Of a stretch of DNA of 64,000 nt, positions 1 to 64,000 are shown one piece after another. The notes beneath the pieces were generated by a model. That model saw only the letters and a list, made by a program, of their open reading frames with translations. It did not search any database and was not told the origin of the DNA. Numbering within the stretch: the stretch's first letter is position 1; the number at the start of each line of letters is the position of its first letter. The DNA is from Hexactinellida sp. DTS-2022. Taxonomy: Eukaryota > Porifera > Hexactinellida. The stretch lies in the NCBI GenBank assembly GCA_028753945.1, contig JAPNXP010000002.1, positions 3,472,001 through 3,536,000 on the forward strand, written 5' to 3'. The translations under genes and the position numbers were made by a program.

Positions 1-850
1 GTCTTAGATTTATCCTGCTGCATGATCCGAAACACAATAATTTTTATTAATGTTGGTGGCTTTAGTGATTTTTATACTTTTGATCTTCTATATCATACTG
101 CGTTCAAATCATTGTAATGGTATCTTTTTGACACTATTCCTAACCAAGACTATTACTAGTTTACATTCATCACCATCTCTGAAAAGAAGAATCGAAGTAG
201 TTTATTTTTGCCACCACTGCTTTGTAGCTTCTCGAGTGTTATAACTTATATTGTTATCATATTGTCTGAATGCATCTTGAGTGGTATCTGATTCGCACAG
301 CATGCAATGCAGAAAATGAAATATCGTACATCCATTTGAAAATTAAATGTGCACTGTTTCGTTTCCTTAGTGCATTGAGATTACACTCTCAGAGGTAATT
401 TTTCATATTTCATCTCAATATTTTAGTGTTGTAATATCTATTTCAATTTTCATTTGTTGTATCTTATTTGTTTATCTTATAATTAATAACCATGCTTCAT
501 GGAGTTATACCACCTTCAGTCTGATTGTAGATACATTTATATATATATACTTGTACACGTATTAATATTAATTATCAGGATTATTTGAGTAAAATTATAA
601 GGGAATATAAGACTCTCCAGGAGGATCGTTATTATATGGAATACCATCATCAGCATGAATTTTAGAATATTCTATTTTCAGCTGCTGATTACAATAAACA
701 AAAGATATTCAGTGAATTCGTAAATTTCATTGGCTACACATACATACATACATATGTGTTTGCATGAACAGTCTCACTTCTCAAAAAGTATAAAACAATT
801 TTATTTGACAAACATTTAACATATTTGAGAACTAACATTATTATATTAAA
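1..850. other. AT-rich stretch with no recognisable gene
   Basis: The longest open frame is 64 codons, very AT-rich and hydrophobic, and has no recognisable motif. The only local structure is a short TACA/CATA simple repeat near 738-755. I see nothing else in it. Confidence 0.6.
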
Positions 851-1171
851 TAATTGTAGATTAAAAACTTAAGTTACACTCAAGTAAAACTTAAGTTTTT
901 ACTTAAAGTTGAGCCAAATCTAAGTTCTCGTTAAGTTTTCTAACTTTAAGAAAACTTAACCAAAACTAAGCAAAACTTAAGTAAAACTTAAGTTTTGCTT
1001 AAACTTAAGCAAAACTTAAGTTTTTACTTAAAGTTAAGCAAAATCTAAGTTTTCCGTTAAGATTTCTAACTTTAAGAAAACTTAACCAAAACTAAGCAAA
1101 ACTTAAGTTTTTCTTAAGTTTAGCTTAGTTTTTGACTTAAGCAAAACTTAAGTATTGTTAGTGAATAGGGC
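850..1171. mobile_element. ACTTAAG-rich palindromic element end (MITE-like)
   Basis: The palindromic heptamer ACTTAAG and variants such as AAACTTAAG and CTTAAGTTT recur about a dozen times in both orientations, so the stretch can fold on itself repeatedly. It ends with a sequence reading GTTAGTGAATAGGGCCC at 1157-1173, directly against the satellite. The terminal GGGCCCTATTCACTAA form (reverse complement) is reminiscent of some Harbinger-type nonautonomous elements, which is an inference. No matching left terminus was found, so it may be truncated. Confidence 0.5.
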
Positions 1172-4100
1172 CCCTGAGCTTTGAAGCGTGAAGTTGGGTA
1201 TATTTAAATCGAAAAGTCCGGAGAACAAGTGTGTGCTTGAAGGATCCTAGCAAAAACCAATGGAATGTGCGATTAACGTAAAGAATGAGAAGAACCTGGG
1301 TTATAAAAGTCAGTAGCATTGTATATAACAAAGAAGCAAGCTTAGTAAAGCAATACGGAATATATTATTACAAAAACCTTAACAACGAATTACTTCTTCA
1401 GGATATAGATAAGAACCACAGCCACCAATGAACAAGGAATAGTATAATGTAAGGTTGTAAAAACATGAGCTTTAAAGCGTGAAGTTGGGCATATTTAGAT
1501 CGAAAAGTCCGGAATGGATAAGTGTGTGTTTGAAGGACCCTAGCAAAAACCAATGGAATGTGCGATTAACGTTAAGAATGAGAAAGACCTGGGTTATAAA
1601 AGTGAGTAGCATTGTATATGACAAAGAAGCAAGCTTAGTACAGCAGTACGGAATATATTATTACAAAAACACAAGTAAAGAATGAAATCTTCTGCTGGAT
1701 ATAGATAAGAACAAGAGCCACCAATGAACAAGGAATAGTATAATGTAAGGTTGTAAAAACCTGAGCTTTGAAGCGTGAAGTTGGGTATATTTAGGTCGAA
1801 AAGTCCGGAGGGATAAGTGTGTGTTTGAAGGACCCTAGCAAAAACCAATGGAATGTGCGATTAACGTAAAAGAATGAGAAGAACCTGGGTTATAAAAGTG
1901 AGTAGTATTGTATATGACAAAGAAGCAAGCTTAGTACAGCAGTATGGAATATATTATTACAAAAACCCTAGCAAAGAATTAGTTTTCTGGATATAGATAA
2001 GAACCACAGCCACCAATTAACAAGGAATAGTATAATGTAAGGTTGTAAAAACCTGAGCTTTGAAAGCGTGAAGTTGGCTATATTTAGATCGAAAAGTCCG
2101 GAGGGATAAGTGTGTGTTTGAAGGACCCTAGCAAAAACCAATGGAATGTGCGATTAACGTATAAGAATGAGAAAGACCTGGGTTATAAAAGTGAGTAGTA
2201 TTGTATATGACAAAGAAGCAAGCTTAGTACAGCAGTATGGAATATATTATTACAAAAACCCTAGCAAAGAATTAGTTTTCTGGATATAGATAAGAACCAC
2301 AGCCACCAATTAACAAGGAATAGTATAATGTATGGTTGTAAAAACCTGAGCTTTGAAAGCGTGAAGTTGGCTATATTTAGATCGAAAAGTCCGGAGGGAT
2401 AAGTGTGTGTTTGAAGGACCCTAGCAAAAACCAATGGAATGTGCGATTAACGTATAAGAATGAGAAAGACCTGGGTTATAAAAGTGAGTAGTATTGTATA
2501 TGACAAAGAAGCAAGCTTAGTACAGCAGTACGGAATATATTATTACAAAAACACAAGCAAAGAATTACTTTCTGGATATAGATAAAACAAGAGCCACCAA
2601 TGAACAAGGAATAGTATAATGTAAGGATGTAAAAACCTGAGCTTTGAAGCTTGAAGTTGGGTATATTTAGATCTAAAAGTCCGGAGGGATAAGTGTGTGT
2701 TTGAAGGATCCTAGCAAAAACCAATGGAATGTGCGATTAACGGAAAGAATGAGAAGAACCTGGGTTATAAAAGTGAGTAGTATTGTATATGACAAAGAAG
2801 CAAGCTTAGTACAGCAGTACGGAATATATTATTACAAAAACCCTAGCAAAGAATTAGTTTTCTGGATATAGATAAGAACCACAGCCACCAATTAACAAGG
2901 AATAGTATAATGTAAGGTTGTAAAAACCTGAGCTTTGAAAGCGTGAAGTTGGCTATATTTAGATCGAAAAGTCCGGAGGGATAAGTGTGTGTTTGAAGGA
3001 TCCTAGCAAAAACCAATGGAATGTGCGATTAACGTATAAGAATGAGAAAGACCTGGGTTATAAAAGTGAGTAGTATTGTATATGACAAAGAAGCAAGCTT
3101 AGTACAGCAGTACGGAATATATTATTACAAAAACACAAGCAAAGAATTACTTTCTGGATATAGATAAAACAAGAGCCACCAATGAACAAGGAATAGTATA
3201 ATGTAAGGATGTAAAAACCTGAGCTTTGAAGCGTGAAGTTGGGTATATTTAGATCTAAAAGTTCGGAAGGGTAAAGTGTGTGTTTGAAGGATCCTAGCAA
3301 AAACCAATGGAATGTGCGATTAACGTAAAGAATTTGAAGAACCTGGGTTATAAAAGTCAGTAGCATTGTATATGACAAAGAAGCAAGCTTAGTAAAGCAA
3401 TACGGAATATATTTTTACAAAAACCTAGCAACGAATGACTTCTTCTGGATATAGATAAGAACCACAGAAACCAATGAACAAGGAATAGTATAAAGTAAGG
3501 TTGTAAAAACCTGAACTTTCAAGTGTGAAGTTGGGTATATTTAAATCGAAAAGTCCGGAGGGATAAGTGTGTGTTTGAAGGATCCTAGCAAAAACCAATG
3601 GAATGTGCGATTAACGTAAAGAATTTGAAGAACCTGGGTTATAAAAGTGAGTAGCATTGTATATGACAAAGAAGCAAGCTTAATAAAGCAATACGGAATA
3701 TATTATTACAAAAACCTTAACAATGAATTACTTCTTCAGGATATAGATAAGAACCACAGCCACCAATGAACAAGGAATAGTATAAAGTAAGGTTGTAAAA
3801 ACCTAAGCTTTGAAGAGTGAAGTTGGGTATATTTAGATCTAAAAGTCCGGAGAATAAGTGTGTGCTTGAAGGATCCTAGCAAAAACCAATGGAATGGGCG
3901 ATTAACGTAAGAATGTGAAGAACCTGGGTTATAAAGTCAGAAGCATTGTATATGACAAAGAAGCAAGCTTAGTAAAGCAATACGGAATATATTATTACAA
4001 AAACCTTAACAATGAATTACTTCTTCAGGATATAGATAAGAACCACAGCCACCAATGAACAAGGAATAGTATAATGTAAGGTTGTAAAACATGAGCTTTG

Positions 4101-6399
4101 AAGCGTGAAGTTGGGTATATTTAGGTCGAAAAGTCCGGAGGGATAAGTGTGTGTTTGAAGGATCCTAGCAAAGACCAATGGAATGTGCGATTAACGTAAG
4201 AATGAGAAGAACCTGGGTTATAAAAGTCAGTAGCATTGTATATGACAAAGAAGCAAGCTTAGTAAAGCAATACGGAATATATTATTACAAAAACCTTAAC
4301 AATGAATTACTTCTTCAGGATATAGATAAGAACCACAGCCACCAATGAACAAGGAATAGTATAATGTAAGGTTGTAAAAACATGAGCTTTGAAGCGTGAA
4401 GTTGGGTATATTTAGATCGAAAAGTCCGGAAGGATAAGTGTGTGCTTGAAGGATCCTAGCAAAAACCAATGGAATGTGCGATTAACGGAAAATGAGAAGA
4501 ACCTGGGTTATAAAAGTGAGTAGTATTGTATATGACAAAGAAGCAAGCTTAGTAAAGCAATACGGAATATATTATTACAAAAACCTTAACAATGAATTAC
4601 TTCTTCAGGATATAGATAAGAACCACAGCCATCAATGAACAAGGAATAGTATAATGTAAGGTTGTAAAAACATGAGCTTTGAAGCGTGAAGTTGGGTATA
4701 TTTAGATCGAAAAGTCCGGAAGGATAAGTGTGTGCTTGAAGGATCCTAGCAAAAACCAATGGAATGTGCGATTAACGTAAGAATGAGAAGAACCTGGGTT
4801 ATAAAAGTCAGTAGCATTGTATATGACAAAGAAGCAAGCTTAGTAAAGCAATACGGAATATATTATTACAAAAACCTTAACAATGAATTACTTCTTCAGG
4901 ATATAGATAAGAACCACAGCCACCAATGAACAAGGAATAGTATAATGTAAGGTTGTAAAAACATGAGCTTTGAAGCGTGAAGTTGGGTATATTTAGATCG
5001 AAAAGTCCGGAAGGATAAGTGTGTGCTTGAAGGATCCTAGCAAAAACCAATGGAATGTGCGATTAACGTAAGAATGAGAAGAACCTGGGTTATAAAAGTC
5101 AGTAGCATTGTATATGACAAAGAAGGAAGCTTAGTACATCAGTACGGAATATATTATTACAAAAACCCTAGCAACGAATTACTTTTCTGGATATAGATAA
5201 GAACCACAGACACCATTGAACAAGGAATAGTATAATGTAAGGTTGTAAAAACCTGAGCATTGAAGCGTGAAGTTGGGTATATTTAGATCGAAAAGTCCGG
5301 AAGGATAAGTGTGTGTTTGAAGGATCCTAGCAAAAACCAATGTAATGTGCGATTAACGGAAAATGAGAAGAACCTGGGAATTAAAAGTGAGTAGCATTGT
5401 ATATGACTTAGAAGAAAGCTTAGTAGAGCAGTATGGAAGAGATTAATACAAAAACCTTAACAACGAATGACTTCTTCTGGATATAGATAAGCACCATAGC
5501 CAACAATTAACAAGGGATACTATAATGTAAGGTTGTAAAAACATGAGCTTTGAAGCGTGAAGTTGGGTATATTTAGATCGAAAAGTCCGGAAGGATAAGT
5601 GTGTGCTTGAAGGATCCTAGCAAAAACCAATGGAATGTGCGATTAACGTAAAGAATGAGAAGAACCTGGGTTATAAAAGTCAGTAGCATTGTATATGACA
5701 AAGAAACAAGCTTAGTAAAGCAATACGGAAAATATTTTTACAAAAAACTAGCAACGAATGACTTCTTCAGAATATAGATAAGAACCACAGCCACCAATGA
5801 AGAAGGAATAGTATAATGTAAGGTTGTAAAAACATGAGCTTTGAAGCGTGAAGTTGGGTATATTTAGATCGAAAAGTCCGGAAGGATAAGTGTGTGTTTG
5901 AAGGATCCTAGCAAAAACCAATGGAATGTGCGATTAACGAAAAATGAGAAGAACCTGGGAAATAAAAGTGATTAGCATTGTATATGACTTAGAAGAAAGC
6001 TTAGAAGAGCAGTATGGAATAGATTAATACAAAAACCTTAACAACGAATGACTTCTTCTGGATATAGATAAGCACCATAGCCAACAATTAACAAGGAAAA
6101 CTATAATGTAAGGTTGTAAAAACATGAGCTTTGAAGCGTGAAGTTGGGTATATTTAGATCGAAAAGTCCGGAAGGATAAGTGTGTGTTTGAAGGATCCTA
6201 GCAAAAACCAATGGAATGTGCGATTAACGAAAAATGAGAAGAACCTGGGAAATAAAAGTGAGTAGCATTGTATATGACTTAGAAGAAAGCTTAGTAGAGC
6301 AGTATGGAATAGATTAATACAAAAACCTTAACAACGAATGACTTCTTCTGGATATAGATAAGCACCATAGCCAACAATTAACAAGGAATACTATAATGT

Positions 6400-9300
6400 A
6401 AGGTTGTAAAAACATGAGCTTTGAAGCGTGAAGTTGGGTATATTTAGATCGAAATGTCCGGAGGGATAAGTGTGTGTTTGAAGGATCCTAGCAAAAACCA
6501 ATGGAATGTGCGATTAACGGAAAAATGAGAAGAACCTGGGTTATAAAAGTGAGTAGCATTGTATATGACAAAGAAGCAAGCTTAATAAAGCAATACGGAA
6601 TATATTATTACAAAAACCTCAACAACGAATGACTTCTTCTGGATATAGATAAGCACCACAGCCAACAATTAACAAGGGATAGTAAAATGTAAGGTTGTAA
6701 AAATCTGAGCTTTGAAGCGTGAAGTTGGGTATATTTAGATCGAAAATTCCGGAGAGATAAGTATGTGTTTGATGGATCCTAGCAAAAACCAATGGAATGT
6801 GCGATTAACGTATAAGAATGAGAAAAACCTGGGAAATAAAAGTGAGTAGCATTGTATATGACTTAGAAGAAAGCTTAGTAGAGCAGTATGGAATAGATTA
6901 ATACAAAAACCCTAGTAACGAATTACTTCTTCTGGATATAGATAAGAACCACAGCACCAATGAACAAGGAATAGTATAATGTGAGGTTGTAAAACAAGAG
7001 CTTTGAAACGTGAAGTTGGGTATATTTAGATCGAAAAGTCCGGAAGGGATAAGTGTGTGCTTGAAGGATCCTAGCAAAAACCAATGGAATGTGCGATTAA
7101 CGTAAGAATGAGAAGAACCTGGGTTATAAAAGTCAGTAGCATTGTATATGACAAAGAAGCAAGCTTAGTAAAGCAATACGGAATATATTATTACAAAAAC
7201 CTTATCAATGAATTACTTCTTCAGGATATAGATAAGAACCACAGCCACCAATGAACAAGGAATAGTATAATGTAAGGTTGCAAAAACATGAGCTTTGAAG
7301 CGTGAAGTTGGGTATATTTAGATCGAAAAGTCCGGAAGGATAAGTGTGTGCTTGAAGGATCCTAGCAAAAACCAATGGAATGTGCGATTAACGTAAGAAT
7401 GAGAAGAACCTGGGTTATAAAAGTGAGTAGTATTGTATATGACAAAGAAGCAAGCTAAGTACATCAGTACGGAATATATTATTAAAAAAACCCTAGCAAC
7501 GAATTACTTTTCTGGATATAGATAAGAACCACAGCCACCATTGAACAAGGAATAGTATAATGTAAGGTTGTAAAAACCTGAGCTTTGAAGCGTGAAGTTG
7601 GGTATATTTAGGTCGAAAAGTCCGGAGAATAAGTGTGTGTTTGAAGGATCCTAGCAAAAACCAATGGAATGTGCAATTAACGTAAAGAATGAGAAGAACC
7701 TGGGTTAGAATAGTGAGTAGCATTGTATATGACAAAGAAGCAAGCTTAGTACATAAGTACGGAATATATTATTACAAAAACCCTAGCAACGAATTACTTT
7801 TCTGGATATAGATAAGAACCACAGACACCATTGAACAAGGAATAGTATAATGTAAGGTTGTAAAAACCTGAGCTTTGAAGCGTGAAGTTGGGTATATTTA
7901 GATCGAAAAGTCCGGAAGGATAAGTGTGTGTTTGAAGGATCCTAGCAAAAACCAATGGAATGTGCGATTAACGGAAAATGAGAAGAACCTGGGAAATAAA
8001 AGTGAGTAGCATTGTATATGACTTAGAAGAAAGCTTAGTAGAGCAGTATGGAAGAGATTAATACAAAAACCTTAACAACGAATGACTTCTTCTGGATATA
8101 GATAAGCACCATAGCCAACAATTAACAAGGAATACTATAATGTAAGGTTGTAAAAAGATGAGCTTTGAAGCGTGAAGTTGGGTATATTTAGATCGAAAAG
8201 TCCGGAAGGATAAGTGTGTGCTTGAAGGATCCTAGCAAAAACCAATGGAATGTGCGAGTAACGTAAAGAATGAGAAGAACCTGGGTTATAAAAGTCAGTA
8301 GCATTGTATATGACAAAGAAACAAGCTTAGTAAAGCAATACGGAATATTTTATTACAAAAACCTTAATAATGAATTACTTCTTCAGAATATAGATAAGAA
8401 CCACAGCCACCAATGAAGAAGGAATTTTATAATGTAAGGTTGTAAAAACCTGAGCTTTGAAGCGTGAAGTTGGGTATATTTAGATCGAAAAGTCCGGAAG
8501 GATAAGTGTGTGTTTGAAGGATCCTAGCAAAAACCAATGGAATGTGCGATTAACGAAAAATGAGAAGAACCTGGGAAATAAAAGTGAGTAGCATTGTATA
8601 TGACTTAGAAGAAAGCTTAGAAGAGCAGTATGGAATAGATTAATACAAAAACCTTAACAACGAATGACTTCTTCTGGATATAGATAAGCACCATAGCCAA
8701 CAATTAACTTAGAATACTATAATGTAAGGTTGTAAAAACATGAGCTTTGAAGCGTGAAGTTGGGTATATTTAGATCGAAAAGTCCGGAAGGATAAGTGTG
8801 TGTTTGAAGGATCCTAGCAAAAACCAATGGAATGTGCGATTAACGAAAAATGAGAAGAACCTGGGAAATAAAAGTGAGTAGCATTGTATATGACTTAGAA
8901 GAAAGCTTAGTAGAGCAGTATGGAATTGATTAATACAAAAACCTTAACAACGAATGACTTCTTCTGGATATAGATAAGCACCATAGCCAACAATTAACAA
9001 GGAATACTATAATGTAAGGATGTAAAAACATGAGCTTTGAAGCGTGAAGTTGGGTATATTTAGATCGAAAAGTCCGGAGGGATAAGTGTGTGTTTGAAGG
9101 ATCCTAGCAAAAACCAATGGAATGTGCGATTAACGGAAAAATGAGAAGAACCTGGGTTATAAAAGTGAGTAGCATTGTATATGACAAAGAAGCAAGCTTA
9201 ATAAAGCAATACGGAATATATTATTACAAAAACCTCAACAACGAATGACTTCTTCTGGATATAGATAAGCACCACAGCCAACAATTAACAAGGGATAGTA

Positions 9301-9598
9301 AAATGTAAGGTTGTAAAAATCTGAGCTTTGAAGCGTGAAGTTGGGTATATTTAGATCGAAAATTCCGGAGAGATAAGTATGTGTTTGATGGATCCTAGCA
9401 AAAACCAATGGAATGTGCGATTAACGTATAAGAATGAGAAAAACCTGGGAAATAAAAGTGAGTAGCATTGTATATGACTTAGAAGAAAGCTTAGTAGAGC
9501 AGTATGGAATAGATTAATACAAAAACCCTAGTAACGAATTACTTCTTCTGGATATAGATAAGAACCACAGCACCAATGAACAAGGAATAGTATAATGT
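6400..9598. repeat. Higher-order satellite block, copy 1 (3199 bp, 11 units)
   Basis: This block and the next are near identical at a constant offset of 3199 bp. A rare variant GAAATGTCCG occurs at 6451 and 9650, and CGAAAATTCC at 6741 and 9940. Within the block the CGAAAATTCC variant also appears 2616 bp later (9357), so the 11-unit block is itself a 9-unit block plus a 2-unit (583 bp) duplication. Confidence 0.85.
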
Positions 9599-12500
9599 AA
9601 GGATGTAAAAACATGAGCTTTGAAGCGTGAAGTTGGGTATATTTAGATCGAAATGTCCGGAGGGATAAGTGTGTGTTTGAAGGATCCTAGCAAAAACCAA
9701 TGGAATGTGCGATTAACGGAAAAATGAGAAGAACCTGGGTTATAAAAGTGAGTAGCATTGTATATGACAAAGAAGCAAGCTTAATAAAGCAATACGGAAT
9801 ATATTATTACAAAAACCTCAACAACGAATGACTTCTTCTGGATATAGATAAGCACCACAGCCAACAATTAACAAGGGATAGTAAAATGTAAGGTTGTAAA
9901 AATCTGAGCTTTGAAGCGTGAAGTTGGGTATATTTAGATCGAAAATTCCGGAGAGATAAGTATGTGTTTGATGGATCCTAGCAAAAACCAATGGAATGTG
10001 CGATTAACGTATAAGAATGAGAAAAACCTGGGAAATAAAAGTGAGTAGCATTGTATATGACTTAGAAGAAAGCTTAGTAGAGCAGTATGGAATAGATTAA
10101 TACAAAAACCCTAGTAACGAATTACTTCTTCTGGATATAGATAAGAACCACAGCACCAATGAACAAGGAATAGTATAATGTGAGGTTGTAAAACAAGAGC
10201 TTTGAAACGTGAAGTTGGGTATATTTAGATCGAAAAGTCCGGAAGGGATAAGTGTGTGCTTGAAGGATCCTAGCAAAAACCAATGGAATGTGCGATTAAC
10301 GTAAGAATGAGAAGAACCTGGGTTATAAAAGTCAGTAGCATTGTATATGACAAAGAAGCAAGCTTAGTAAAGCAATACGGAATATATTATTACAAAAACC
10401 TTATCAATGAATTACTTCTTCAGGATATAGATAAGAACCACAGCCACCAATGAACAAGGAATAGTATAATGTAAGGTTGCAAAAACATGAGCTTTGAAGC
10501 GTGAAGTTGGGTATATTTAGATCGAAAAGTCCGGAAGGATAAGTGTGTGCTTGAAGGATCCTAGCAAAAACCAATGGAATGTGCGATTAACGTAAGAATG
10601 AGAAGAACCTGGGTTATAAAAGTGAGTAGTATTGTATATGACAAAGAAGCAAGCTAAGTACATCAGTACGGAATATATTATTAAAAAAACCCTAGCAACG
10701 AATTACTTTTCTGGATATAGATAAGAACCACAGCCACCATTGAACAAGGAATAGTATAATGTAAGGTTGTAAAAACCTGAGCTTTGAAGCGTGAAGTTGG
10801 GTATATTTAGGTCGAAAAGTCCGGAGAATAAGTGTGTGTTTGAAGGATCCTAGCAAAAACCAATGGAATGTGCAATTAACGTAAAGAATGAGAAGAACCT
10901 GGGTTAGAATAGTGAGTAGCATTGTATATGACAAAGAAGCAAGCTTAGTACATAAGTACGGAATATATTATTACAAAAACCCTAGCAACGAATTACTTTT
11001 CTGGATATAGATAAGAACCACAGACACCATTGAACAAGGAATAGTATAATGTAAGGTTGTAAAAACCTGAGCTTTGAAGCGTGAAGTTGGGTATATTTAG
11101 ATCGAAAAGTCCGGAAGGATAAGTGTGTGTTTGAAGGATCCTAGCAAAAACCAATGGAATGTGCGATTAACGGAAAATGAGAAGAACCTGGGAAATAAAA
11201 GTGAGTAGCATTGTATATGACTTAGAAGAAAGCTTAGTAGAGCAGTATGGAAGAGATTAATACAAAAACCTTAACAACGAATGACTTCTTCTGGATATAG
11301 ATAAGCACCATAGCCAACAATTAACAAGGAATACTATAATGTAAGGTTGTAAAAAGATGAGCTTTGAAGCGTGAAGTTGGGTATATTTAGATCGAAAAGT
11401 CCGGAAGGATAAGTGTGTGCTTGAAGGATCCTAGCAAAAACCAATGGAATGTGCGAGTAACGTAAAGAATGAGAAGAACCTGGGTTATAAAAGTCAGTAG
11501 CATTGTATATGACAAAGAAACAAGCTTAGTAAAGCAATACGGAATATTTTATTACAAAAACCTTAATAATGAATTACTTCTTCAGAATATAGATAAGAAC
11601 CACAGCCACCAATGAAGAAGGAATTTTATAATGTAAGGTTGTAAAAACCTGAGCTTTGAAGCGTGAAGTTGGGTATATTTAGATCGAAAAGTCCGGAAGG
11701 ATAAGTGTGTGTTTGAAGGATCCTAGCAAAAACCAATGGAATGTGCGATTAACGAAAAATGAGAAGAACCTGGGAAATAAAAGTGAGTAGCATTGTATAT
11801 GACTTAGAAGAAAGCTTAGAAGAGCAGTATGGAATAGATTAATACAAAAACCTTAACAACGAATGACTTCTTCTGGATATAGATAAGCACCATAGCCAAC
11901 AATTAACTTAGAATACTATAATGTAAGGTTGTAAAAACATGAGCTTTGAAGCGTGAAGTTGGGTATATTTAGATCGAAAAGTCCGGAAGGATAAGTGTGT
12001 GTTTGAAGGATCCTAGCAAAAACCAATGGAATGTGCGATTAACGAAAAATGAGAAGAACCTGGGAAATAAAAGTGAGTAGCATTGTATATGACTTAGAAG
12101 AAAGCTTAGTAGAGCAGTATGGAATTGATTAATACAAAAACCTTAACAACGAATGACTTCTTCTGGATATAGATAAGCACCATAGCCAACAATTAACAAG
12201 GAATACTATAATGTAAGGATGTAAAAACATGAGCTTTGAAGCGTGAAGTTGGGTATATTTAGATCGAAAAGTCCGGAGGGATAAGTGTGTGTTTGAAGGA
12301 TCCTAGCAAAAACCAATGGAATGTGCGATTAACGGAAAAATGAGAAGAACCTGGGTTATAAAAGTGAGTAGGATTGTATATGACAAAGAAGCAAGCTTAA
12401 TAAAGCAATACGGAATATATTATTACAAAAACCTCAACAACGAATGACTTCTTCTGGATATAGATAAGCACCACAGCCAACAATTAACAAGGGATAGTAA

Positions 12501-12797
12501 AATGTAAGGTTGTAAAAATCTGAGCTTTGAAGCGTGAAGTTGGGTATATTTAGATCGAAAATTCCGGAGAGATAAGTATGTGTTTGATGGATCCTAGCAA
12601 AAACCAATGGAATGTGCGATTAACGTATAAGAATGAGAAAAACCTGGGAAATAAAAGTGAGTAGCATTGTATATGACTTAGAAGAAAGCTTAGTAGAGCA
12701 GTATGGAATAGATTAATACAAAAACCCTAGTAACGAATTACTTCTTCTGGATATAGATAAGAACCACAGCACCAATGAACAAGGAATAGTATAATGT
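9599..12797. repeat. Higher-order satellite block, copy 2
   Basis: This is a tandem copy of the preceding block. The 80-codon minus-strand frames at 7493-7735 and 10692-10934 translate identically, which shows how little the two copies have diverged compared with adjacent 291-bp units. Past about 12800 the array resumes as the start of a further partial copy and then diverges after about 13060. Confidence 0.85.
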
Positions 12798-14130
12798 GAG
12801 GTTGTAAAACCAGAGCTTTGAAACGTGAAGTTGGGTATATTTAGATCGAAAAGTCCGGAAGGGATAAGTGTGTGCTTGAAGGATCCTAGCAAAAACCAAT
12901 GGAATGTGCGATTAACGTAAGAATGAGAAGAACCTGGGTTATAAAAGTCAGTAGCATTGTATATGACAAAGAAGCAAGCTTAGTAAAGCAATACGGAATA
13001 TATTATTACAAAAACCTTAACAATGAATTACTTCTTCAGGATATAGATAAGAACCACAGCCACCAATGAACAAGGAATAGTATAAAGTAAGGTTGTAAAA
13101 ACCGAAACTTTGAATCGTGAAGTTGGGTATATTTAGATCAAAAGTCCGGAGGGATAAGAGTGTGTTTGAAGGATCCTTGCAAAAACCAATGGAATGTGCG
13201 ATTAACGTAAAGAATGTGAAGAACCTGGGTTATATAAGTCAGTAGCATTGTATATGACAAAGAAGCAAGCTTAATACAGCAGCACGGAATATATTAATAG
13301 AAAAACAATAATAACGAAAGACTTCTTCTGGATATAGATAAGCACCACAGCCAACAATTAACAAGGAATAGTATAATGTAAGGTTGCAAAAACCTGAGCT
13401 TTGAAGCGTGAAGTTGGGTATATTTAGATCGAAAATTCCGGAGAGATAAGTAAGTGTTTGATGCATCCTAGCAAAAACCAATGGAATGTGCGATCAACGT
13501 ATAAGAATGAGAAAAACCTGGGAAATAAAAGAGAGTAGCATTGTATATGACTTAGAAGAAAGCTTAGTAGAGCAGTACGGAATATATTAATACAAAAACC
13601 TTAACAACGAATGACTTCTTCTGGATATCGATAAGAACCACAGCTACCAATGAACAAGGAATAGTATAATGTGAGGTTGTAAAACCTGAGCTTTGAAGCG
13701 TGAAGTTGGGTATATTTAGATCGAAAAGTCCGGAAGGATAAGTGTGTGTTTGAAGGATCCTAGCAAAAACCAATGGAATGTGCGATTAACGGAAAAATGA
13801 GAAGAACCTGGGTTATAAAAGTGAGTAGCATTGTATATGACAAAGAAGCAAGCTTAGTACAGCAGTATGGAATATATTATTACAAAAACCTTAACAACGA
13901 ATGAGAAAAACCTGGGAAATAAAAGTGAGTAGTATTGTATATGACAAAGAAGCAAGCTTAGTACAGCAGCACGGAATATATTAATAGAAAAACCCTAGCA
14001 ACGAATTACTTCTTCTGGATATAGATAAGAACCAGAGCCACCAATGAACAAGGAATAGTATAATGTAAGGTTGTAAAAACCTGAGCTTTGAAGCGTGAAG
14101 TATGGTTCATTTAGATGGAAAAGTCCGTAG

Positions 14131-14441
14131 GAAACAATAGAATTAAAACTAACAGTTTACTGAAATTGAAGTGTGAGTAAACAAGAAATTTTAACTCCCA
14201 TTTATGGCAGAAATTAAACCCATTATTTAAAAATTTCTTTTCCCTTTAGACGCATAATTTTATGATGAATCCAAAAGTGAAATAAAAATTGTTCGTTTAG
14301 TAAAACATTTTTTGAGTTATGGACCAGACAAATTTTGAAAGGTGTTAAAGATGTGTCCAATTTTCTTTAATGGAAAATCGTAACCCCAGGTGAAAATTAT
14401 ACGGTCCCATCGCAACTACATGCCAAGTTTCAGCCCTCAAT
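14131..14441. other. Unique AT-rich spacer between satellite and foldback element
   Basis: No open frame, repeat or hairpin of note is visible. The last 8 bases before the foldback element (14442-14449) are its left target-site duplication. Confidence 0.6.
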
Positions 14442-14449
14442 GTATACAG

Positions 14450-14676
14450 GGGGACGCTGCATTAGTTCGAATTTTGAAGGTTGTCAATAGTTCGAATTTC
14501 AATGGTTGTCATTAGTTCGACTCACTTTTTTGGAGGTTGTCATTAGTTCGACTCGGTTTTACTAGGGTTGTCATTAGTTCGACTCGATTTTACTATAGTT
14601 GTCATTAGTTCGACTCGATTTTACTAGGGTTGTCATTAGATCGACTCGATTTTACTTGGGTTGTCATTAGTTCGAC
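14450..14676 (+). repeat. Left foldback arm, proximal tandem repeats
   Basis: About seven ~30-bp units, each containing GTCATTAGTTCGACTC or a variant and separated by short variable spacers (TTTTTTGGAG, GGTTTTACTAGG, GATTTTACTAGG). The outermost two units use TTCGAATTT in place of TTCGACTC, and the outermost units of the right arm do the same. Confidence 0.9.
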
Positions 14677-15462
14677 CATGGCCTACTTAATATACTGCTA
14701 TATATGTTCCCGAGAAGGCCAAGAAAGAAGAAGGCCAGTTTCTAATTTTCATTTTAGGATAAACTATGACTCCTATTGTTGTTATTTGCATTGTATATGG
14801 GGTAATCAACCATTGCGAGTCCATTAGAACCACTTTTGAGAATCTCAGATTTGTGGTTACGCTATTTAGGCGCCATTTAATGATGACACCACAAATATAC
14901 AAAAATATAAAATTTTAGTCTAAAGAACTGCGAGAAAATGAAATAATTTGCTAATATACTTCGAATACATTTTCCGGATATATAATGATAATGAATATAT
15001 ATAAACCAGCAATTATATACGTTTTATGTACGAAAATAGTAAGTTTTAATTCGAATACTACTTGTATTTTAGCATGTGGTTGCTTTATAATTTTTAATTT
15101 TTATTAGAATGTCGCCATTTTGTGATTTAGTAGCCTTTGGGGTATGAAATATATCCCTATTTAGTATTCCTATTATAAAATTATTAGAAAGTAGGAAGAA
15201 ACAGAAATTTATGATATTTGAAAAAAATTCATTTTACCATAAATTGTTACCGTCATCATTAAATTGCGCCTAAACAGCTTAACCACAAATCTGAGATTCT
15301 CAAAAGTGGTTCTAATGGACTCGCAATGGTTGATTACCCCATATACAATGCAAATAACAACAATAGGAGGCATAGTTTATCCTAAAATGAAAATTAGAAA
15401 CTGGCCTTCTTCTTTCTTGGCCTTCTCGGGAACATATATAGCCGTATATTAAGTAGGCCATG
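14677..15462. mobile_element. Nested 786-bp long-TIR element with 7-bp TSD
   Basis: It is inserted in the left foldback arm. GTTCGAC is present at 14670-14676 and again at 15463-15469, so the arm repeat unit is duplicated as the TSD. The termini are 211-bp inverted repeats (14677-14887 and 15252-15462) that differ at only a handful of positions and begin CATGGCCTACTTAATATAC. The ~364-bp interior is AT-rich and noncoding. The short frames over the TIRs (for example 15264-15452 and its mirror) are the same DNA read in opposite directions, not genes. The family is not recognised; a 7-bp TSD is known for Galileo. Confidence 0.85.
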
Positions 15463-15469
15463 GTTCGAC

Positions 15470-15965
15470 TCGATTTTACTAGAGTTGTCATTAGTTCGAC
15501 TCGATTTACTAGGGTTGTCATTAGTTCGACTCGATTTACTAGGGTTGTCATTAGTTCGACTCACTTTTTAGGAGGTTGTCATTAGTTCGACTCTCTTTTT
15601 AGGAGGTTGTCATTAGTTCGACTCACTTTTTAGGAGGTTGTCATTAGTTCGACTCTCTTTTTAGGAGGTTGTCATTAGTTTGACTCACTTTTTAGGGGGT
15701 TGTCATTAGTTCGACTCACTTTTTAGGAGGTTGTCATTAGTTCGACTCTTTTTTAGGAGATTGTCATTAGTTCGACTCTCTTTTAGGGAGGTTGTCATTA
15801 GTTCGACTCTCTTTTTAGGAGGTTGTTATTAGTTCGACTCTCTTTTAGGGAGGTTGTCATTAGTTCGACTCTCTTTTTAGGAGGTTGTTATTAGTTCGAC
15901 TCTCTTTTAGGGAGGTTGTCATTAGTTCGACTCTCTTTTAGGGAGGTTGTCATTAGTTCGACTCG
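15470..15965 (+). repeat. Left foldback arm, distal tandem repeats
   Basis: About seventeen ~29-30-bp units of GTTGTCATTAGTTCGACTC with spacers of the CTTTTTAGGAG and GATTTACTAGG types. It is one array with 14450-14676, split by the nested element. Confidence 0.9.
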
Positions 15966-16169
15966 TCAGAAACCGAAGAAGAATTACCTACCAACATTTA
16001 TAGTAATTGTGTCATTTGCTTTACTCCTCGAACGACAACTTGGATATTTTTACCATGCAGGCATGCACACTGCTGCACTGAATGTCACAAAACAATTGAG
16101 GAGCTTGGGCGACCTTGTTCCATCTGCCGTACACCAATAGAAAATAGTTTCCAAATCTTCACAAATTAA
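15966..16169 (+). CDS. RING-finger coding segment without a start codon
   Basis: The frame beginning TCA at 15966 is open for 67 codons to TAA at 16167-16169 and encodes a complete C3HC4 RING finger. The metal ligands are C15 and C18 (CVIC), C31 and H33 (LPCRH), C37 and C40 (CTEC), and C51 and C54 (PCSIC), followed by RTPIE. An acidic SETEEEL stretch precedes it. RING fingers of this type bind two zinc ions and usually recruit E2 enzymes in ubiquitin ligases. There is no ATG, and an in-frame TAG lies just upstream in the repeat arm. The segment therefore looks like a terminal exon or a captured gene fragment in the centre of the foldback element. An AG that could act as a splice acceptor lies at 15968-15969 but has no clear pyrimidine tract. 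The longer 74-codon frame over this place is a different, meaningless frame. Confidence 0.65.
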   Translation, partial: SETEEELPTNIYSNCVICFTPRTTTWIFLPCRHAHCCTECHKTIEELGRPCSICRTPIENSFQIFTN

Positions 16170-16380
16170 GTCATTTATCATATTGTGTTTCCTTATTTAT
16201 CATATTGTGTTTCCTTTGTGTTTTCCTCATTCTTATACTTTTGGTTATATTATCTAATTAATAACAACCTACCTAAAACCGAAGTTGACTAATTCATTAA
16301 AAAAGGGCCAATATTATGAATAATTAATTAATTATTCTATAGTTAATGACTCGTACAATATTCAGGAATTAGTCAAAAAC
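16170..16380. other. Noncoding remainder of the foldback centre
   Basis: AT-rich DNA with a direct repeat TTTATCATATTGTGTTTCC at about 16175-16213. No open frame was found. It could hold the 3' untranslated part of the captured RING segment, but no AATAAA signal stands out. Confidence 0.4.
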
Positions 16381-17125
16381 ACGAGTCGAACTAATGACAA
16401 CCTCCTAAAAAAGAGTCGAACTAATGACAACCTCCTAAAAAAGAGTCGAACTAATGACAACCTCCTAAAAAGTGAGTCGAACTAATGACAACCCCCTAAA
16501 AAGTGAGTCGAACTAATGACAACCCTAGTAAATCGAGTCGAACTAATGACAACCCTGAGAAACCGAGTCGAACTAATGACACTCTAGTAAAACCGAGTCG
16601 AACTAATGACACTCTAGTAAAACCGAGTCGAACTAATGACACTCTAGTAAAAACCGAGTCGAACTAATGACAACCTCCTAAAAAAGAGTCGAACTAATGA
16701 CAACCTCCTAAAAAAGAGTCGAACTAATGACAACCTCCTAAAAAGTGAGTCGAACTAATGACAACCCCCTAAAAAGTGAGTCGAACTAATGACAACCCTA
16801 GTAAATCGAGTCGAACTAATGACAACCCTGAGAAACCGAGTCGAACTAATGACACTCTAGTAAAACCGAGTCGAACTAATGACACTCTAGTAAAACCGAG
16901 TCGAACTAATGACACTCTAGTAAAAACCGAGTCGAACTAATGACAACCTCCTAAAAATCGAGTCGAACTAATGACAACCATAGTAAATCGAGTCGAACTA
17001 ATGACAACCCTAGTAAAACCGAGTCGAACTAATGACACTCTAGTAAAAACCGAGTCGAACTAATGACAACCTTTGAAATTCGAACTAATGACAACCCTCA
17101 GAATTCGAACTAATGTATGCACCCC
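16381..17125 (-). repeat. Right foldback arm, tandem repeats in reverse orientation
   Basis: About 24 units of GAGTCGAACTAATGACAAC, the reverse complement of the left-arm unit. It has its own higher-order duplication of about 273 bp: the variant AACCCTGAGAAACCGAG is at 16551 and again at 16824 within matching blocks. Confidence 0.9.
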
Positions 17126-17159
17126 GTATACAGGTCTGGCCAGGGCATCTGCTACGGAG

Positions 17160-17330
17160 AAAAAAAATATAATAAAAAAATAAAGGCATTGATTCCAATA
17201 CAGAGCCACTATACTATAGTATAGTCGGCACAGTAATAAAGGCAGTGATTCTAATACTGGGCCACTATACTAAAGTATAGTCGGCACAGTAATAATATAC
17301 CAAAGCACTAAGACCAATACTGGGCCAGTG
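17160..17330. repeat. ~65-bp tandem repeat with a palindromic core
   Basis: The palindrome-like core GCCACTATACTATAGTATAG occurs at 17205 and, slightly varied, at 17261. It is followed each time by TCGGCACAGTAATAA and preceded by GGCA(T/G)TGATTC. A third partial unit ends at about 17335. The same core recurs at 28128-28157. Confidence 0.75.
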
Positions 17331-17670
17331 AAGAAGAAATAAGAATGAAGAAGAAATGCCATTGTACATGAAATGGTCTATTCTTCAGTGCTGAACATTG
17401 TTGACCAGCTTCAGAAGCGGATTGCTCACCTTGAGGGTATACAAGGTTTGAGTATATAACATTATTATGTTATGATCATGTTCCTAACTGAGTAACTGTA
17501 CAGTGTATGTTTTATTTTTATTTTATACATTAATTTTTGTAATTTTTTGAAATAATATGTATGTTTCATACATATTTTATCAACTCAGGGTCCAAATAAA
17601 CTAGTTTTACCCTTCCGAGTTAGGAGGGGCAGTCTGAAGGACAGTTAGGCAGTTCTGCTATTTAGTTACG

Positions 17671-17721
17671 GATAATACATCATAATACATTATACAGTAT
17701 AATGTATTATGATGTATTATC
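17671..17721. repeat. Perfect 51-bp hairpin (24-bp arms, 3-bp loop)
   Basis: Positions 17671-17694 and 17698-17721 are exact reverse complements, with CAG as the loop. The sequence is almost pure A/T with regular CAT/ATG spacing. It abuts a second perfect hairpin. No transposon termini were recognised around it. Confidence 0.85.
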
Positions 17722-17745
17722 AATGAGTATAATTTATACTCATTG
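17721..17745. repeat. Perfect 25-bp hairpin (11-bp arms)
   Basis: CAATGAGTATA and TATACTCATTG flank the loop ATT. It shares its first base with the end of the preceding hairpin. Confidence 0.8.
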
Positions 17746-18698
17746 ATCAAACCGTTGAATTATACAACAATTGAACATTTTATACAGAGTTTATCATTAT
17801 TGTATAGTATACAAAGCGAATTGCAGATATTTAAATTCAATAATATATACTTTCCCTCAATAGGTTACTGGAGATTTAAAGTTGTATGTTGTAAACCGGT
17901 GTTCATAAAAGCTGATCAGAAAGTGGAAACTGGCAGATTTGATTAACGGTAACCCACCTCTATACATGTGTACTATTACCCGGATTCCGGGTTAAGTCCG
18001 GATAGTTCCGGATAGCTCTGGGCCATCCGGAAATGTCCGGTGGCGGGTGGTCTTTACGCCTATGATACTTTTGCAGAGACAATATGGTTACAAGGTTTCA
18101 TTTTGGTGCGAAAATCTGGATTTCAATCTTCCTACTGGCGCCAAATTGAATGCATTTCATTACACCAAATTGTCAATTTAGGTCTGCAAAATTAAGGCGC
18201 TAAAAATTAGGCCGCTAGTTGGAACCTTTGTAGAACCTTTGGTGTAACCAATAACTGATGATATTTCAATGAACGATAAATCTAGATGCAGTTACCTATA
18301 TTAGGAAATATTACTTTATTGTAATGCTGATTAGAAAAACACTTTGAATATCTCCATCTTCCTAAATATATGAATATGGTATACTAGTACTTAAAAGTCA
18401 ATTCAGATAGATAATTCATATCATGGAATGTAAACTTACATATTTAGCTCCATTCTCAATTTGGAAAAACAATCGCTAGTTCTCCAATCAATTCGTTGCT
18501 GGCGAATATCGAAATGACGTCACTTATCAATCTAGAGTAAAGGTCTGATTTTTATTATACCATGTATTCGTACTTATTTAAGGAACAGATCTAACTTACG
18601 TTACTGTAGCTTTTGGCGGATTTGTATCGGCCAGAACAACAATAGTCGTTCAGCTAAATATTGAAATAATAACTTATAAATAAAACGTACTATTGTTA
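17746..18698. other. No recognised gene
   Basis: AT-rich DNA. Around 17983-18040 a cluster of TCCGG/CCGGA motifs can pair locally (CCGGATTCCGGG and GTCCGGATAGTTCCGGATAG). A 67-codon frame at 17743-17946 has no motif and begins inside the hairpin. I see nothing else. Confidence 0.5.
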
Positions 18699-18700
18699 TA

Positions 18701-18858
18701 CAGTGGAGTTGCTTTATTAGCAACTCCCCATTAGCAATAATATTGCTTTATTAGCAACCGATTTTCGGGTCCCAAGCGTGATAATACTGTTAATTTCATT
18801 CCCCTATTAGCAACCAGATTTAGTGGCAAACACGTATGCTATTAAGCGAACTCCACTG
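18701..18858. mobile_element. pogo-like MITE, TA target
   Basis: The 158-bp element starts CAGTGGAGTTGCTTTATTAG, and its other end read inward starts CAGTGGAGTTCGCTTAATAG. TA flanks both sides (18699-18700 and 18859-18860). The CAG terminus and TA duplication are those of pogo/Tigger-group elements. The body repeats ATTAGCAAC several times. Confidence 0.8.
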
Positions 18859-18860
18859 TA

Positions 18861-19402
18861 TTTTCAATTAAATTTCTATATTTATTTACCTGGAAAATAA
18901 TCTGTTGCAATCTCTATGCTATTTCCCTCAACTATTATATTTGTATGTCTATCAGCACTCACTTGAGTGATAACTATATAATCACATCTAGATATTAAAT
19001 AAATAAAATATTATAACTAGTATATTAAACATTTTTCAGTCTAGTTACCTATATCTAGGGAAATGTAGAGAAGTAGAGTTATTCCTGTTGATACATTTAC
19101 TTTCAAAAGAACACTCTGTAATATCACTTATTTTGTAGTGGAATTGAAACCTATACAGAAATCAATTTTGTTCATATTATCCGGAAATTCGTATTACTGT
19201 AATCACTTGCATACATTAGGATATTTAGGTAAATTAAACTGACATTTCGCCTTATCCGTGTTCACAATAACGCGAGTCTATTGTCAATTAATGTGTTATT
19301 CACAATAATAATGTATGCCAAATTCATCGCCTTACCATTGAATTGAAAGTTGATATCATCGTTAAAAAGAATTGACTCCAACAAAAGATGAAAGAATATA
19401 CA
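18861..19402. other. No recognised gene
   Basis: AT-rich DNA with short random frames only. Confidence 0.5.
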
Positions 19403-19410
19403 AGTTAACC

Positions 19411-19578
19411 CAGGCACGGATCCACCGGGGGGGTGCGGGGGGGTGCGCACCCCCCCAACTCTTCATGAGATTGGACTCAAGAGACTGTCATATTTCACAG
19501 ATAGCTAAATTAGAGTAATAATTACGCTATGGTTTAAATTTGCACCCCCCCACTAATTCTAGCCTGGATCCGTCCTTG
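19411..19578. mobile_element. hAT-like MITE with perfect 8-bp TSD
   Basis: AGTTAACC is at 19403-19410 and 19579-19586. The ends are CAGGCACGGATCCA and, read inward from the right, CAAGGACGGATCCA. The interior has runs of G and C (about 19426-19457). An 8-bp TSD with a CA terminus is the hAT signature. Length is 168 bp and there is no coding. Confidence 0.88.
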
Positions 19579-19586
19579 AGTTAACC

Positions 19587-20949
19587 TAACTTGCTATGAG
19601 GCCATATTGCTGAACTTTGGATTGGACTGAGCAATTCATTGACTTGCAGAAATCAAAATACAAATATATTTTAGTTCCAATTTTATAAACAGTACTATAT
19701 TACGAAAGGTACAAGGGCTAGAGTCGATTTCCTGCCGTCAGCGCATAGTTAATACATTAAGTTAACATATAAGGTGCAGTAGAAGCAATCGAAAAACTGG
19801 ATTCCCTTGGGAAATCTAGCTTTAATAGAATAAGTATATTACAAAGCTAAAATAGAACGCATGTGTTGTTTGCTTGGGTAGCTTAATCCTCTCCATATTT
19901 ACATCCAACTCTCTAAGTGAACGATAATTGGCTTCGTGAGCTAAATCTTCTATGTGAAATTAACATAAGTCATGTACAAGCATATAATATAGAAACAAAA
20001 TTAGTTATATATGGCCTCCTCCTCCCCTACAGCCACATTCCAGTCCTCTCCATTTATAAATGAACATACTGCACTGTTATGTTAACAGACCGCACTACGT
20101 AGGCTCCGGTATGGTTGGTAGGGCCCTGGACATACCAATAATTTGTTGATTCTCTATTTAACCAATTGCAAATTGAAAATTGTCACCCAAGTCCCAATCA
20201 ATCTACAAACCCAAATAAAAATGGGTATACAAATCCACATCCGGAATCTACGCCCCTTATACAGACAGCACTACAATAATAATCCAACGTAATTTAGCCA
20301 ATAAATTAACTAGAAACTCACCTGTATTGAATTCCAATCCTTGTGTTTCGTCCCGGCCTGGACTCGTCAGTTGCGTTGCCTTTCCGCAATACACTTTAGA
20401 TGGAGAAGTGTTGGTTGGAGTGTTACGTAATAATTCGCCACTGGGGATGTGCCGTTGCAGGTTGCGTTACCATTATCTGGGCTCACCATGATAGGGATTG
20501 CGTAGCCTGTATAACCTCGAGCAGAGGTCCCCAACAAGGTTCGATGTACCTTGCCTTTGAGCGCTTTCGAATGGAATAAGTGCAGGAGGAAATGTACTGT
20601 GAACTACAAAACGTTCAAAAGGTTAATAGAAGAGCAAAGACGTAGTAGCGAGTATGTTAAAAGTAGCTAGCATTCTGAAATTAGAATCTATGGAAGGCAT
20701 TGGAAGCTAATTTTGAATCTCTCAAATAGATAGGCAATTAATTTCTAATTAGGCGTGGTCCTTTCAAGTACTAAATAATTGTTGTTGCCATTGATTAACT
20801 ACGAGAACCAGATTGTGTAAATCTGACAATAGATTCGAATATCTGTTGGTAAACTACTATACACTGTATACAGACATACAATTTCAAAAAATACATCAAA
20901 TCTATACAATAAATTAAACACAATTAATCTTCATATATTTATATATCAA
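19587..20949. other. No recognised gene
   Basis: Mixed-composition DNA; 20310-20620 is somewhat more GC-rich than its surroundings but has no open frame with a recognisable motif. I see nothing else. Confidence 0.5.
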
Positions 20950-21130
20950 GGGCAACAGGGTATTTTGTGTCTGGCTCGGATAAGTTCGAGTTTTGAACAA
21001 AAATTAACACCTAATGACGTAATTGTCACATTTTCAAAATTGTGGAAATCGGCCCAATTAATCATAACTCATACGCTATAAGAGAAAGTATAATATAATA
21101 TGCATATTTATTGTACCAACATATCCCCAC
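20950..21130 (+). repeat. Copy of the 43-kb palindromic repeat, left part
   Basis: It matches one arm of the large inverted repeat at 42843-43928: GTCTGGCTCGGATAA, TTCGAGT, then AACACCTA and TGACGT...TTGTCAC in the same order. It is interrupted by the insertion at 21131-21900 and continues at 21901-21965. Confidence 0.75.
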
Positions 21131-21900
21131 CAGTGATGTGCTCCGTTACTAGTAACGAAGGAACGGTAACGGTAACGGTAACGGAAAGTAACGGTACGGG
21201 CGTCGCGGAGTAACGGTAACGGAAAGTAACGATACGGGCGTCGCGGAGTAACGGTAACGGAAAGTAACGGTACGGGCGTCGCTGAGTAACGGTAACGGAA
21301 AGTAACGATACGGGCGTCGCTGAGTAACGGTAACAGAAAGTAACGGTACGGGCGTCACGGAGTAACGGTAACGGAAAGTAACGGTAACGGAAAGTAACGA
21401 TACGGGCGTCACGGAGTAACGGTAACGGAAAGTAACGATACGGGCGTCGCGGAGTAACGGTAACGGAAAGTAACGATACGGGCGTCGCGGAGTAACGGTA
21501 ACGGAAAGTAACGATACGGGCGTCGCTGAGTAACGGTAACGGAAAGTAACGGTAACGGAAAGTAACGGTACGGGCGTCACGGAGTAACGGTAACGGAAAG
21601 TAACGGTACGGGCGTCATGGAGTAACGGTAACGGAAAAAAGTAACGGTAACGGGCATCCGTTACTTTTAACTAGTTACCGTTATCTTTAATCAGTCACTC
21701 TTACCATTACATTACCGTAACACAGCAACCGTTACTAAGTTAAACTTATTCCATTGCCATTACAGTTACATTAAATAAGGTAAACTGTACTGAATAAAGG
21801 TAAACGGCTAAATTAACAAAAGTAACGGACTAACGGTAACGGGAGAAAAAAAGTAACGGTAACGGAGTAACGGAAGATTTAGTAACGGAGCACATCACTG
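21131..21900. mobile_element. hAT-like MITE carrying a 38-bp minisatellite
   Basis: The ends are perfect 19-bp inverted repeats beginning CAGTGATGTGCTCCGTTAC. It sits inside a copy of the 43-kb palindromic repeat, between ATCCCCAC and TCCCCCAC (7 of 8 matching), which fits an 8-bp hAT duplication. From about 21160 to 21640 the interior is a tandem array of a 38-bp unit made of GTAACG blocks plus a GGGCGTC segment. The right third has the same motifs in the opposite orientation. The 143-codon minus frame across the array is only the repeat being read. Confidence 0.85.
21160..21640. repeat. 38-bp GTAACG/GGGCGTC minisatellite
   Basis: About a dozen units. CGGGCGTC recurs every 38 bp (for example 21197 and 21235) with occasional extra GTAACGGAAA inserts. 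The unit combines copies of the terminal GTTAC motif of the host MITE, so it probably grew from the transposon end. Confidence 0.9.
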
Positions 21901-22538
21901 TCCCCCACCCAAAATCACGAATATGCTTACTCATTGATAAAATGACATCACCATGATAATGCACAGAGTCTTTATTATAATCGAGGTGTAGTATATAGTA
22001 TTTGAAACCGATTTCAGCCAATAATGCAAAATCCTTGTATCACCAGCTCTCTCTGATCGTGATCCCGAGAACCTGGGTTTAAAAAACAATTCCCGAGACT
22101 AAAGATTAAAAACCCTACTTATTATCCCTACAACACAAACTACCATCATGATCCATCAACAATAAGGTACATGTATAATGAATCAATGATACACCTAGAA
22201 ACTCGAAGGAGGAAGGTTTTCAATTAAATATTCTTCGACTGAATGGAGTTAATTCAAAAATCAACCAAAAAGCTATCTTCAAAGAAGCATAATTGGTATA
22301 CAAGTGAGTGACTTTATTAATTTTAAGTAAGAATACATATAGTTGTTGTTACAATAGTAACGGTGGTCGAATGAGGCCGGTAACACCAAATACGAACAAA
22401 CAAAGTCGGAAAACGGACCTTGTGAAGTGAACCCACGCTAAGTGACCGAAACCGAAATAGTTGTACTAAATAGCTGCAAATTCGTACCTATTTTGATTAA
22501 TAAATGGATCGAGTAAAGGTAAAAATTGAACTCACATA
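21901..22538. other. Continuation of interrupted repeat, then the gene's 3' flank
   Basis: 21901-21965 continues the palindromic repeat family (AAAATCAC, ATATGCTTACTCA, CATCATGATAATGCA). The remainder shows no gene. On the minus strand, AATAAA (22313-22318 as TTTATT) lies about 220 bp downstream of the stop codon of the transposase gene at 22539-25034 and could serve as its polyadenylation signal. Confidence 0.45.
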
Positions 22539-25034
22539 TTAAGTACACTTGTCACAAGTGAAAGATCCAGCTGAGACAATCTCGTATACTACATCAGCGC
22601 AGTAGCAGTGGATCCAGTCTGAGCAGACATCACAGCATACCCATTGCGACTCAATCTTCTTCCCGATTCGTCTGAGTGCTACTGGGTCCGGCTCTCTCTT
22701 ATCGCAAATCGCACAAAGGGTGGTCGACTCGTCTGAACTACTAGACTCATCACCAGAAGACGGACTAGAGACAGAAGGAGTACTACGCTCTTTGAGTTTT
22801 CTCTTCACGCCAGTAGAAACTCCTCTCGCCTGTCTGCCCCGTCCTCGGGCCTGCCTACCTCGGGCCTGCCTACCTCGGGCCTGCCTACCTCGGGCCTGCC
22901 TACCTCTCTTGCTTTGCGTGCTCTCAGCTCCATACTGTCCTCCTCTATAGCTACCCCCGCCTTCTGATTTCAGCAGTGCCTTTTCTCGGTGCTGCTTGAC
23001 TAGCTTCATTCTTCTTCGTCGTCGTTGGAAATTAGATTTAATTTTGGCAGTACGGGAATATTGCAACTTATGAATACGGTCGATCATTGATTGGTAGGCA
23101 TGTCGCGATGGAGACAGTCCAAGGTCGTACATAATCCCGAAGAGTGGCAGTTCTCCTTCATTGAAACTCAGAACAGAGATGGCAGTGCTAATCCTGATAG
23201 ATTGAGGAGACACGTGCTTGTTCTTGGGGCAGAGGCACCATATCATGTTGTGCAGGGATTCGTTTGCATTCTGAGTTAGACCTAGCGTCAGATGGCTGCA
23301 GAACTCAGTCGTGGCATATTTGTTGAAGGCCTCGCGTACCTTCTGGATTTCAATAGGTGTAAAGGTGGTCAAAGTAGCTGGTGCTGTGGAACTAGATGGT
23401 TTATTCCAACGACACCATGTGTTCTCTCCGGTAGGACAGCCAGAATGAATTCCTGCCGCATGATCGAGGAGAATATGTAGATCTCGTGACAGCTTATCAG
23501 GTGTTGTCCCACGGTTCTGTAAGATAACAGTGGAATAGTTCGCGGCGATATAGTCAGCTTTCCATTCGGTGAGTTTGTGTTGTACATAGGTTTTTGTCTT
23601 CGTATTAGGCTTGATTTTCTTTAGGTTCTTCTTCAGACGCTTGGCAACATGTGTCAGACATTCTTCTTTTCGCACTTTCACAAGAGGGTAGGGATCAAGT
23701 GTTGTCACGTGCTGAAAGGCCTTAGAGTCTCCGTCACCAACAAACACGGAATACACCAAGCGGTTCTTCTCCAAGCTGCGACCCCAGATCCTCTCGGCAG
23801 CTTCGGGCTCCATTGCTTGGGAAGAACCTGTGTAGTTTCTGTTGCAGTTCGGCTTATGACGCTCTAGCCACTTCTCGTACTCGGATGGTTTGTCTTTCTG
23901 TTTCTCTTCTGTCCATATAGAGCACTTCTCGCATAGTCGACTCAAGATCTCGTAGTCCAGTACTTTCTTGGTGGAGGTAGATATGGCAGCACCGAAACCT
24001 ATATTGGAGTAGAAACTCCTGGTCTTCCAGGAGCTGTCGAAACTAATTGTTACATTGATAGCATTAGGCTCGGGAGATGGTTCTGAATCTACCTTCTGGT
24101 GTAGCTGATCAGCAGCTTCAGACATCGAAAGATTAACCGCTTTTTTTGTAACACCTTCAAGACGGATGGCATATCGAGATGGTATTGATTGAACTGGTGG
24201 TGGCATATCAAATATTGTAGCAATTTTATGTAAATCACGCCATGACATACCGGTTGAATGTGTGGCCAGTACCGACCTCATTGTAACCTCATTCATGTCT
24301 CTGCTGGTAAACGGGACATTGACACAAGTATGGTGGCTGGGCATGTCCAGAGAACGTGAGGAAGGGAAGGTTGCGTGTTCTGAATGGCACGTCTGGCACT
24401 TGACTCTAAAGAATGTCTGCCAGCCGTGCTGCCATCTTTCTTCGTACAAGACGAGAGGACCATTGCATTTGTTGCATTTAAAGGTAGAGAATACCTCAGC
24501 TAAAATGCCTACATCAAGGATCCTCATTCCAGTTGGTTTAGAAGCGGTCCTTAAAGAACTATCCTGAGATGTTTTAAATTCGACTGGTCGAGAATGGGTA
24601 TATGGTGGAACGCGGAATTTAGAGGCATATCCTCGAATCGGGTGGGCTTTGAAGAATTTGTGTTTCTTCGGTTTGCTTATCTTGGAAATTGGGTCTGCAA
24701 TCTTGACTGATGGAAATTCTTTGGTATCAGGATTGCCAACAGTGTGTCTTCTGGCGTAGATTCGCTTGCGAGGGCGACCCCCACGTCTCCGGTTTCGAAA
24801 ACTGTCGGTGGCCTGAGATTCTATGTCAAGTGAAAAAAAGGACTCCGAAATCCCCGGTGTTGATGGAGGTATAGATGTTTGGGATGATGTTGGCGCAGGT
24901 GCTTGTGAAGCGATGGTAGCAACGGGGGGCTCGGTATCTGAAGGAAAGCTGTCCTGATCTGTTGAATTAGATTTGGGAATGAAATCATCAGGCTCATTGA
25001 AAATCTCTCCATCGAAGCTGGATTCGCTCGACAT
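22539..25034 (-). CDS. Mutator-like transposase with AT-hook and PHD finger, intact
   Basis: This is an 831-residue single-exon frame. Residues 1-80 are acidic and Ser/Pro-rich. An AT-hook-like RRRGGRPRKR lies at 82-91. A zinc ribbon (C187/C190, C213/C216) follows TGMRILDVGILAEVF. The catalytic RNase H-like core has D333 in SFDSSWK, D434 in FVGDGDSK and E592 in TQNANESLHN. These motifs, with EECLTHVAKRL and YTGSSQAME, match the animal Mutator-like transposase domain family, whose usual first block is FDGTW. After a basic region (671-690), a five-fold RGRQA repeat (710-738) precedes an acidic Ser-rich linker and a C-terminal PHD finger (C774, C777, C801, C804, H809, C812, C827, C830). Such a finger would bind histone tails. 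The ATG is the first in the frame. No terminal inverted repeats were found, so it may be an active element or a domesticated gene. A broken homologue lies at 44582-46989. Confidence 0.88.
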   Translation of the reverse strand: MSSESSFDGEIFNEPDDFIPKSNSTDQDSFPSDTEPPVATIASQAPAPTSSQTSIPPSTPGISESFFSLDIESQATDSFRNRRRGGRPRKRIYARRHTVGNPDTKEFPSVKIADPISKISKPKKHKFFKAHPIRGYASKFRVPPYTHSRPVEFKTSQDSSLRTASKPTGMRILDVGILAEVFSTFKCNKCNGPLVLYEERWQHGWQTFFRVKCQTCHSEHATFPSSRSLDMPSHHTCVNVPFTSRDMNEVTMRSVLATHSTGMSWRDLHKIATIFDMPPPVQSIPSRYAIRLEGVTKKAVNLSMSEAADQLHQKVDSEPSPEPNAINVTISFDSSWKTRSFYSNIGFGAAISTSTKKVLDYEILSRLCEKCSIWTEEKQKDKPSEYEKWLERHKPNCNRNYTGSSQAMEPEAAERIWGRSLEKNRLVYSVFVGDGDSKAFQHVTTLDPYPLVKVRKEECLTHVAKRLKKNLKKIKPNTKTKTYVQHKLTEWKADYIAANYSTVILQNRGTTPDKLSRDLHILLDHAAGIHSGCPTGENTWCRWNKPSSSTAPATLTTFTPIEIQKVREAFNKYATTEFCSHLTLGLTQNANESLHNMIWCLCPKNKHVSPQSIRISTAISVLSFNEGELPLFGIMYDLGLSPSRHAYQSMIDRIHKLQYSRTAKIKSNFQRRRRRMKLVKQHREKALLKSEGGGSYRGGQYGAESTQSKRGRQARGRQARGRQARGRQARGRGRQARGVSTGVKRKLKERSTPSVSSPSSGDESSSSDESTTLCAICDKREPDPVALRRIGKKIESQWVCCDVCSDWIHCYCADVVYEIVSAGSFTCDKCT
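22815..22920 (-). repeat. 15-bp in-frame minisatellite encoding RGRQA
   Basis: The unit CTACCTCGGGCCTGC (plus strand) is repeated in tandem inside the transposase gene and reads RGRQA on the coding strand. It is much more GC-rich than the surrounding DNA. The count is a multiple of three bases per unit, so it can vary without breaking the frame. Confidence 0.85.
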
Positions 25035-25212
25035 TATTAGTAAAGCTAATATTTAAGAAAATATAATAATAAATATAAAGAATGAATACGGTAATACTCT
25101 GAAAAAGCACCGTGAATTGAAATGCGCCGGGATGTTATGTATTATTTGTCAACCTATTCAGTGAGGATATCATTGGTTTGGAGATTTCTGAATACAGTAA
25201 CTGGGTTCACTA
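25035..25212. other. 5' flank of the transposase gene
   Basis: AT-rich. ACGGTAATACTCTGAAAAAGC at about 25089-25109 resembles the terminus of the hairpin at 25213-25288, so a second copy or an end of the same family may lie here. No clear promoter element was recognised. Confidence 0.35.
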
Positions 25213-25288
25213 CCGTAATGCTCTGAATAAGCGCCGGGGTTTCTCATCATGAAAAAAAGCGACCGGGCGCTTATTCAGGGAATTACGG
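25213..25288. mobile_element. 76-bp terminal-inverted-repeat hairpin (MITE-like)
   Basis: CCGTAATGCTCTGAATAAGC on the left pairs with GCTTATTCAGGGAATTACGG on the right, leaving a loop of about 28 bp. A TA precedes the left end; the right side reads CATA, so a TA duplication is only approximate. Confidence 0.6.
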
Positions 25289-25653
25289 CATATGACTCAG
25301 AAACAATCCATAAATTTGGTAGACTGGAGACCTTCATACCGAGATAGGAAGTCAAAACCAGTTATTTCTTATCCTATCTTTGTTAGGACGAAAGAATGAA
25401 TTTATATAAATCGAAGAATTGTACAAAAGACTGTGGATGTCATCTTACTATCATAGAGTAATCAAAATCTTTTACGCCGTATGTATAATAATTATGGATA
25501 GAAGTACATACCACTCTGTTCTATTCATTCCCACTTCTCTTATAGTCCACTAATATGTTTGCCCACTTCGGGTCATTTGCCCACTGATGGACTATTAGAG
25601 AAAATAATGTACGTATATACTATATACTACTGTATATTTATATCTAAAGTAGA

Positions 25654-26246
25654 CCTGTTGCATGAGAAATTGAATTGCCGTGAGAAATTGAATATAACCA
25701 TGGATGCCGTGAGAAATTGAATAAAACCTGTTAACATAATGTGAATCTTTAGTCTCTATAGATTGCAAATAATACTATACCGTAGAAGCTGTCTAATCCG
25801 ACACTAGGGACAGGAAATTTGTGTCGGATTAAGGAGACTTCCGGTTTATAGGGGATCGAATTACGCAGGTTCTACTGTACTCATATTGTTGACTCAATAA
25901 TTTATATAATTTATGTAGTATTTTCTATATTTTAAATTAGTCATTTTACAGGTCTGTTGTTATTCTTTATTATTGTCATAATAAAATGAGCAGATTACTT
26001 ATATGGAGCTCAGTTACTGGTAACTGAACTCCATATAAGGAGTTGTTTGAATTTTAAAAGAAACATAACCTCAGAAATGAAATTTTGACATAAATAAAAA
26101 CCACTTCAGTTACCAGTAACTCAGCTCTATATAAGTATTTTGTAAAATGAGTAATGAATGAACTATTGCTTGATTGCTTTGAATTGAATTTGGAGATTCA
26201 ATTTCTCACGGCATCCATGGTTATATTCAATTTCTCATGCAACAGG
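25654..26246. mobile_element. 593-bp inverted-repeat element with nested insertions
   Basis: The ends are about 52-bp inverted repeats beginning CCTGTTGCATGAGAAATTGA. The left copy has an extra GAATTGCCGTGAGAAATT unit. Inside lie a pogo-like MITE (25780-25877), a 42-bp near-perfect hairpin (25998-26039, arms CTTATATGGAG and CTCCATATAAG) and a further single arm of that hairpin (26106-26134). TA may be the target, counting TAGA outside both ends, but this is uncertain. Confidence 0.7.
25780..25877. mobile_element. 98-bp pogo-like MITE, TA target
   Basis: The left end is CCGTAGAAGCTG and the right end read inward is CAGTAGAACCTGCG. TA occurs on both sides (25778-25779 and 25878-25879). The interior contains TAATCCGACAC and, inverted, GTGTCGGATTA. 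Confidence 0.7.
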
Positions 26247-27000
26247 TGTCTATAAAATGACACCCCGATAACCTGAACCAAACTTGTCCAAACCTTCTTA
26301 ATTCAAACAAAACATATACCGTAGTATACTACCTAAAATACTTATCTGATACTTATTTTTGTATAATTCCAATCTAAAATACAAATATTTTTTTATTTTT
26401 TCCCCAGTTTTATACGAAAAATTATGTGGGGTCTCCTGTTCGGACTAGCGAGGGTGTACTGTATAATGTATGTAAAGTATTACCAATTTTAAATTTAGAA
26501 ATAAGTTTCTTCAAAATATTGTCTTGCAAACATGAGTAAATTACACGTACCATCAGATAATTTATTCTATGGGAAGTAGTATATAGTGGAACATTTATTC
26601 TCAAACATTTATTCTAGAATAAATATTTGAGATGATGTTGGCAATGGTAGAAGACGGCCTTGTCCCATATCGGGAATTGGGGATTAGAAAAATACTGATC
26701 GAATAAGTTGAAAGTGGCCTGCGAATTAATCAAATTCATTGAAATTTGAACATTGAAGTTCGACTCGTTTGACATGTTTTGTTTCTTATGTAGCCGCCCT
26801 TCCCACCCCCAACTCCCTAGAAAAAGTTTCCCAATTGAAGGCTCAAGGACACCCTCGTAATCCGAACAGTGGACATGCGACCTATCATATCTTTAAATTT
26901 GCATCCATTCATTCAAATTGGCAAAAAATGTTGGCAATATCTACAATATCCATCACCTATGTATGAAAGCCTAATAACACATTCACGTTTCTCGGTCGAA
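26247..27000. other. No recognised gene; one 32-bp hairpin
   Basis: A near-perfect palindrome centred on TCTAGA lies at 26600-26631 (one mismatch). The short frames at 26422-26604 and 26769-26966 have no motif. I see nothing else. Confidence 0.5.
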
Positions 27001-27228
27001 AGACATTAGTGGCTTCGGGCCTCATTCAGTGAAGTTGATGTCACAGTTGGCCCTATGGAAGCCAGGCCACCTTTGATATCTAGGGCAGTGTTTTATCCAG
27101 GAGCGCCATACGCATAGAGGCGTATAAATAGAGATATGTTTGCGTTTAGGAACGCGAAAACTGCCGAAAGTCCGCATAGAGTAATACAAAACTAACCTTT
27201 TAGCCGTCAAATTTCATTATGTAGTGAC

Positions 27229-27683
27229 CATAGGCGCCAAGTTTGGGGTTTTGGGGCGGTCCCCTCCCAAATTGCTGATTGGGGAGGGGGAGGAGGCAGG
27301 GGTGGCGCCAGGATTTCCCAGACAGGGAGGGCTAAATAGAGGGAACGCGATCAGCTGCCCAGTATAAACTTTCCCCGGCGGGGGGCTATTGCCCCCCGCC
27401 CCCTGCCTCCCCCCTAGCGCCACCCCTGGGGGGAGGCTGGGATCACTGGGAGCGATCCCCCGGACCTGTCGGTGGATTTAATTTTTATATGAAAGTGGTC
27501 CTTTTGAACGACCAAGGGATGATAGAGGGTGAGAATTACGTTAGTTTACTCAATATATCCGGATTTTGTTTCTGAAAAAACAAATCTTGAAATATTAGTA
27601 AACCTCCCAGTAAGCCCCCCCCCCCCGACCCCCAAGTGGGCCCCCCCATCTTTGATTATATTTTCCAAAACTTGACGCCTATG
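27229..27683. mobile_element. hAT-like MITE with perfect 8-bp TSD
   Basis: GTAGTGAC is at 27221-27228 and 27684-27691. The ends read CATAGGCGCCAAGTTT and, inward from the right, CATAGGCGTCAAGTTT. It is unusually GC-rich for the window, with poly-C and poly-G runs, and contains a smaller hAT-like insert at 27297-27428. No coding. Confidence 0.85.
27297..27428. mobile_element. 132-bp hAT-like MITE nested in another
   Basis: Both ends read CAGGGGTGGCGC inward. The flanks GGAGGAGG and GGGGGAGG agree at 7 of 8 positions, but the surrounding G-rich sequence weakens this as evidence of a TSD. Confidence 0.65.
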
Positions 27684-27699
27684 GTAGTGACCTAGGAGT

Positions 27700-28105
27700 G
27701 TTCAATTCTAGTCCTGTATAATACCCTGATCCAGGGGGTTCTTCATGTTGCTTGGCAGGCTACTTATTCCCATAAATATGACTGAGTAGTTACCTCATAA
27801 TAGACTATCAGACCGACTGCGTGTTTGATGCAGTTGGCGACAGGTGAGGGGTTGAGTCGAGGCTGATTTGACTTTATCCTCGATCTCGTAGAGGAAAGGG
27901 TTTGCTTTATAAATAGTAGTGCAAGACGGAGCAGGTAACGAACTGAGCTTTTTTTTTAAATCAGAAATATACTGGGAGAAGTAAGCTTTGGATTAATGTC
28001 GAAAGAGCTGTCTATAAATTGGGGAGTCAGAGGAACAGGAAGAATGGTAGGAGTATTCATCTCCAAGCCTCCAAAATACGCTCTGGCATCGATACTAAAA
28101 AAATC
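27700..28105. other. No recognised gene
   Basis: No motif-bearing frame or repeat is visible. Confidence 0.4.
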
Positions 28106-28160
28106 CAAGGCAGTGATTTAAAAACTGGGCCACTATACTATAGTATAGTCGGCCCAGTAA
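28106..28160. repeat. Dispersed copy of the palindromic-core repeat
   Basis: GGCAGTGATT, then a GGGCCACTATACTATAGTAT core (28127 onward) and GTCGGCCCAGTAA, as in the tandem copies at 17160-17330. The palindrome is longer here because GGGCC pairs with GGCCC. Confidence 0.75.
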
Positions 28161-30030
28161 AAAGAAAATATTGTGAATGTAGTGAAATTGTACCCAGGGG
28201 GATCTTGTAAAACGTCCAAAATCATTAGTAAACAGAAGCTAAATTAAACTTTGTAGACCAAGAGACCACCCACAAAGAGCAATTTATGAATAAAAGCATA
28301 AATTTAGAAATAGAATGTGTGCTTATTAGATCATTCATATAATCTAGGAATTATTTGCTAACAATATATTTTAAGATATATTATTGGATTCGGATTTAGC
28401 TATTTTTAGTGTCAGTCTATTGAAAGTTCTAAATTAAAATTGAATCAGAACATGATTCTATAGCGTTTAGAGCTAGAAAAGAAATACTAATATAGTAATA
28501 AATAATTAAATGTATAAATTCAGTCAGTACATCCATGTAGCTAGGTATAAAATATGTAACTAGAGTGGGTTATTCAAAATGTGGGATTAGTTTCTCCTTT
28601 GGGATAACATTGAATGTTATGTTCTTTTAAACAGACCATAAATTGCAAATACAAGTGAAAATGTTTGAAGGACCATGGATTAATATGTTGGTAAGATAAA
28701 TTGATCAATTTTGTTCTTAATTTTCAAAAATAATAAGTCTGAATACAAGCGTCAGTTTTCCTGCAAAATGCAAATTAGATAGAGTATAGTTTCCAATACA
28801 AAAAGTATTGATATAGTTGCATGCTATTAGAAACAATTACTTAAGAAGCTCATTATAATAAGAAATTTGTTATTTTCAATTTCTATGAAAGAAATATCGA
28901 AAAATGCACTTTTTAAATACAGATTTTAGAGAAAAGATTATATAAACTAATTTATGATGCTGAGAGTTTATACTGCAAGTAAATTACTAATAACAAACAC
29001 TGATTTGCCAAGCCAATACTACCAATCAAGACTGTGGGTGAAAATTTAAGAAGGAAAACGTGAAAGGTTATCGAGAAATTGTACTAAAACGACCATCCAT
29101 TATGAAACTACAAAGTCTTGTAACTCAACTTCGAATAAACGAAATCGTTCAATATTTGAAACTCAATCTATTTTAGCTTATAAAATGAGATCCTAAAAAA
29201 TACAGCAAATTCTGCAAAGAAAGAAAGATTATTCATTGCAAACAGACACGAATTCAATAAGTCAATCCTTAAATTATGTGAAAATTCGGATTTAGACATG
29301 GTTTTGTACTCTCTATCGATTTCATTCAAAAAATCAAAATTTTCAGAAATTGTTATGATGACGTAGCATAAAAGTGAACTGCTCCACTTGCCTGCCACTT
29401 GCTTTTTGTAAATTATTTGTGTTATTATTTCACCGTAGAAATACCCGAAAGAAGATATTATACTAAATAATATCTATTTTTGTATATTTGGTTTGGCTAA
29501 TACAGAGTTGTGATAGATATAACTCAAATATTGGTATTTTTTCGTAATCCATGGTTCATCAAAGACAGATTTGTCGATTTTTTTAAAATGATGTAACTTT
29601 CGTTTGGTGAATCGGATTTTTTTAATTTTTGAGATCTAATAACTAATAAGATAGTCGTCATTGTTCAAGTTTAGAAACAAAGGATTACTTACATGTTTAC
29701 GGCGTTATATTGATTTAAAGAGAAAGTATGTGTCATCACTTTTTCTCGAAATCCTCCAGTCAATTTTTTCAAAAATTCTTGCAAGTTGATATATTATTGT
29801 CCTCTTGTTGGATTTCAAATTAATAGGTTCTAAATACTAAATACAAAGAACTACAGGGTATGCTATTTTCCTGAAAATCGCTCCGGCAGTCTACGTTTAA
29901 AGTTGAAAATCGACACGACAAAATCCCAAGAACAACTGACAAGGATCATTTTTGAGGGATAGTTTTTTTCTACGACTTATACTTTTTGAGATATGCCAGC
30001 TATACAAAGGTCACTCCCCGGAAAAATCAA
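28161..30030. other. AT-rich stretch with no recognised gene
   Basis: Only short frames without motifs are present (for example 29168-29398 minus). Nothing supports a gene. Confidence 0.5.
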
Positions 30031-30047
30031 ACGGAATGTATCTGTAC

Positions 30048-30347
30048 CAGTGCTCGACAAAATGAAATTTTGATGGTGGCTAATTAAGCCACCACCTCAC
30101 TTTTTCTGGTGGCTAAAGAATAAAAAACTGCCGGTTTAACAAACCACTGATGGCCTAACAAAGTTCTGATGCCGTAAAACAACACTAATGTTAATGACAA
30201 ATGATGCAACGAAACATATAATCTACATAAAGTCAAATAATCCACAATATATGGTAGATTAGTTAAGCCACCAAAGGCAGAATTTGGTGGCTTATGTGAA
30301 ATTTTTGGTGGCTAGCGCCACCAAATCACCTAATTTGTCGAGCACTG
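30048..30347. mobile_element. 300-bp hAT-like MITE with 8-bp TSD
   Basis: Both ends read CAGTGCTCGACAAA inward. The flanks are ATCTGTAC (30040-30047) and ATTTGTAC (30348-30355), 7 of 8 matching. The subterminal motif GGTGGCT occurs in both orientations, five or more times in all. Confidence 0.88.
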
Positions 30348-30360
30348 ATTTGTACAAAAT

Positions 30361-30655
30361 GACGGCGATTTTGACTTTTGGTGACGTCAAAAAGGTAAAA
30401 AAAATGTCCGAATCAAATTTTTCTTTCGGATTTGGATAGATACCATTTCAAAGTACAGCTAGGAGTGTTTAAAATACAATATATCATTTTTCATGAATTT
30501 ACAATTATTTACTACTCTATGGCCATAATATTTTATAAGACAATGATTTTGACATTTGGTGACCTCAAAAAGGTTAAAAAATGTCCGAATCGAAATTTTC
30601 TATCGGAATTCGATAGATACTGTATCAAAGTATAGTTGGAAAGTTTAAACAAGTA
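30361..30655 (+). repeat. Two direct copies of a ~115-bp unit, ~180 bp apart
   Basis: Both copies share GATTTTGAC, TTTGGTGAC, TCAAAAAGGT, AAAATGTCCGAATC, TCGGA and GATAGATAC...TCAAAGTA in order, at about 30365 and 30545. The second copy has drifted by many substitutions. There is no coding. Confidence 0.7.
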
Positions 30656-30988
30656 TTTTGCATTATTTAACCTTAATCCGTCCTGACCACCATATATGTG
30701 CAAGTGAAATTATAGCATTGGAACCATTTGGATAATGGTCTCATTTGATCTTCCAATGAGTATATATTTGGACATTGATGTGGTCAGTTGGTTAGAGCTA
30801 AGCTCTAGACTTTATACTTTAGGAGAGGGAAATTTGCCCCGTCATCAAAATGGGCAATTACATGCCCATATATGGATCATTTTGAAAACGTTGGGTGGTA
30901 TAGTAATAAATGTATTATGGACGGGTAGGAAGTCGGGTATTGAAAACATTTTGAGACGTAGATATTGATTATAACCTAAGTTGTTTAA

Positions 30989-31708
30989 GGTTAAATTACC
31001 CCACGTGAATGAAAGTTATTGTATTAATCTGTAATTGTGAGAAATATATACCTATACGAAACAAATCAATAAACCAAAAAGAAAATGTCCCTATCTATTA
31101 TACTTTTTATTTTTTGTCGGTTTCAAAATTTGGCTAATACAAATCTCCGATAGGGCGATTTCCAAAAGTGGTGGTAGATATTATGCGGTAATTTGGCAAT
31201 GCGGCCATCAATGTTTGTTATCAGAATCAATATTTAAAGATTATAAGCGTAAGGAGTTGGTAGACGGTTTACATTTTTGAATTATGACTTGGAATTTCTT
31301 TTATCAAGCATTTAATCAAATTTCGCATAAAAAGATGACCTTTTTATTCATTTTTTGGTTTCAAAAGGTCGCAATATTTTTTATTTAGATCTTATCAAAA
31401 TTCTAAACCGCCCACCAACCGCCCATAACGATGATCTATCTGATGGATCACACAGTACAGGTCTTTAGCAAATAATGATCTTGCAAACCACACACTTATC
31501 AGGTGGAGTCTGAAAAAATCCCCCTATGGGACTTTTGTATTAGCATAATACTGCAAGCCCAATAATTTCGAATTTATAGAAGATAATTATATTTCGTTTT
31601 CAGTTTCGATATAGCTATAATGTCTTCCATCATATATGTGAAATTCAAACTCCTACCTTCAAAACTAAATTCATGTGTTTTTTTGGGTGAATCTGCCGTA
31701 ATTTAACC
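30989..31708 (+). mobile_element. TTAA-target MITE, family GGTTAAATTAC, copy 1
   Basis: The 720-bp element begins GGTTAAATTACCCCACGTG; the other end read inward is GGTTAAATTACGGCAGAT. TTAA flanks both sides (30985-30988 and 31709-31712). TTAA targets are used by piggyBac and Kolobok elements; which applies here is not known. Two more copies, in opposite orientations, lie at 56911-57622 and 57627-58345. No protein frame is conserved among the three. Confidence 0.85.
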
Positions 31709-31712
31709 TTAA

Positions 31713-32040
31713 TACGAGTATTGCGTATAATACGTATAATACGTATTATACGTGATACGCTATCCACCTTTACGTATTATACCTAAAATCTATGATCAAC
31801 CAGGGATATCTTTGAAGTAAATTCAATAGAATATTTCTAATTCTTGTTGTAAAACAACATCTAACAAATAATCATATTTGTATTATACAAACTATACTAC
31901 GAGTCGATTAACAATAAAAGAATAACGATTAAACCCAAGGTTATTCAAATCAAATTCCATGAGCTCGATATTATAAGTAAGGTATACATATAATACGTAT
32001 TACATTATACGTATTATACGTAATACGTGGACAATAAAAG
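31713..32040. repeat. ACGTATTATACG palindrome clusters
   Basis: Two clusters (31722-31762 and 31982-32022) are made of overlapping ACGTATTATACG/CGTATAATACG palindromes and are themselves roughly inverted to each other around 220 bp of AT-rich DNA. They could be the ends of a small inverted-repeat element; no TSD was found. Confidence 0.55.
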
Positions 32041-32690
32041 ACGTATTAAACAACTTAGATTATAACTACTCGGGTTATTTAGATTAAAAAAACGTAGCTT
32101 CGAATGAGATTATGGGCAATAGACTTTCAAATTATATCTTTTTAATATTATATTTTGATCAATTGTTTATCATTTTTGTCAGAGAATACATGGAAAGTGT
32201 AATTGACAATATCTATGATTCCATTATTGGGGGAAAATGTGATAGTTGTCATTGAAAACGGTGAAACAATGGACAACTCAACAAAAGGGTCATATCTCTG
32301 AAAATCTTGGTGGAAAAGTCTCAAAACTAAGTGCAAACTATATATATTGTCAGTTTCTACTGTTTGACAAAAGAAAAACATTCTGTATAATTATTTTTTC
32401 TTCAGAAATTGATAGTTTTTGATGAGTACGATACCGTTAAATATTTGAAATTCATTTGATTTAGGTTGTAAATAAAAGCAATATACTTTCTTTTTTCGTG
32501 ACAATTCTTCAACACTTTCCTCTTCCAAACTATTTCTTACTCTTTTATGACCTTTAAATACCTTATTCGCTCGCGGATGAAAGGCAAATTGAAATGCTGA
32601 TAACCTATTCCAAAATATTTAACTTAACAATACGCATCCAATTCTCCACAATAGCGTTGCTAAAGATGCTAGTCTTGTTCTTATCCGCTA
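32041..32690. other. No recognised gene
   Basis: AT-rich, with short frames that lack motifs. Confidence 0.5.
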
Positions 32691-32695
32691 CACAC

Positions 32696-33845
32696 AGGGC
32701 CAGATTAAGGAGTAGGATCAAAGGTTTTTTATCCATTTACTATTGTATGTCTCTACAAAGTTTTTGTAAACGCTCTAATTCTGATTGGCCCGTGACTGGA
32801 AGTCTATAAGAAGTCATTCAGAATTTATTCTGGAAGATTCTATTGAATATTCATGTCGGGATAATTCAAAACGTCCCAAAATCTTAAATAAATTCGGAAA
32901 ATCGGACAAAAAGACCCCATGGCAACTTTTGTTCATCATGGGTATAAATACACCAGTTATATACTTGCCATCCTAATTTCACCGTTTAAAATCTTCCGCT
33001 GATTGTCTCTGTAAGTTTGAATTAATCTAAAAAGTAATCTGATTGAATTTGACGGACTTTTTGCTGATGGTCCATTTTTGACCCCTAAGGGTTGAATTTT
33101 GACGTTTTGAATTATCCTGACACGAATATTAAATAGAATCTTCCAGAATATATTCTGAATGACTTCTTATGGACTTCCAGTCACGGGCCAATCAGAATTA
33201 GAGCGTTTACAAAAACTTTGTAGAGACATACACTAACCGGCCAAAAGTATTTGAACAGCAATAATTTGCATTTAGACATTTGAGGTTATACAAGCATAAT
33301 AACATTAGTAGATGCCACAAAATGGCTATTTACATGAAACGATATGTAAAGTATTATAAAACAGCAAAATTTTCAAATTTACATTTTTATGGAGGCGTTA
33401 AACTCATTAAATATTTAATTAGCTAATTAAATAATTAATTTGTTATCATTAAGATGCAATGTTAATACATTTATTCTGATAGCAGATTTGAATTCCACAT
33501 GGTTTGATTAAACTAAGTGCATACTTTCAAATCAATCCGAATATTTTCCATTGTGATACAGCCACATTTCAATTTGTGCCACTTATGCCACAAGTGGCAC
33601 GTGGCAGAAACACTTATGCCACTTCGTGGTTATTTTCAAAATTGAATTGAAATCACTATATTTTGTAATGTATATCTATAGTAAGATATTTATAGTCATT
33701 TCAGAGTAGTTTAGATAGCCGTTAATAAGTTGCAAGACGAGTATTGTGTGTGCATTAAAATCCCCATTGTTCAAATACTTTTGGCCGGTTAGTGTACAAT
33801 AGAGAATGGAGAAAAATGCTTTGATTCTACTCCTTAAGGCGGAGG
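32696..33845. mobile_element. Inverted-repeat element split by a Tc1-like insertion
   Basis: The left arm, about 32705-32875, pairs with a right arm in two pieces, 33102-33230 and 33797-33834. Shared landmarks include GTCTCTACAAAG, GACTGGAAGTC, AGAAGTCATTCAGAAT and TTAAGGAGTAG. Removing the insert at 33231-33794 joins the right arm exactly. The left terminus CAGGGCCAGATTAAGG looks like a hAT end. The ORFs of 71 and 63 codons at 32594-32976 are arm sequence, not genes. Confidence 0.75.
33231..33794. mobile_element. 564-bp Tc1-like MITE, TA target
   Basis: Both ends read CACTAACCGGCCAAAAGTAT inward, with TTTGAACA following on the left. TA flanks (33229-33230, 33795-33796). The GGCCAAAAGTATT terminus is typical of Tc1-type elements. 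It lies in the right arm of an older inverted repeat, which gives a relative age. Confidence 0.88.
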
Positions 33846-34380
33846 CTGATGGGAATCCAGCCCCAGGCCCATCTTGAAAATAGGCCCACCGCTTGTGCCC
33901 TAGGCCCCGAAGGGTTAATTAATATAAGAGTTGGTTTTGATTGGGCTCTAAAAGCACCCGGATATTATATGCAGGCTTCAAGTAGACCTATGGCAAATTC
34001 TCATCATTTTAAGTTTATTATTTCATTGAAAAATGTCATGATTTATATGAATGTACTTCTAATCCCTCTACATGTGTCCAATTAATTTTTGACTAACAAT
34101 AGTTTATACGTTTAGGTTTTCATTGTGCGATTAATTTTGTCAGTATGTTTTATTCTATATGACCGTATTATCTTATTAAATATCACAAAACAGAGTGATC
34201 CACCAGCATACTTTGTATTCATAATTTACTTTATTACCTTATTTGCAACAAATCGATGTGGAGTCTACGATTAGAATTTCGCAAGTAGAAAAGCACGAAA
34301 TTAACTCTATAATGTACAAAAAATATATAGGTACCTAATAAATAAATTCTGTTTTGTCGTGTATGGAATTGTCAAGTAGG
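33846..34380. other. No recognised gene
   Basis: 33840-33920 contains AGGCCCATCTTG, AGGCCCACC and CCTAGGCCCCGAAGG, resembling the GGCCC-rich subterminal part of the ZMYM1-like hAT element near 58.4 and 63.3 kb. The 78-codon frame at 33849-34085 has no motif. Confidence 0.4.
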
Positions 34381-34382
34381 TA

Positions 34383-35565
34383 TGGCTGTCACGCAATATT
34401 TGTTCCGGCCGGAGAAATTTTAACTCAGAACAAATATTTCATACATTAAGGGTCCGGGTTTACATTTTTTCCCCCGGTTTACATTTTGATCCCAAGGACT
34501 AAATATTTAATTCCGGTAATAAGCAATATATTATTGTGTTCAGTAGGTTGGAACATTAAAGGAGCGCGCTCCATTTCTCAGGAGAGCTATAGGGGGAGCC
34601 CGCCTACTGGAGTACACTCCTTTTTCAAATATATATAGTATATATCACTAATCCAATACAAGATTACCTAAATAATAGATTAATTACGAAACATCGATAG
34701 ATTGGATAATTAGAGCAGGAAGAACGTACAATTACGCTATATTAAATAGGGCATGTATAATTTGCAAGGTTGCAACCGAATAGTTGACCGAATAGTTGCT
34801 TGGCGATTAGCTAAGAATCGGTCGCTTACCCAAATTCAGGTTTATTGGTTTTATAGGAACCCTGGTACATTTAGCTCATCAAATAAAAGCATTCGGCTTA
34901 CCTGAAGATAATATTTTGCTGATCTAATATTAGTTTTCGGTTGACCAAATAGTATTATTCGGTTGACCGAATAGTACAATTTGTCAACCGAATACTAACA
35001 TATATTCAACAAAATATCATTATCAGGTGAAGCAAATACTTGTATTTGGAGACACTGATATATATGCGGTCCAAAATGGCAAATAATACTGGGTTTTGGT
35101 AAGCGACCGATTCGTAGCTAATGGGCAAGCAACTATTCGGTCAACTATTCGGTTGCAACCTTGATAATTTGGTATTAAATATTCATAGACAATATTATAA
35201 TATGAAACTAACTAAGTTTCCATGAGATTTCTCAGTTTCAAGCACGAATCAAAATGAATAAATTTAATTAACATTGTATACTATATAGCATATTTGGTGC
35301 AAGAAATAAGGAGCGAAAAGTGAGCGTGCTCCAATTTTTCAGGAGCGAGAGCGAGAGAACGCTCCTTTTTGTAAGCTAGTGACCCTTCTTATTCTTTTTT
35401 ATCAGTTTGAAATATTTCGTTCGGGTTACATTTTGGCCTGGACGGAACAAATGTTATTGAAATATTTGGTCCTTCCAGACTATAAACAACACGGACCGAA
35501 TATTTCATGACAGGCCCATCATACTTATTCAGCTCCAGGCCCACTAAGCCCTTAATCCTGCCCTG
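34383..35565. mobile_element. Decayed inverted-repeat element containing a hAT MITE
   Basis: About 34383-34520 and, inverted, 35395-35515 share GGCTGTCA, AATATTTGTTCC and ACATTTTG...CC motifs. The right end at 35565 read inward is CAGGGCAGGATTAAGGG, a hAT-type terminus related to the one at 63348. Two ~60-bp GGAGCG...CGCTCC repeats (34561-34625 and 35310-35367) and the MITE at 34765-35163 lie inside. Confidence 0.5.
34765..35163. mobile_element. 399-bp hAT-like MITE with perfect 8-bp TSD
   Basis: ATAATTTG is at 34757-34764 and 35164-35171. Both ends read CAAGGTTGCAACCGAATAGT inward. The inverted repeats extend over 70 bp and carry GGTCAACTATTCGG-type subrepeats, again present in the interior. 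Confidence 0.9.
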
Positions 35566-37855
35566 GCTACACAAATAGGTTCTAAGATTATTCCACTCCA
35601 TAAAGGTAACATAGGTAGGTAGAATGTTGACAAGTATTCGATAAGCTCAGGATATAACAAGGGTTTGGATCTGCATTTTTTCCTGATATATTGTTGATCC
35701 AAGATTTGCAATTTTTTGCAAAAATTATAAAATGTTTGCCGAAGGGGGATTTTTCTCTGTATGTTTACTATCCTTGTTATCACTAGCAATATTATTATCA
35801 TCCATATGTTCTTCCACCAAATATTCATTAGTTTCCAAGGAGTTTGCGGATCCATTACTAATGTATGTTTCAAGCAAATGAGTATGTGTCTTTACTATTG
35901 CACTTTAAGAACTACTCATAAGTATAATGCATAAAGATTGGAATAAATTATTGATACTTGTCATTTCAACAGCGCGTGCAATAAATCCGACTACAATGAA
36001 AAAACAGTTTTCTCACATCTTTTATTTATTATTTATACGAAATACTATGCTGTGTATTAATTGAGCCGAAGATAAGTGAAGAATTACTTTAAAGTCGGTG
36101 AAGAACAATTCTTGTCTCTTTAAACAATTTCAATATATTTATTTGATCTTCAGTGTACATATGTTCAATAAAAGGATTATAACTTAGTTACTGTATGTAA
36201 CCTCTAACATGAAGACCAATAACACTATTTCTATAATACTGTTGTAAGCTAATTAACTCAAGCCAGTTATCATTAGAATACCTCTGTAAACTAGACAAAT
36301 CAAATTTAGCTTTTCGCAGGGCTGCAGAACTTTAACCTTATTTACGTTACCATAATTAAGTGCTAAGTTTGTATTCTCCACAGAATCAAATTGATCATAG
36401 GAATAAGCATTTACAGATGTATCTGCTACCCCTCTAGCTAACTACTAACCTATGTGAATGTGATAAATATCGTGAGTGCACAGTTGTATTATCGAAATGC
36501 TTTTCAGATGAGGTTGCAATAGCTTCATACTCCACAATAATATTATCACCAATTTACACTCCAGTCTCCAACGGCTCTTTCTTTATTACAAATGTAAATT
36601 CAAAACAATCTTTAAACTTACACGCTGTTTTTGCTCTAAAAAAACAGCTATTTTGTTTTCTACTACTAAGTTTATTAACCTTTCTGTATTGAAAAGAAAG
36701 AACACATACAAAATTTCCATCGATTTTTGAACTAAATAAATTGGGCCAATCTTTAGAAATACTACAGAGTCTCCATTAATTAGTGTAATAATTTCCATTC
36801 CATTCCACTTAGCAAAAATTAACCACAGATTTCCTCACTAAAGACGGATTGTTCAACTATGCTTCATTACCCAGAGTACTCTCATCTACTGATGGCACTA
36901 GCAATTTGGACTCAGGGATATTGGAGGGAATATCAATTTCAGGTTGCGGGTCATCGGTAGGTGACAATACCGGGACTTGTTGAACAGAAGAAGAAGAGGT
37001 ATGATGCAATTTAGGGACAAAGATTCATGAAATGAGCTTAAAGTATCTGAACCTTCTCGACAGGCTAGAATAAAGCTAGTGAATATATCTGGTTGTTTGA
37101 CTGTGATAGCTATATATGTATTCCCAAATAGCTCTAATATCCTTCAACTAAAATCAATGCTTCCACTAAGTTACAATTTCGCCTGATTAGTCGAATCCAT
37201 TGCATTTACTCCATTAGACACCAACTAAACTTTTTCGACTGGTCGTGGAGTTTGTCATCCACTAGCATGAACTCACCACTAACAAACGGACACTCTAAGC
37301 TGAAAGATTTCATTGCATCTAACCATAGACAATAATTATAGTTTACGAATGACCAAAATGGATATCAGTCCTCCCTGTTTGGGGAGGAGAAGAAGCTATC
37401 TTAGACATCAGACAGTACAGAAGCCAATAAACGTAGCAAAATGTTATTAGCTACGTCTCGCTGTAAACTAGGAAAACTGATATAGAACTCCTTCAAACTC
37501 ATCTTACTGAGCTCTACGGTGTCAGGAAATGAGCTAACAGATATTAACTGAGTACTGATATGCTCTACTGCCAATTGGGATACATCAATGGGAATGATAG
37601 ACTTACGCGTACTGATCATTTGATTCACGAGATGCTGAAAGTTTCCTCTATTCAATCTCCATTTGGAGCTGAGAGAATCACGCTTAGTAGCCTTGTTTTT
37701 TCCAAAAAGAATAATTTACAATTTTCCCCAGACAGATTTTGGCTTATGTTTGTCTCCTTTGTTCAAAACATCTCTTACGCTATGAGAAGCTTTCATAGCC
37801 GAGTTTCTGGAGAACTTCGACGAATTGCTCTATTGAAGTCATTACTAGATGAAAT
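35540..37855 (-). pseudogene. Decayed coding remnant, family not recognised
   Basis: On the minus strand several separated, frame-shifted stretches have ordinary protein composition. They start near 37855 with MTSIEQFVEVLQKLGY, continue with RDVLNKGDKHKPKSVWGK, and then an 84-codon open piece at 37401-37655 (SIIPIDVSQLAVEHISTQLI, SKMSLKEFYISFPSLQRDVA). Next come CLDAMKSFSLECPFVSGEF near 37270 and LLYPELIEYLSTFYLPMLPL near 35620-35680. Stops and shifts separate the pieces. The CPFVSGEF and LPMLPLWSGIIL phrases remind me of proteins carried by repeated elements in invertebrates, but I cannot name the family. The 157-codon plus-strand frame over the same place (37560-38033) has no such character and I treat it as its shadow. 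Confidence 0.4.
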
Positions 37856-37859
37856 AATA

Positions 37860-38630
37860 ATAATATGGGTATTACTCCGGTTAATACGGAATTCGGGTAA
37901 AGCGAACAAATTTTTATCGTCCGGGTATCGACTGCATATAGTAATATTATATAATCATGTTAGTATTCTAGGCCGGAGGTATTTCCTCCCGCCGGCCTTG
38001 AGCATCCAAACCTTGAGGGCCACGATATTGTAAATTAAATTTTAGATTTGATCCTATAAAATGTAGTGGTAAAAATATCGGTCCGGCCTTGGCCTGCCAT
38101 GGTATTATTAATAAATAAAAAAGTAGCTAAGGGAAATTAAATAAATAAACTCACTTGAATTGGAAGAATCAACTTGAAGGAATATAGAAGAGAGCAGAAA
38201 ATGAAATGAGGAGAAAATGGAGATGAGAAATATGCTGTAAAGTCAAAAACATGTTTGAAATAAAAGTGAAAATGTGAGCATGAAAAAAAAAAAATATATC
38301 TGAAGAAAATTAAGTAGAAGAAAGGCAGTGTATATATATAGTGAGAAATCATTGAATTAAAAACAAAGGACATAATAAATTCTTATCAATAGTACTACGT
38401 ATTAGAATTGACAACATATTCTACATTATGGACAATGGATAGGTATGCAAATCATCATTGTAAGCCGATTTAGTGAAATTTATGTTATTAATATATTTTC
38501 AAAATGAATATTTGTTTTGAAATTTACATGACAGGTTGTCATAGGTGAGATAAAGATGTGATTAAAAGGAAGATTTTATATAATGAATATTTACGGAAAA
38601 AAGTGGTCTAAATTTGAGCAAAAATTGCTA
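37860..38630. other. No recognised gene; one GC hairpin
   Basis: GGCCGGAGGTATTTCCTCCC and the following GCCGGCC form a small hairpin at about 37972-38000. The remainder is purine-biased AT-rich DNA (38150-38330). Confidence 0.45.
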
Positions 38631-38639
38631 AGTCATCTT

Positions 38640-39500
38640 AAGGAGTCATAAAGTTAAATATGGCCAGTTTCTATAGAACGTCTCTACAAAGTTAATCAGA
38701 ACACTCCAATCTTTATATCAGCATGACTGGAAGCACATAAAAAGTCATCAAAAAAACTCTAGACGATTCTGATGTATATCCAAACACCTGCAGGGCCAGC
38801 AGGGGGCAGAAAATGGACCATCAGCTATAAGTCCGTCAAATTCAATCGTATTGCTTAGCCAATTTTGATTTAGACCTATAAGAATGATTATAAACAGTAG
38901 AAAAAATAAAATTCATATTTCTGGAAATTTTAATTTCTTTGACCATATATGGTCATATGGATGCGCCACTTTTGATGACGAAGCAATTAATTATCTCACG
39001 AATGAGAAGTTGTTGCAACTTGCTCTAACCATGTAACGATGTCAATCAATCAATACAAATTCACTGGGCCACAAATTGGAACTACATACCATGTAGTTTA
39101 CATTCTATTATTTTGTTTACCATATATGGATGTGTCATGTGGCACAATTTGATGACGTAAGCATAAATACAATCTTCTTTAGAGCTTAGTTCTAACTTCC
39201 GGACACTAACAGCGGCAGATTTTAGACTTCTTACCAGGATACGAGTTTATAACAAAGGTATTTAGACCTGTTATAAATGACCGGTGCCACGTGGTTTAGT
39301 GTCCTTTTGTCCGAATTTCAAACTGATTTTGGGACGTTTTGTACTTTCCTGACAAGAATATACATTAGAATCTTCTAGAATTTTTTTGATGACTTTTTAT
39401 GTGCTTCCAGTCATGCTGATAAAAAATTGCAGTGTTCTGATTAACTTTGTAGAGACGTTCTATAGAAACTGGCCATATTTATCTTCCTGTCTCCATAATG
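38640..39500. mobile_element. Foldback element related to 32.7-kb inverted repeat
   Basis: The arms of about 150 bp (38640-38790 and 39350-39500) share AATATGGCCAGTTTCTATAG, GTCTCTACAAAGTTAATCAG, CATGACTGGAAGCAC and AAAAGTCATCAAAAAA. The loop contains no coding. The arm is a diverged relative of that at 32705-32875 (CTCTACAAAG, GACTGGAAG, AGTCAT...AGATTC). A single arm end recurs at 51239-51300. Confidence 0.8.
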
Positions 39501-39688
39501 CAAAGTTTTTAAAAACAATTTTTTAATCAAAGTGATGAACACATGCGCAGGCCTAGAAATTTTTTCCAATAAGTAATAAATCTTTTCTGTATTTAGCATT
39601 ATTCAGTATATAATTATAGATAACCTAGGGTGTAAACAACGTTTTAAAACATTTACATAATTGTTATAAGAATTTAAATTAATAAAAT

Positions 39689-39850
39689 GCAAAATAACCA
39701 TGAGTCATTGACTAGGTTTCACTTTCAATACGAATAATTCAAAGACTATGCATTAATTTGAGAGTAAATAGCTTTAGATTATACACTAGTATATCTATTG
39801 AAGAAATAATGCTGGATCAGCGCTTAATCTTATGTGGTATAACGCAATTT
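39689..39850 (-). repeat. Dispersed repeat, inverse of 54340-54475
   Basis: Read on the minus strand this gives GCGCTGATCCAGC, TCAATAGATATACTAGTGT, TAATGCATA and GTCAATGACTCATGG in the same order as 54340-54475. It provides the empty-site comparison for the TTAA element at 53440-54335. Confidence 0.75.
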
Positions 39851-40129
39851 AGAGCAACAAAATCTCAAATACATGAAATTAACTTGAATAATTTTTTGAA
39901 AAATATTATAGATAGTTAAGGGTGATTCCAATCGCGATTTGAAATTTAATATAGTAACTTTTTATTGCTTCAGCGTAACAGCCTAAGATTTTTAACAGCA
40001 TCTTTATATGCATTTCTAAGATTAACTAGATTTTAAAAAAATCAATTTTCATTATGAAACTAAAATAATAAGAGAATTCTATAAATGGCTTCCCATAGAC
40101 TATAACACAGTATAATATGCTTAAGTTAA

Positions 40130-41003
40130 GGTTCAGGTCTACTCTAAAAAATACCAAAATTTCGATAAAATCCCAAACATTGTAAATCTCGTTTTTATTG
40201 CATTTTCGGATTGTGTGGACACCCATGTGGACTCTCACGAAATTTCAAAGAAAAATTCAAATTATTTCTCCAGTTTGACTCACTTCGAGTTTTGAAAAAA
40301 ATATCGGGATTCTGGTGTTGGTTGCCGGTTGCAGTATACCATAGAAACTTGATAATTTCGGGACATAGCCACATATAGGTTTTATCTTATATTAGGATAG
40401 AACAGCATATATCGCATCTTAATTTCAAATCTTTTGGAAAAATATTGAATACTTTCAATGATACATACTTTTTAGTGTCCTCCACCTAAGCCACTGCCAT
40501 AGGGGACACTTTTTTCAAACCCTGCTATCTCCAAACACAATTATTGGCATTGCGGAAGTCATATTATGAATCATATACCACCTAGAAACAAAATCTCAAC
40601 GGTTTTGGACAGCTCTCAATTAGTTCTATCATATGAGTGCAGCGATTTCATTTGTAACTTCTCTTTTTCTTTTTATTTAATTTATTGATGATGAAAAAAG
40701 TGATGTCCACATTTATTGATGAAAAATTTGACTAATAAGTGATTAAAAGAATTCTTGCACTCATATGATAGTTTAGAAGTTTCTCCATGCAATGCAACAA
40801 CAATCTACTCTTAATCATTAACAGGAAAAAACTTATCCGTCCCGCAAAATACGATTTTATAGAAAAAAAAAATTTCCCTGAGTTACCTAGATCGAATATT
40901 ATTGCATTTTTGCCATTTAGAAGGTGAAGTAAATCCGCTGTAAAAAATTTAATTAATTTGGGTGAATATATTTGGTAGAAGTGCTCTAGAGTATACCTGA
41001 ACC
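40130..41003 (+). mobile_element. TTAA-target MITE, family GGTTCAGGT, copy 1
   Basis: The 874-bp element starts GGTTCAGGTCTACTCTA; the other end read inward is GGTTCAGGTATACTCTAGAG. TTAA is at 40126-40129 and 41004-41007. Nearly identical to the adjacent copy; ORF at 40026-40238 minus is incidental. Confidence 0.88.
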
Positions 41004-41007
41004 TTAA

Positions 41008-41879
41008 GGTTCAGGTCTACTCTACAAAATACCAAAATTTCGATAAAATCCCAAACATTGTAAATCTCGTTTTTATTGCATTTTCGGATTGTGTGGACAC
41101 CCATGTGGACTCTCACGAAATTTCAAAGAAAAATTCAAATTATTTCTCCAGTTTGACTCACTTCGAGTTTTGAAAAAAATATCGGGGTTCTGGTGTTGGT
41201 TGCCGGTTGCAGTATACCATAGAAACTTGATAATTTCGGGACATAGCCACATATAGGTTTTATCTTATATTAGGATAGAACAGCATATATCGCATCTTAA
41301 TTTCAAATCATATGGAAAAATATTGAATACTTTCAATGATACATACTTTTAGTGTCCTCCACCTAAGCCACTGCCATAGGGGACACTTTTTTCAAACCCC
41401 GCTATCTCCAAACACAATTATTGGCATTGCGGAAGTCATATTATGACTCATATACCACCTAGAAACAAAATCTCAACGGTTTTGGACAGCTCTCAATTAG
41501 TTCTATCATATGAGTGCAGCGATTTCATTTGTAACTTCTCTTTTTCTTTTTATTTAATTTATTGATGATGAAAAAAGTGATGTCCACATTCATTGATGAA
41601 AAATTTGACTAATAAGTGATTAAAAGAATTCTTGCACTCATATGATAGTTTAGGAGTTTCTTAATGCAATGCAGCAACAATCTACTCCTAATCATTAGCA
41701 GGAAAAAACCTATCCGTTCCGCAAAATACGATTTTCTAGAAAAAATATTTTTCACTGAGTTACCTAGTTCGAATATTATTGCATTTTTGCCGGTTAGAAG
41801 ATGAAGTAAATCCGCTGTAAAAATTTAATTAATTCGGGTAAATAGTTTTGGTAGAAGTGCTCTAGAGTATACCTGAACC
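41008..41879 (+). mobile_element. TTAA-target MITE, family GGTTCAGGT, copy 2
   Basis: A head-to-tail copy separated from copy 1 by a single shared TTAA (41004-41007). The right flank is TTAT rather than TTAA. The two copies differ by few substitutions and short indels, for example TCTTTTGG versus TCATATGG. Confidence 0.88.
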
Positions 41880-42581
41880 TTATCTTAGTAGGAGTTCTTC
41901 CCAACTTCTATCTAATGGTTATTTATCAAATTGAATTACTTTTGAATATTCTAAACGAGCGATAACATTGAATTTAATTTTTCTTTTCCGCATGCTTTAC
42001 ATTTTACGAAATTATGTCTAGTTTTATTCAATAAAGTGCATTTTTTCGTTAATTTTCAATTATTAAATTTTTTCAAATCCCTAATTGCATATTCTACTTC
42101 CGATTTTTTGTTCCTCTAAGTATATTGAAAAGAATGCAGTTCCAATTTTCATCTTTATTATTTCAAAATCCCAAAACTAAGGTTTCTGTATGATCAAAAT
42201 GCCTGTTTTATTATTTTGAGATACAACCATTTTAATGTTAGGTGAATATTTCCCGTAATACTCCACCTTATAACTTTATTATATAATCTTACGTGTTTTG
42301 TAATATCCCCGCTGTATTTACATTAAAAATTATATTAGCTTTACTTTTATGCACATATTACAAATAATTTTCGCAGAAATTTGCTATGTAATCCAGAAGA
42401 TACCATATATGGAGGTGTGAAATTACGTAAATATCGGTGTTTCTAGAATTTTTCCACCAAATTTTGATTGAATTTTAGAAAATATAATATAAAGGTATAT
42501 TAATCTGCTAAAAAAAATTTTCGTACAACCGAAACCGATTTCCCGGAAATGTCAATTAATCACGATTGGAATCACCGTTAA

Positions 42582-42840
42582 TCTCCAGATTAATTACTAT
42601 TTCTTGTCCCAAAATAGGATTCTAATCTACTTGAAAGGCATGGTGTATCCTCTCAACCTATTTGGGAAATATGTAACTTAGAAGTTTACCGATCGATGGT
42701 ATATACGTATATTTGCAAAATAATATGAATTTGCAGGAAATTAACACAAAGGAAATTATTGCTATTTGCTATTTATTGGTTTGCTATTTATTGCTTTTAA
42801 CACGAAGGAAATTATTGCTATTTCCATACAGTAAGAGACC
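42582..42840. other. No gene; short direct repeats
   Basis: GGAAATTATTGCTATTTGC and GAAGGAAATTATTGCTATTT recur at about 42750-42822. No feature is recognised. Confidence 0.4.
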
Positions 42841-42842
42841 TA

Positions 42843-43928
42843 GACTACTTTAATAGATGGACTAGTATCTGACAATCTGGGATTGCGAATTAGGGTCCCA
42901 AGTTCAATTTGGGTCCCATCATATCTTGGGTTGTACACATACTCGAACCTTCATCTTGGTGTCAAACATGGGATTTTTAGGGATGAGAAATTAATTAATC
43001 ACGCTTTTGACCATTTACCACGTCACCTAAAGGTAATTTTAACACAAATAGTCTTTGTAAATATGTATACATTTCTATGTTCAGAGTTGATTGTATAAAC
43101 TACAAGACCCACGGGGCTGATTTTTGGCATGCAGGGGTAGTTCGGGTCTGGCTCGGATAAATTCGAGTCTTGAACCAAAATTCACACCTACCATGGAATT
43201 ATGACGTCATTGTCACCTTTTCCAAAATGTGAAAATCCACCTATTTGCTTATAACTCACGCTCCATGAGAGATAGAAACGTGAAAATTTAATACTATATG
43301 TATATTAATAGCACCTACATATTTTCCACTAAAATCACAAATATGCTTGCTCACTTTCCAATCACAAGTATTTTCTAATTATTACGTCATCATGATAATG
43401 CAAAGAAATTGGAAAATGAGCAAGCATATTTGTGACTTTAGTGGAAAATATGTAGGTGCTATTAATATACATATTGTATTAAATTTTCACGTTTCTATCT
43501 CCCATGGAGCGTGAGTTATAATCTAATAGGTGGATTTTCACATTTTGGAAGAGGTGACAATGACGTCATAATTCTATGGTAGGTGTGAATTTTGGTTCAA
43601 GACTCGAACTTGTCCGAGCCAGACCCAAAATACCCCTGCATGCCAAAAATCAGTCCCGTGGGTCTTGTAGTTTATTCAATCAACTCTGAACATAGAAATA
43701 TATACATATTTACAAAGACTATTTGTGTTAAAATAACCTTTAGGTGACGTGGTGAAAGGTCAAAAACGTAATTAATTAATTTCTCATCCCTCTAAATCCC
43801 ATGTTTGGCACCAAGATGAAGGTTCTAGCATGTGTACAACCCAAGATATGATGGGACCCAAATTGAACTTGGGTCCCAAGTTCCGCAACCCCAGATTGTC
43901 AGATAGTAGTCCTTCAATTAAAGGAGTC
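42843..43928. mobile_element. 1.09-kb near-perfect palindrome, TA target
   Basis: Two arms of about 510-520 bp, with only scattered differences, flank a ~40-bp loop near 43370-43410. The outer ends read GACTACTTTAATAGATGGAC and GACTCCTTTAATTGAAGGAC inward. TA lies outside both (42841-42842 and 43929-43930). No transposase is present. A partial single-arm copy at 20950-21130 and 21901-21965 shows that this is a dispersed family. The 71-codon frame at 42883-43098 is arm sequence. Confidence 0.85.
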
Positions 43929-43935
43929 TATGGTA

Positions 43936-43960
43936 TGAGACCAAAAGTATTTGAACAATT
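43936..43960 (+). mobile_element. Solo Tc1-like terminus
   Basis: GACCAAAAGTATTTGAACA matches the terminus of the Tc1-like MITE at 33231. No partner end was found before the pseudogene at 44582. Confidence 0.4.
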
Positions 43961-44581
43961 GAAGTATTATTCCAGACACAGTGCATTCTTATAGCGTATA
44001 CTAAAATACAAAATCAGATCATACCGAATTATTATAATAAGACATCACGAAATTATGCATGAATAGTAAATTTTCCAAAATCAAACTTTACAAGTCTACT
44101 ATGACCGTTTTTGTGACGTTACTATTAATAATTTTTTATATTATTATTGTTTTTTTCATTTTTCCCAGATTTTTAGATATATATTGTTCTAGGTATAGCA
44201 TTTATAACTAATTTTTGTTAGATTTATATTTATTATGTATTTTTGGTTCAGTGGTTGGTGTATAGGAACTTGAATCAATGGTTTCGATATCCGGGCATTG
44301 CATATTTTTAATTAATTTTTGAAATCAGCTGATCTGGAATTTCTTCTCCGAACAAAAAATTATAGATTGCATTCTTTAGAAGTGAATTCCAGAAGAGACC
44401 TTTCCCGGTTTCCCTTGCGTTTCATTTGTTTATATATATTACAAGTTTGCATAAACAAAGTATTATTTTAAGCAGAATTTCTAAATAAAATCAATTTCAC
44501 ATTTCTTACTAAATTTCTTTTAGACACACTACTTATATTCCTTTTTCACATTCATTGTTTAGAAAGAATTATAGGTTTTTT
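43961..44581. other. No recognised gene
   Basis: AT-rich flank of the broken Mutator-like copy. No terminal inverted repeat was found. Confidence 0.45.
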
Positions 44582-46989
44582 ATGGCATCGCAAAATCCAT
44601 CTTCTGATTCTATTTCAGAAGATCAAAATACACTGACTATGAAGCTCCTTCCACTCAGATATTGACAGTCCGGTTACCTCTCTACCGATAATTCCGAGAT
44701 CTTCTCAACCAACTACTCCAGGATTGCTCTCCCTTGACCACTATGGTAATTTCCCCACAGTCTCCAATCTATTTTCCCTGAGTCCTCAACTGCAGCTAGT
44801 GTTGGCCGTCCCAAGAAGCATACTAGGGTATTTCGCGGGAACCAATATGCCCATTTTCCACCTCTCAAGAAAGTCCTGTGGACACAATGTCAACACCCCG
44901 CAAATCCAGACATAGAGCGTTGAATTTTCGCTAACGGGGATATTGTTATTTATATTCTGATCTCAAACCATCCAAAAGACGATCTGTAACCTTCAAGGCA
45001 GCCGATGAGACAGTTGAAACCAAACGTGCGGGAATCCCAACAGTAATGCGGATTATAGATGTCGGTATACTCTCAGACGCCATGACAAAGCTGAAATGCA
45101 CAGTATGTTTTCTACTCTATCTTTATACGAAACTGATTTCACGCATGGGTGGCAAACAAGTTTCTCCATCAAGTGCACTAGATTTCACCTGTTAAAAGTC
45201 TAGTTTCCATCCTCAAAATCGATGTTTCCAATTACTCAGTCTAGCCATGTGAATGTAAATTCCCTGAAAGATCTTTGAATTAAGTTACTTTGCGGTCTGT
45301 CTTTGCCGTCCATTGTTCAGGATTTTCGTGTCGGGAGATATAGAGATTTGTCACGGTATTTGATAAGCCACCTCCTCTTAGTCGAATGCCAGCACGATAT
45401 CTCAATGAGATTCAGAGAATAGTGGAGAAAGCCTGCCAAACAAGTATGAAAACGGCGGCAGATGAACTGCACAGAAATGTCGATGCTGTCGCATCTATAG
45501 TTCCAAACTGCATAAACATCGCTGTTAGTTTTGACAGTTCATGGAAAACGAGAGGTTTTTATTCAAACGAGGATTTTGTCCGCCATTTCAGCCTCAACCA
45601 AAAAGGTTCTGAACTACGTTTTACTAAATCGTATTTGTGAAAAGTGCGGCAAATGGAACGCCAATCGTATTGAATCGAGCCCAGAAGTCTACAAACAGTG
45701 GTATGAGACCCACAAACCAAATTGTCTCAAAAACTATACCGGATCGAGCCAATCAATTGAACTGGCAGCTGCTAAGATGATTTGGGACAGATCAATTACA
45801 AAACATCACCTCTGCTACCCAACATTTATTGGGGATGGGAATCCAAATCCTACCAACAAGTGGTTACCATGGATCCCTACCCATTAGTTCCAATCCATAA
45901 AGAGGAGTGCCTAGCACATGTATCGAAGTGGCTCAAAAAAATCTCTGCCGAATAAAGAAGAGCACCACGGAAAACACTTTCATTCATCTCAAGTTTACCT
46001 GAAACCAAAGCAGAGTATGTTTCTTCTAACTTCTCTACAGTTGTTCTCCAACACCGGGGCCAATATCCTGCTCAAATGGCAAGTGGACTAGACACTCTAT
46101 TCTCTCACTTGAGTGGTCAGCACGATAAGTGTCTTTCTGAATCTTGGTGTAGATGGAGAACTCCAACTCCCTCCAAACCAATTCCTACCAGCACGACTAA
46201 CTTTACCTCGCCGGAAATCTCTAAAGTCAGGAGGTTTTCAATACATTCGCTTCAGAAGAATTTTGCAAACACCTGACAATTGGAATGACGCAGAATGCAA
46301 ATGAATCTTTGCACAATACTATTTGTAATTTCTGTCCCAAGCAAAAAAATCTCCCCGAAAAGTGTGCGGATTTCTACCTGCTTCGCTATAGCATGTTTCA
46401 ATCACACCGAACAAAGTCTCTATGGACTTCTGTGCGATCCCAATCTAAGTCCGTCTTACACCTCCTATAAGTCCCTTTGCAGCCGCGCAGCTACGAGGAA
46501 CATCATCATGCAGGGACTACTAAGAAGAACATTAGTAGAAGGGCTCGTGGACAAAGAGCTATGCGAGAACATAGGGAGAGAGATTTACTCCGAAAGGAAG
46601 GGGGTCGAAGTTACAAATCGAGTTCTTTCTGAAATGAAGTCAACCCTAGATCACCCAAGAAAATTCCTAGTAAAGCAGAGGAAGAGGACGAGCACTATAA
46701 CAAGTTCCAGATGAAAAGTAGTCAAACGCCGCCTTACACCTTCAAATTCCGAAGACTCTTCTAGCGAATCTGACGTTTCCTCATTTGGTGCAAATTCTGG
46801 AGGGGTCTGTGATATTTGTGATGAAAGACAACTTCCGCCCCTAAGACATCGCAAGATATATGGAAAACGAAGGTACAATGTGTAGGTTGCGATTATTGTG
46901 AAAGATGGTTCCATCAATGTTACACCGAATTGGATGAAGAGGTGGACGTGAGTTCAATCTCCTTTAAGTGTTTTCATTGTATGACGTAA
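44582..46989 (+). pseudogene. Broken Mutator-like/PHD transposase
   Basis: This is a decayed homologue of the intact gene at 22539-25034, about the same length. It opens with ATG at 44582 (MASQNPSSDSISEDQ). Recognisable pieces follow in order: GIPTVMRIIDVGILSDAMTK near 45030-45090, HGWQTSFSIKC near 45145, SFDSSWKTRGFYSN (first catalytic D) at 45531-45572, KPNCLKNYTGSSQSIE near 45715-45760, FIGDGN (second D region) near 45826, TQNANESLHNTI (catalytic E region) at 46288-46323, and a PHD finger at 46796-46986 with CDICDERQ, CDYCERWFHQCY and CFHC, ending in TAA at 46987-46989. At least several frameshifts and stops separate these pieces, including TAG in the PHD finger at 46883, so no functional protein can be made. 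Divergence from the intact copy is large, so it is not a recent duplicate. Confidence 0.88.
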
Positions 46990-47159
46990 TTTTGCACAGT
47001 GATCCACCACATAGGCATTTTTTTTTAATTCCTGGTAGGTCATTTGATATTCGCCTTGACGGAAGCAATTCCCGAACTTAGATTATCACACCTCTTGATA
47101 GATCTAATTGAAAAAGAATCTTTCAAAACTAAGGTGGTGTATTAAGCGACTGGTAGCTT
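46990..47159. other. 3' flank of the broken transposase
   Basis: No terminal inverted repeat or gene was recognised. Confidence 0.4.
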
Positions 47160-47417
47160 AAGTAAAGTAACGGAGTAACGGAGTAACGGTAATGGAAAAA
47201 GTTTAACGTAGGAACAGTAAGAGAGCAACGGTAATAGAATGGTAAGAGTGACTGATTAAAGATAAAGGTAACTGATTTTCCTTATCCTTTTTTCTTCCGT
47301 TACCGTTATCTTTTTTTCCGTTACCGTTACTTTTACTTCCGTTACCGTTACTTTTTCCCGTTACCGTTACTTTTTCCGTTACCATTACTCCGCTAGTAGT
47401 AACGGAGCACATCACTG
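47160..47417. mobile_element. Shorter relative of the GTAACG hAT-like MITE
   Basis: The right end is GTAACGGAGCACATCACTG, identical to the terminus of the element at 21131-21900. GTAACGGAGTAACGG and, inverted, CCGTTACCGTTAC blocks fill the body, with GGTAAGAGTGACTGATTAAA inverted relative to the other element. The left 19-bp terminus is not recognisable. It lacks the 38-bp GGGCGTC minisatellite. Confidence 0.75.
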
Positions 47418-48113
47418 ATGAGAATATACCGTTTTTTATACGCGATTTCGTTTACACGGGCATTTCAAGGAACGCATCTACCGCATGAAAATAGGGATAC
47501 CTGTATTAATATTCGTATATTACATCTTCATTTGAACCAAAAACTTTCAACTTCACCACTACATGCAATAATCTTTAATCAATTCCCAGTTGCAAAGTCT
47601 TCAGTATATGCATTATCTGTAATACCCTTTGCCTTCCATGTACAAATAAATTATAATTTATTTGTAATTTTGTACAAGTTTTTATGAACAACAACAACAA
47701 TGAATATAAACATCATATATCCGTACACAATAAATTACTAGATATCAACATAGTTCTTTACCCATTATAACAACCGTAAGATAGTAAATAGGTTCATTCT
47801 GAAACAAAGCAATTTGTTTATCTATTTGTAAAGGTCAACAATATGTAAACATAATAGTTTCGAAAATTGAAAATCAGCAAACTAAGTTTTCTTAGAATGA
47901 CAAAAGGGTTTAAATTTATATTCGCATCATAAATGCGGTATAAACCCCCCCTCTGATAGGGCTCCAATACATTTCGGGCAGCAATAGACACAGACGAATA
48001 TTTATCAAATAGATATTCCTTCTAATTAATCCATTGTTTAGATATCAGAAATCGTTCTGAATAACTGTAGAGTGAAATTGAATTTTGCAATTTTCACATA
48101 GGAGAAACTTCAA
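47418..48113. other. No recognised gene
   Basis: The 89-codon frame at 47418-47687 starts right at the MITE boundary and has no motif. I see nothing else. Confidence 0.45.
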
Positions 48114-48115
48114 TA

Positions 48116-48530
48116 CATTTGAACCTCCACTATCCGGGTAGCCTCGTCAGGAGGATGCACGGAACTAGGAATTTTCCCAGATCTCGGAAATATCCATAAA
48201 TATATTACATAATCAACTAGTGTTTATGGTCTGATGTCTCCAAAACTATTGTCGAGGGGGGCTCTAGCCTGATGCGGCACCTCCAATAATCGAAATTTGG
48301 TATAACTTTACACAACGAGTTAATAAATTTCGAAAATGAATTGTATAAAAAGTAGCGAGATTCGATAAGGCCAAATCCAAAACAATATTTACTGCACAGA
48401 TAAGGGTGTTTTTTTTTAGTAATATGTTTGACAATTGGGGCTAATAACCAGAAAAAGACGACTTAATTTTGAACTTGTACAAAAATGTTTCCCGGTTGAA
48501 GGAAGTGTCCGGATCTTGGAGGTTTGACTG
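48116..48530. mobile_element. 415-bp pogo/Tc1-like MITE, TA target
   Basis: The ends read CATTTGAACCTCCACTATCC and, inward from the right, CAGTCAAACCTCCAAGATCC. TA flanks both (48114-48115 and 48531-48532). The terminal repeat is about 24 bp with several mismatches. No coding. Confidence 0.75.
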
Positions 48531-48532
48531 TA

Positions 48533-49330
48533 CAACTAATATTAGAAATCGATATATAATAGTAGCAGCTATTGAATTAAATTGAATTATTAATCTACAA
48601 TGGAATTCTTCATTGTAACTAAGATATCAGAAATGAATATGTATTGAAATAACTATTTAATGTAAATAAATTATTCTTATATACTTGTGAGCTAGAATTC
48701 TTTATTGTAACAAGGATTAAATTAAATCATTTTGATCTGAAAAATTAATCAATTTTTGGACTGATTTGATTGAGTTATTCAATAGAAAATGATTGAACTG
48801 ATTGAACTGCCTACAATTTGAAATCATCTGAAACTGATCTGAAAATGAGTTTTGATCTGAAAATGAGTTTTGGATCTTGGGAACTGAATATTATCTTTAT
48901 TTGATGTTACAAGTATAACATTTAAATGCAATTATTTTCATTTATTTAACCTCAGATTCCATGTATTATAACTTTAGTGTATTGATATGGATTTAGTTGA
49001 AGACAAGAAATTAATTTTCTTCTAAAAGTGAGTTTTTGATCTGAAATGAACTTTTGATCTGAAAATGAAGTTTAAGTATAATTTGATATGAGATAATTGA
49101 ACTGATTGAACTTCCTTGCAATCTATGATTGATCTGAAATTATACTAAACTAAATAGACTCTTTAAATGATCTGTGACCTTTCACTGATTGTAACTATGA
49201 TATCAGCAACAAACTTGAAGAGTAATAACTAGTCGTCGGATTTACATATATGCTGTAAAAAAATTTAAATATGCATGCATTAATGGACCAAAAAATCATA
49301 TATATGCACTAAAATAGAGTCATATATGAA
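48533..49330. other. AT-rich stretch with short tandem phrases
   Basis: TGATCTGAAAATGAGTTTT occurs in tandem at about 48836-48874 and TTTTGATCTGAAATGA at 49030-49070. There is no gene. Confidence 0.5.
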
Positions 49331-49339
49331 TTTAAGCTT

Positions 49340-49434
49340 AAGGTGTATAAAAAGTTGGCACCAATCAAAGAGGTGCGCAAAAACATTTTGGTGGTGCGCA
49401 GCACCCCCTGGGCACCACCCTGGATACGCCACTG
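49340..49434 (-). mobile_element. Truncated hAT-like end
   Basis: Read inward from the right, the end is CAGTGGCGTATCCAGGGTGG, followed by TGCGCACC blocks. No left terminus or TSD was found. Confidence 0.55.
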
Positions 49435-50200
49435 TACTTAATCCATATTTATAGATATAAACCATCAAGCACTTTTAAGCAATTATTTAAACGCAACTAC
49501 ACTAGTATAATCTAGTGAATGGACAACTTGTTGATTAGATAAATATTGTTTATTTTTTAAACATATCTCGAAAATTGGTCATTAATTTACCCATATTTCT
49601 GTATATTTGAAATATAGTATAATATAACATCAATAAATCCATTTTCTCGAACATTGGGTAGATACATTGTTTTAATAAGAAGGAACTTCAAAATTTAATT
49701 TGCATGTTTATTTACATCGAGGATCAACCACTCTCTACTTATTCTCGAGCAGAAAAATATTTTCTGAAGAAGACGACTGAACAGCGAACACTTTGGAAGC
49801 CTTTACGTCATCCAAAAATAAACGGCTTGAAATTTACTTCATATTCGGGGAGTTTATAAACATGTATCGTTTAGAATAGAGAACCGATAACAATAAACTT
49901 TAAACTTTGGGACCTCACCTTAGGCGTTTTAAATACCCATTTAAATTCCTATTTAACTGCTTTTCGAACTTTTCAGAATTACTCTAAACAAAATTGGGAA
50001 TTTATGGTCACTGGCCAGCTATAAGTATAATAGTATACGTACATAGATCAAAATTGACGCATATAATTTTCTTCCAATATTAATAAGGCCGAAGCGTTTG
50101 ATATTGGGCATGGTGCAAGAGGTCCACAATAAGCATAGTGTTTAGAGACGAATTTCGGGGATATTCATGGTGCATTGCCAAAGTCCATTTGAATCATTAG
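49435..50200. other. No recognised gene
   Basis: AT-rich. The part just before 50200 may belong to the retroelement remnant that follows, but no motif is visible. Confidence 0.4.
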
Positions 50201-50209
50201 ACAGAACAT

Positions 50210-51150
50210 CAATTATACAGAGCTCAATCAATACTTTATGCTTTGAGTAATCAGTTAAAACAAGAATTGGCCCTAAAGCAGTTGGATTATATCATTGAGA
50301 GTATTGAATTCTTCTGAAAGGGTGCTCTAATTCCACCATCACTTAAAAAAGATGGCATAGTGAGAGTTTCTCGAGATTATGTGTTGACGGTCAATCATGC
50401 ATCAAAGCTTGACATATTTTCACTCCCTCCCATCAACGATCTCTTTGGACCATCACAAGAGGTAGGAAATGGATTTGAAACATGTAAGCACTGATAAAGA
50501 ACATTATGAAGCATCAAATAAAGTTATAGAACTTATCAAAAAACAGCAATTATGTTAAAGAAATCCAAAAGCACCTTTCTCCGTCCCTTTATAAATTAAC
50601 TCTGTCACAACATCTCAGGGAAAGAGCTAAGACATACGAGGGAATAAGTAAGGCTTCTACGAAAGCTCCAGTTTTGATGGTGCATCACAATTAAGTGCCT
50701 TCTTGGACTCATTAACTGTGAGGTCAATGTTTCACCTAGAATTTCGAGTCTACTATGACCACTTTAGGAAATATTTCAAAGCAAGGTAAATGGTAATCTG
50801 AATCCATTAACCATACAGCATACGATGAGACAAAACGGATTTCAACGTCTTCACATATCCTTGGTCATTACGATCCAAGTAAGGAATTGCTGGTTGCCTC
50901 TTGTATTAGGGTAGTACTTTCTCACTGGATGGCTGAATATTCAGAAAGGCCAAATGCATGCGCTAGTCAGACAGTTGCCTTCTAAAACAAATATTCTCAA
51001 AATGTAAAAGGGACTTGCGATAATATTTGGAAAAAAATTCAATCAGTATCCACTATTTAGCAAGTTTATCAGATACTCTAATTATAAGCCACTTCAGCTC
51101 TAATTATTTAATAAGTTATCACGCGAATGCCTCGGATTCCAAGGTGTACA
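50210..51150 (+). pseudogene. Ty3/gypsy-type retroelement pol remnant (RT and RNase H)
   Basis: Several frames together show the order of a gypsy-type pol. A reverse-transcriptase N-terminal part lies near 50230-50480: VSRDYVLTVNHASKLDIFSL and PPINDLF, matching the family's DY(K)VTVN...LD/YPLP...DLF pattern. A connection-like LLGLIN...PRISSLL follows near 50697-50760. The RNase H start lies near 50850-50960 (LGHYDPSKELL, VLSHWMAEYSERP), then GLAIIFGKKFNQYPL near 51013-51060. The YxDD core is not recognisable, and stops and frameshifts occur throughout. No LTRs, integrase or gag were recognised. This is a dead fragment. Confidence 0.65.
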
Positions 51151-51238
51151 TAGAAAAAACCTCACTTTAATTTCACTTTAAATTGAAATTAAATTAAATT
51201 TCACTTTCACTTTCACTTACAATTGGCAACTAATAGGT

Positions 51239-51300
51239 AACTTAAGGAGTCACAAAGTAAAATATGGCCAGTTTCTATAGAACTTCTCCACAAAGTTCAG
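51239..51300 (+). repeat. Arm end of the 38.6-kb foldback family
   Basis: CTTAAGGAGTCACAAAGTAA, ATATGGCCAGTTTCTATAGA and CTCCACAAAGTT match 38638-38695. Only one arm is present, lying between the retroelement remnant and the P-type transposase fragment. Confidence 0.7.
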
Positions 51301-51399
51301 ACGATTCGTAACAATTGGCTGAATCTAAAAAATGAAAACCAAACTTTTGTGTATCCAAAGTTTGAAGATTTTTCACCTAACTGAACTCGATTTCTCTTA

Positions 51400-52703
51400 A
51401 CCTACAAACAGCTTCTTTTGATGATATTCGAACGATTTATAAGTTGGAACAAAACAGTATCGCGAAACTTGCACCGCGTCTTACAGCAAAAGCATGTTGG
51501 CCTTCCAAACTAGAACGGCAGAATGTTAAATTGGCTCTCCGCATATTTGATGACTCTACTAGTGCAGCTCTAAAGATTTCTAATGAACCCCGACTCGAAA
51601 GGTTTAAACACCAGACTGCAGAATTCATTGATATAATTGTTATGGTGTGGAAGATTTTTAATGTCAATAGGTCGAACAAAGACGTTCGTTTGAATGACGA
51701 ATTTTCTAAACAACTAGTACTAAATGATCCTAGATTTGGGTTAATTACTCGCATTGTTAACTGGCTATATACTTGGAGATCCTTACCAGGAAAACAAGGT
51801 AAATTAACACCCCAGACTTTTACAAGCTTCAAACATACTTGTGAAGCGCTACCCATTTTAGTCAATCACTTAACTTCTCAATGCGGATTTTCATATGTAC
51901 TCACCTATTTCCTCCAGACAGATCCACTAGAACACCACTTCGGGTTGTATAGAATGATGTCTGGATCAAACTATCACGTCTCATATGGCCAAATACTAGA
52001 AACTGAACGACGGCTCAAGATATCTAGTATATTGAAACTGTTTTCCCAGGAACCCTCTTCAAAAGAAAATAATCTGGGTTCGTTTATCAAATCTTTCTCA
52101 CCGAAAGAAGACGTCTGTGATTCTCCTATCATAGATTTAGCACCATTTCTCTCAAAGCTACAAGATATTTCTACTGTAATCATTGGTTGCGAAACTCTTC
52201 AATCTTTGACATTTATTGCAGGTTATTGCGTGCATCAATACTTGAAGAACAAGAAATTAACGCATTGTCGTGTCTGCCAAGATTTATTAATTATTGATAA
52301 GTACTTATTGTTTGATCCAGAAGAAGCTAAATTATATAAGCTCATTGAAATCTTGGACAGAGGATCATTGAAGTGGCCTTCAAATTCGGTCTTAGAGTCG
52401 ATCATTATTGTTTGGAGAATTCTAATCACTCTAAGACAAGATATTGATGTCTGGACAAGATTTGTCACTGAAAAACCTCGGCAAATATTAATTGATCTGT
52501 CTATTAGAATCCTTGAGAATGACTCTAGTGAACCCTGGCGCAACAGATGCTCAATTTGTAATACTGATGGTTGGGAGATCATACGTAAATTGTTTTTTGT
52601 AGCCTCAAACTGTCTAATCTCCAACATGGTTAAAAATTATAATTCACATGTATCCTCAAGAGGAGAAGATAATCGTAAATTAAAGAAACTAAGAGTTCAG
52701 TAA
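51400..52703 (+). pseudogene. P/THAP9-type transposase, 5'-truncated
   Basis: An open frame runs to TAA at 52701-52703. The first ATG (51444) gives 419 residues, but homology-like sequence begins upstream (FDDIRTIYKLEQNS, about 51417), so that ATG is not the true start. Family marks: KLAPRLTAKACWP near the start, ALRIFDDSTSAAL, DPLEHHFGLYRMMSG at residues 160-174 (the signature around the last catalytic acidic residue of P elements and THAP9), SLTFIAGYCVHQYL at 254-267, and two cysteine pairs (C274/C277 and C370/C373). P-type transposases have an N-terminal THAP DNA-binding domain, a GTP-binding region and a split RNase H fold. The THAP domain and first catalytic residues are absent here, replaced by retroelement and foldback debris. 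The remaining frame has no stops, so it decayed recently or is retained. The protein as it stands cannot be a complete transposase. Confidence 0.8.
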
Positions 52704-53435
52704 TCAAGTACTTCGCAAGCAATACTTTATTGTAGCATTTTAATTGTTATATGAATAATTAATTAACAATAGTGTTAGTGTATAGTGAAAAACACTAATA
52801 AACCTCATTTTAACTAAAAATGAATACTATTTCTTTATTGTAAACTATTGGCTAGGCCATTGTCTAATGTAAAATTATTGTAGCCCATCTAGCGCCTACA
52901 TATGATTCTATTTTAAATTAATGATTTATGCCTTCGTTTTTATCCATGGTGTTTTACTGTCAGGCCTGAGTAAAGTAGGCTATGCCTTAACCCACTTTGG
53001 TTTAACTAAAATTTGTTTTATTTATTTAAGGCTCGAGTATAAAGTTCAAAATGAAATTCCAGTAAATGTTACATTTCTGTTTTATTGAATATTTAGCATG
53101 CTCCATATGTCTATGTTATTAACTGAAAGTTTCATTCAGAAATTCCAAATACTTTGGGAAATATCAACACCTGAAGTACATTCTTCTCAATATTAATGTA
53201 AAGATTTATTAAATAATAATTTAAGGCTCGAGTTGCAATTTGAAATTTTTTGTTCCATTCAAATCCATAGTTATATCAGTAAAAGCCTACACTATATTGA
53301 TTACAAATCCACCATCAGAATTGATTTCGAATAATATTCGCTCGAGTGATTGATTATAGTTCCATATTGCGTATTATTAAATTCCTATACCTGTCTGAAA
53401 TATGTTGCCAGTTGTAACAATTAAACCACAGAAGA
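52704..53435. other. No gene; scattered copies of nearby repeats
   Basis: CCACTTTGGTTTAACTAAAA and TTTGTTTTATTTATTTAA at 52991-53029 match the unit of the array at 55590-56900. TTAAGGCTCGAGT occurs at about 53026 and 53221. No other feature. Confidence 0.5.
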
Positions 53436-53439
53436 TTAA

Positions 53440-54335
53440 CGGTATCCGGACTGGGATTACATAATTTAGAATGGTAAATCATTATTGATTCATCATAACT
53501 ACTTTTGATTCATAACAAGTATCTAGGAAGGCATTTCTAAGAATAACTGCACTTTAAAAAATTCAAATTTCAAAATGTAACTAAATATATATCGAATTTC
53601 TAAAAATGGCTTCTAATTGACCGTAACATAGTCTAATAGTCTATAATCTTTTGTAGAAGCACTTCCCAACTTCTAACTAGTTGTTGTATAAGATATTGAG
53701 TTACTTAGAAACCTATCCAACTTGCGTTAACAATGAATTTACTTTTTTTTCCTCGATTTTTTTACAGTTTTCGATTCAAAGTCCACATTTCTTCAATTTA
53801 TTGGGAAATTTCACACAATCTGTTCCCATATTCAATCCCAAATAATAAATTACTCATTCTACTTCCTATTTTTTTATGATATAGTTATGTTATTGACAAT
53901 GCAGTTGAGTTTGTCGCGATAACTCAATACATTTCATCAAAACTAAGCTTCTAAATCAATTTTTATTATTCTTTGAACGAAGCTTTTGAAAATTAAGTGT
54001 ATATTTAGTTCGAATGTCTCAATAGTCACTTACTAACATTCCAATTCGATTCCAAAGTGTCTTAGTATTCCTCCGTAATATATTAATTCTAGAAAAAACT
54101 AGATAATCTCTACTCTTACTCTTACTCTACTCTTAAAATTTCAAGGATATCGGCGAAATTTGTAATTTTTGCCATATATGGAGGTGTTGAAACGTCATAT
54201 TGTGACGCTTATGAATGACAAAATCAAAATTAAGATTGGAGGAGAAATATTAATCTCATTGAGTGTATATTTAGAAGAAAAAAAATATTCCGGTGGAATA
54301 AAAGAAATTCGGTAATTTGGCCAGTCCGGACACCG
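53440..54335. mobile_element. 896-bp TTAA-target MITE (SGGTG family)
   Basis: Both ends read CGGTRTCCGGACTGG inward. TTAA flanks (53436-53439 and 54336-54339). The joined flanks, TAAACCACAGAAGA-TTAA-GCGCTGATCC, correspond to an uninterrupted relative at 39830-39860 read on the minus strand (TACCACATAAGATTAAGCGC), which confirms the insertion and its TTAA target. Confidence 0.85.
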
Positions 54336-54339
54336 TTAA

Positions 54340-54475
54340 GCGCTGATCCAGCTTTATTTATTCAATAGATATACTAGTGTCTAAGTTAAACCTCTAATCC
54401 TCTCAAGTTAATGCATAATCAATGAATTATTCATCTTGAAAGTGAATCTTAGACAGTGACTCATGGTTATGTTGC
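54340..54475 (+). repeat. Dispersed repeat, inverse of 39689-39850
   Basis: This repeat is the right flank of the TTAA element at 53440-54335. See the inverse copy at 39689-39850 for the shared motifs. Confidence 0.75.
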
Positions 54476-54486
54476 AATTTTTTGCT

Positions 54487-55157
54487 TCAAAATCTGATAA
54501 CAATTCTTAAGAAGTAATGCAACGTAGTATCTGTTTCTAGTGGCTTGGAGAAGAGCATTTCTTCTTTTGATACACCATTGTGAATATATCGTAAATATGC
54601 CATAAGTAAGGCTTCATTGTCACGTAAGGTTGACTCATCAAGCTGCAAAGCGAATTCCGTTGTTTGTAAAACTTGACACAACTGTTGTTCAACATCTACA
54701 GCCAATTCGTCGATCCTCCTCGAAACTGAATTATTACTTAAAGGAATTGATCTAACTACACTAGATGCATCTTGATGCATGATAGTAGATATAACCTCTC
54801 TTATAGCAGGAAGGATGAGTTAATCATCCTATTGTATGAGGCTTTCCACATTTGGCGATTAAAAGAGCAATATTGTAAGAAGCAACAAGGCCATCGTCAT
54901 TTTTTGTAGTAATTTTGTTAATCACTCCATCTATGGAAGTACGATTTGCAAACTGCTTTGAGGTCCTTGTCTTTCTTATCAGGGTGTTTCTTTGTCAAAT
55001 GGTCGCACATACGTGAAGGTTTCATACCCTCATTAGAGAACACTTGATTGCAGAGTAAACAAAATGGTAATTGTTGATTAGTAGGTGAAGCGATGAAACC
55101 AAATTTCAGATAATCTATGGAGTATTGACGGCACTTTTTCTTGGGATTTTCAGCCAT
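54487..55157 (-). pseudogene. ZBED5/SCAND3-like hAT transposase, N-terminal half
   Basis: The frame starts with ATG at 55155-55157. The first 79 residues carry KKKCRQYSIDYLKFGF and a BED-type zinc finger (CLLCNQVFSNEGMKPSRMCD, then H...H in HLTKKHPDK). After a stop and a frameshift the sequence continues with YNIALLIAKCGKPHTIG (about 54830-54880). It then becomes open again at 54487-54780: SSVVRSIPLSNNSVSRRIDE, CQVLQTTEFALQLDESTLRD and ALLMAYLRYIHNGVS, the last with the catalytic-region DEST motif of this hAT group. The C-terminal dimerisation part is missing; the sequence stops being recognisable at about 54487. The matching 5' transposon end lies upstream at 55577. Confidence 0.82.
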
Positions 55158-55577
55158 GATTGGATATGCAAGCAGCAGAATAGGTTGTAAAAGAAAAAAA
55201 GTGTCTACTATTGAGGTTATTAATGAAATAACATGGTATGATCACTTTTTATAACTTCTCTGTTAAGAAGCCGTCTAAACTGTTAATTCAAAACAAAGAA
55301 ACAATACCATTGAAGGCATTGATAGATTGTAAATGGTGAATAATTATAATTAGCTATTCTTGTGGGCAACGTGTTAGAATTGTCATTATGGTGTAAAGTG
55401 CACAACATAATAATGATACAATAGTAATTTCACAAAGTATACAGATGTTAGAATAAACCTTTCCCTGGGGCTCATTATCTTCTCAGCGCACCCCACAGCG
55501 CCCCCTTCCTCCACAGCGCCCCACCGAGGCAAGCAAACGCCCCCCGGGGGCGTTTGAGCCCCCGTTGGGAACCACAG
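55158..55577 (-). mobile_element. 5' end of the ZBED5-like hAT element
   Basis: Read on the minus strand the element begins at 55577 with CTGTGGTTCCCAACGGGGG, close to the CAGTGGTTCCCAACC-type terminus of this hAT group. A C/G-rich subterminal part (55480-55560) contains GGGGGCGTTT and CGCCCCCCGGGGGCG palindromes. The distance to the ATG is about 420 bp. The other end was not found, so the element is truncated. Confidence 0.65.
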
Positions 55578-55579
55578 CT

Positions 55580-56905
55580 CTATATTAACCCACTTTGGTT
55601 TAACTAAAATTTGTTTTATTTATTTAATATAGAGTCTCACATCAACAGGCAGCACCGTCCAGGCGGAGGAGCAGACTGTCCACATAGTAAATTGTTTGCC
55701 TTGCCCACATTGGTTTAACTAAAATTTGGTTTATTATTTAATATTGAGCCACACATCAACAAGCACTACCGTCCAGGAGGAGGAGCAGAGTGTTCACTTA
55801 GTGTATTGCATGTCTTAGCACACTTTGGTTTAACCTAAATTTGTTTTATTTATTTAATATTGAGCCAGACATTAACAGGCACTACCGTCCAGGCGGAGGA
55901 GTAGAGTGTTCACTTAGTGTATTGCTTGTCTTAGCACACTTTGATTTAACTTAACCCACTTTGGTTTAACTAAAATTTGTTTTATTTATTTAATATAGAG
56001 TCACACATCAACAAGCAGCACCGTCCAGGCGGAGGAGCAGACTGTCCACATATTAAATTGTTTGCCTTAGCCACTTTGGTTTAACGAAAATTTGTTTTAT
56101 ATATTTAATATAGAGTCACACATCAACAGGCAGTACCGTCCAGGCGGAGGAGCAGACTGCCCACATAGTAAATTGTTAGCCTTAGCCACTTTGGTTTAAC
56201 TAAAATTTGGTTTATTTATTTAAACCAAAGTGTGCTAAGACAAGCAATTTACTAAGTGAAGACTCTGCTCCTCCGCCTGGACTGTAGTTCCTGTTGATGT
56301 GTGGCTCAATATTAACCTAAATTTGTTATATTTATTTAATATTGAGCAACACATCAACAGGCACTACCGTCCAGGCGGAGGAGTAGACTGTCCACATGTT
56401 AAATTGTTTGTCTTAGCATACTTTGGTTTAACTTAAATTTATTTAATATAGAGACACACATCAACAGGCTTTACCGTCCAGGCGGAAGAGCAGAGTGTTC
56501 ACTTAGTAAATTGCTAGTCTTAGCACACTTTGGTTTAAATAAATAAACCAAATTTTAGTTAAACCAAAGTGGCTAAGGCAAACAATTTACTATGTGGACA
56601 GTCTGCTCCAACGTCTGGACGGTAGTGCCTGTTGATGTGTTGCTCAATATTAAATAAATATAACAAATTTAGGTTAATATTGAGCCACACATCAACAGGA
56701 ACTACAGTCCAGGCGGAGGAGCAGAGTGTTTACTTAGTATATTGCTTGTCTTAGCAGACTTTGTTTTAACTTAAATTTGTTTTACATATTTAATATAGAG
56801 TCACAAATCAACAAGCAGTACCGTCCAGGCGGAGGAGCAGACTGTCGACATATTAAATTGTTCGCCTTAACCACTTTGTTTTAACGAAAATTTGTTTTAT
56901 ATATT
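55580..56905. repeat. ~115-bp repeat array with some inverted units
   Basis: Units contain CACTTTGGTTTAACTAAAAT, TTATTTAATAT(A/T)GAG, CACACATCAACAGGCA and ACCGTCCAGGCGGAGGAGCA. Starts of ACCGTCC at 55654, 55768, 55884, 56020 and 56135 give spacings of 114-136 bp. Two stretches, about 56215-56320 and 56535-56665, carry the unit in reverse, so parts of the array can fold. No coding. Confidence 0.88.
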
Positions 56906-56910
56906 TAAAT

Positions 56911-57622
56911 TACGGCAGAATCACCCAAAAAAACACATGAATTTAGTTTTGAAGGTGGGAGTTTGAATTTCACATATATGATGGAAGAGATTATAGCTAT
57001 ATCGAAACTGAAAACGAAATCTAATTGTCTTCTATAAATTCGAAATTATTGGGCTTGCAGTATTATGCAAATACAAAAGTCCCATAGGGGGATTTTTTCA
57101 GACTCCACCTGATAAGTGTGTAGTTTGCAAGATCATTATTTGCTAAAGACCTGTACTGTGTGATCTATCAGAAAGATCATCGTTATGGGCGGTTGGTGAG
57201 TGGTTTAGAATTTTGATAAGATCTAAATAAAAAATATTGCGACCTTTTGAAACCAAAAAATGAATAAAAAGGTCATCTTTTCATGCGAAATTTGATAAAA
57301 TGCTTGATAAAAAAAATTCCAAGTCATAATTCAAAAATGTAAACCGTCTACCTACTCCGTACGCTTATAATCTTTAAATATTGATTCTGATGACAAAGAT
57401 TGATAATTGCATTGCCAAATTACCGCATAATATCGACCACCACTTTTGGAAATCGCCCTATGGGAGATTTGTATTAGCCAAATTTTGAAACCGACAAAAA
57501 ATAAAAAGTATAATAGATAGGGACATTTTCTTTTTGGTTTATTGATTTGTATCGTATAGGTATATATTTCTCACAATTACAGATTAATACAAGAACTTTC
57601 ATTCACGTGGGGTAATTTAACC
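56911..57622 (-). mobile_element. TTAA-target MITE, family GGTTAAATTAC, copy 2 (reverse)
   Basis: This is the inverse of the element at 30989-31708. The right end GGTAATTTAACC meets TTAA at 57623-57626, shared with copy 3. The left end is damaged: AAATTACGGCAGA is present but the outer GGTT and TTAA are replaced by TATATT from the adjacent array. Confidence 0.82.
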
Positions 57623-57626
57623 TTAA

Positions 57627-58345
57627 GGTTAAATTTCCCCACGGGTATGAAATCTCTTGTATTAATCTGTAACTGTTAGAAATAGATCAAGGTACGATAC
57701 AAAGCAATAAACAAAAAAGAAAATGTCTCAATATATTATACTTTTTATTTTTTGTCGGTTTCAATATTTGGCTAATACAAATCTCCCATAGGGCGATTTC
57801 AAAAAGTGGTGGTCGATATTATAGTGTAATTTGGCAATGCGGCCATCAATGTTTGTTATCAGAATCAATATTGAAAGATTATAAGCGTACGGAGTTGGTA
57901 GTCGGTTTACATTTTTGAATTATGACTCTGAAATTATTTTTCAAACATTTTATCAAATATCTCATAAAAAACATGACCTTTTTAATGATTTCTTTAGTTC
58001 AAAAGGTCGCAACTTTTTTTATTTAGGTCAAATCAAAATTCTTAACCAGTCACCTACAGCATATAACGATGATCTATGTGATATATCGCACATAATATGT
58101 CTTTAACTAATAATGATCTTGAGATCGACACACTTATCAGGTGGAGTCTGAAGAAATCCCCCTATGGGACTTTTGTATTACCATAAAACTGCACGCCCCA
58201 TAAAATCGAATTTATTCAAAATAATTCGATTTCGTTTTCAGTTTCGATATAGCTATAATGTCTTCTATTATATATGTGAAAATTAAACATCTTACTTCAA
58301 AACGAAATTTATGTGTTTTTTACATGAATCTGCCGTAATTTAACC
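57627..58345 (+). mobile_element. TTAA-target MITE, family GGTTAAATTAC, copy 3
   Basis: Same orientation as the copy at 30989 and about the same length (719 bp). It starts right after the TTAA at 57623-57626 and ends at the TTAA at 58346-58349, which itself falls in a subterminal repeat of the following hAT element. The short frame at 57915-58106 is incidental. Confidence 0.85.
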
Positions 58346-58349
58346 TTAA

Positions 58350-58440
58350 GGTCTTCGTAGGCCCTAGGTACAGGGTCGTATTAAGCTCTTCGTAGGCCCT
58401 AGGCACAGGGTCGTATTAAGGTCTTCGTATGCCGCACACA
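58350..58440. repeat. 35-bp tandem subterminal repeat, left end of ZMYM1-like hAT
   Basis: About three units of CAGGGTCGTATTAAGGTC plus TTCGTAGGCCCTAGG lie in tandem (CAGGGTCG starts at 58371 and 58406). The reverse-complement end at 63348 reads CAGGGCCGGATTATCC, with CCTAGGGCCTACGAAAAA following. These are hAT-type ends. Confidence 0.75.
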
Positions 58441-58751
58441 CTTCTAGGATATTAGACAGCAATAATTTACTAATTAACCTTGTCATCTGGTGCCATTAGA
58501 ATTTCAATACCTGTGTAGGTGCGTTTTAGACCAGTTTTTAGGCCCCCGTTCCCTTGCCCTATATCGCTAGCATTTGGGGATCCCGGAGCTAAAATGCTAT
58601 CGATATTGGGAAGGGGGCCTCCAAAACGGTGGAGATATATGAAGACCATAGGTGCTATTAATTGGTCTAGATTTTGCGTATGATTTAAATCCATTTACAT
58701 TAGATCACCTTTTCGTAATTCAAGTTTTTTCACACTTACTTTTAACTGAAC

Positions 58752-61700
58752 ATGTCTGATGGTTACAGAAGAAAACATGAATCGGGACATACCAAAAGAA
58801 AGGAAAGAGAATACAAAGAAGAAGGGATACGAAAACAGGAGGGCTCATTGTGAAAATTCATTACCCACAATGATACAACCACTGACTGTCCTGGCTCTAC
58901 TAGTCTTTGTTCTGAAGCAGAATTATTCTCAGGAATTTGTTCACAAGACATTGATATGTCTGTTGATAATGTATCAGGATATCTTGGTGTTCGACAGGTG
59001 AGTGGTGCTGAATTTGAGATTGCTCAAACTGTACCACCCGACAATGATGACATGCAATGCCATAGCAGTGATCCTGTTGAATGGGACGTGAATATAGATA
59101 TTATCCAATACTATGCAGTCCATATTCCGTCACAAAACTTCGATGCAGACTTTTCCAAAAGTGGCCGTCAGTTTGGTGACAAAAAGCGATTTGTTCAGAA
59201 AGAGTACTTCAGGCTTCCCGTCCCTGAGATTCTGGCCGCAGGACCCCTAGCAAAAATATTCTGTTTAATATTGATTAATCTGATTTAACATATTAGCTAT
59301 CTTATTGTAACAGAGAGCTAGTCTCTAGCTATCCTACTTTTCTTATTTCAACGATTATTGTGTAATCGGAACCAAAAGGCTTCTATGAGAAAACAATATT
59401 GAACTTCAAATTAGGCGATTTGTATAGATCAATACACTATACTTTGAAATGCGTTGATTTGAAGTTCATTTGAGCCTATACTAACTTAGTACATACTATT
59501 GCACATTACGTGACAGACTCACTTTATTGAATTAATGTTTACTTTCAATAATACGGGAGTGACTACACAGTGGGCAAAAACAGGTACATCAGCGGTCATA
59601 GGTATTTAGGTGCAAGATAGAGGTATAAAAGGTATTAGTTACCTATGGGTTATCACCTATAACAAATTGATTGGGACCAAACAAAATTTGGTATGGCTTC
59701 TATTTTTTAAGTTGTGATGACTTAGCAAAAATGAGATAAATCTAATTCCGCAAATATTTTGATAATTATCATCGATCTAGTTGGACTATTCATACTAGTA
59801 GTATATGTCGATATGTAGAATACAAATGAGCATATTACATGTTATTTTCCGCTTTATAACTGATTAAAATCATGTCCTATGTGAGAAACAACAAATTAAT
59901 AATTACATCAGAATTCAGAAAATATTAATTATTCTGTTTTGGGATTTGAAATTAAGATACTATCTGTTCGGATACTTCACTGGTAATATCGATGCGTGTT
60001 TCTAGAACAATAAATGCACCAATACTAATTACATTATTCATTTTACATTGATTTAACGAATAAAGTTCAATAAACACATTAGATATTACATATTTTACAT
60101 TTTATACTTAACCACAAGTGTTTGAATATTTAATAAACAACTCAATTTTTAGAAATTTTAGTCCGATGGACAGTTTAATAATGTATGTAACATTTTTGGG
60201 TCAAATGATGTCAATTAGTGACTGGTTACATCTTAAAGAGAATTTTCTATAGTTTAAGATAGCATAGGTGTAATAATTGACCATATCTTACCATATAAGG
60301 TCGGGCACAAAATATACAAAAAGGATCATCGAAAACGAAATAAAATAAATGATACTGAATTCGGAAACCATAAGAGATGTACTAAGTATAACACATATCT
60401 GGAAACTAGAAGAAAAACTGATACTAGTATGCTTCAAATGCTCTAGAAAGCTTATTTTATGTTATAAATTTAGCACTTGAAACTTGATACTATTTGAAAA
60501 CTCGAGTTTTATCTTGGAAACCATAGTTTATGATCGTAATTCAAATTATAATATCTTGACTTCCAGATGGAATTTGATAAAATAAATTATATTTCTATGG
60601 TCCTTGACTATCCTAGCAACACATATTTAAGAAATTGAGCTTAAACACAGACCTCAAAATTTGAGCTATGACCGCTGATTTGCCCACTGTGGACTAGTTG
60701 GAATTTTTTCAATATCATGACATTTCGAAATTACTCAAGCATTCCTATTGGTTTCAAAGTTTATATCGCTAATCGAAGTCTGTCACGTAATGTAAACTAA
60801 TATGGACTAAGTTAGTATGGGCTCAAATCAACTTCAAATCAACGCATTTCAAATAATAGTGCATTGATCTATACTATTCGCCTGATTTGAGTTCAATATT
60901 GTTTTCTCATAGAAGCCTTTTGGTTCCAATTACACAATAATTGTTGAAATAAGAAAAGTAGGATAGCTAGAGACTAGCTCTCTGTTACAATAAGATAGCT
61001 AATATGTTAAATTAGATTAATCAATATTAAACAGAATATTTTTGCTAGGGGTCCTATGCCAGAATATCAGGGACGGGAAGCCTTCAGCAGACACTTGACA
61101 AATGGTGAGATTGTTTCACGTGACTGGTTGATATATTCTCCATCAACTGGAAGAGTGTTTTGTTATGTTTGCAAGCTATTTTCTAATGACCTACCTAGTC
61201 AATTTATAACTGGATTTGATGACTGGAAGAATGCCATTGTCAGAGTATCATCGCATGAGTATTCAAAAGATCACTTTGGTGCAGTCGATCACAAATCGCA
61301 GTGTCTTAAAGACAATAGAATTGACAAAGAGCTTGAAAATGTCAGACAAAAGGCATTTTCATACTGGTCTGAGGTTCTAAAAAGAATTGTAGCTGTAGTA
61401 AAATTCCTTTCTGAGCGAGGTTTAGGTTTTCGAGGTGATAATGGACTCATAGGCAGTCCCAACAATGGGAATTCTCTTGGGTGTATCGAATTAGTGGCTG
61501 AATTTGATCCTTTTATTCGAGAACATATTGAAAAATTCAAGAATCCTGGAAAAGGAAAAGTGTGCTACCTCTCTTCGACTATTTGCAACGAATTTATTAC
61601 TATTTTGGGATTAAAAGTTAAGGAAAAGATTATTACAGAAATCAAAGATTCAAAGTACTACTTAGTAAGTATTGATTCAACACCTGATGTTAGCCACATT

Positions 61701-63127
61701 GATCAACTTACCATAATAATTCGATATTTGCTCTCTGATGGAACTGTAGTTGAAAGATTTCTCCAATTCATTCCAATTGAGAGGCATGATGGCAAGTTCC
61801 TCTTTGATGTATTAACCAATTTTCTTCAACAAAGTGGGATAGATCTTTCATGTTGCAGATCACAATCTTATGATAATTCAAGCAACATGAGTGGGATATA
61901 CTCTGGTGTGCAAACAAGATTCAAAGAAATCAATAAATTGGCAGAATGGGTGCCATGTGCAGCCCATAGTCTAAATCTGGTAGGTTCTGTTGCTATCGAA
62001 GCTTGTACAGAGGCTGTAAACTTTTTTGGAGTTTTACAATCCATTTACAATTTCTTTTCGGCCTCACCTAAAAGATGGAGTATACCTACTGGAAATCTTG
62101 AAAAAAGGCATATGTGGTTCAGAGTGTGTCTGATACAAGATGGTCTGCAAGAAGCGATGCTATGAGAGCCCTATTTAAGAACTACTCAGAGATTAAACAG
62201 AGTCTAATTAGTATTGCTGAACATTCTGGGCAAACTCCCTCAGCGATTCAGGAAGCTAAATCCCTTGCGAAAAAACTTGACACTTTTGAAACTGCTTTAA
62301 TGTGCACTATCTGGAACGACTTGCTTCAAAACTTAAATATAGTTAATAAAGCTACTCAAGAACCCGGAATTGAATTGGGTACAGTGGTGAGGTTATATGA
62401 CAGTCTTCTAACATACCTCTCAGAAATCCGTACTCAATTTAACAGTATTGAGTAAAAGGCAAAAGAGTTGTCAGAATGCGACTACAATAACACACGCAAA
62501 CGTATGAGGAAAAAGTTTTTTGATGAAGATTCTATCAATGCCACAGCCGACACATTATCAAATATGTGTGCGAGCGACAGATTTCGAACAGAGACGTTCT
62601 ATCCTATAATTGACAAGCTTATTAAGGAGATGGATAGACGTCGAGAAGCATACTCCATGTTGGATGACAGATTTTGCTTCCTAGTTGACAAATCAATGTC
62701 CAGGAGTGAATTAATTTCGACAGCAAGGAGTCTAGTAGATACTTATTCCAGTGATTTGGAGGAACACTTTATTGATGAATTTATGTTATTCTCAAACATG
62801 TATCCGGAGAGGCAAACTGTAAGTGAGATGCTAAAGCTACAAATACAATATGGACTAATAGCAAGTTTTCCTAACTTACACATCGCACTTAGAATTTATC
62901 TTTCAATGTTTGTGACCAGTTGTGAGGGTGAGAGATCGTTTTCCAAACTGAAGAGAATAAAAAATTGCTTAAGGTCAACTATGGGCCAAGACAGACTGTC
63001 TTCTCTCTCCTTACTTTCTATCGAGAGTGACCTGCTTAGAAAGTTGGACACTGATGTAGTTATCAGAGATTTTGCTTTGAAGAAAAGCCGTAAAGCATGC
63101 GTAAATAATAATTGTGTTATTATATAA
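58752..63127 (+). pseudogene. ZMYM1-like hAT transposase, broken by insertion and point lesions
   Basis: ATG at 58752 starts MSDGYRRKHESGHTKRKERE, the basic start usual for this family. TGA at 58851 interrupts it, and the frame continues through PVEWDVNIDIIQYYAVH and KSGRQFGDKKRFVQKEYF to 59212. A 1869-bp element interrupts here; removing it and one CTTCAG copy restores EYFSRHLTNGEIVSRDWLIY in frame. Next come a TTF-type zinc finger (RVFCYVCKLF), the DUF4371-like region (VSIDSTPDVSHIDQLTIIIR with the first catalytic D), and SYDNSSNMSGIYSGVQ with the second. AAHSLNLVGSVA and, after a frameshift near 62108, SVSDTRWSARSDAMRAL follow. TAA at 62453 is a nonsense codon in the same frame as the rest. 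The C-terminus has the hAT dimerisation signature MFVTSCEGERSFSKLKRIKN and ends at 63127. Two stops, one shift and one insertion make it nonfunctional. Confidence 0.88.
59213..61081. mobile_element. 1869-bp long-TIR element with 6-bp TSD inside the transposase gene
   Basis: CTTCAG is at 59207-59212 and 61082-61087. The termini are inverted repeats of roughly 305 bp (59213-59515 and 60775-61081) beginning GCTTCCCGTCCCTGA. Further in, ACAGTGGGCAAA and ATCAGCGGTCATAG (59571-59602) pair with their inverse at 60668-60695, so a second layer of symmetry exists. The remaining interior is AT-rich and has no open frame of note; it must depend on a transposase from elsewhere. The family is not recognised; a 6-bp TSD is uncommon (Dada elements have 6-7 bp). 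Confidence 0.88.
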
Positions 63128-63348
63128 TATATCTCGGCAGTGGGCAACTGTCTTTACTGATTTATAGTTTTAATAATTATGACAAGAAGGTATAAAAGAA
63201 TAATTTGAATTATTAACTTCGACTTTTCCTAGGTAACAAATTTTTCGTAGGTCCAAAATTTTCGTAGTCCCCAAATTTTAGTAGGCCCCAAATTTTTCGT
63301 AGGCCCTAGGCACAGTGCCTACTGTGCCTATTGGATAATCCGGCCCTG
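63128..63348. other. 3' region and right end of the hAT element
   Basis: GCCC- and CGTAGG-rich short direct repeats (63245-63310: TTTTTCGTAGG, AGTAGGCCCC, CGTAGGCCC) precede the terminus at 63348. Confidence 0.6.
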
Positions 63349-64000
63349 ATGGTGGTGTGATTTCCGAGATGTCACATAAAAATTCTTATTAAAAAATAAG
63401 CTATCACATCCTAGAAATATCAGTAATACATTTCAAGGTAAATGGTCTAATTTAGAATGTTTCAATATAATTTTGCGCATCACATAATAATTTTTGTCTT
63501 CCAAAATCTGAATTTTGGGAGAAAAGTATTCTCACAAAGTGACGTAGACGGGGTTGATTCTAGAGAAGACGCTAGAGTAGTTGAAGGTTCTAAAAATGAA
63601 ATACAAACCTACTAATGATAGTTCTATAGAATATCCGAGCTGATTTCCATTATTCGGAACAACGACATCAGGGTGTATGTTTCTATTCTCTAATTGATAG
63701 AAATCGATCATAAGATGAACAATATGTAGAAAGAATCCCGAAAAAATGAAAACTAAACTCGTAATTCGAGATTCATCACCCCAAATAATTTCAACTAACT
63801 GGGAAGAACTTAGATAGGCCTAATGAAGTATGTAGTATAACATTGAGAATGAATCCATACTACTTAGAACCATGTAACCGCCTATGGACAGTCAAATGCT
63901 TATTCTAAAACTATCTACATAGTATAATATAATTCAAAGGATTCAAAGAAAACATTTATGATCAAACTCTATTTATTTGTGATTTTTAGTACTGTTGGGT
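63349..64000. other. No recognised gene
   Basis: AT-rich flank to the window end; no motif-bearing frame, repeat or hairpin was recognised. Confidence 0.5.

Follow-up and report, generated by a model that had tools for sequence, protein, structure and literature searches.

The RING finger at the centre of a foldback element in the window (the whole 64,000-nucleotide stretch analysed here) points to a parent family of transposons found elsewhere in the same genome. We conclude that the element is very probably a non-autonomous, internally deleted foldback of the Mutator-like (MULE) superfamily, in whose family the full-length members encode a transposase of about 540 aa built of a FLYWCH-like region, a DDE region, a linker and a RING. 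The window copy by itself is ordinary, a dead-end deletion derivative. The original prediction had left two readings side by side, an exon captured from a host or viral RING gene, or a RING protein that regularly belongs to the element family; it is the second that agrees with the results presented below, with the RING as the native C-terminus of the family's transposase.

The foldback element and its deletion junction

The features of the element are listed in Table 1. A foldback with a perfect target site duplication (TSD) around the RING had been predicted, and this was confirmed by the 8-bp duplication flanking the element, inside which the RING is central. Each arm is built of tandem repeats of 30-31 bp, and the left array holds a nested insertion of 788 bp, with inverted arms of about 240 bp that are 93% complementary, whose ends CCATGGCC/GGCCATGG and possible 5-bp TSD (TTCGA) were read by eye; this insertion is not part of the MULE. 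Near the foldback, positions 1173-13902 of the window are occupied by a tandem array with a 290-bp unit in 43.8 copies.

Table 1. Coordinates of the foldback element and its parts in the window
Feature	Position	Strand	Remarks
Foldback element, MULE-type	14450-17125		Inverted arms and TSD; termini GGGGACGCTGCATTAG / GGGGTGCATACATTAG
Left TSD	14442..14449	.	GTATACAG, same letters as 17126-17133
Left foldback arm	14450..15964	.	TIR end GGGGACGCTGCATTAG, then 31-bp tandem repeats, nested insertion inside
Nested inverted-repeat (MITE-like) insertion	14676..15463	.	Inverted-repeat detection; ends and TSD by eye; limits approximate
Deletion junction	15965..15966	+	Last array repeat (...GACTCGT) to acidic-linker codons (GTCAGAAACC...); 2-bp GT microhomology
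Transposase C-terminus remnant (RING stub)	15966..16169	+	Linker end SETEEE, C3HC4 RING, tail FQIFTN, stop TAA
3' untranslated segment and right TIR inner unique part	16170..16376	+	TIR part 16253-16376
Right foldback arm	16377..17125	.	Inverted 30-31-bp tandem repeats, CCCC at end
Right TSD	17126..17133	.	GTATACAG, perfect 8-bp pair with left

The origin of the window copy is documented by three sister copies (L029, L030 and L031), which have arrays, termini and centre in common with it and which its centre (411 bp as query) matches end to end at 92-96% DNA identity. Between the same arms, L030 and L031 have about 1.7-1.8 kb of mostly decayed transposase, and L029 has additional sequence inside its far arm. 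The left array of L030 reads ...GTTCGACTCGTGTTTT and its transposase reads ...GATGTGTCAGAAACC, while the junction of the window copy reads ...GTTCGACTCGTCAGAAACC; both parents of the junction are thus found in L030, the left one being seen also in L031 and the right one in L029. In L030 coordinates, about 1.76 kb between the left array and the linker codons are missing from the window copy, whose junction falls inside the transposase coding sequence. An internal deletion of this length has joined the arm repeats directly to the linker codons, with the RING stub remaining, and copies deleted in this manner may move in trans once an intact transposase binds the 31-bp repeats of their arms.

The stub translates into 67 open codons followed by a stop. 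Its match to the Pfam model zf-C3HC4_3 (PF13920), with an E-value of 3.1e-11, means that it is no chance motif, and the predicted 67-codon frame with eight C3HC4 ligands is therefore a genuine RING, all ligands being kept in the spacing C-x2-C-x12-C-x-H-x3-C-x2-C-x10-C-x2-C. Its closest solved relatives by sequence include the RINGs of MDM2, CGRRF1, MUL1, MGRN1 and the IAPs, and an AlphaFold model of the 67 residues built without an alignment had a mean pLDDT of 60.6, too low for a fold search. The absence of an ATG was likewise borne out, as the frame, which opens just 3 codons upstream of 15966, contains no Met. What had to be corrected is the description of PCSICR as a conserved motif: the family form is C-P-x-C-R, and the window version departs from it as one of the only two among 44 open RINGs without Pro after the seventh ligand.

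A function of the stub itself, for example as a small expressed RING protein or through a dominant-negative effect, has in its favour that the frame is still open and that all eight ligands are present, but we regard it as most improbable. Besides the missing start codon and the loss of the E2-contact Pro, a comparison of substitutions between copies, which the original prediction had proposed, gave no synonymous excess: against the three sisters the stub differs by 4-7 non-synonymous and 1-2 synonymous changes, about the neutral ratio. The sisters among themselves also show near-neutral figures (1-4 non-synonymous to 0-1 synonymous), so that neutral change is not a property of the window copy alone. 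Since the adjoining non-coding segment is conserved to the same degree (97.6-99.0% identical to the three sisters), there is no sign of selection on the stub, and a functional stub was rejected on account of the near-neutral changes and the lack of a start codon.

RING copies in the genome and the full-length transposase

A genome search with the RING segment, also suggested at the outset, was run against the genome from which the window comes (18 contigs, 112.4 Mb); of 521 candidates, at least 150, one of them the window, were scored as matches, all with E-values of 2e-13 or below. The RING is therefore present at no fewer than 149 places besides the window, the sister foldback copies among them. 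A non-random set of 60 loci was taken, 20 for their closeness to the window copy, the presence of arrays or the length of their open frames and 40 by score rank; one locus (L033), picked for its arrays, has no detectable RING, and the RING counts rest on the other 59, which are the best-scoring, longest or array-bearing of the 149 other matches. Directly upstream of the RING and on the same strand, a transposase core of at least 100 aa was found in 56 of these 59 loci and one of at least 300 aa in 47. Of the remaining three, two (L060 and L077) have no more than the end of the transposase left in front of the RING, and L081 retains 88 aa of the core.

Eight loci (L039-L046) have a single open frame of 539-571 aa, counted from stop to stop, with all eight RING ligands, and in each the order is FLYWCH-like region, MULE DDE region, acidic linker and RING; a ninth (L047, 536 aa) is open with one RING ligand lost. 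All seven long ORFs scanned combine PF10551 (MULE), above its cut-off with E-values of 4e-8 to 7e-14, and the PF13920 RING in one ORF, and the D-D-E motifs are visible in the alignment as FDGTF, SDWE and NN(G/A/S)(A/S)ES. FLYWCH was matched in four of the seven, always under its curated cut-off (E-values of 3e-4 to 5e-3), and the other Pfam matches of the RING transposases were sub-threshold ones to ZSWIM and SRA. The linker that joins the DDE region to the RING is acidic, with a charge of -6 to -9, in a protein whose N-terminal part and DDE region are basic. A search of the same genome for MULE sequences gave at least 150 scored matches among 961 candidates.

When the eight ORFs were compared with each other (28 pairs), the median amino-acid identity was 0.54 for the N-terminal part, 0.58 for the DDE part, 0.30 for the linker and 0.62 for the RING. 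The corresponding median dN/dS values, for which only pairs with finite dS were used, were 0.191 (13 pairs), 0.149 (6), 0.675 (22) and 0.163 (18), ratios that are rough because dS is near saturation and the subsets of pairs differ. Within these limits, constraint on the RING appears similar to that on the DDE part, and the linker is not so constrained. The 35 of 946 RING pairs with dS of 0.1-1.0, which are not independent of each other, had dN/dS values of 0.13-0.47, with a median of 0.28. Identities of core and RING were correlated across the eight ORFs (Mantel r 0.54, p 0.002), a pattern such as would be expected of joint descent.

The union of the two parts is old, since the RING also stands at the end of distant relatives. 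Among 13 C-termini of relatives with core identities of 38-62%, a complete RING was seen by eye in ten (L090-L099), including near-copies of each other (L091, L092 and L094; L097 and L099), and nine of these ten (L091-L099), at 38-47% core identity, have the C-P-[IM]-C-R end and a short hydrophobic tail. In L089 the RING frame breaks ahead of the last ligand pair, and L101 has a broken RING remnant. The thirteenth, L100 (C18:1565040-1565480), is a 522-aa open transposase that has lost the RING and whose frame enters a short tandem repeat, so that a RING-less copy exists naturally; as another, neighbouring MULE frame at L035 also terminates without a RING, the domain is not universal among the MULEs of this genome.

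The assignment to the MULE superfamily rests on the DDE transposase recognised by PF10551 and on the TSDs, whose lengths of 8 bp in the window, L033 and L034 and 9 bp in L031, as read by eye, lie within the 8-11 bp typical of MULEs; in L029 and L032 the duplication is imperfect (7 of 8 bp matching), and in L030 and L038 it was located at one end only. The family has the architecture of a foldback, with long inverted arms that consist of tandem repeats and enclose a centre that is short or varies: inverted repeats were found in 19 of the 20 loci L029-L048, being absent in L035 and just 83 bp long in L040, and arrays with a 30-32 bp period, one or more per locus, in all 20. This period persists in those loci, as in the window (14504-17072), though the sequence of the unit diverges to near chance, its similarity to the window unit being 0.50-0.57 in several loci against a shuffled mean of 0.47. 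As 31 bp corresponds to about three turns of DNA, a reason for the constant period may be that the transposase binds in phase, once in about every three turns of the helix.

These results bear on two other accounts of how a RING came to lie inside a foldback. That MULEs are reported with host gene fragments, according to the accessible parts of two papers (PMC6446971; PMC5225508), and that the RING is placed exactly between the arms without an ATG would suit the Pack-MULE-like transduplication of a host or viral exon, but we hold such a capture to be very unlikely and rejected it, since a transposase core precedes the RING in nearly all the loci examined and the window junction lies within transposase coding sequence. 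Moreover, the RING is in frame with a DDE transposase in the eight open ORFs and follows the transposase even in relatives with 38-47% core identity; no independent host parent gene was seen among the 59 RING loci examined, and the non-coding centre flanking the stub is common to the sister copies too. Searches for relatives of the transposase gave 13 pattern matches in IMG/VR viral contigs and 43 in GTDB genome contigs, none of which was confirmed, in collections from which records near the window's genome were possibly excluded. Less probable still, to the point of being negligible, is a Galileo or P-type foldback to which the RING was added later. THAP- and P-like sequences exist elsewhere in the genome (L042, by eye) and the window contains a TNP-like domain, but the transposase that shares RING, termini and arms with the element is a PF10551 MULE with 8-9 bp TSDs, and the Pfam matches of the RING transposases (MULE, RING-type, FLYWCH) include no P-type or THAP domain, for which reason this origin was rejected as well.

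Other sequences were recorded in passing. The window contains a fragment of a TNP-like GTP-binding insertion domain at 51381-52703 (+) and pieces of a hAT transposase (DUF4371, Dimer_Tnp_hAT) at 61011-63127 (+). Domain searches of the genome gave 12 homeodomain matches and seven BIR-domain matches (C5 and C9), with a tandem cluster of five at C5:4489675-4500492 that has open frames of up to 798 aa. Chitin_bind_4, wnt and Fungal_trans had no match in the genome, nulls that do not prove absence, and the canonical telomere repeat was not seen by eye in four 300-bp contig ends.

Possible function of the RING

In dimeric RING E3 ligases, the type represented by MDM2 and the IAPs, the tail of the RING, the E2-contact Pro and the linchpin Arg all matter. 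We examined these positions in 44 open RINGs, i.e., those of 61 sequences that fit the ligand pattern, a selection that biases the residue counts upward: a hydrophobic residue at C1+2 and the linchpin Arg after the last ligand are present in all 44, the Pro after C7 in 42 and a hydrophobic tail in 43, and in the full-length ORFs P514 and R517 are invariant (8/8). The residues of the family are therefore those that an active dimeric RING E3 should have, which favours a ubiquitin ligase; the window copy lacks the Pro. Judging from these residues, there is about an even chance that the RING of the full-length transposase acts as an E3 ligase. In the intact protein it would then work as a dimeric E3 of the IAP/MDM2 class and modify either the transposase that carries it or chromatin proteins in the vicinity, by analogy with the RING of RAG1, and transposition might be controlled, for example, through autoubiquitination or the ubiquitination of local chromatin.

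A cross-brace finger at the end of a transposase could instead be a DNA- or histone-binding module, an explanation that we consider rather unlikely, though with precedents. According to the part of the source available, the C-terminal cross-brace fingers of PiggyBac and PiggyMac bind transposon-end DNA or, weakly, histone H3 (PMC8086355), respectively, and Rehavkus elements are tabulated with a PHD finger (PMC6446971). The RINGs studied here, by contrast, have retained the E2-contact Pro, the linchpin Arg and the tail, and the sequences that they match are the RINGs of MDM2, the IAPs, MUL1 and MGRN1. In addition, their charge is near neutral (median +0.8, range -2.0 to +3.9 in the 44 RINGs) and they lie behind an acidic linker; a charge near neutral does not speak for DNA binding. 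A ligase thus agrees better with the residues of the family than a binding module does.

Relation to known elements

Foldback MULEs are already known, and RING-bearing MULEs have been mentioned in passing, namely Ghost of Myzus cerasi and MuDR-37_Pi of Phytophthora, in PMC6446971, the only one among the open-access papers listed (outside Repbase) in which RING and MULE were found together. Ghost resembles the window family in that a RING finger accompanies the MULE; however, its RING is encoded by an ORF of its own (420 bp), in a single truncated copy for which no TIRs or TSDs were found (PMC6446971), whereas in the window family the RING is fused to the C-terminus of the transposase, and many of the copies have TIRs and TSDs. 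For MuDR-37_Pi the same source offers only the table note 'C3HC4 ring finger' (PMC6446971). Among the papers so listed, no MULE was seen whose transposase is fused at its C-terminus to a conserved RING and which also has TIRs and TSDs.

In its architecture the family comes close to two groups of foldback MULEs. Muta1, described as a 'type2 Foldback', and related MULEs of Aedes aegypti have DDE transposases of 416-554 aa, with an N-terminal FLYWCH-type finger in 13 of 14 families, and share 8-9 bp TSDs, long TIRs of subterminal tandem repeats and many derivatives with the window family, but their subterminal repeats are 9-15 bp long and not about 31 bp, and the main text of the paper never uses the word RING (PMC5225508). 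Tm1 of root-knot nematodes is likewise a Mutator/foldback element with composite tandem-repeat TIRs, TSDs of 8-10 bp and derivatives with other contents, one of them with a nested element, from which the window family differs by the length of the repeat (13-15 bp in Tm1); the term RING is absent from the main text of the paper (PMC3169594).

Rehavkus elements are tabulated with a Mutator-like transposase, a PHD finger and a C-terminal minisatellite in the accessible part of PMC6446971. The RING family is not of this group, as it matches PF10551 and not PF20700 and has a RING and not a PHD finger. The window has a separate open frame of 837 aa at 22539-25052 (-) that matches the Mutator-like transposase PF20700 with an E-value of 1e-62 and has, near its C-terminus, a PHD finger below threshold (E 0.0015), as well as a 15-bp minisatellite within the coding sequence (22843-22906); this frame resembles Rehavkus as tabulated there (PMC6446971), and fits it better than the RING family does.

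RING-bearing transposases are of interest because the RING of RAG1 has ubiquitin ligase activity. RAG1 and the RING-bearing Chapaev/Transib proteins are, like the transposase described here, recombinases of transposase type with a RING, but theirs is N-terminal and their transposase superfamily is another, according to the accessible text of a 2015 paper, in which RAG1 and two Chapaev subgroups are the carriers of the RING and no other known transposable elements have RING/Chapa domains (PMC4411706). The core of the window family is that of a MULE, with no match to a RAG1-type Pfam model, and membership in RAG1/Transib/Chapaev was rejected.

Here a superfamily other than RAG1/Chapaev carries a RING, at the opposite end of the protein. 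For the biology of these transposons, we tentatively propose, as a possibility somewhat short of an even chance, that a large MULE lineage, independently of RAG1/Chapaev, gained a standing C-terminal RING E3 that would control transposition together with the helically phased 31-bp repeats. Because the RING is recurrent in this genome and conserved about like the catalytic part, a ligase purpose could be tested by a simple excision assay. More generally, a foldback with a seemingly 'captured' gene fragment can be a deletion derivative whose parent family lies elsewhere in the genome.
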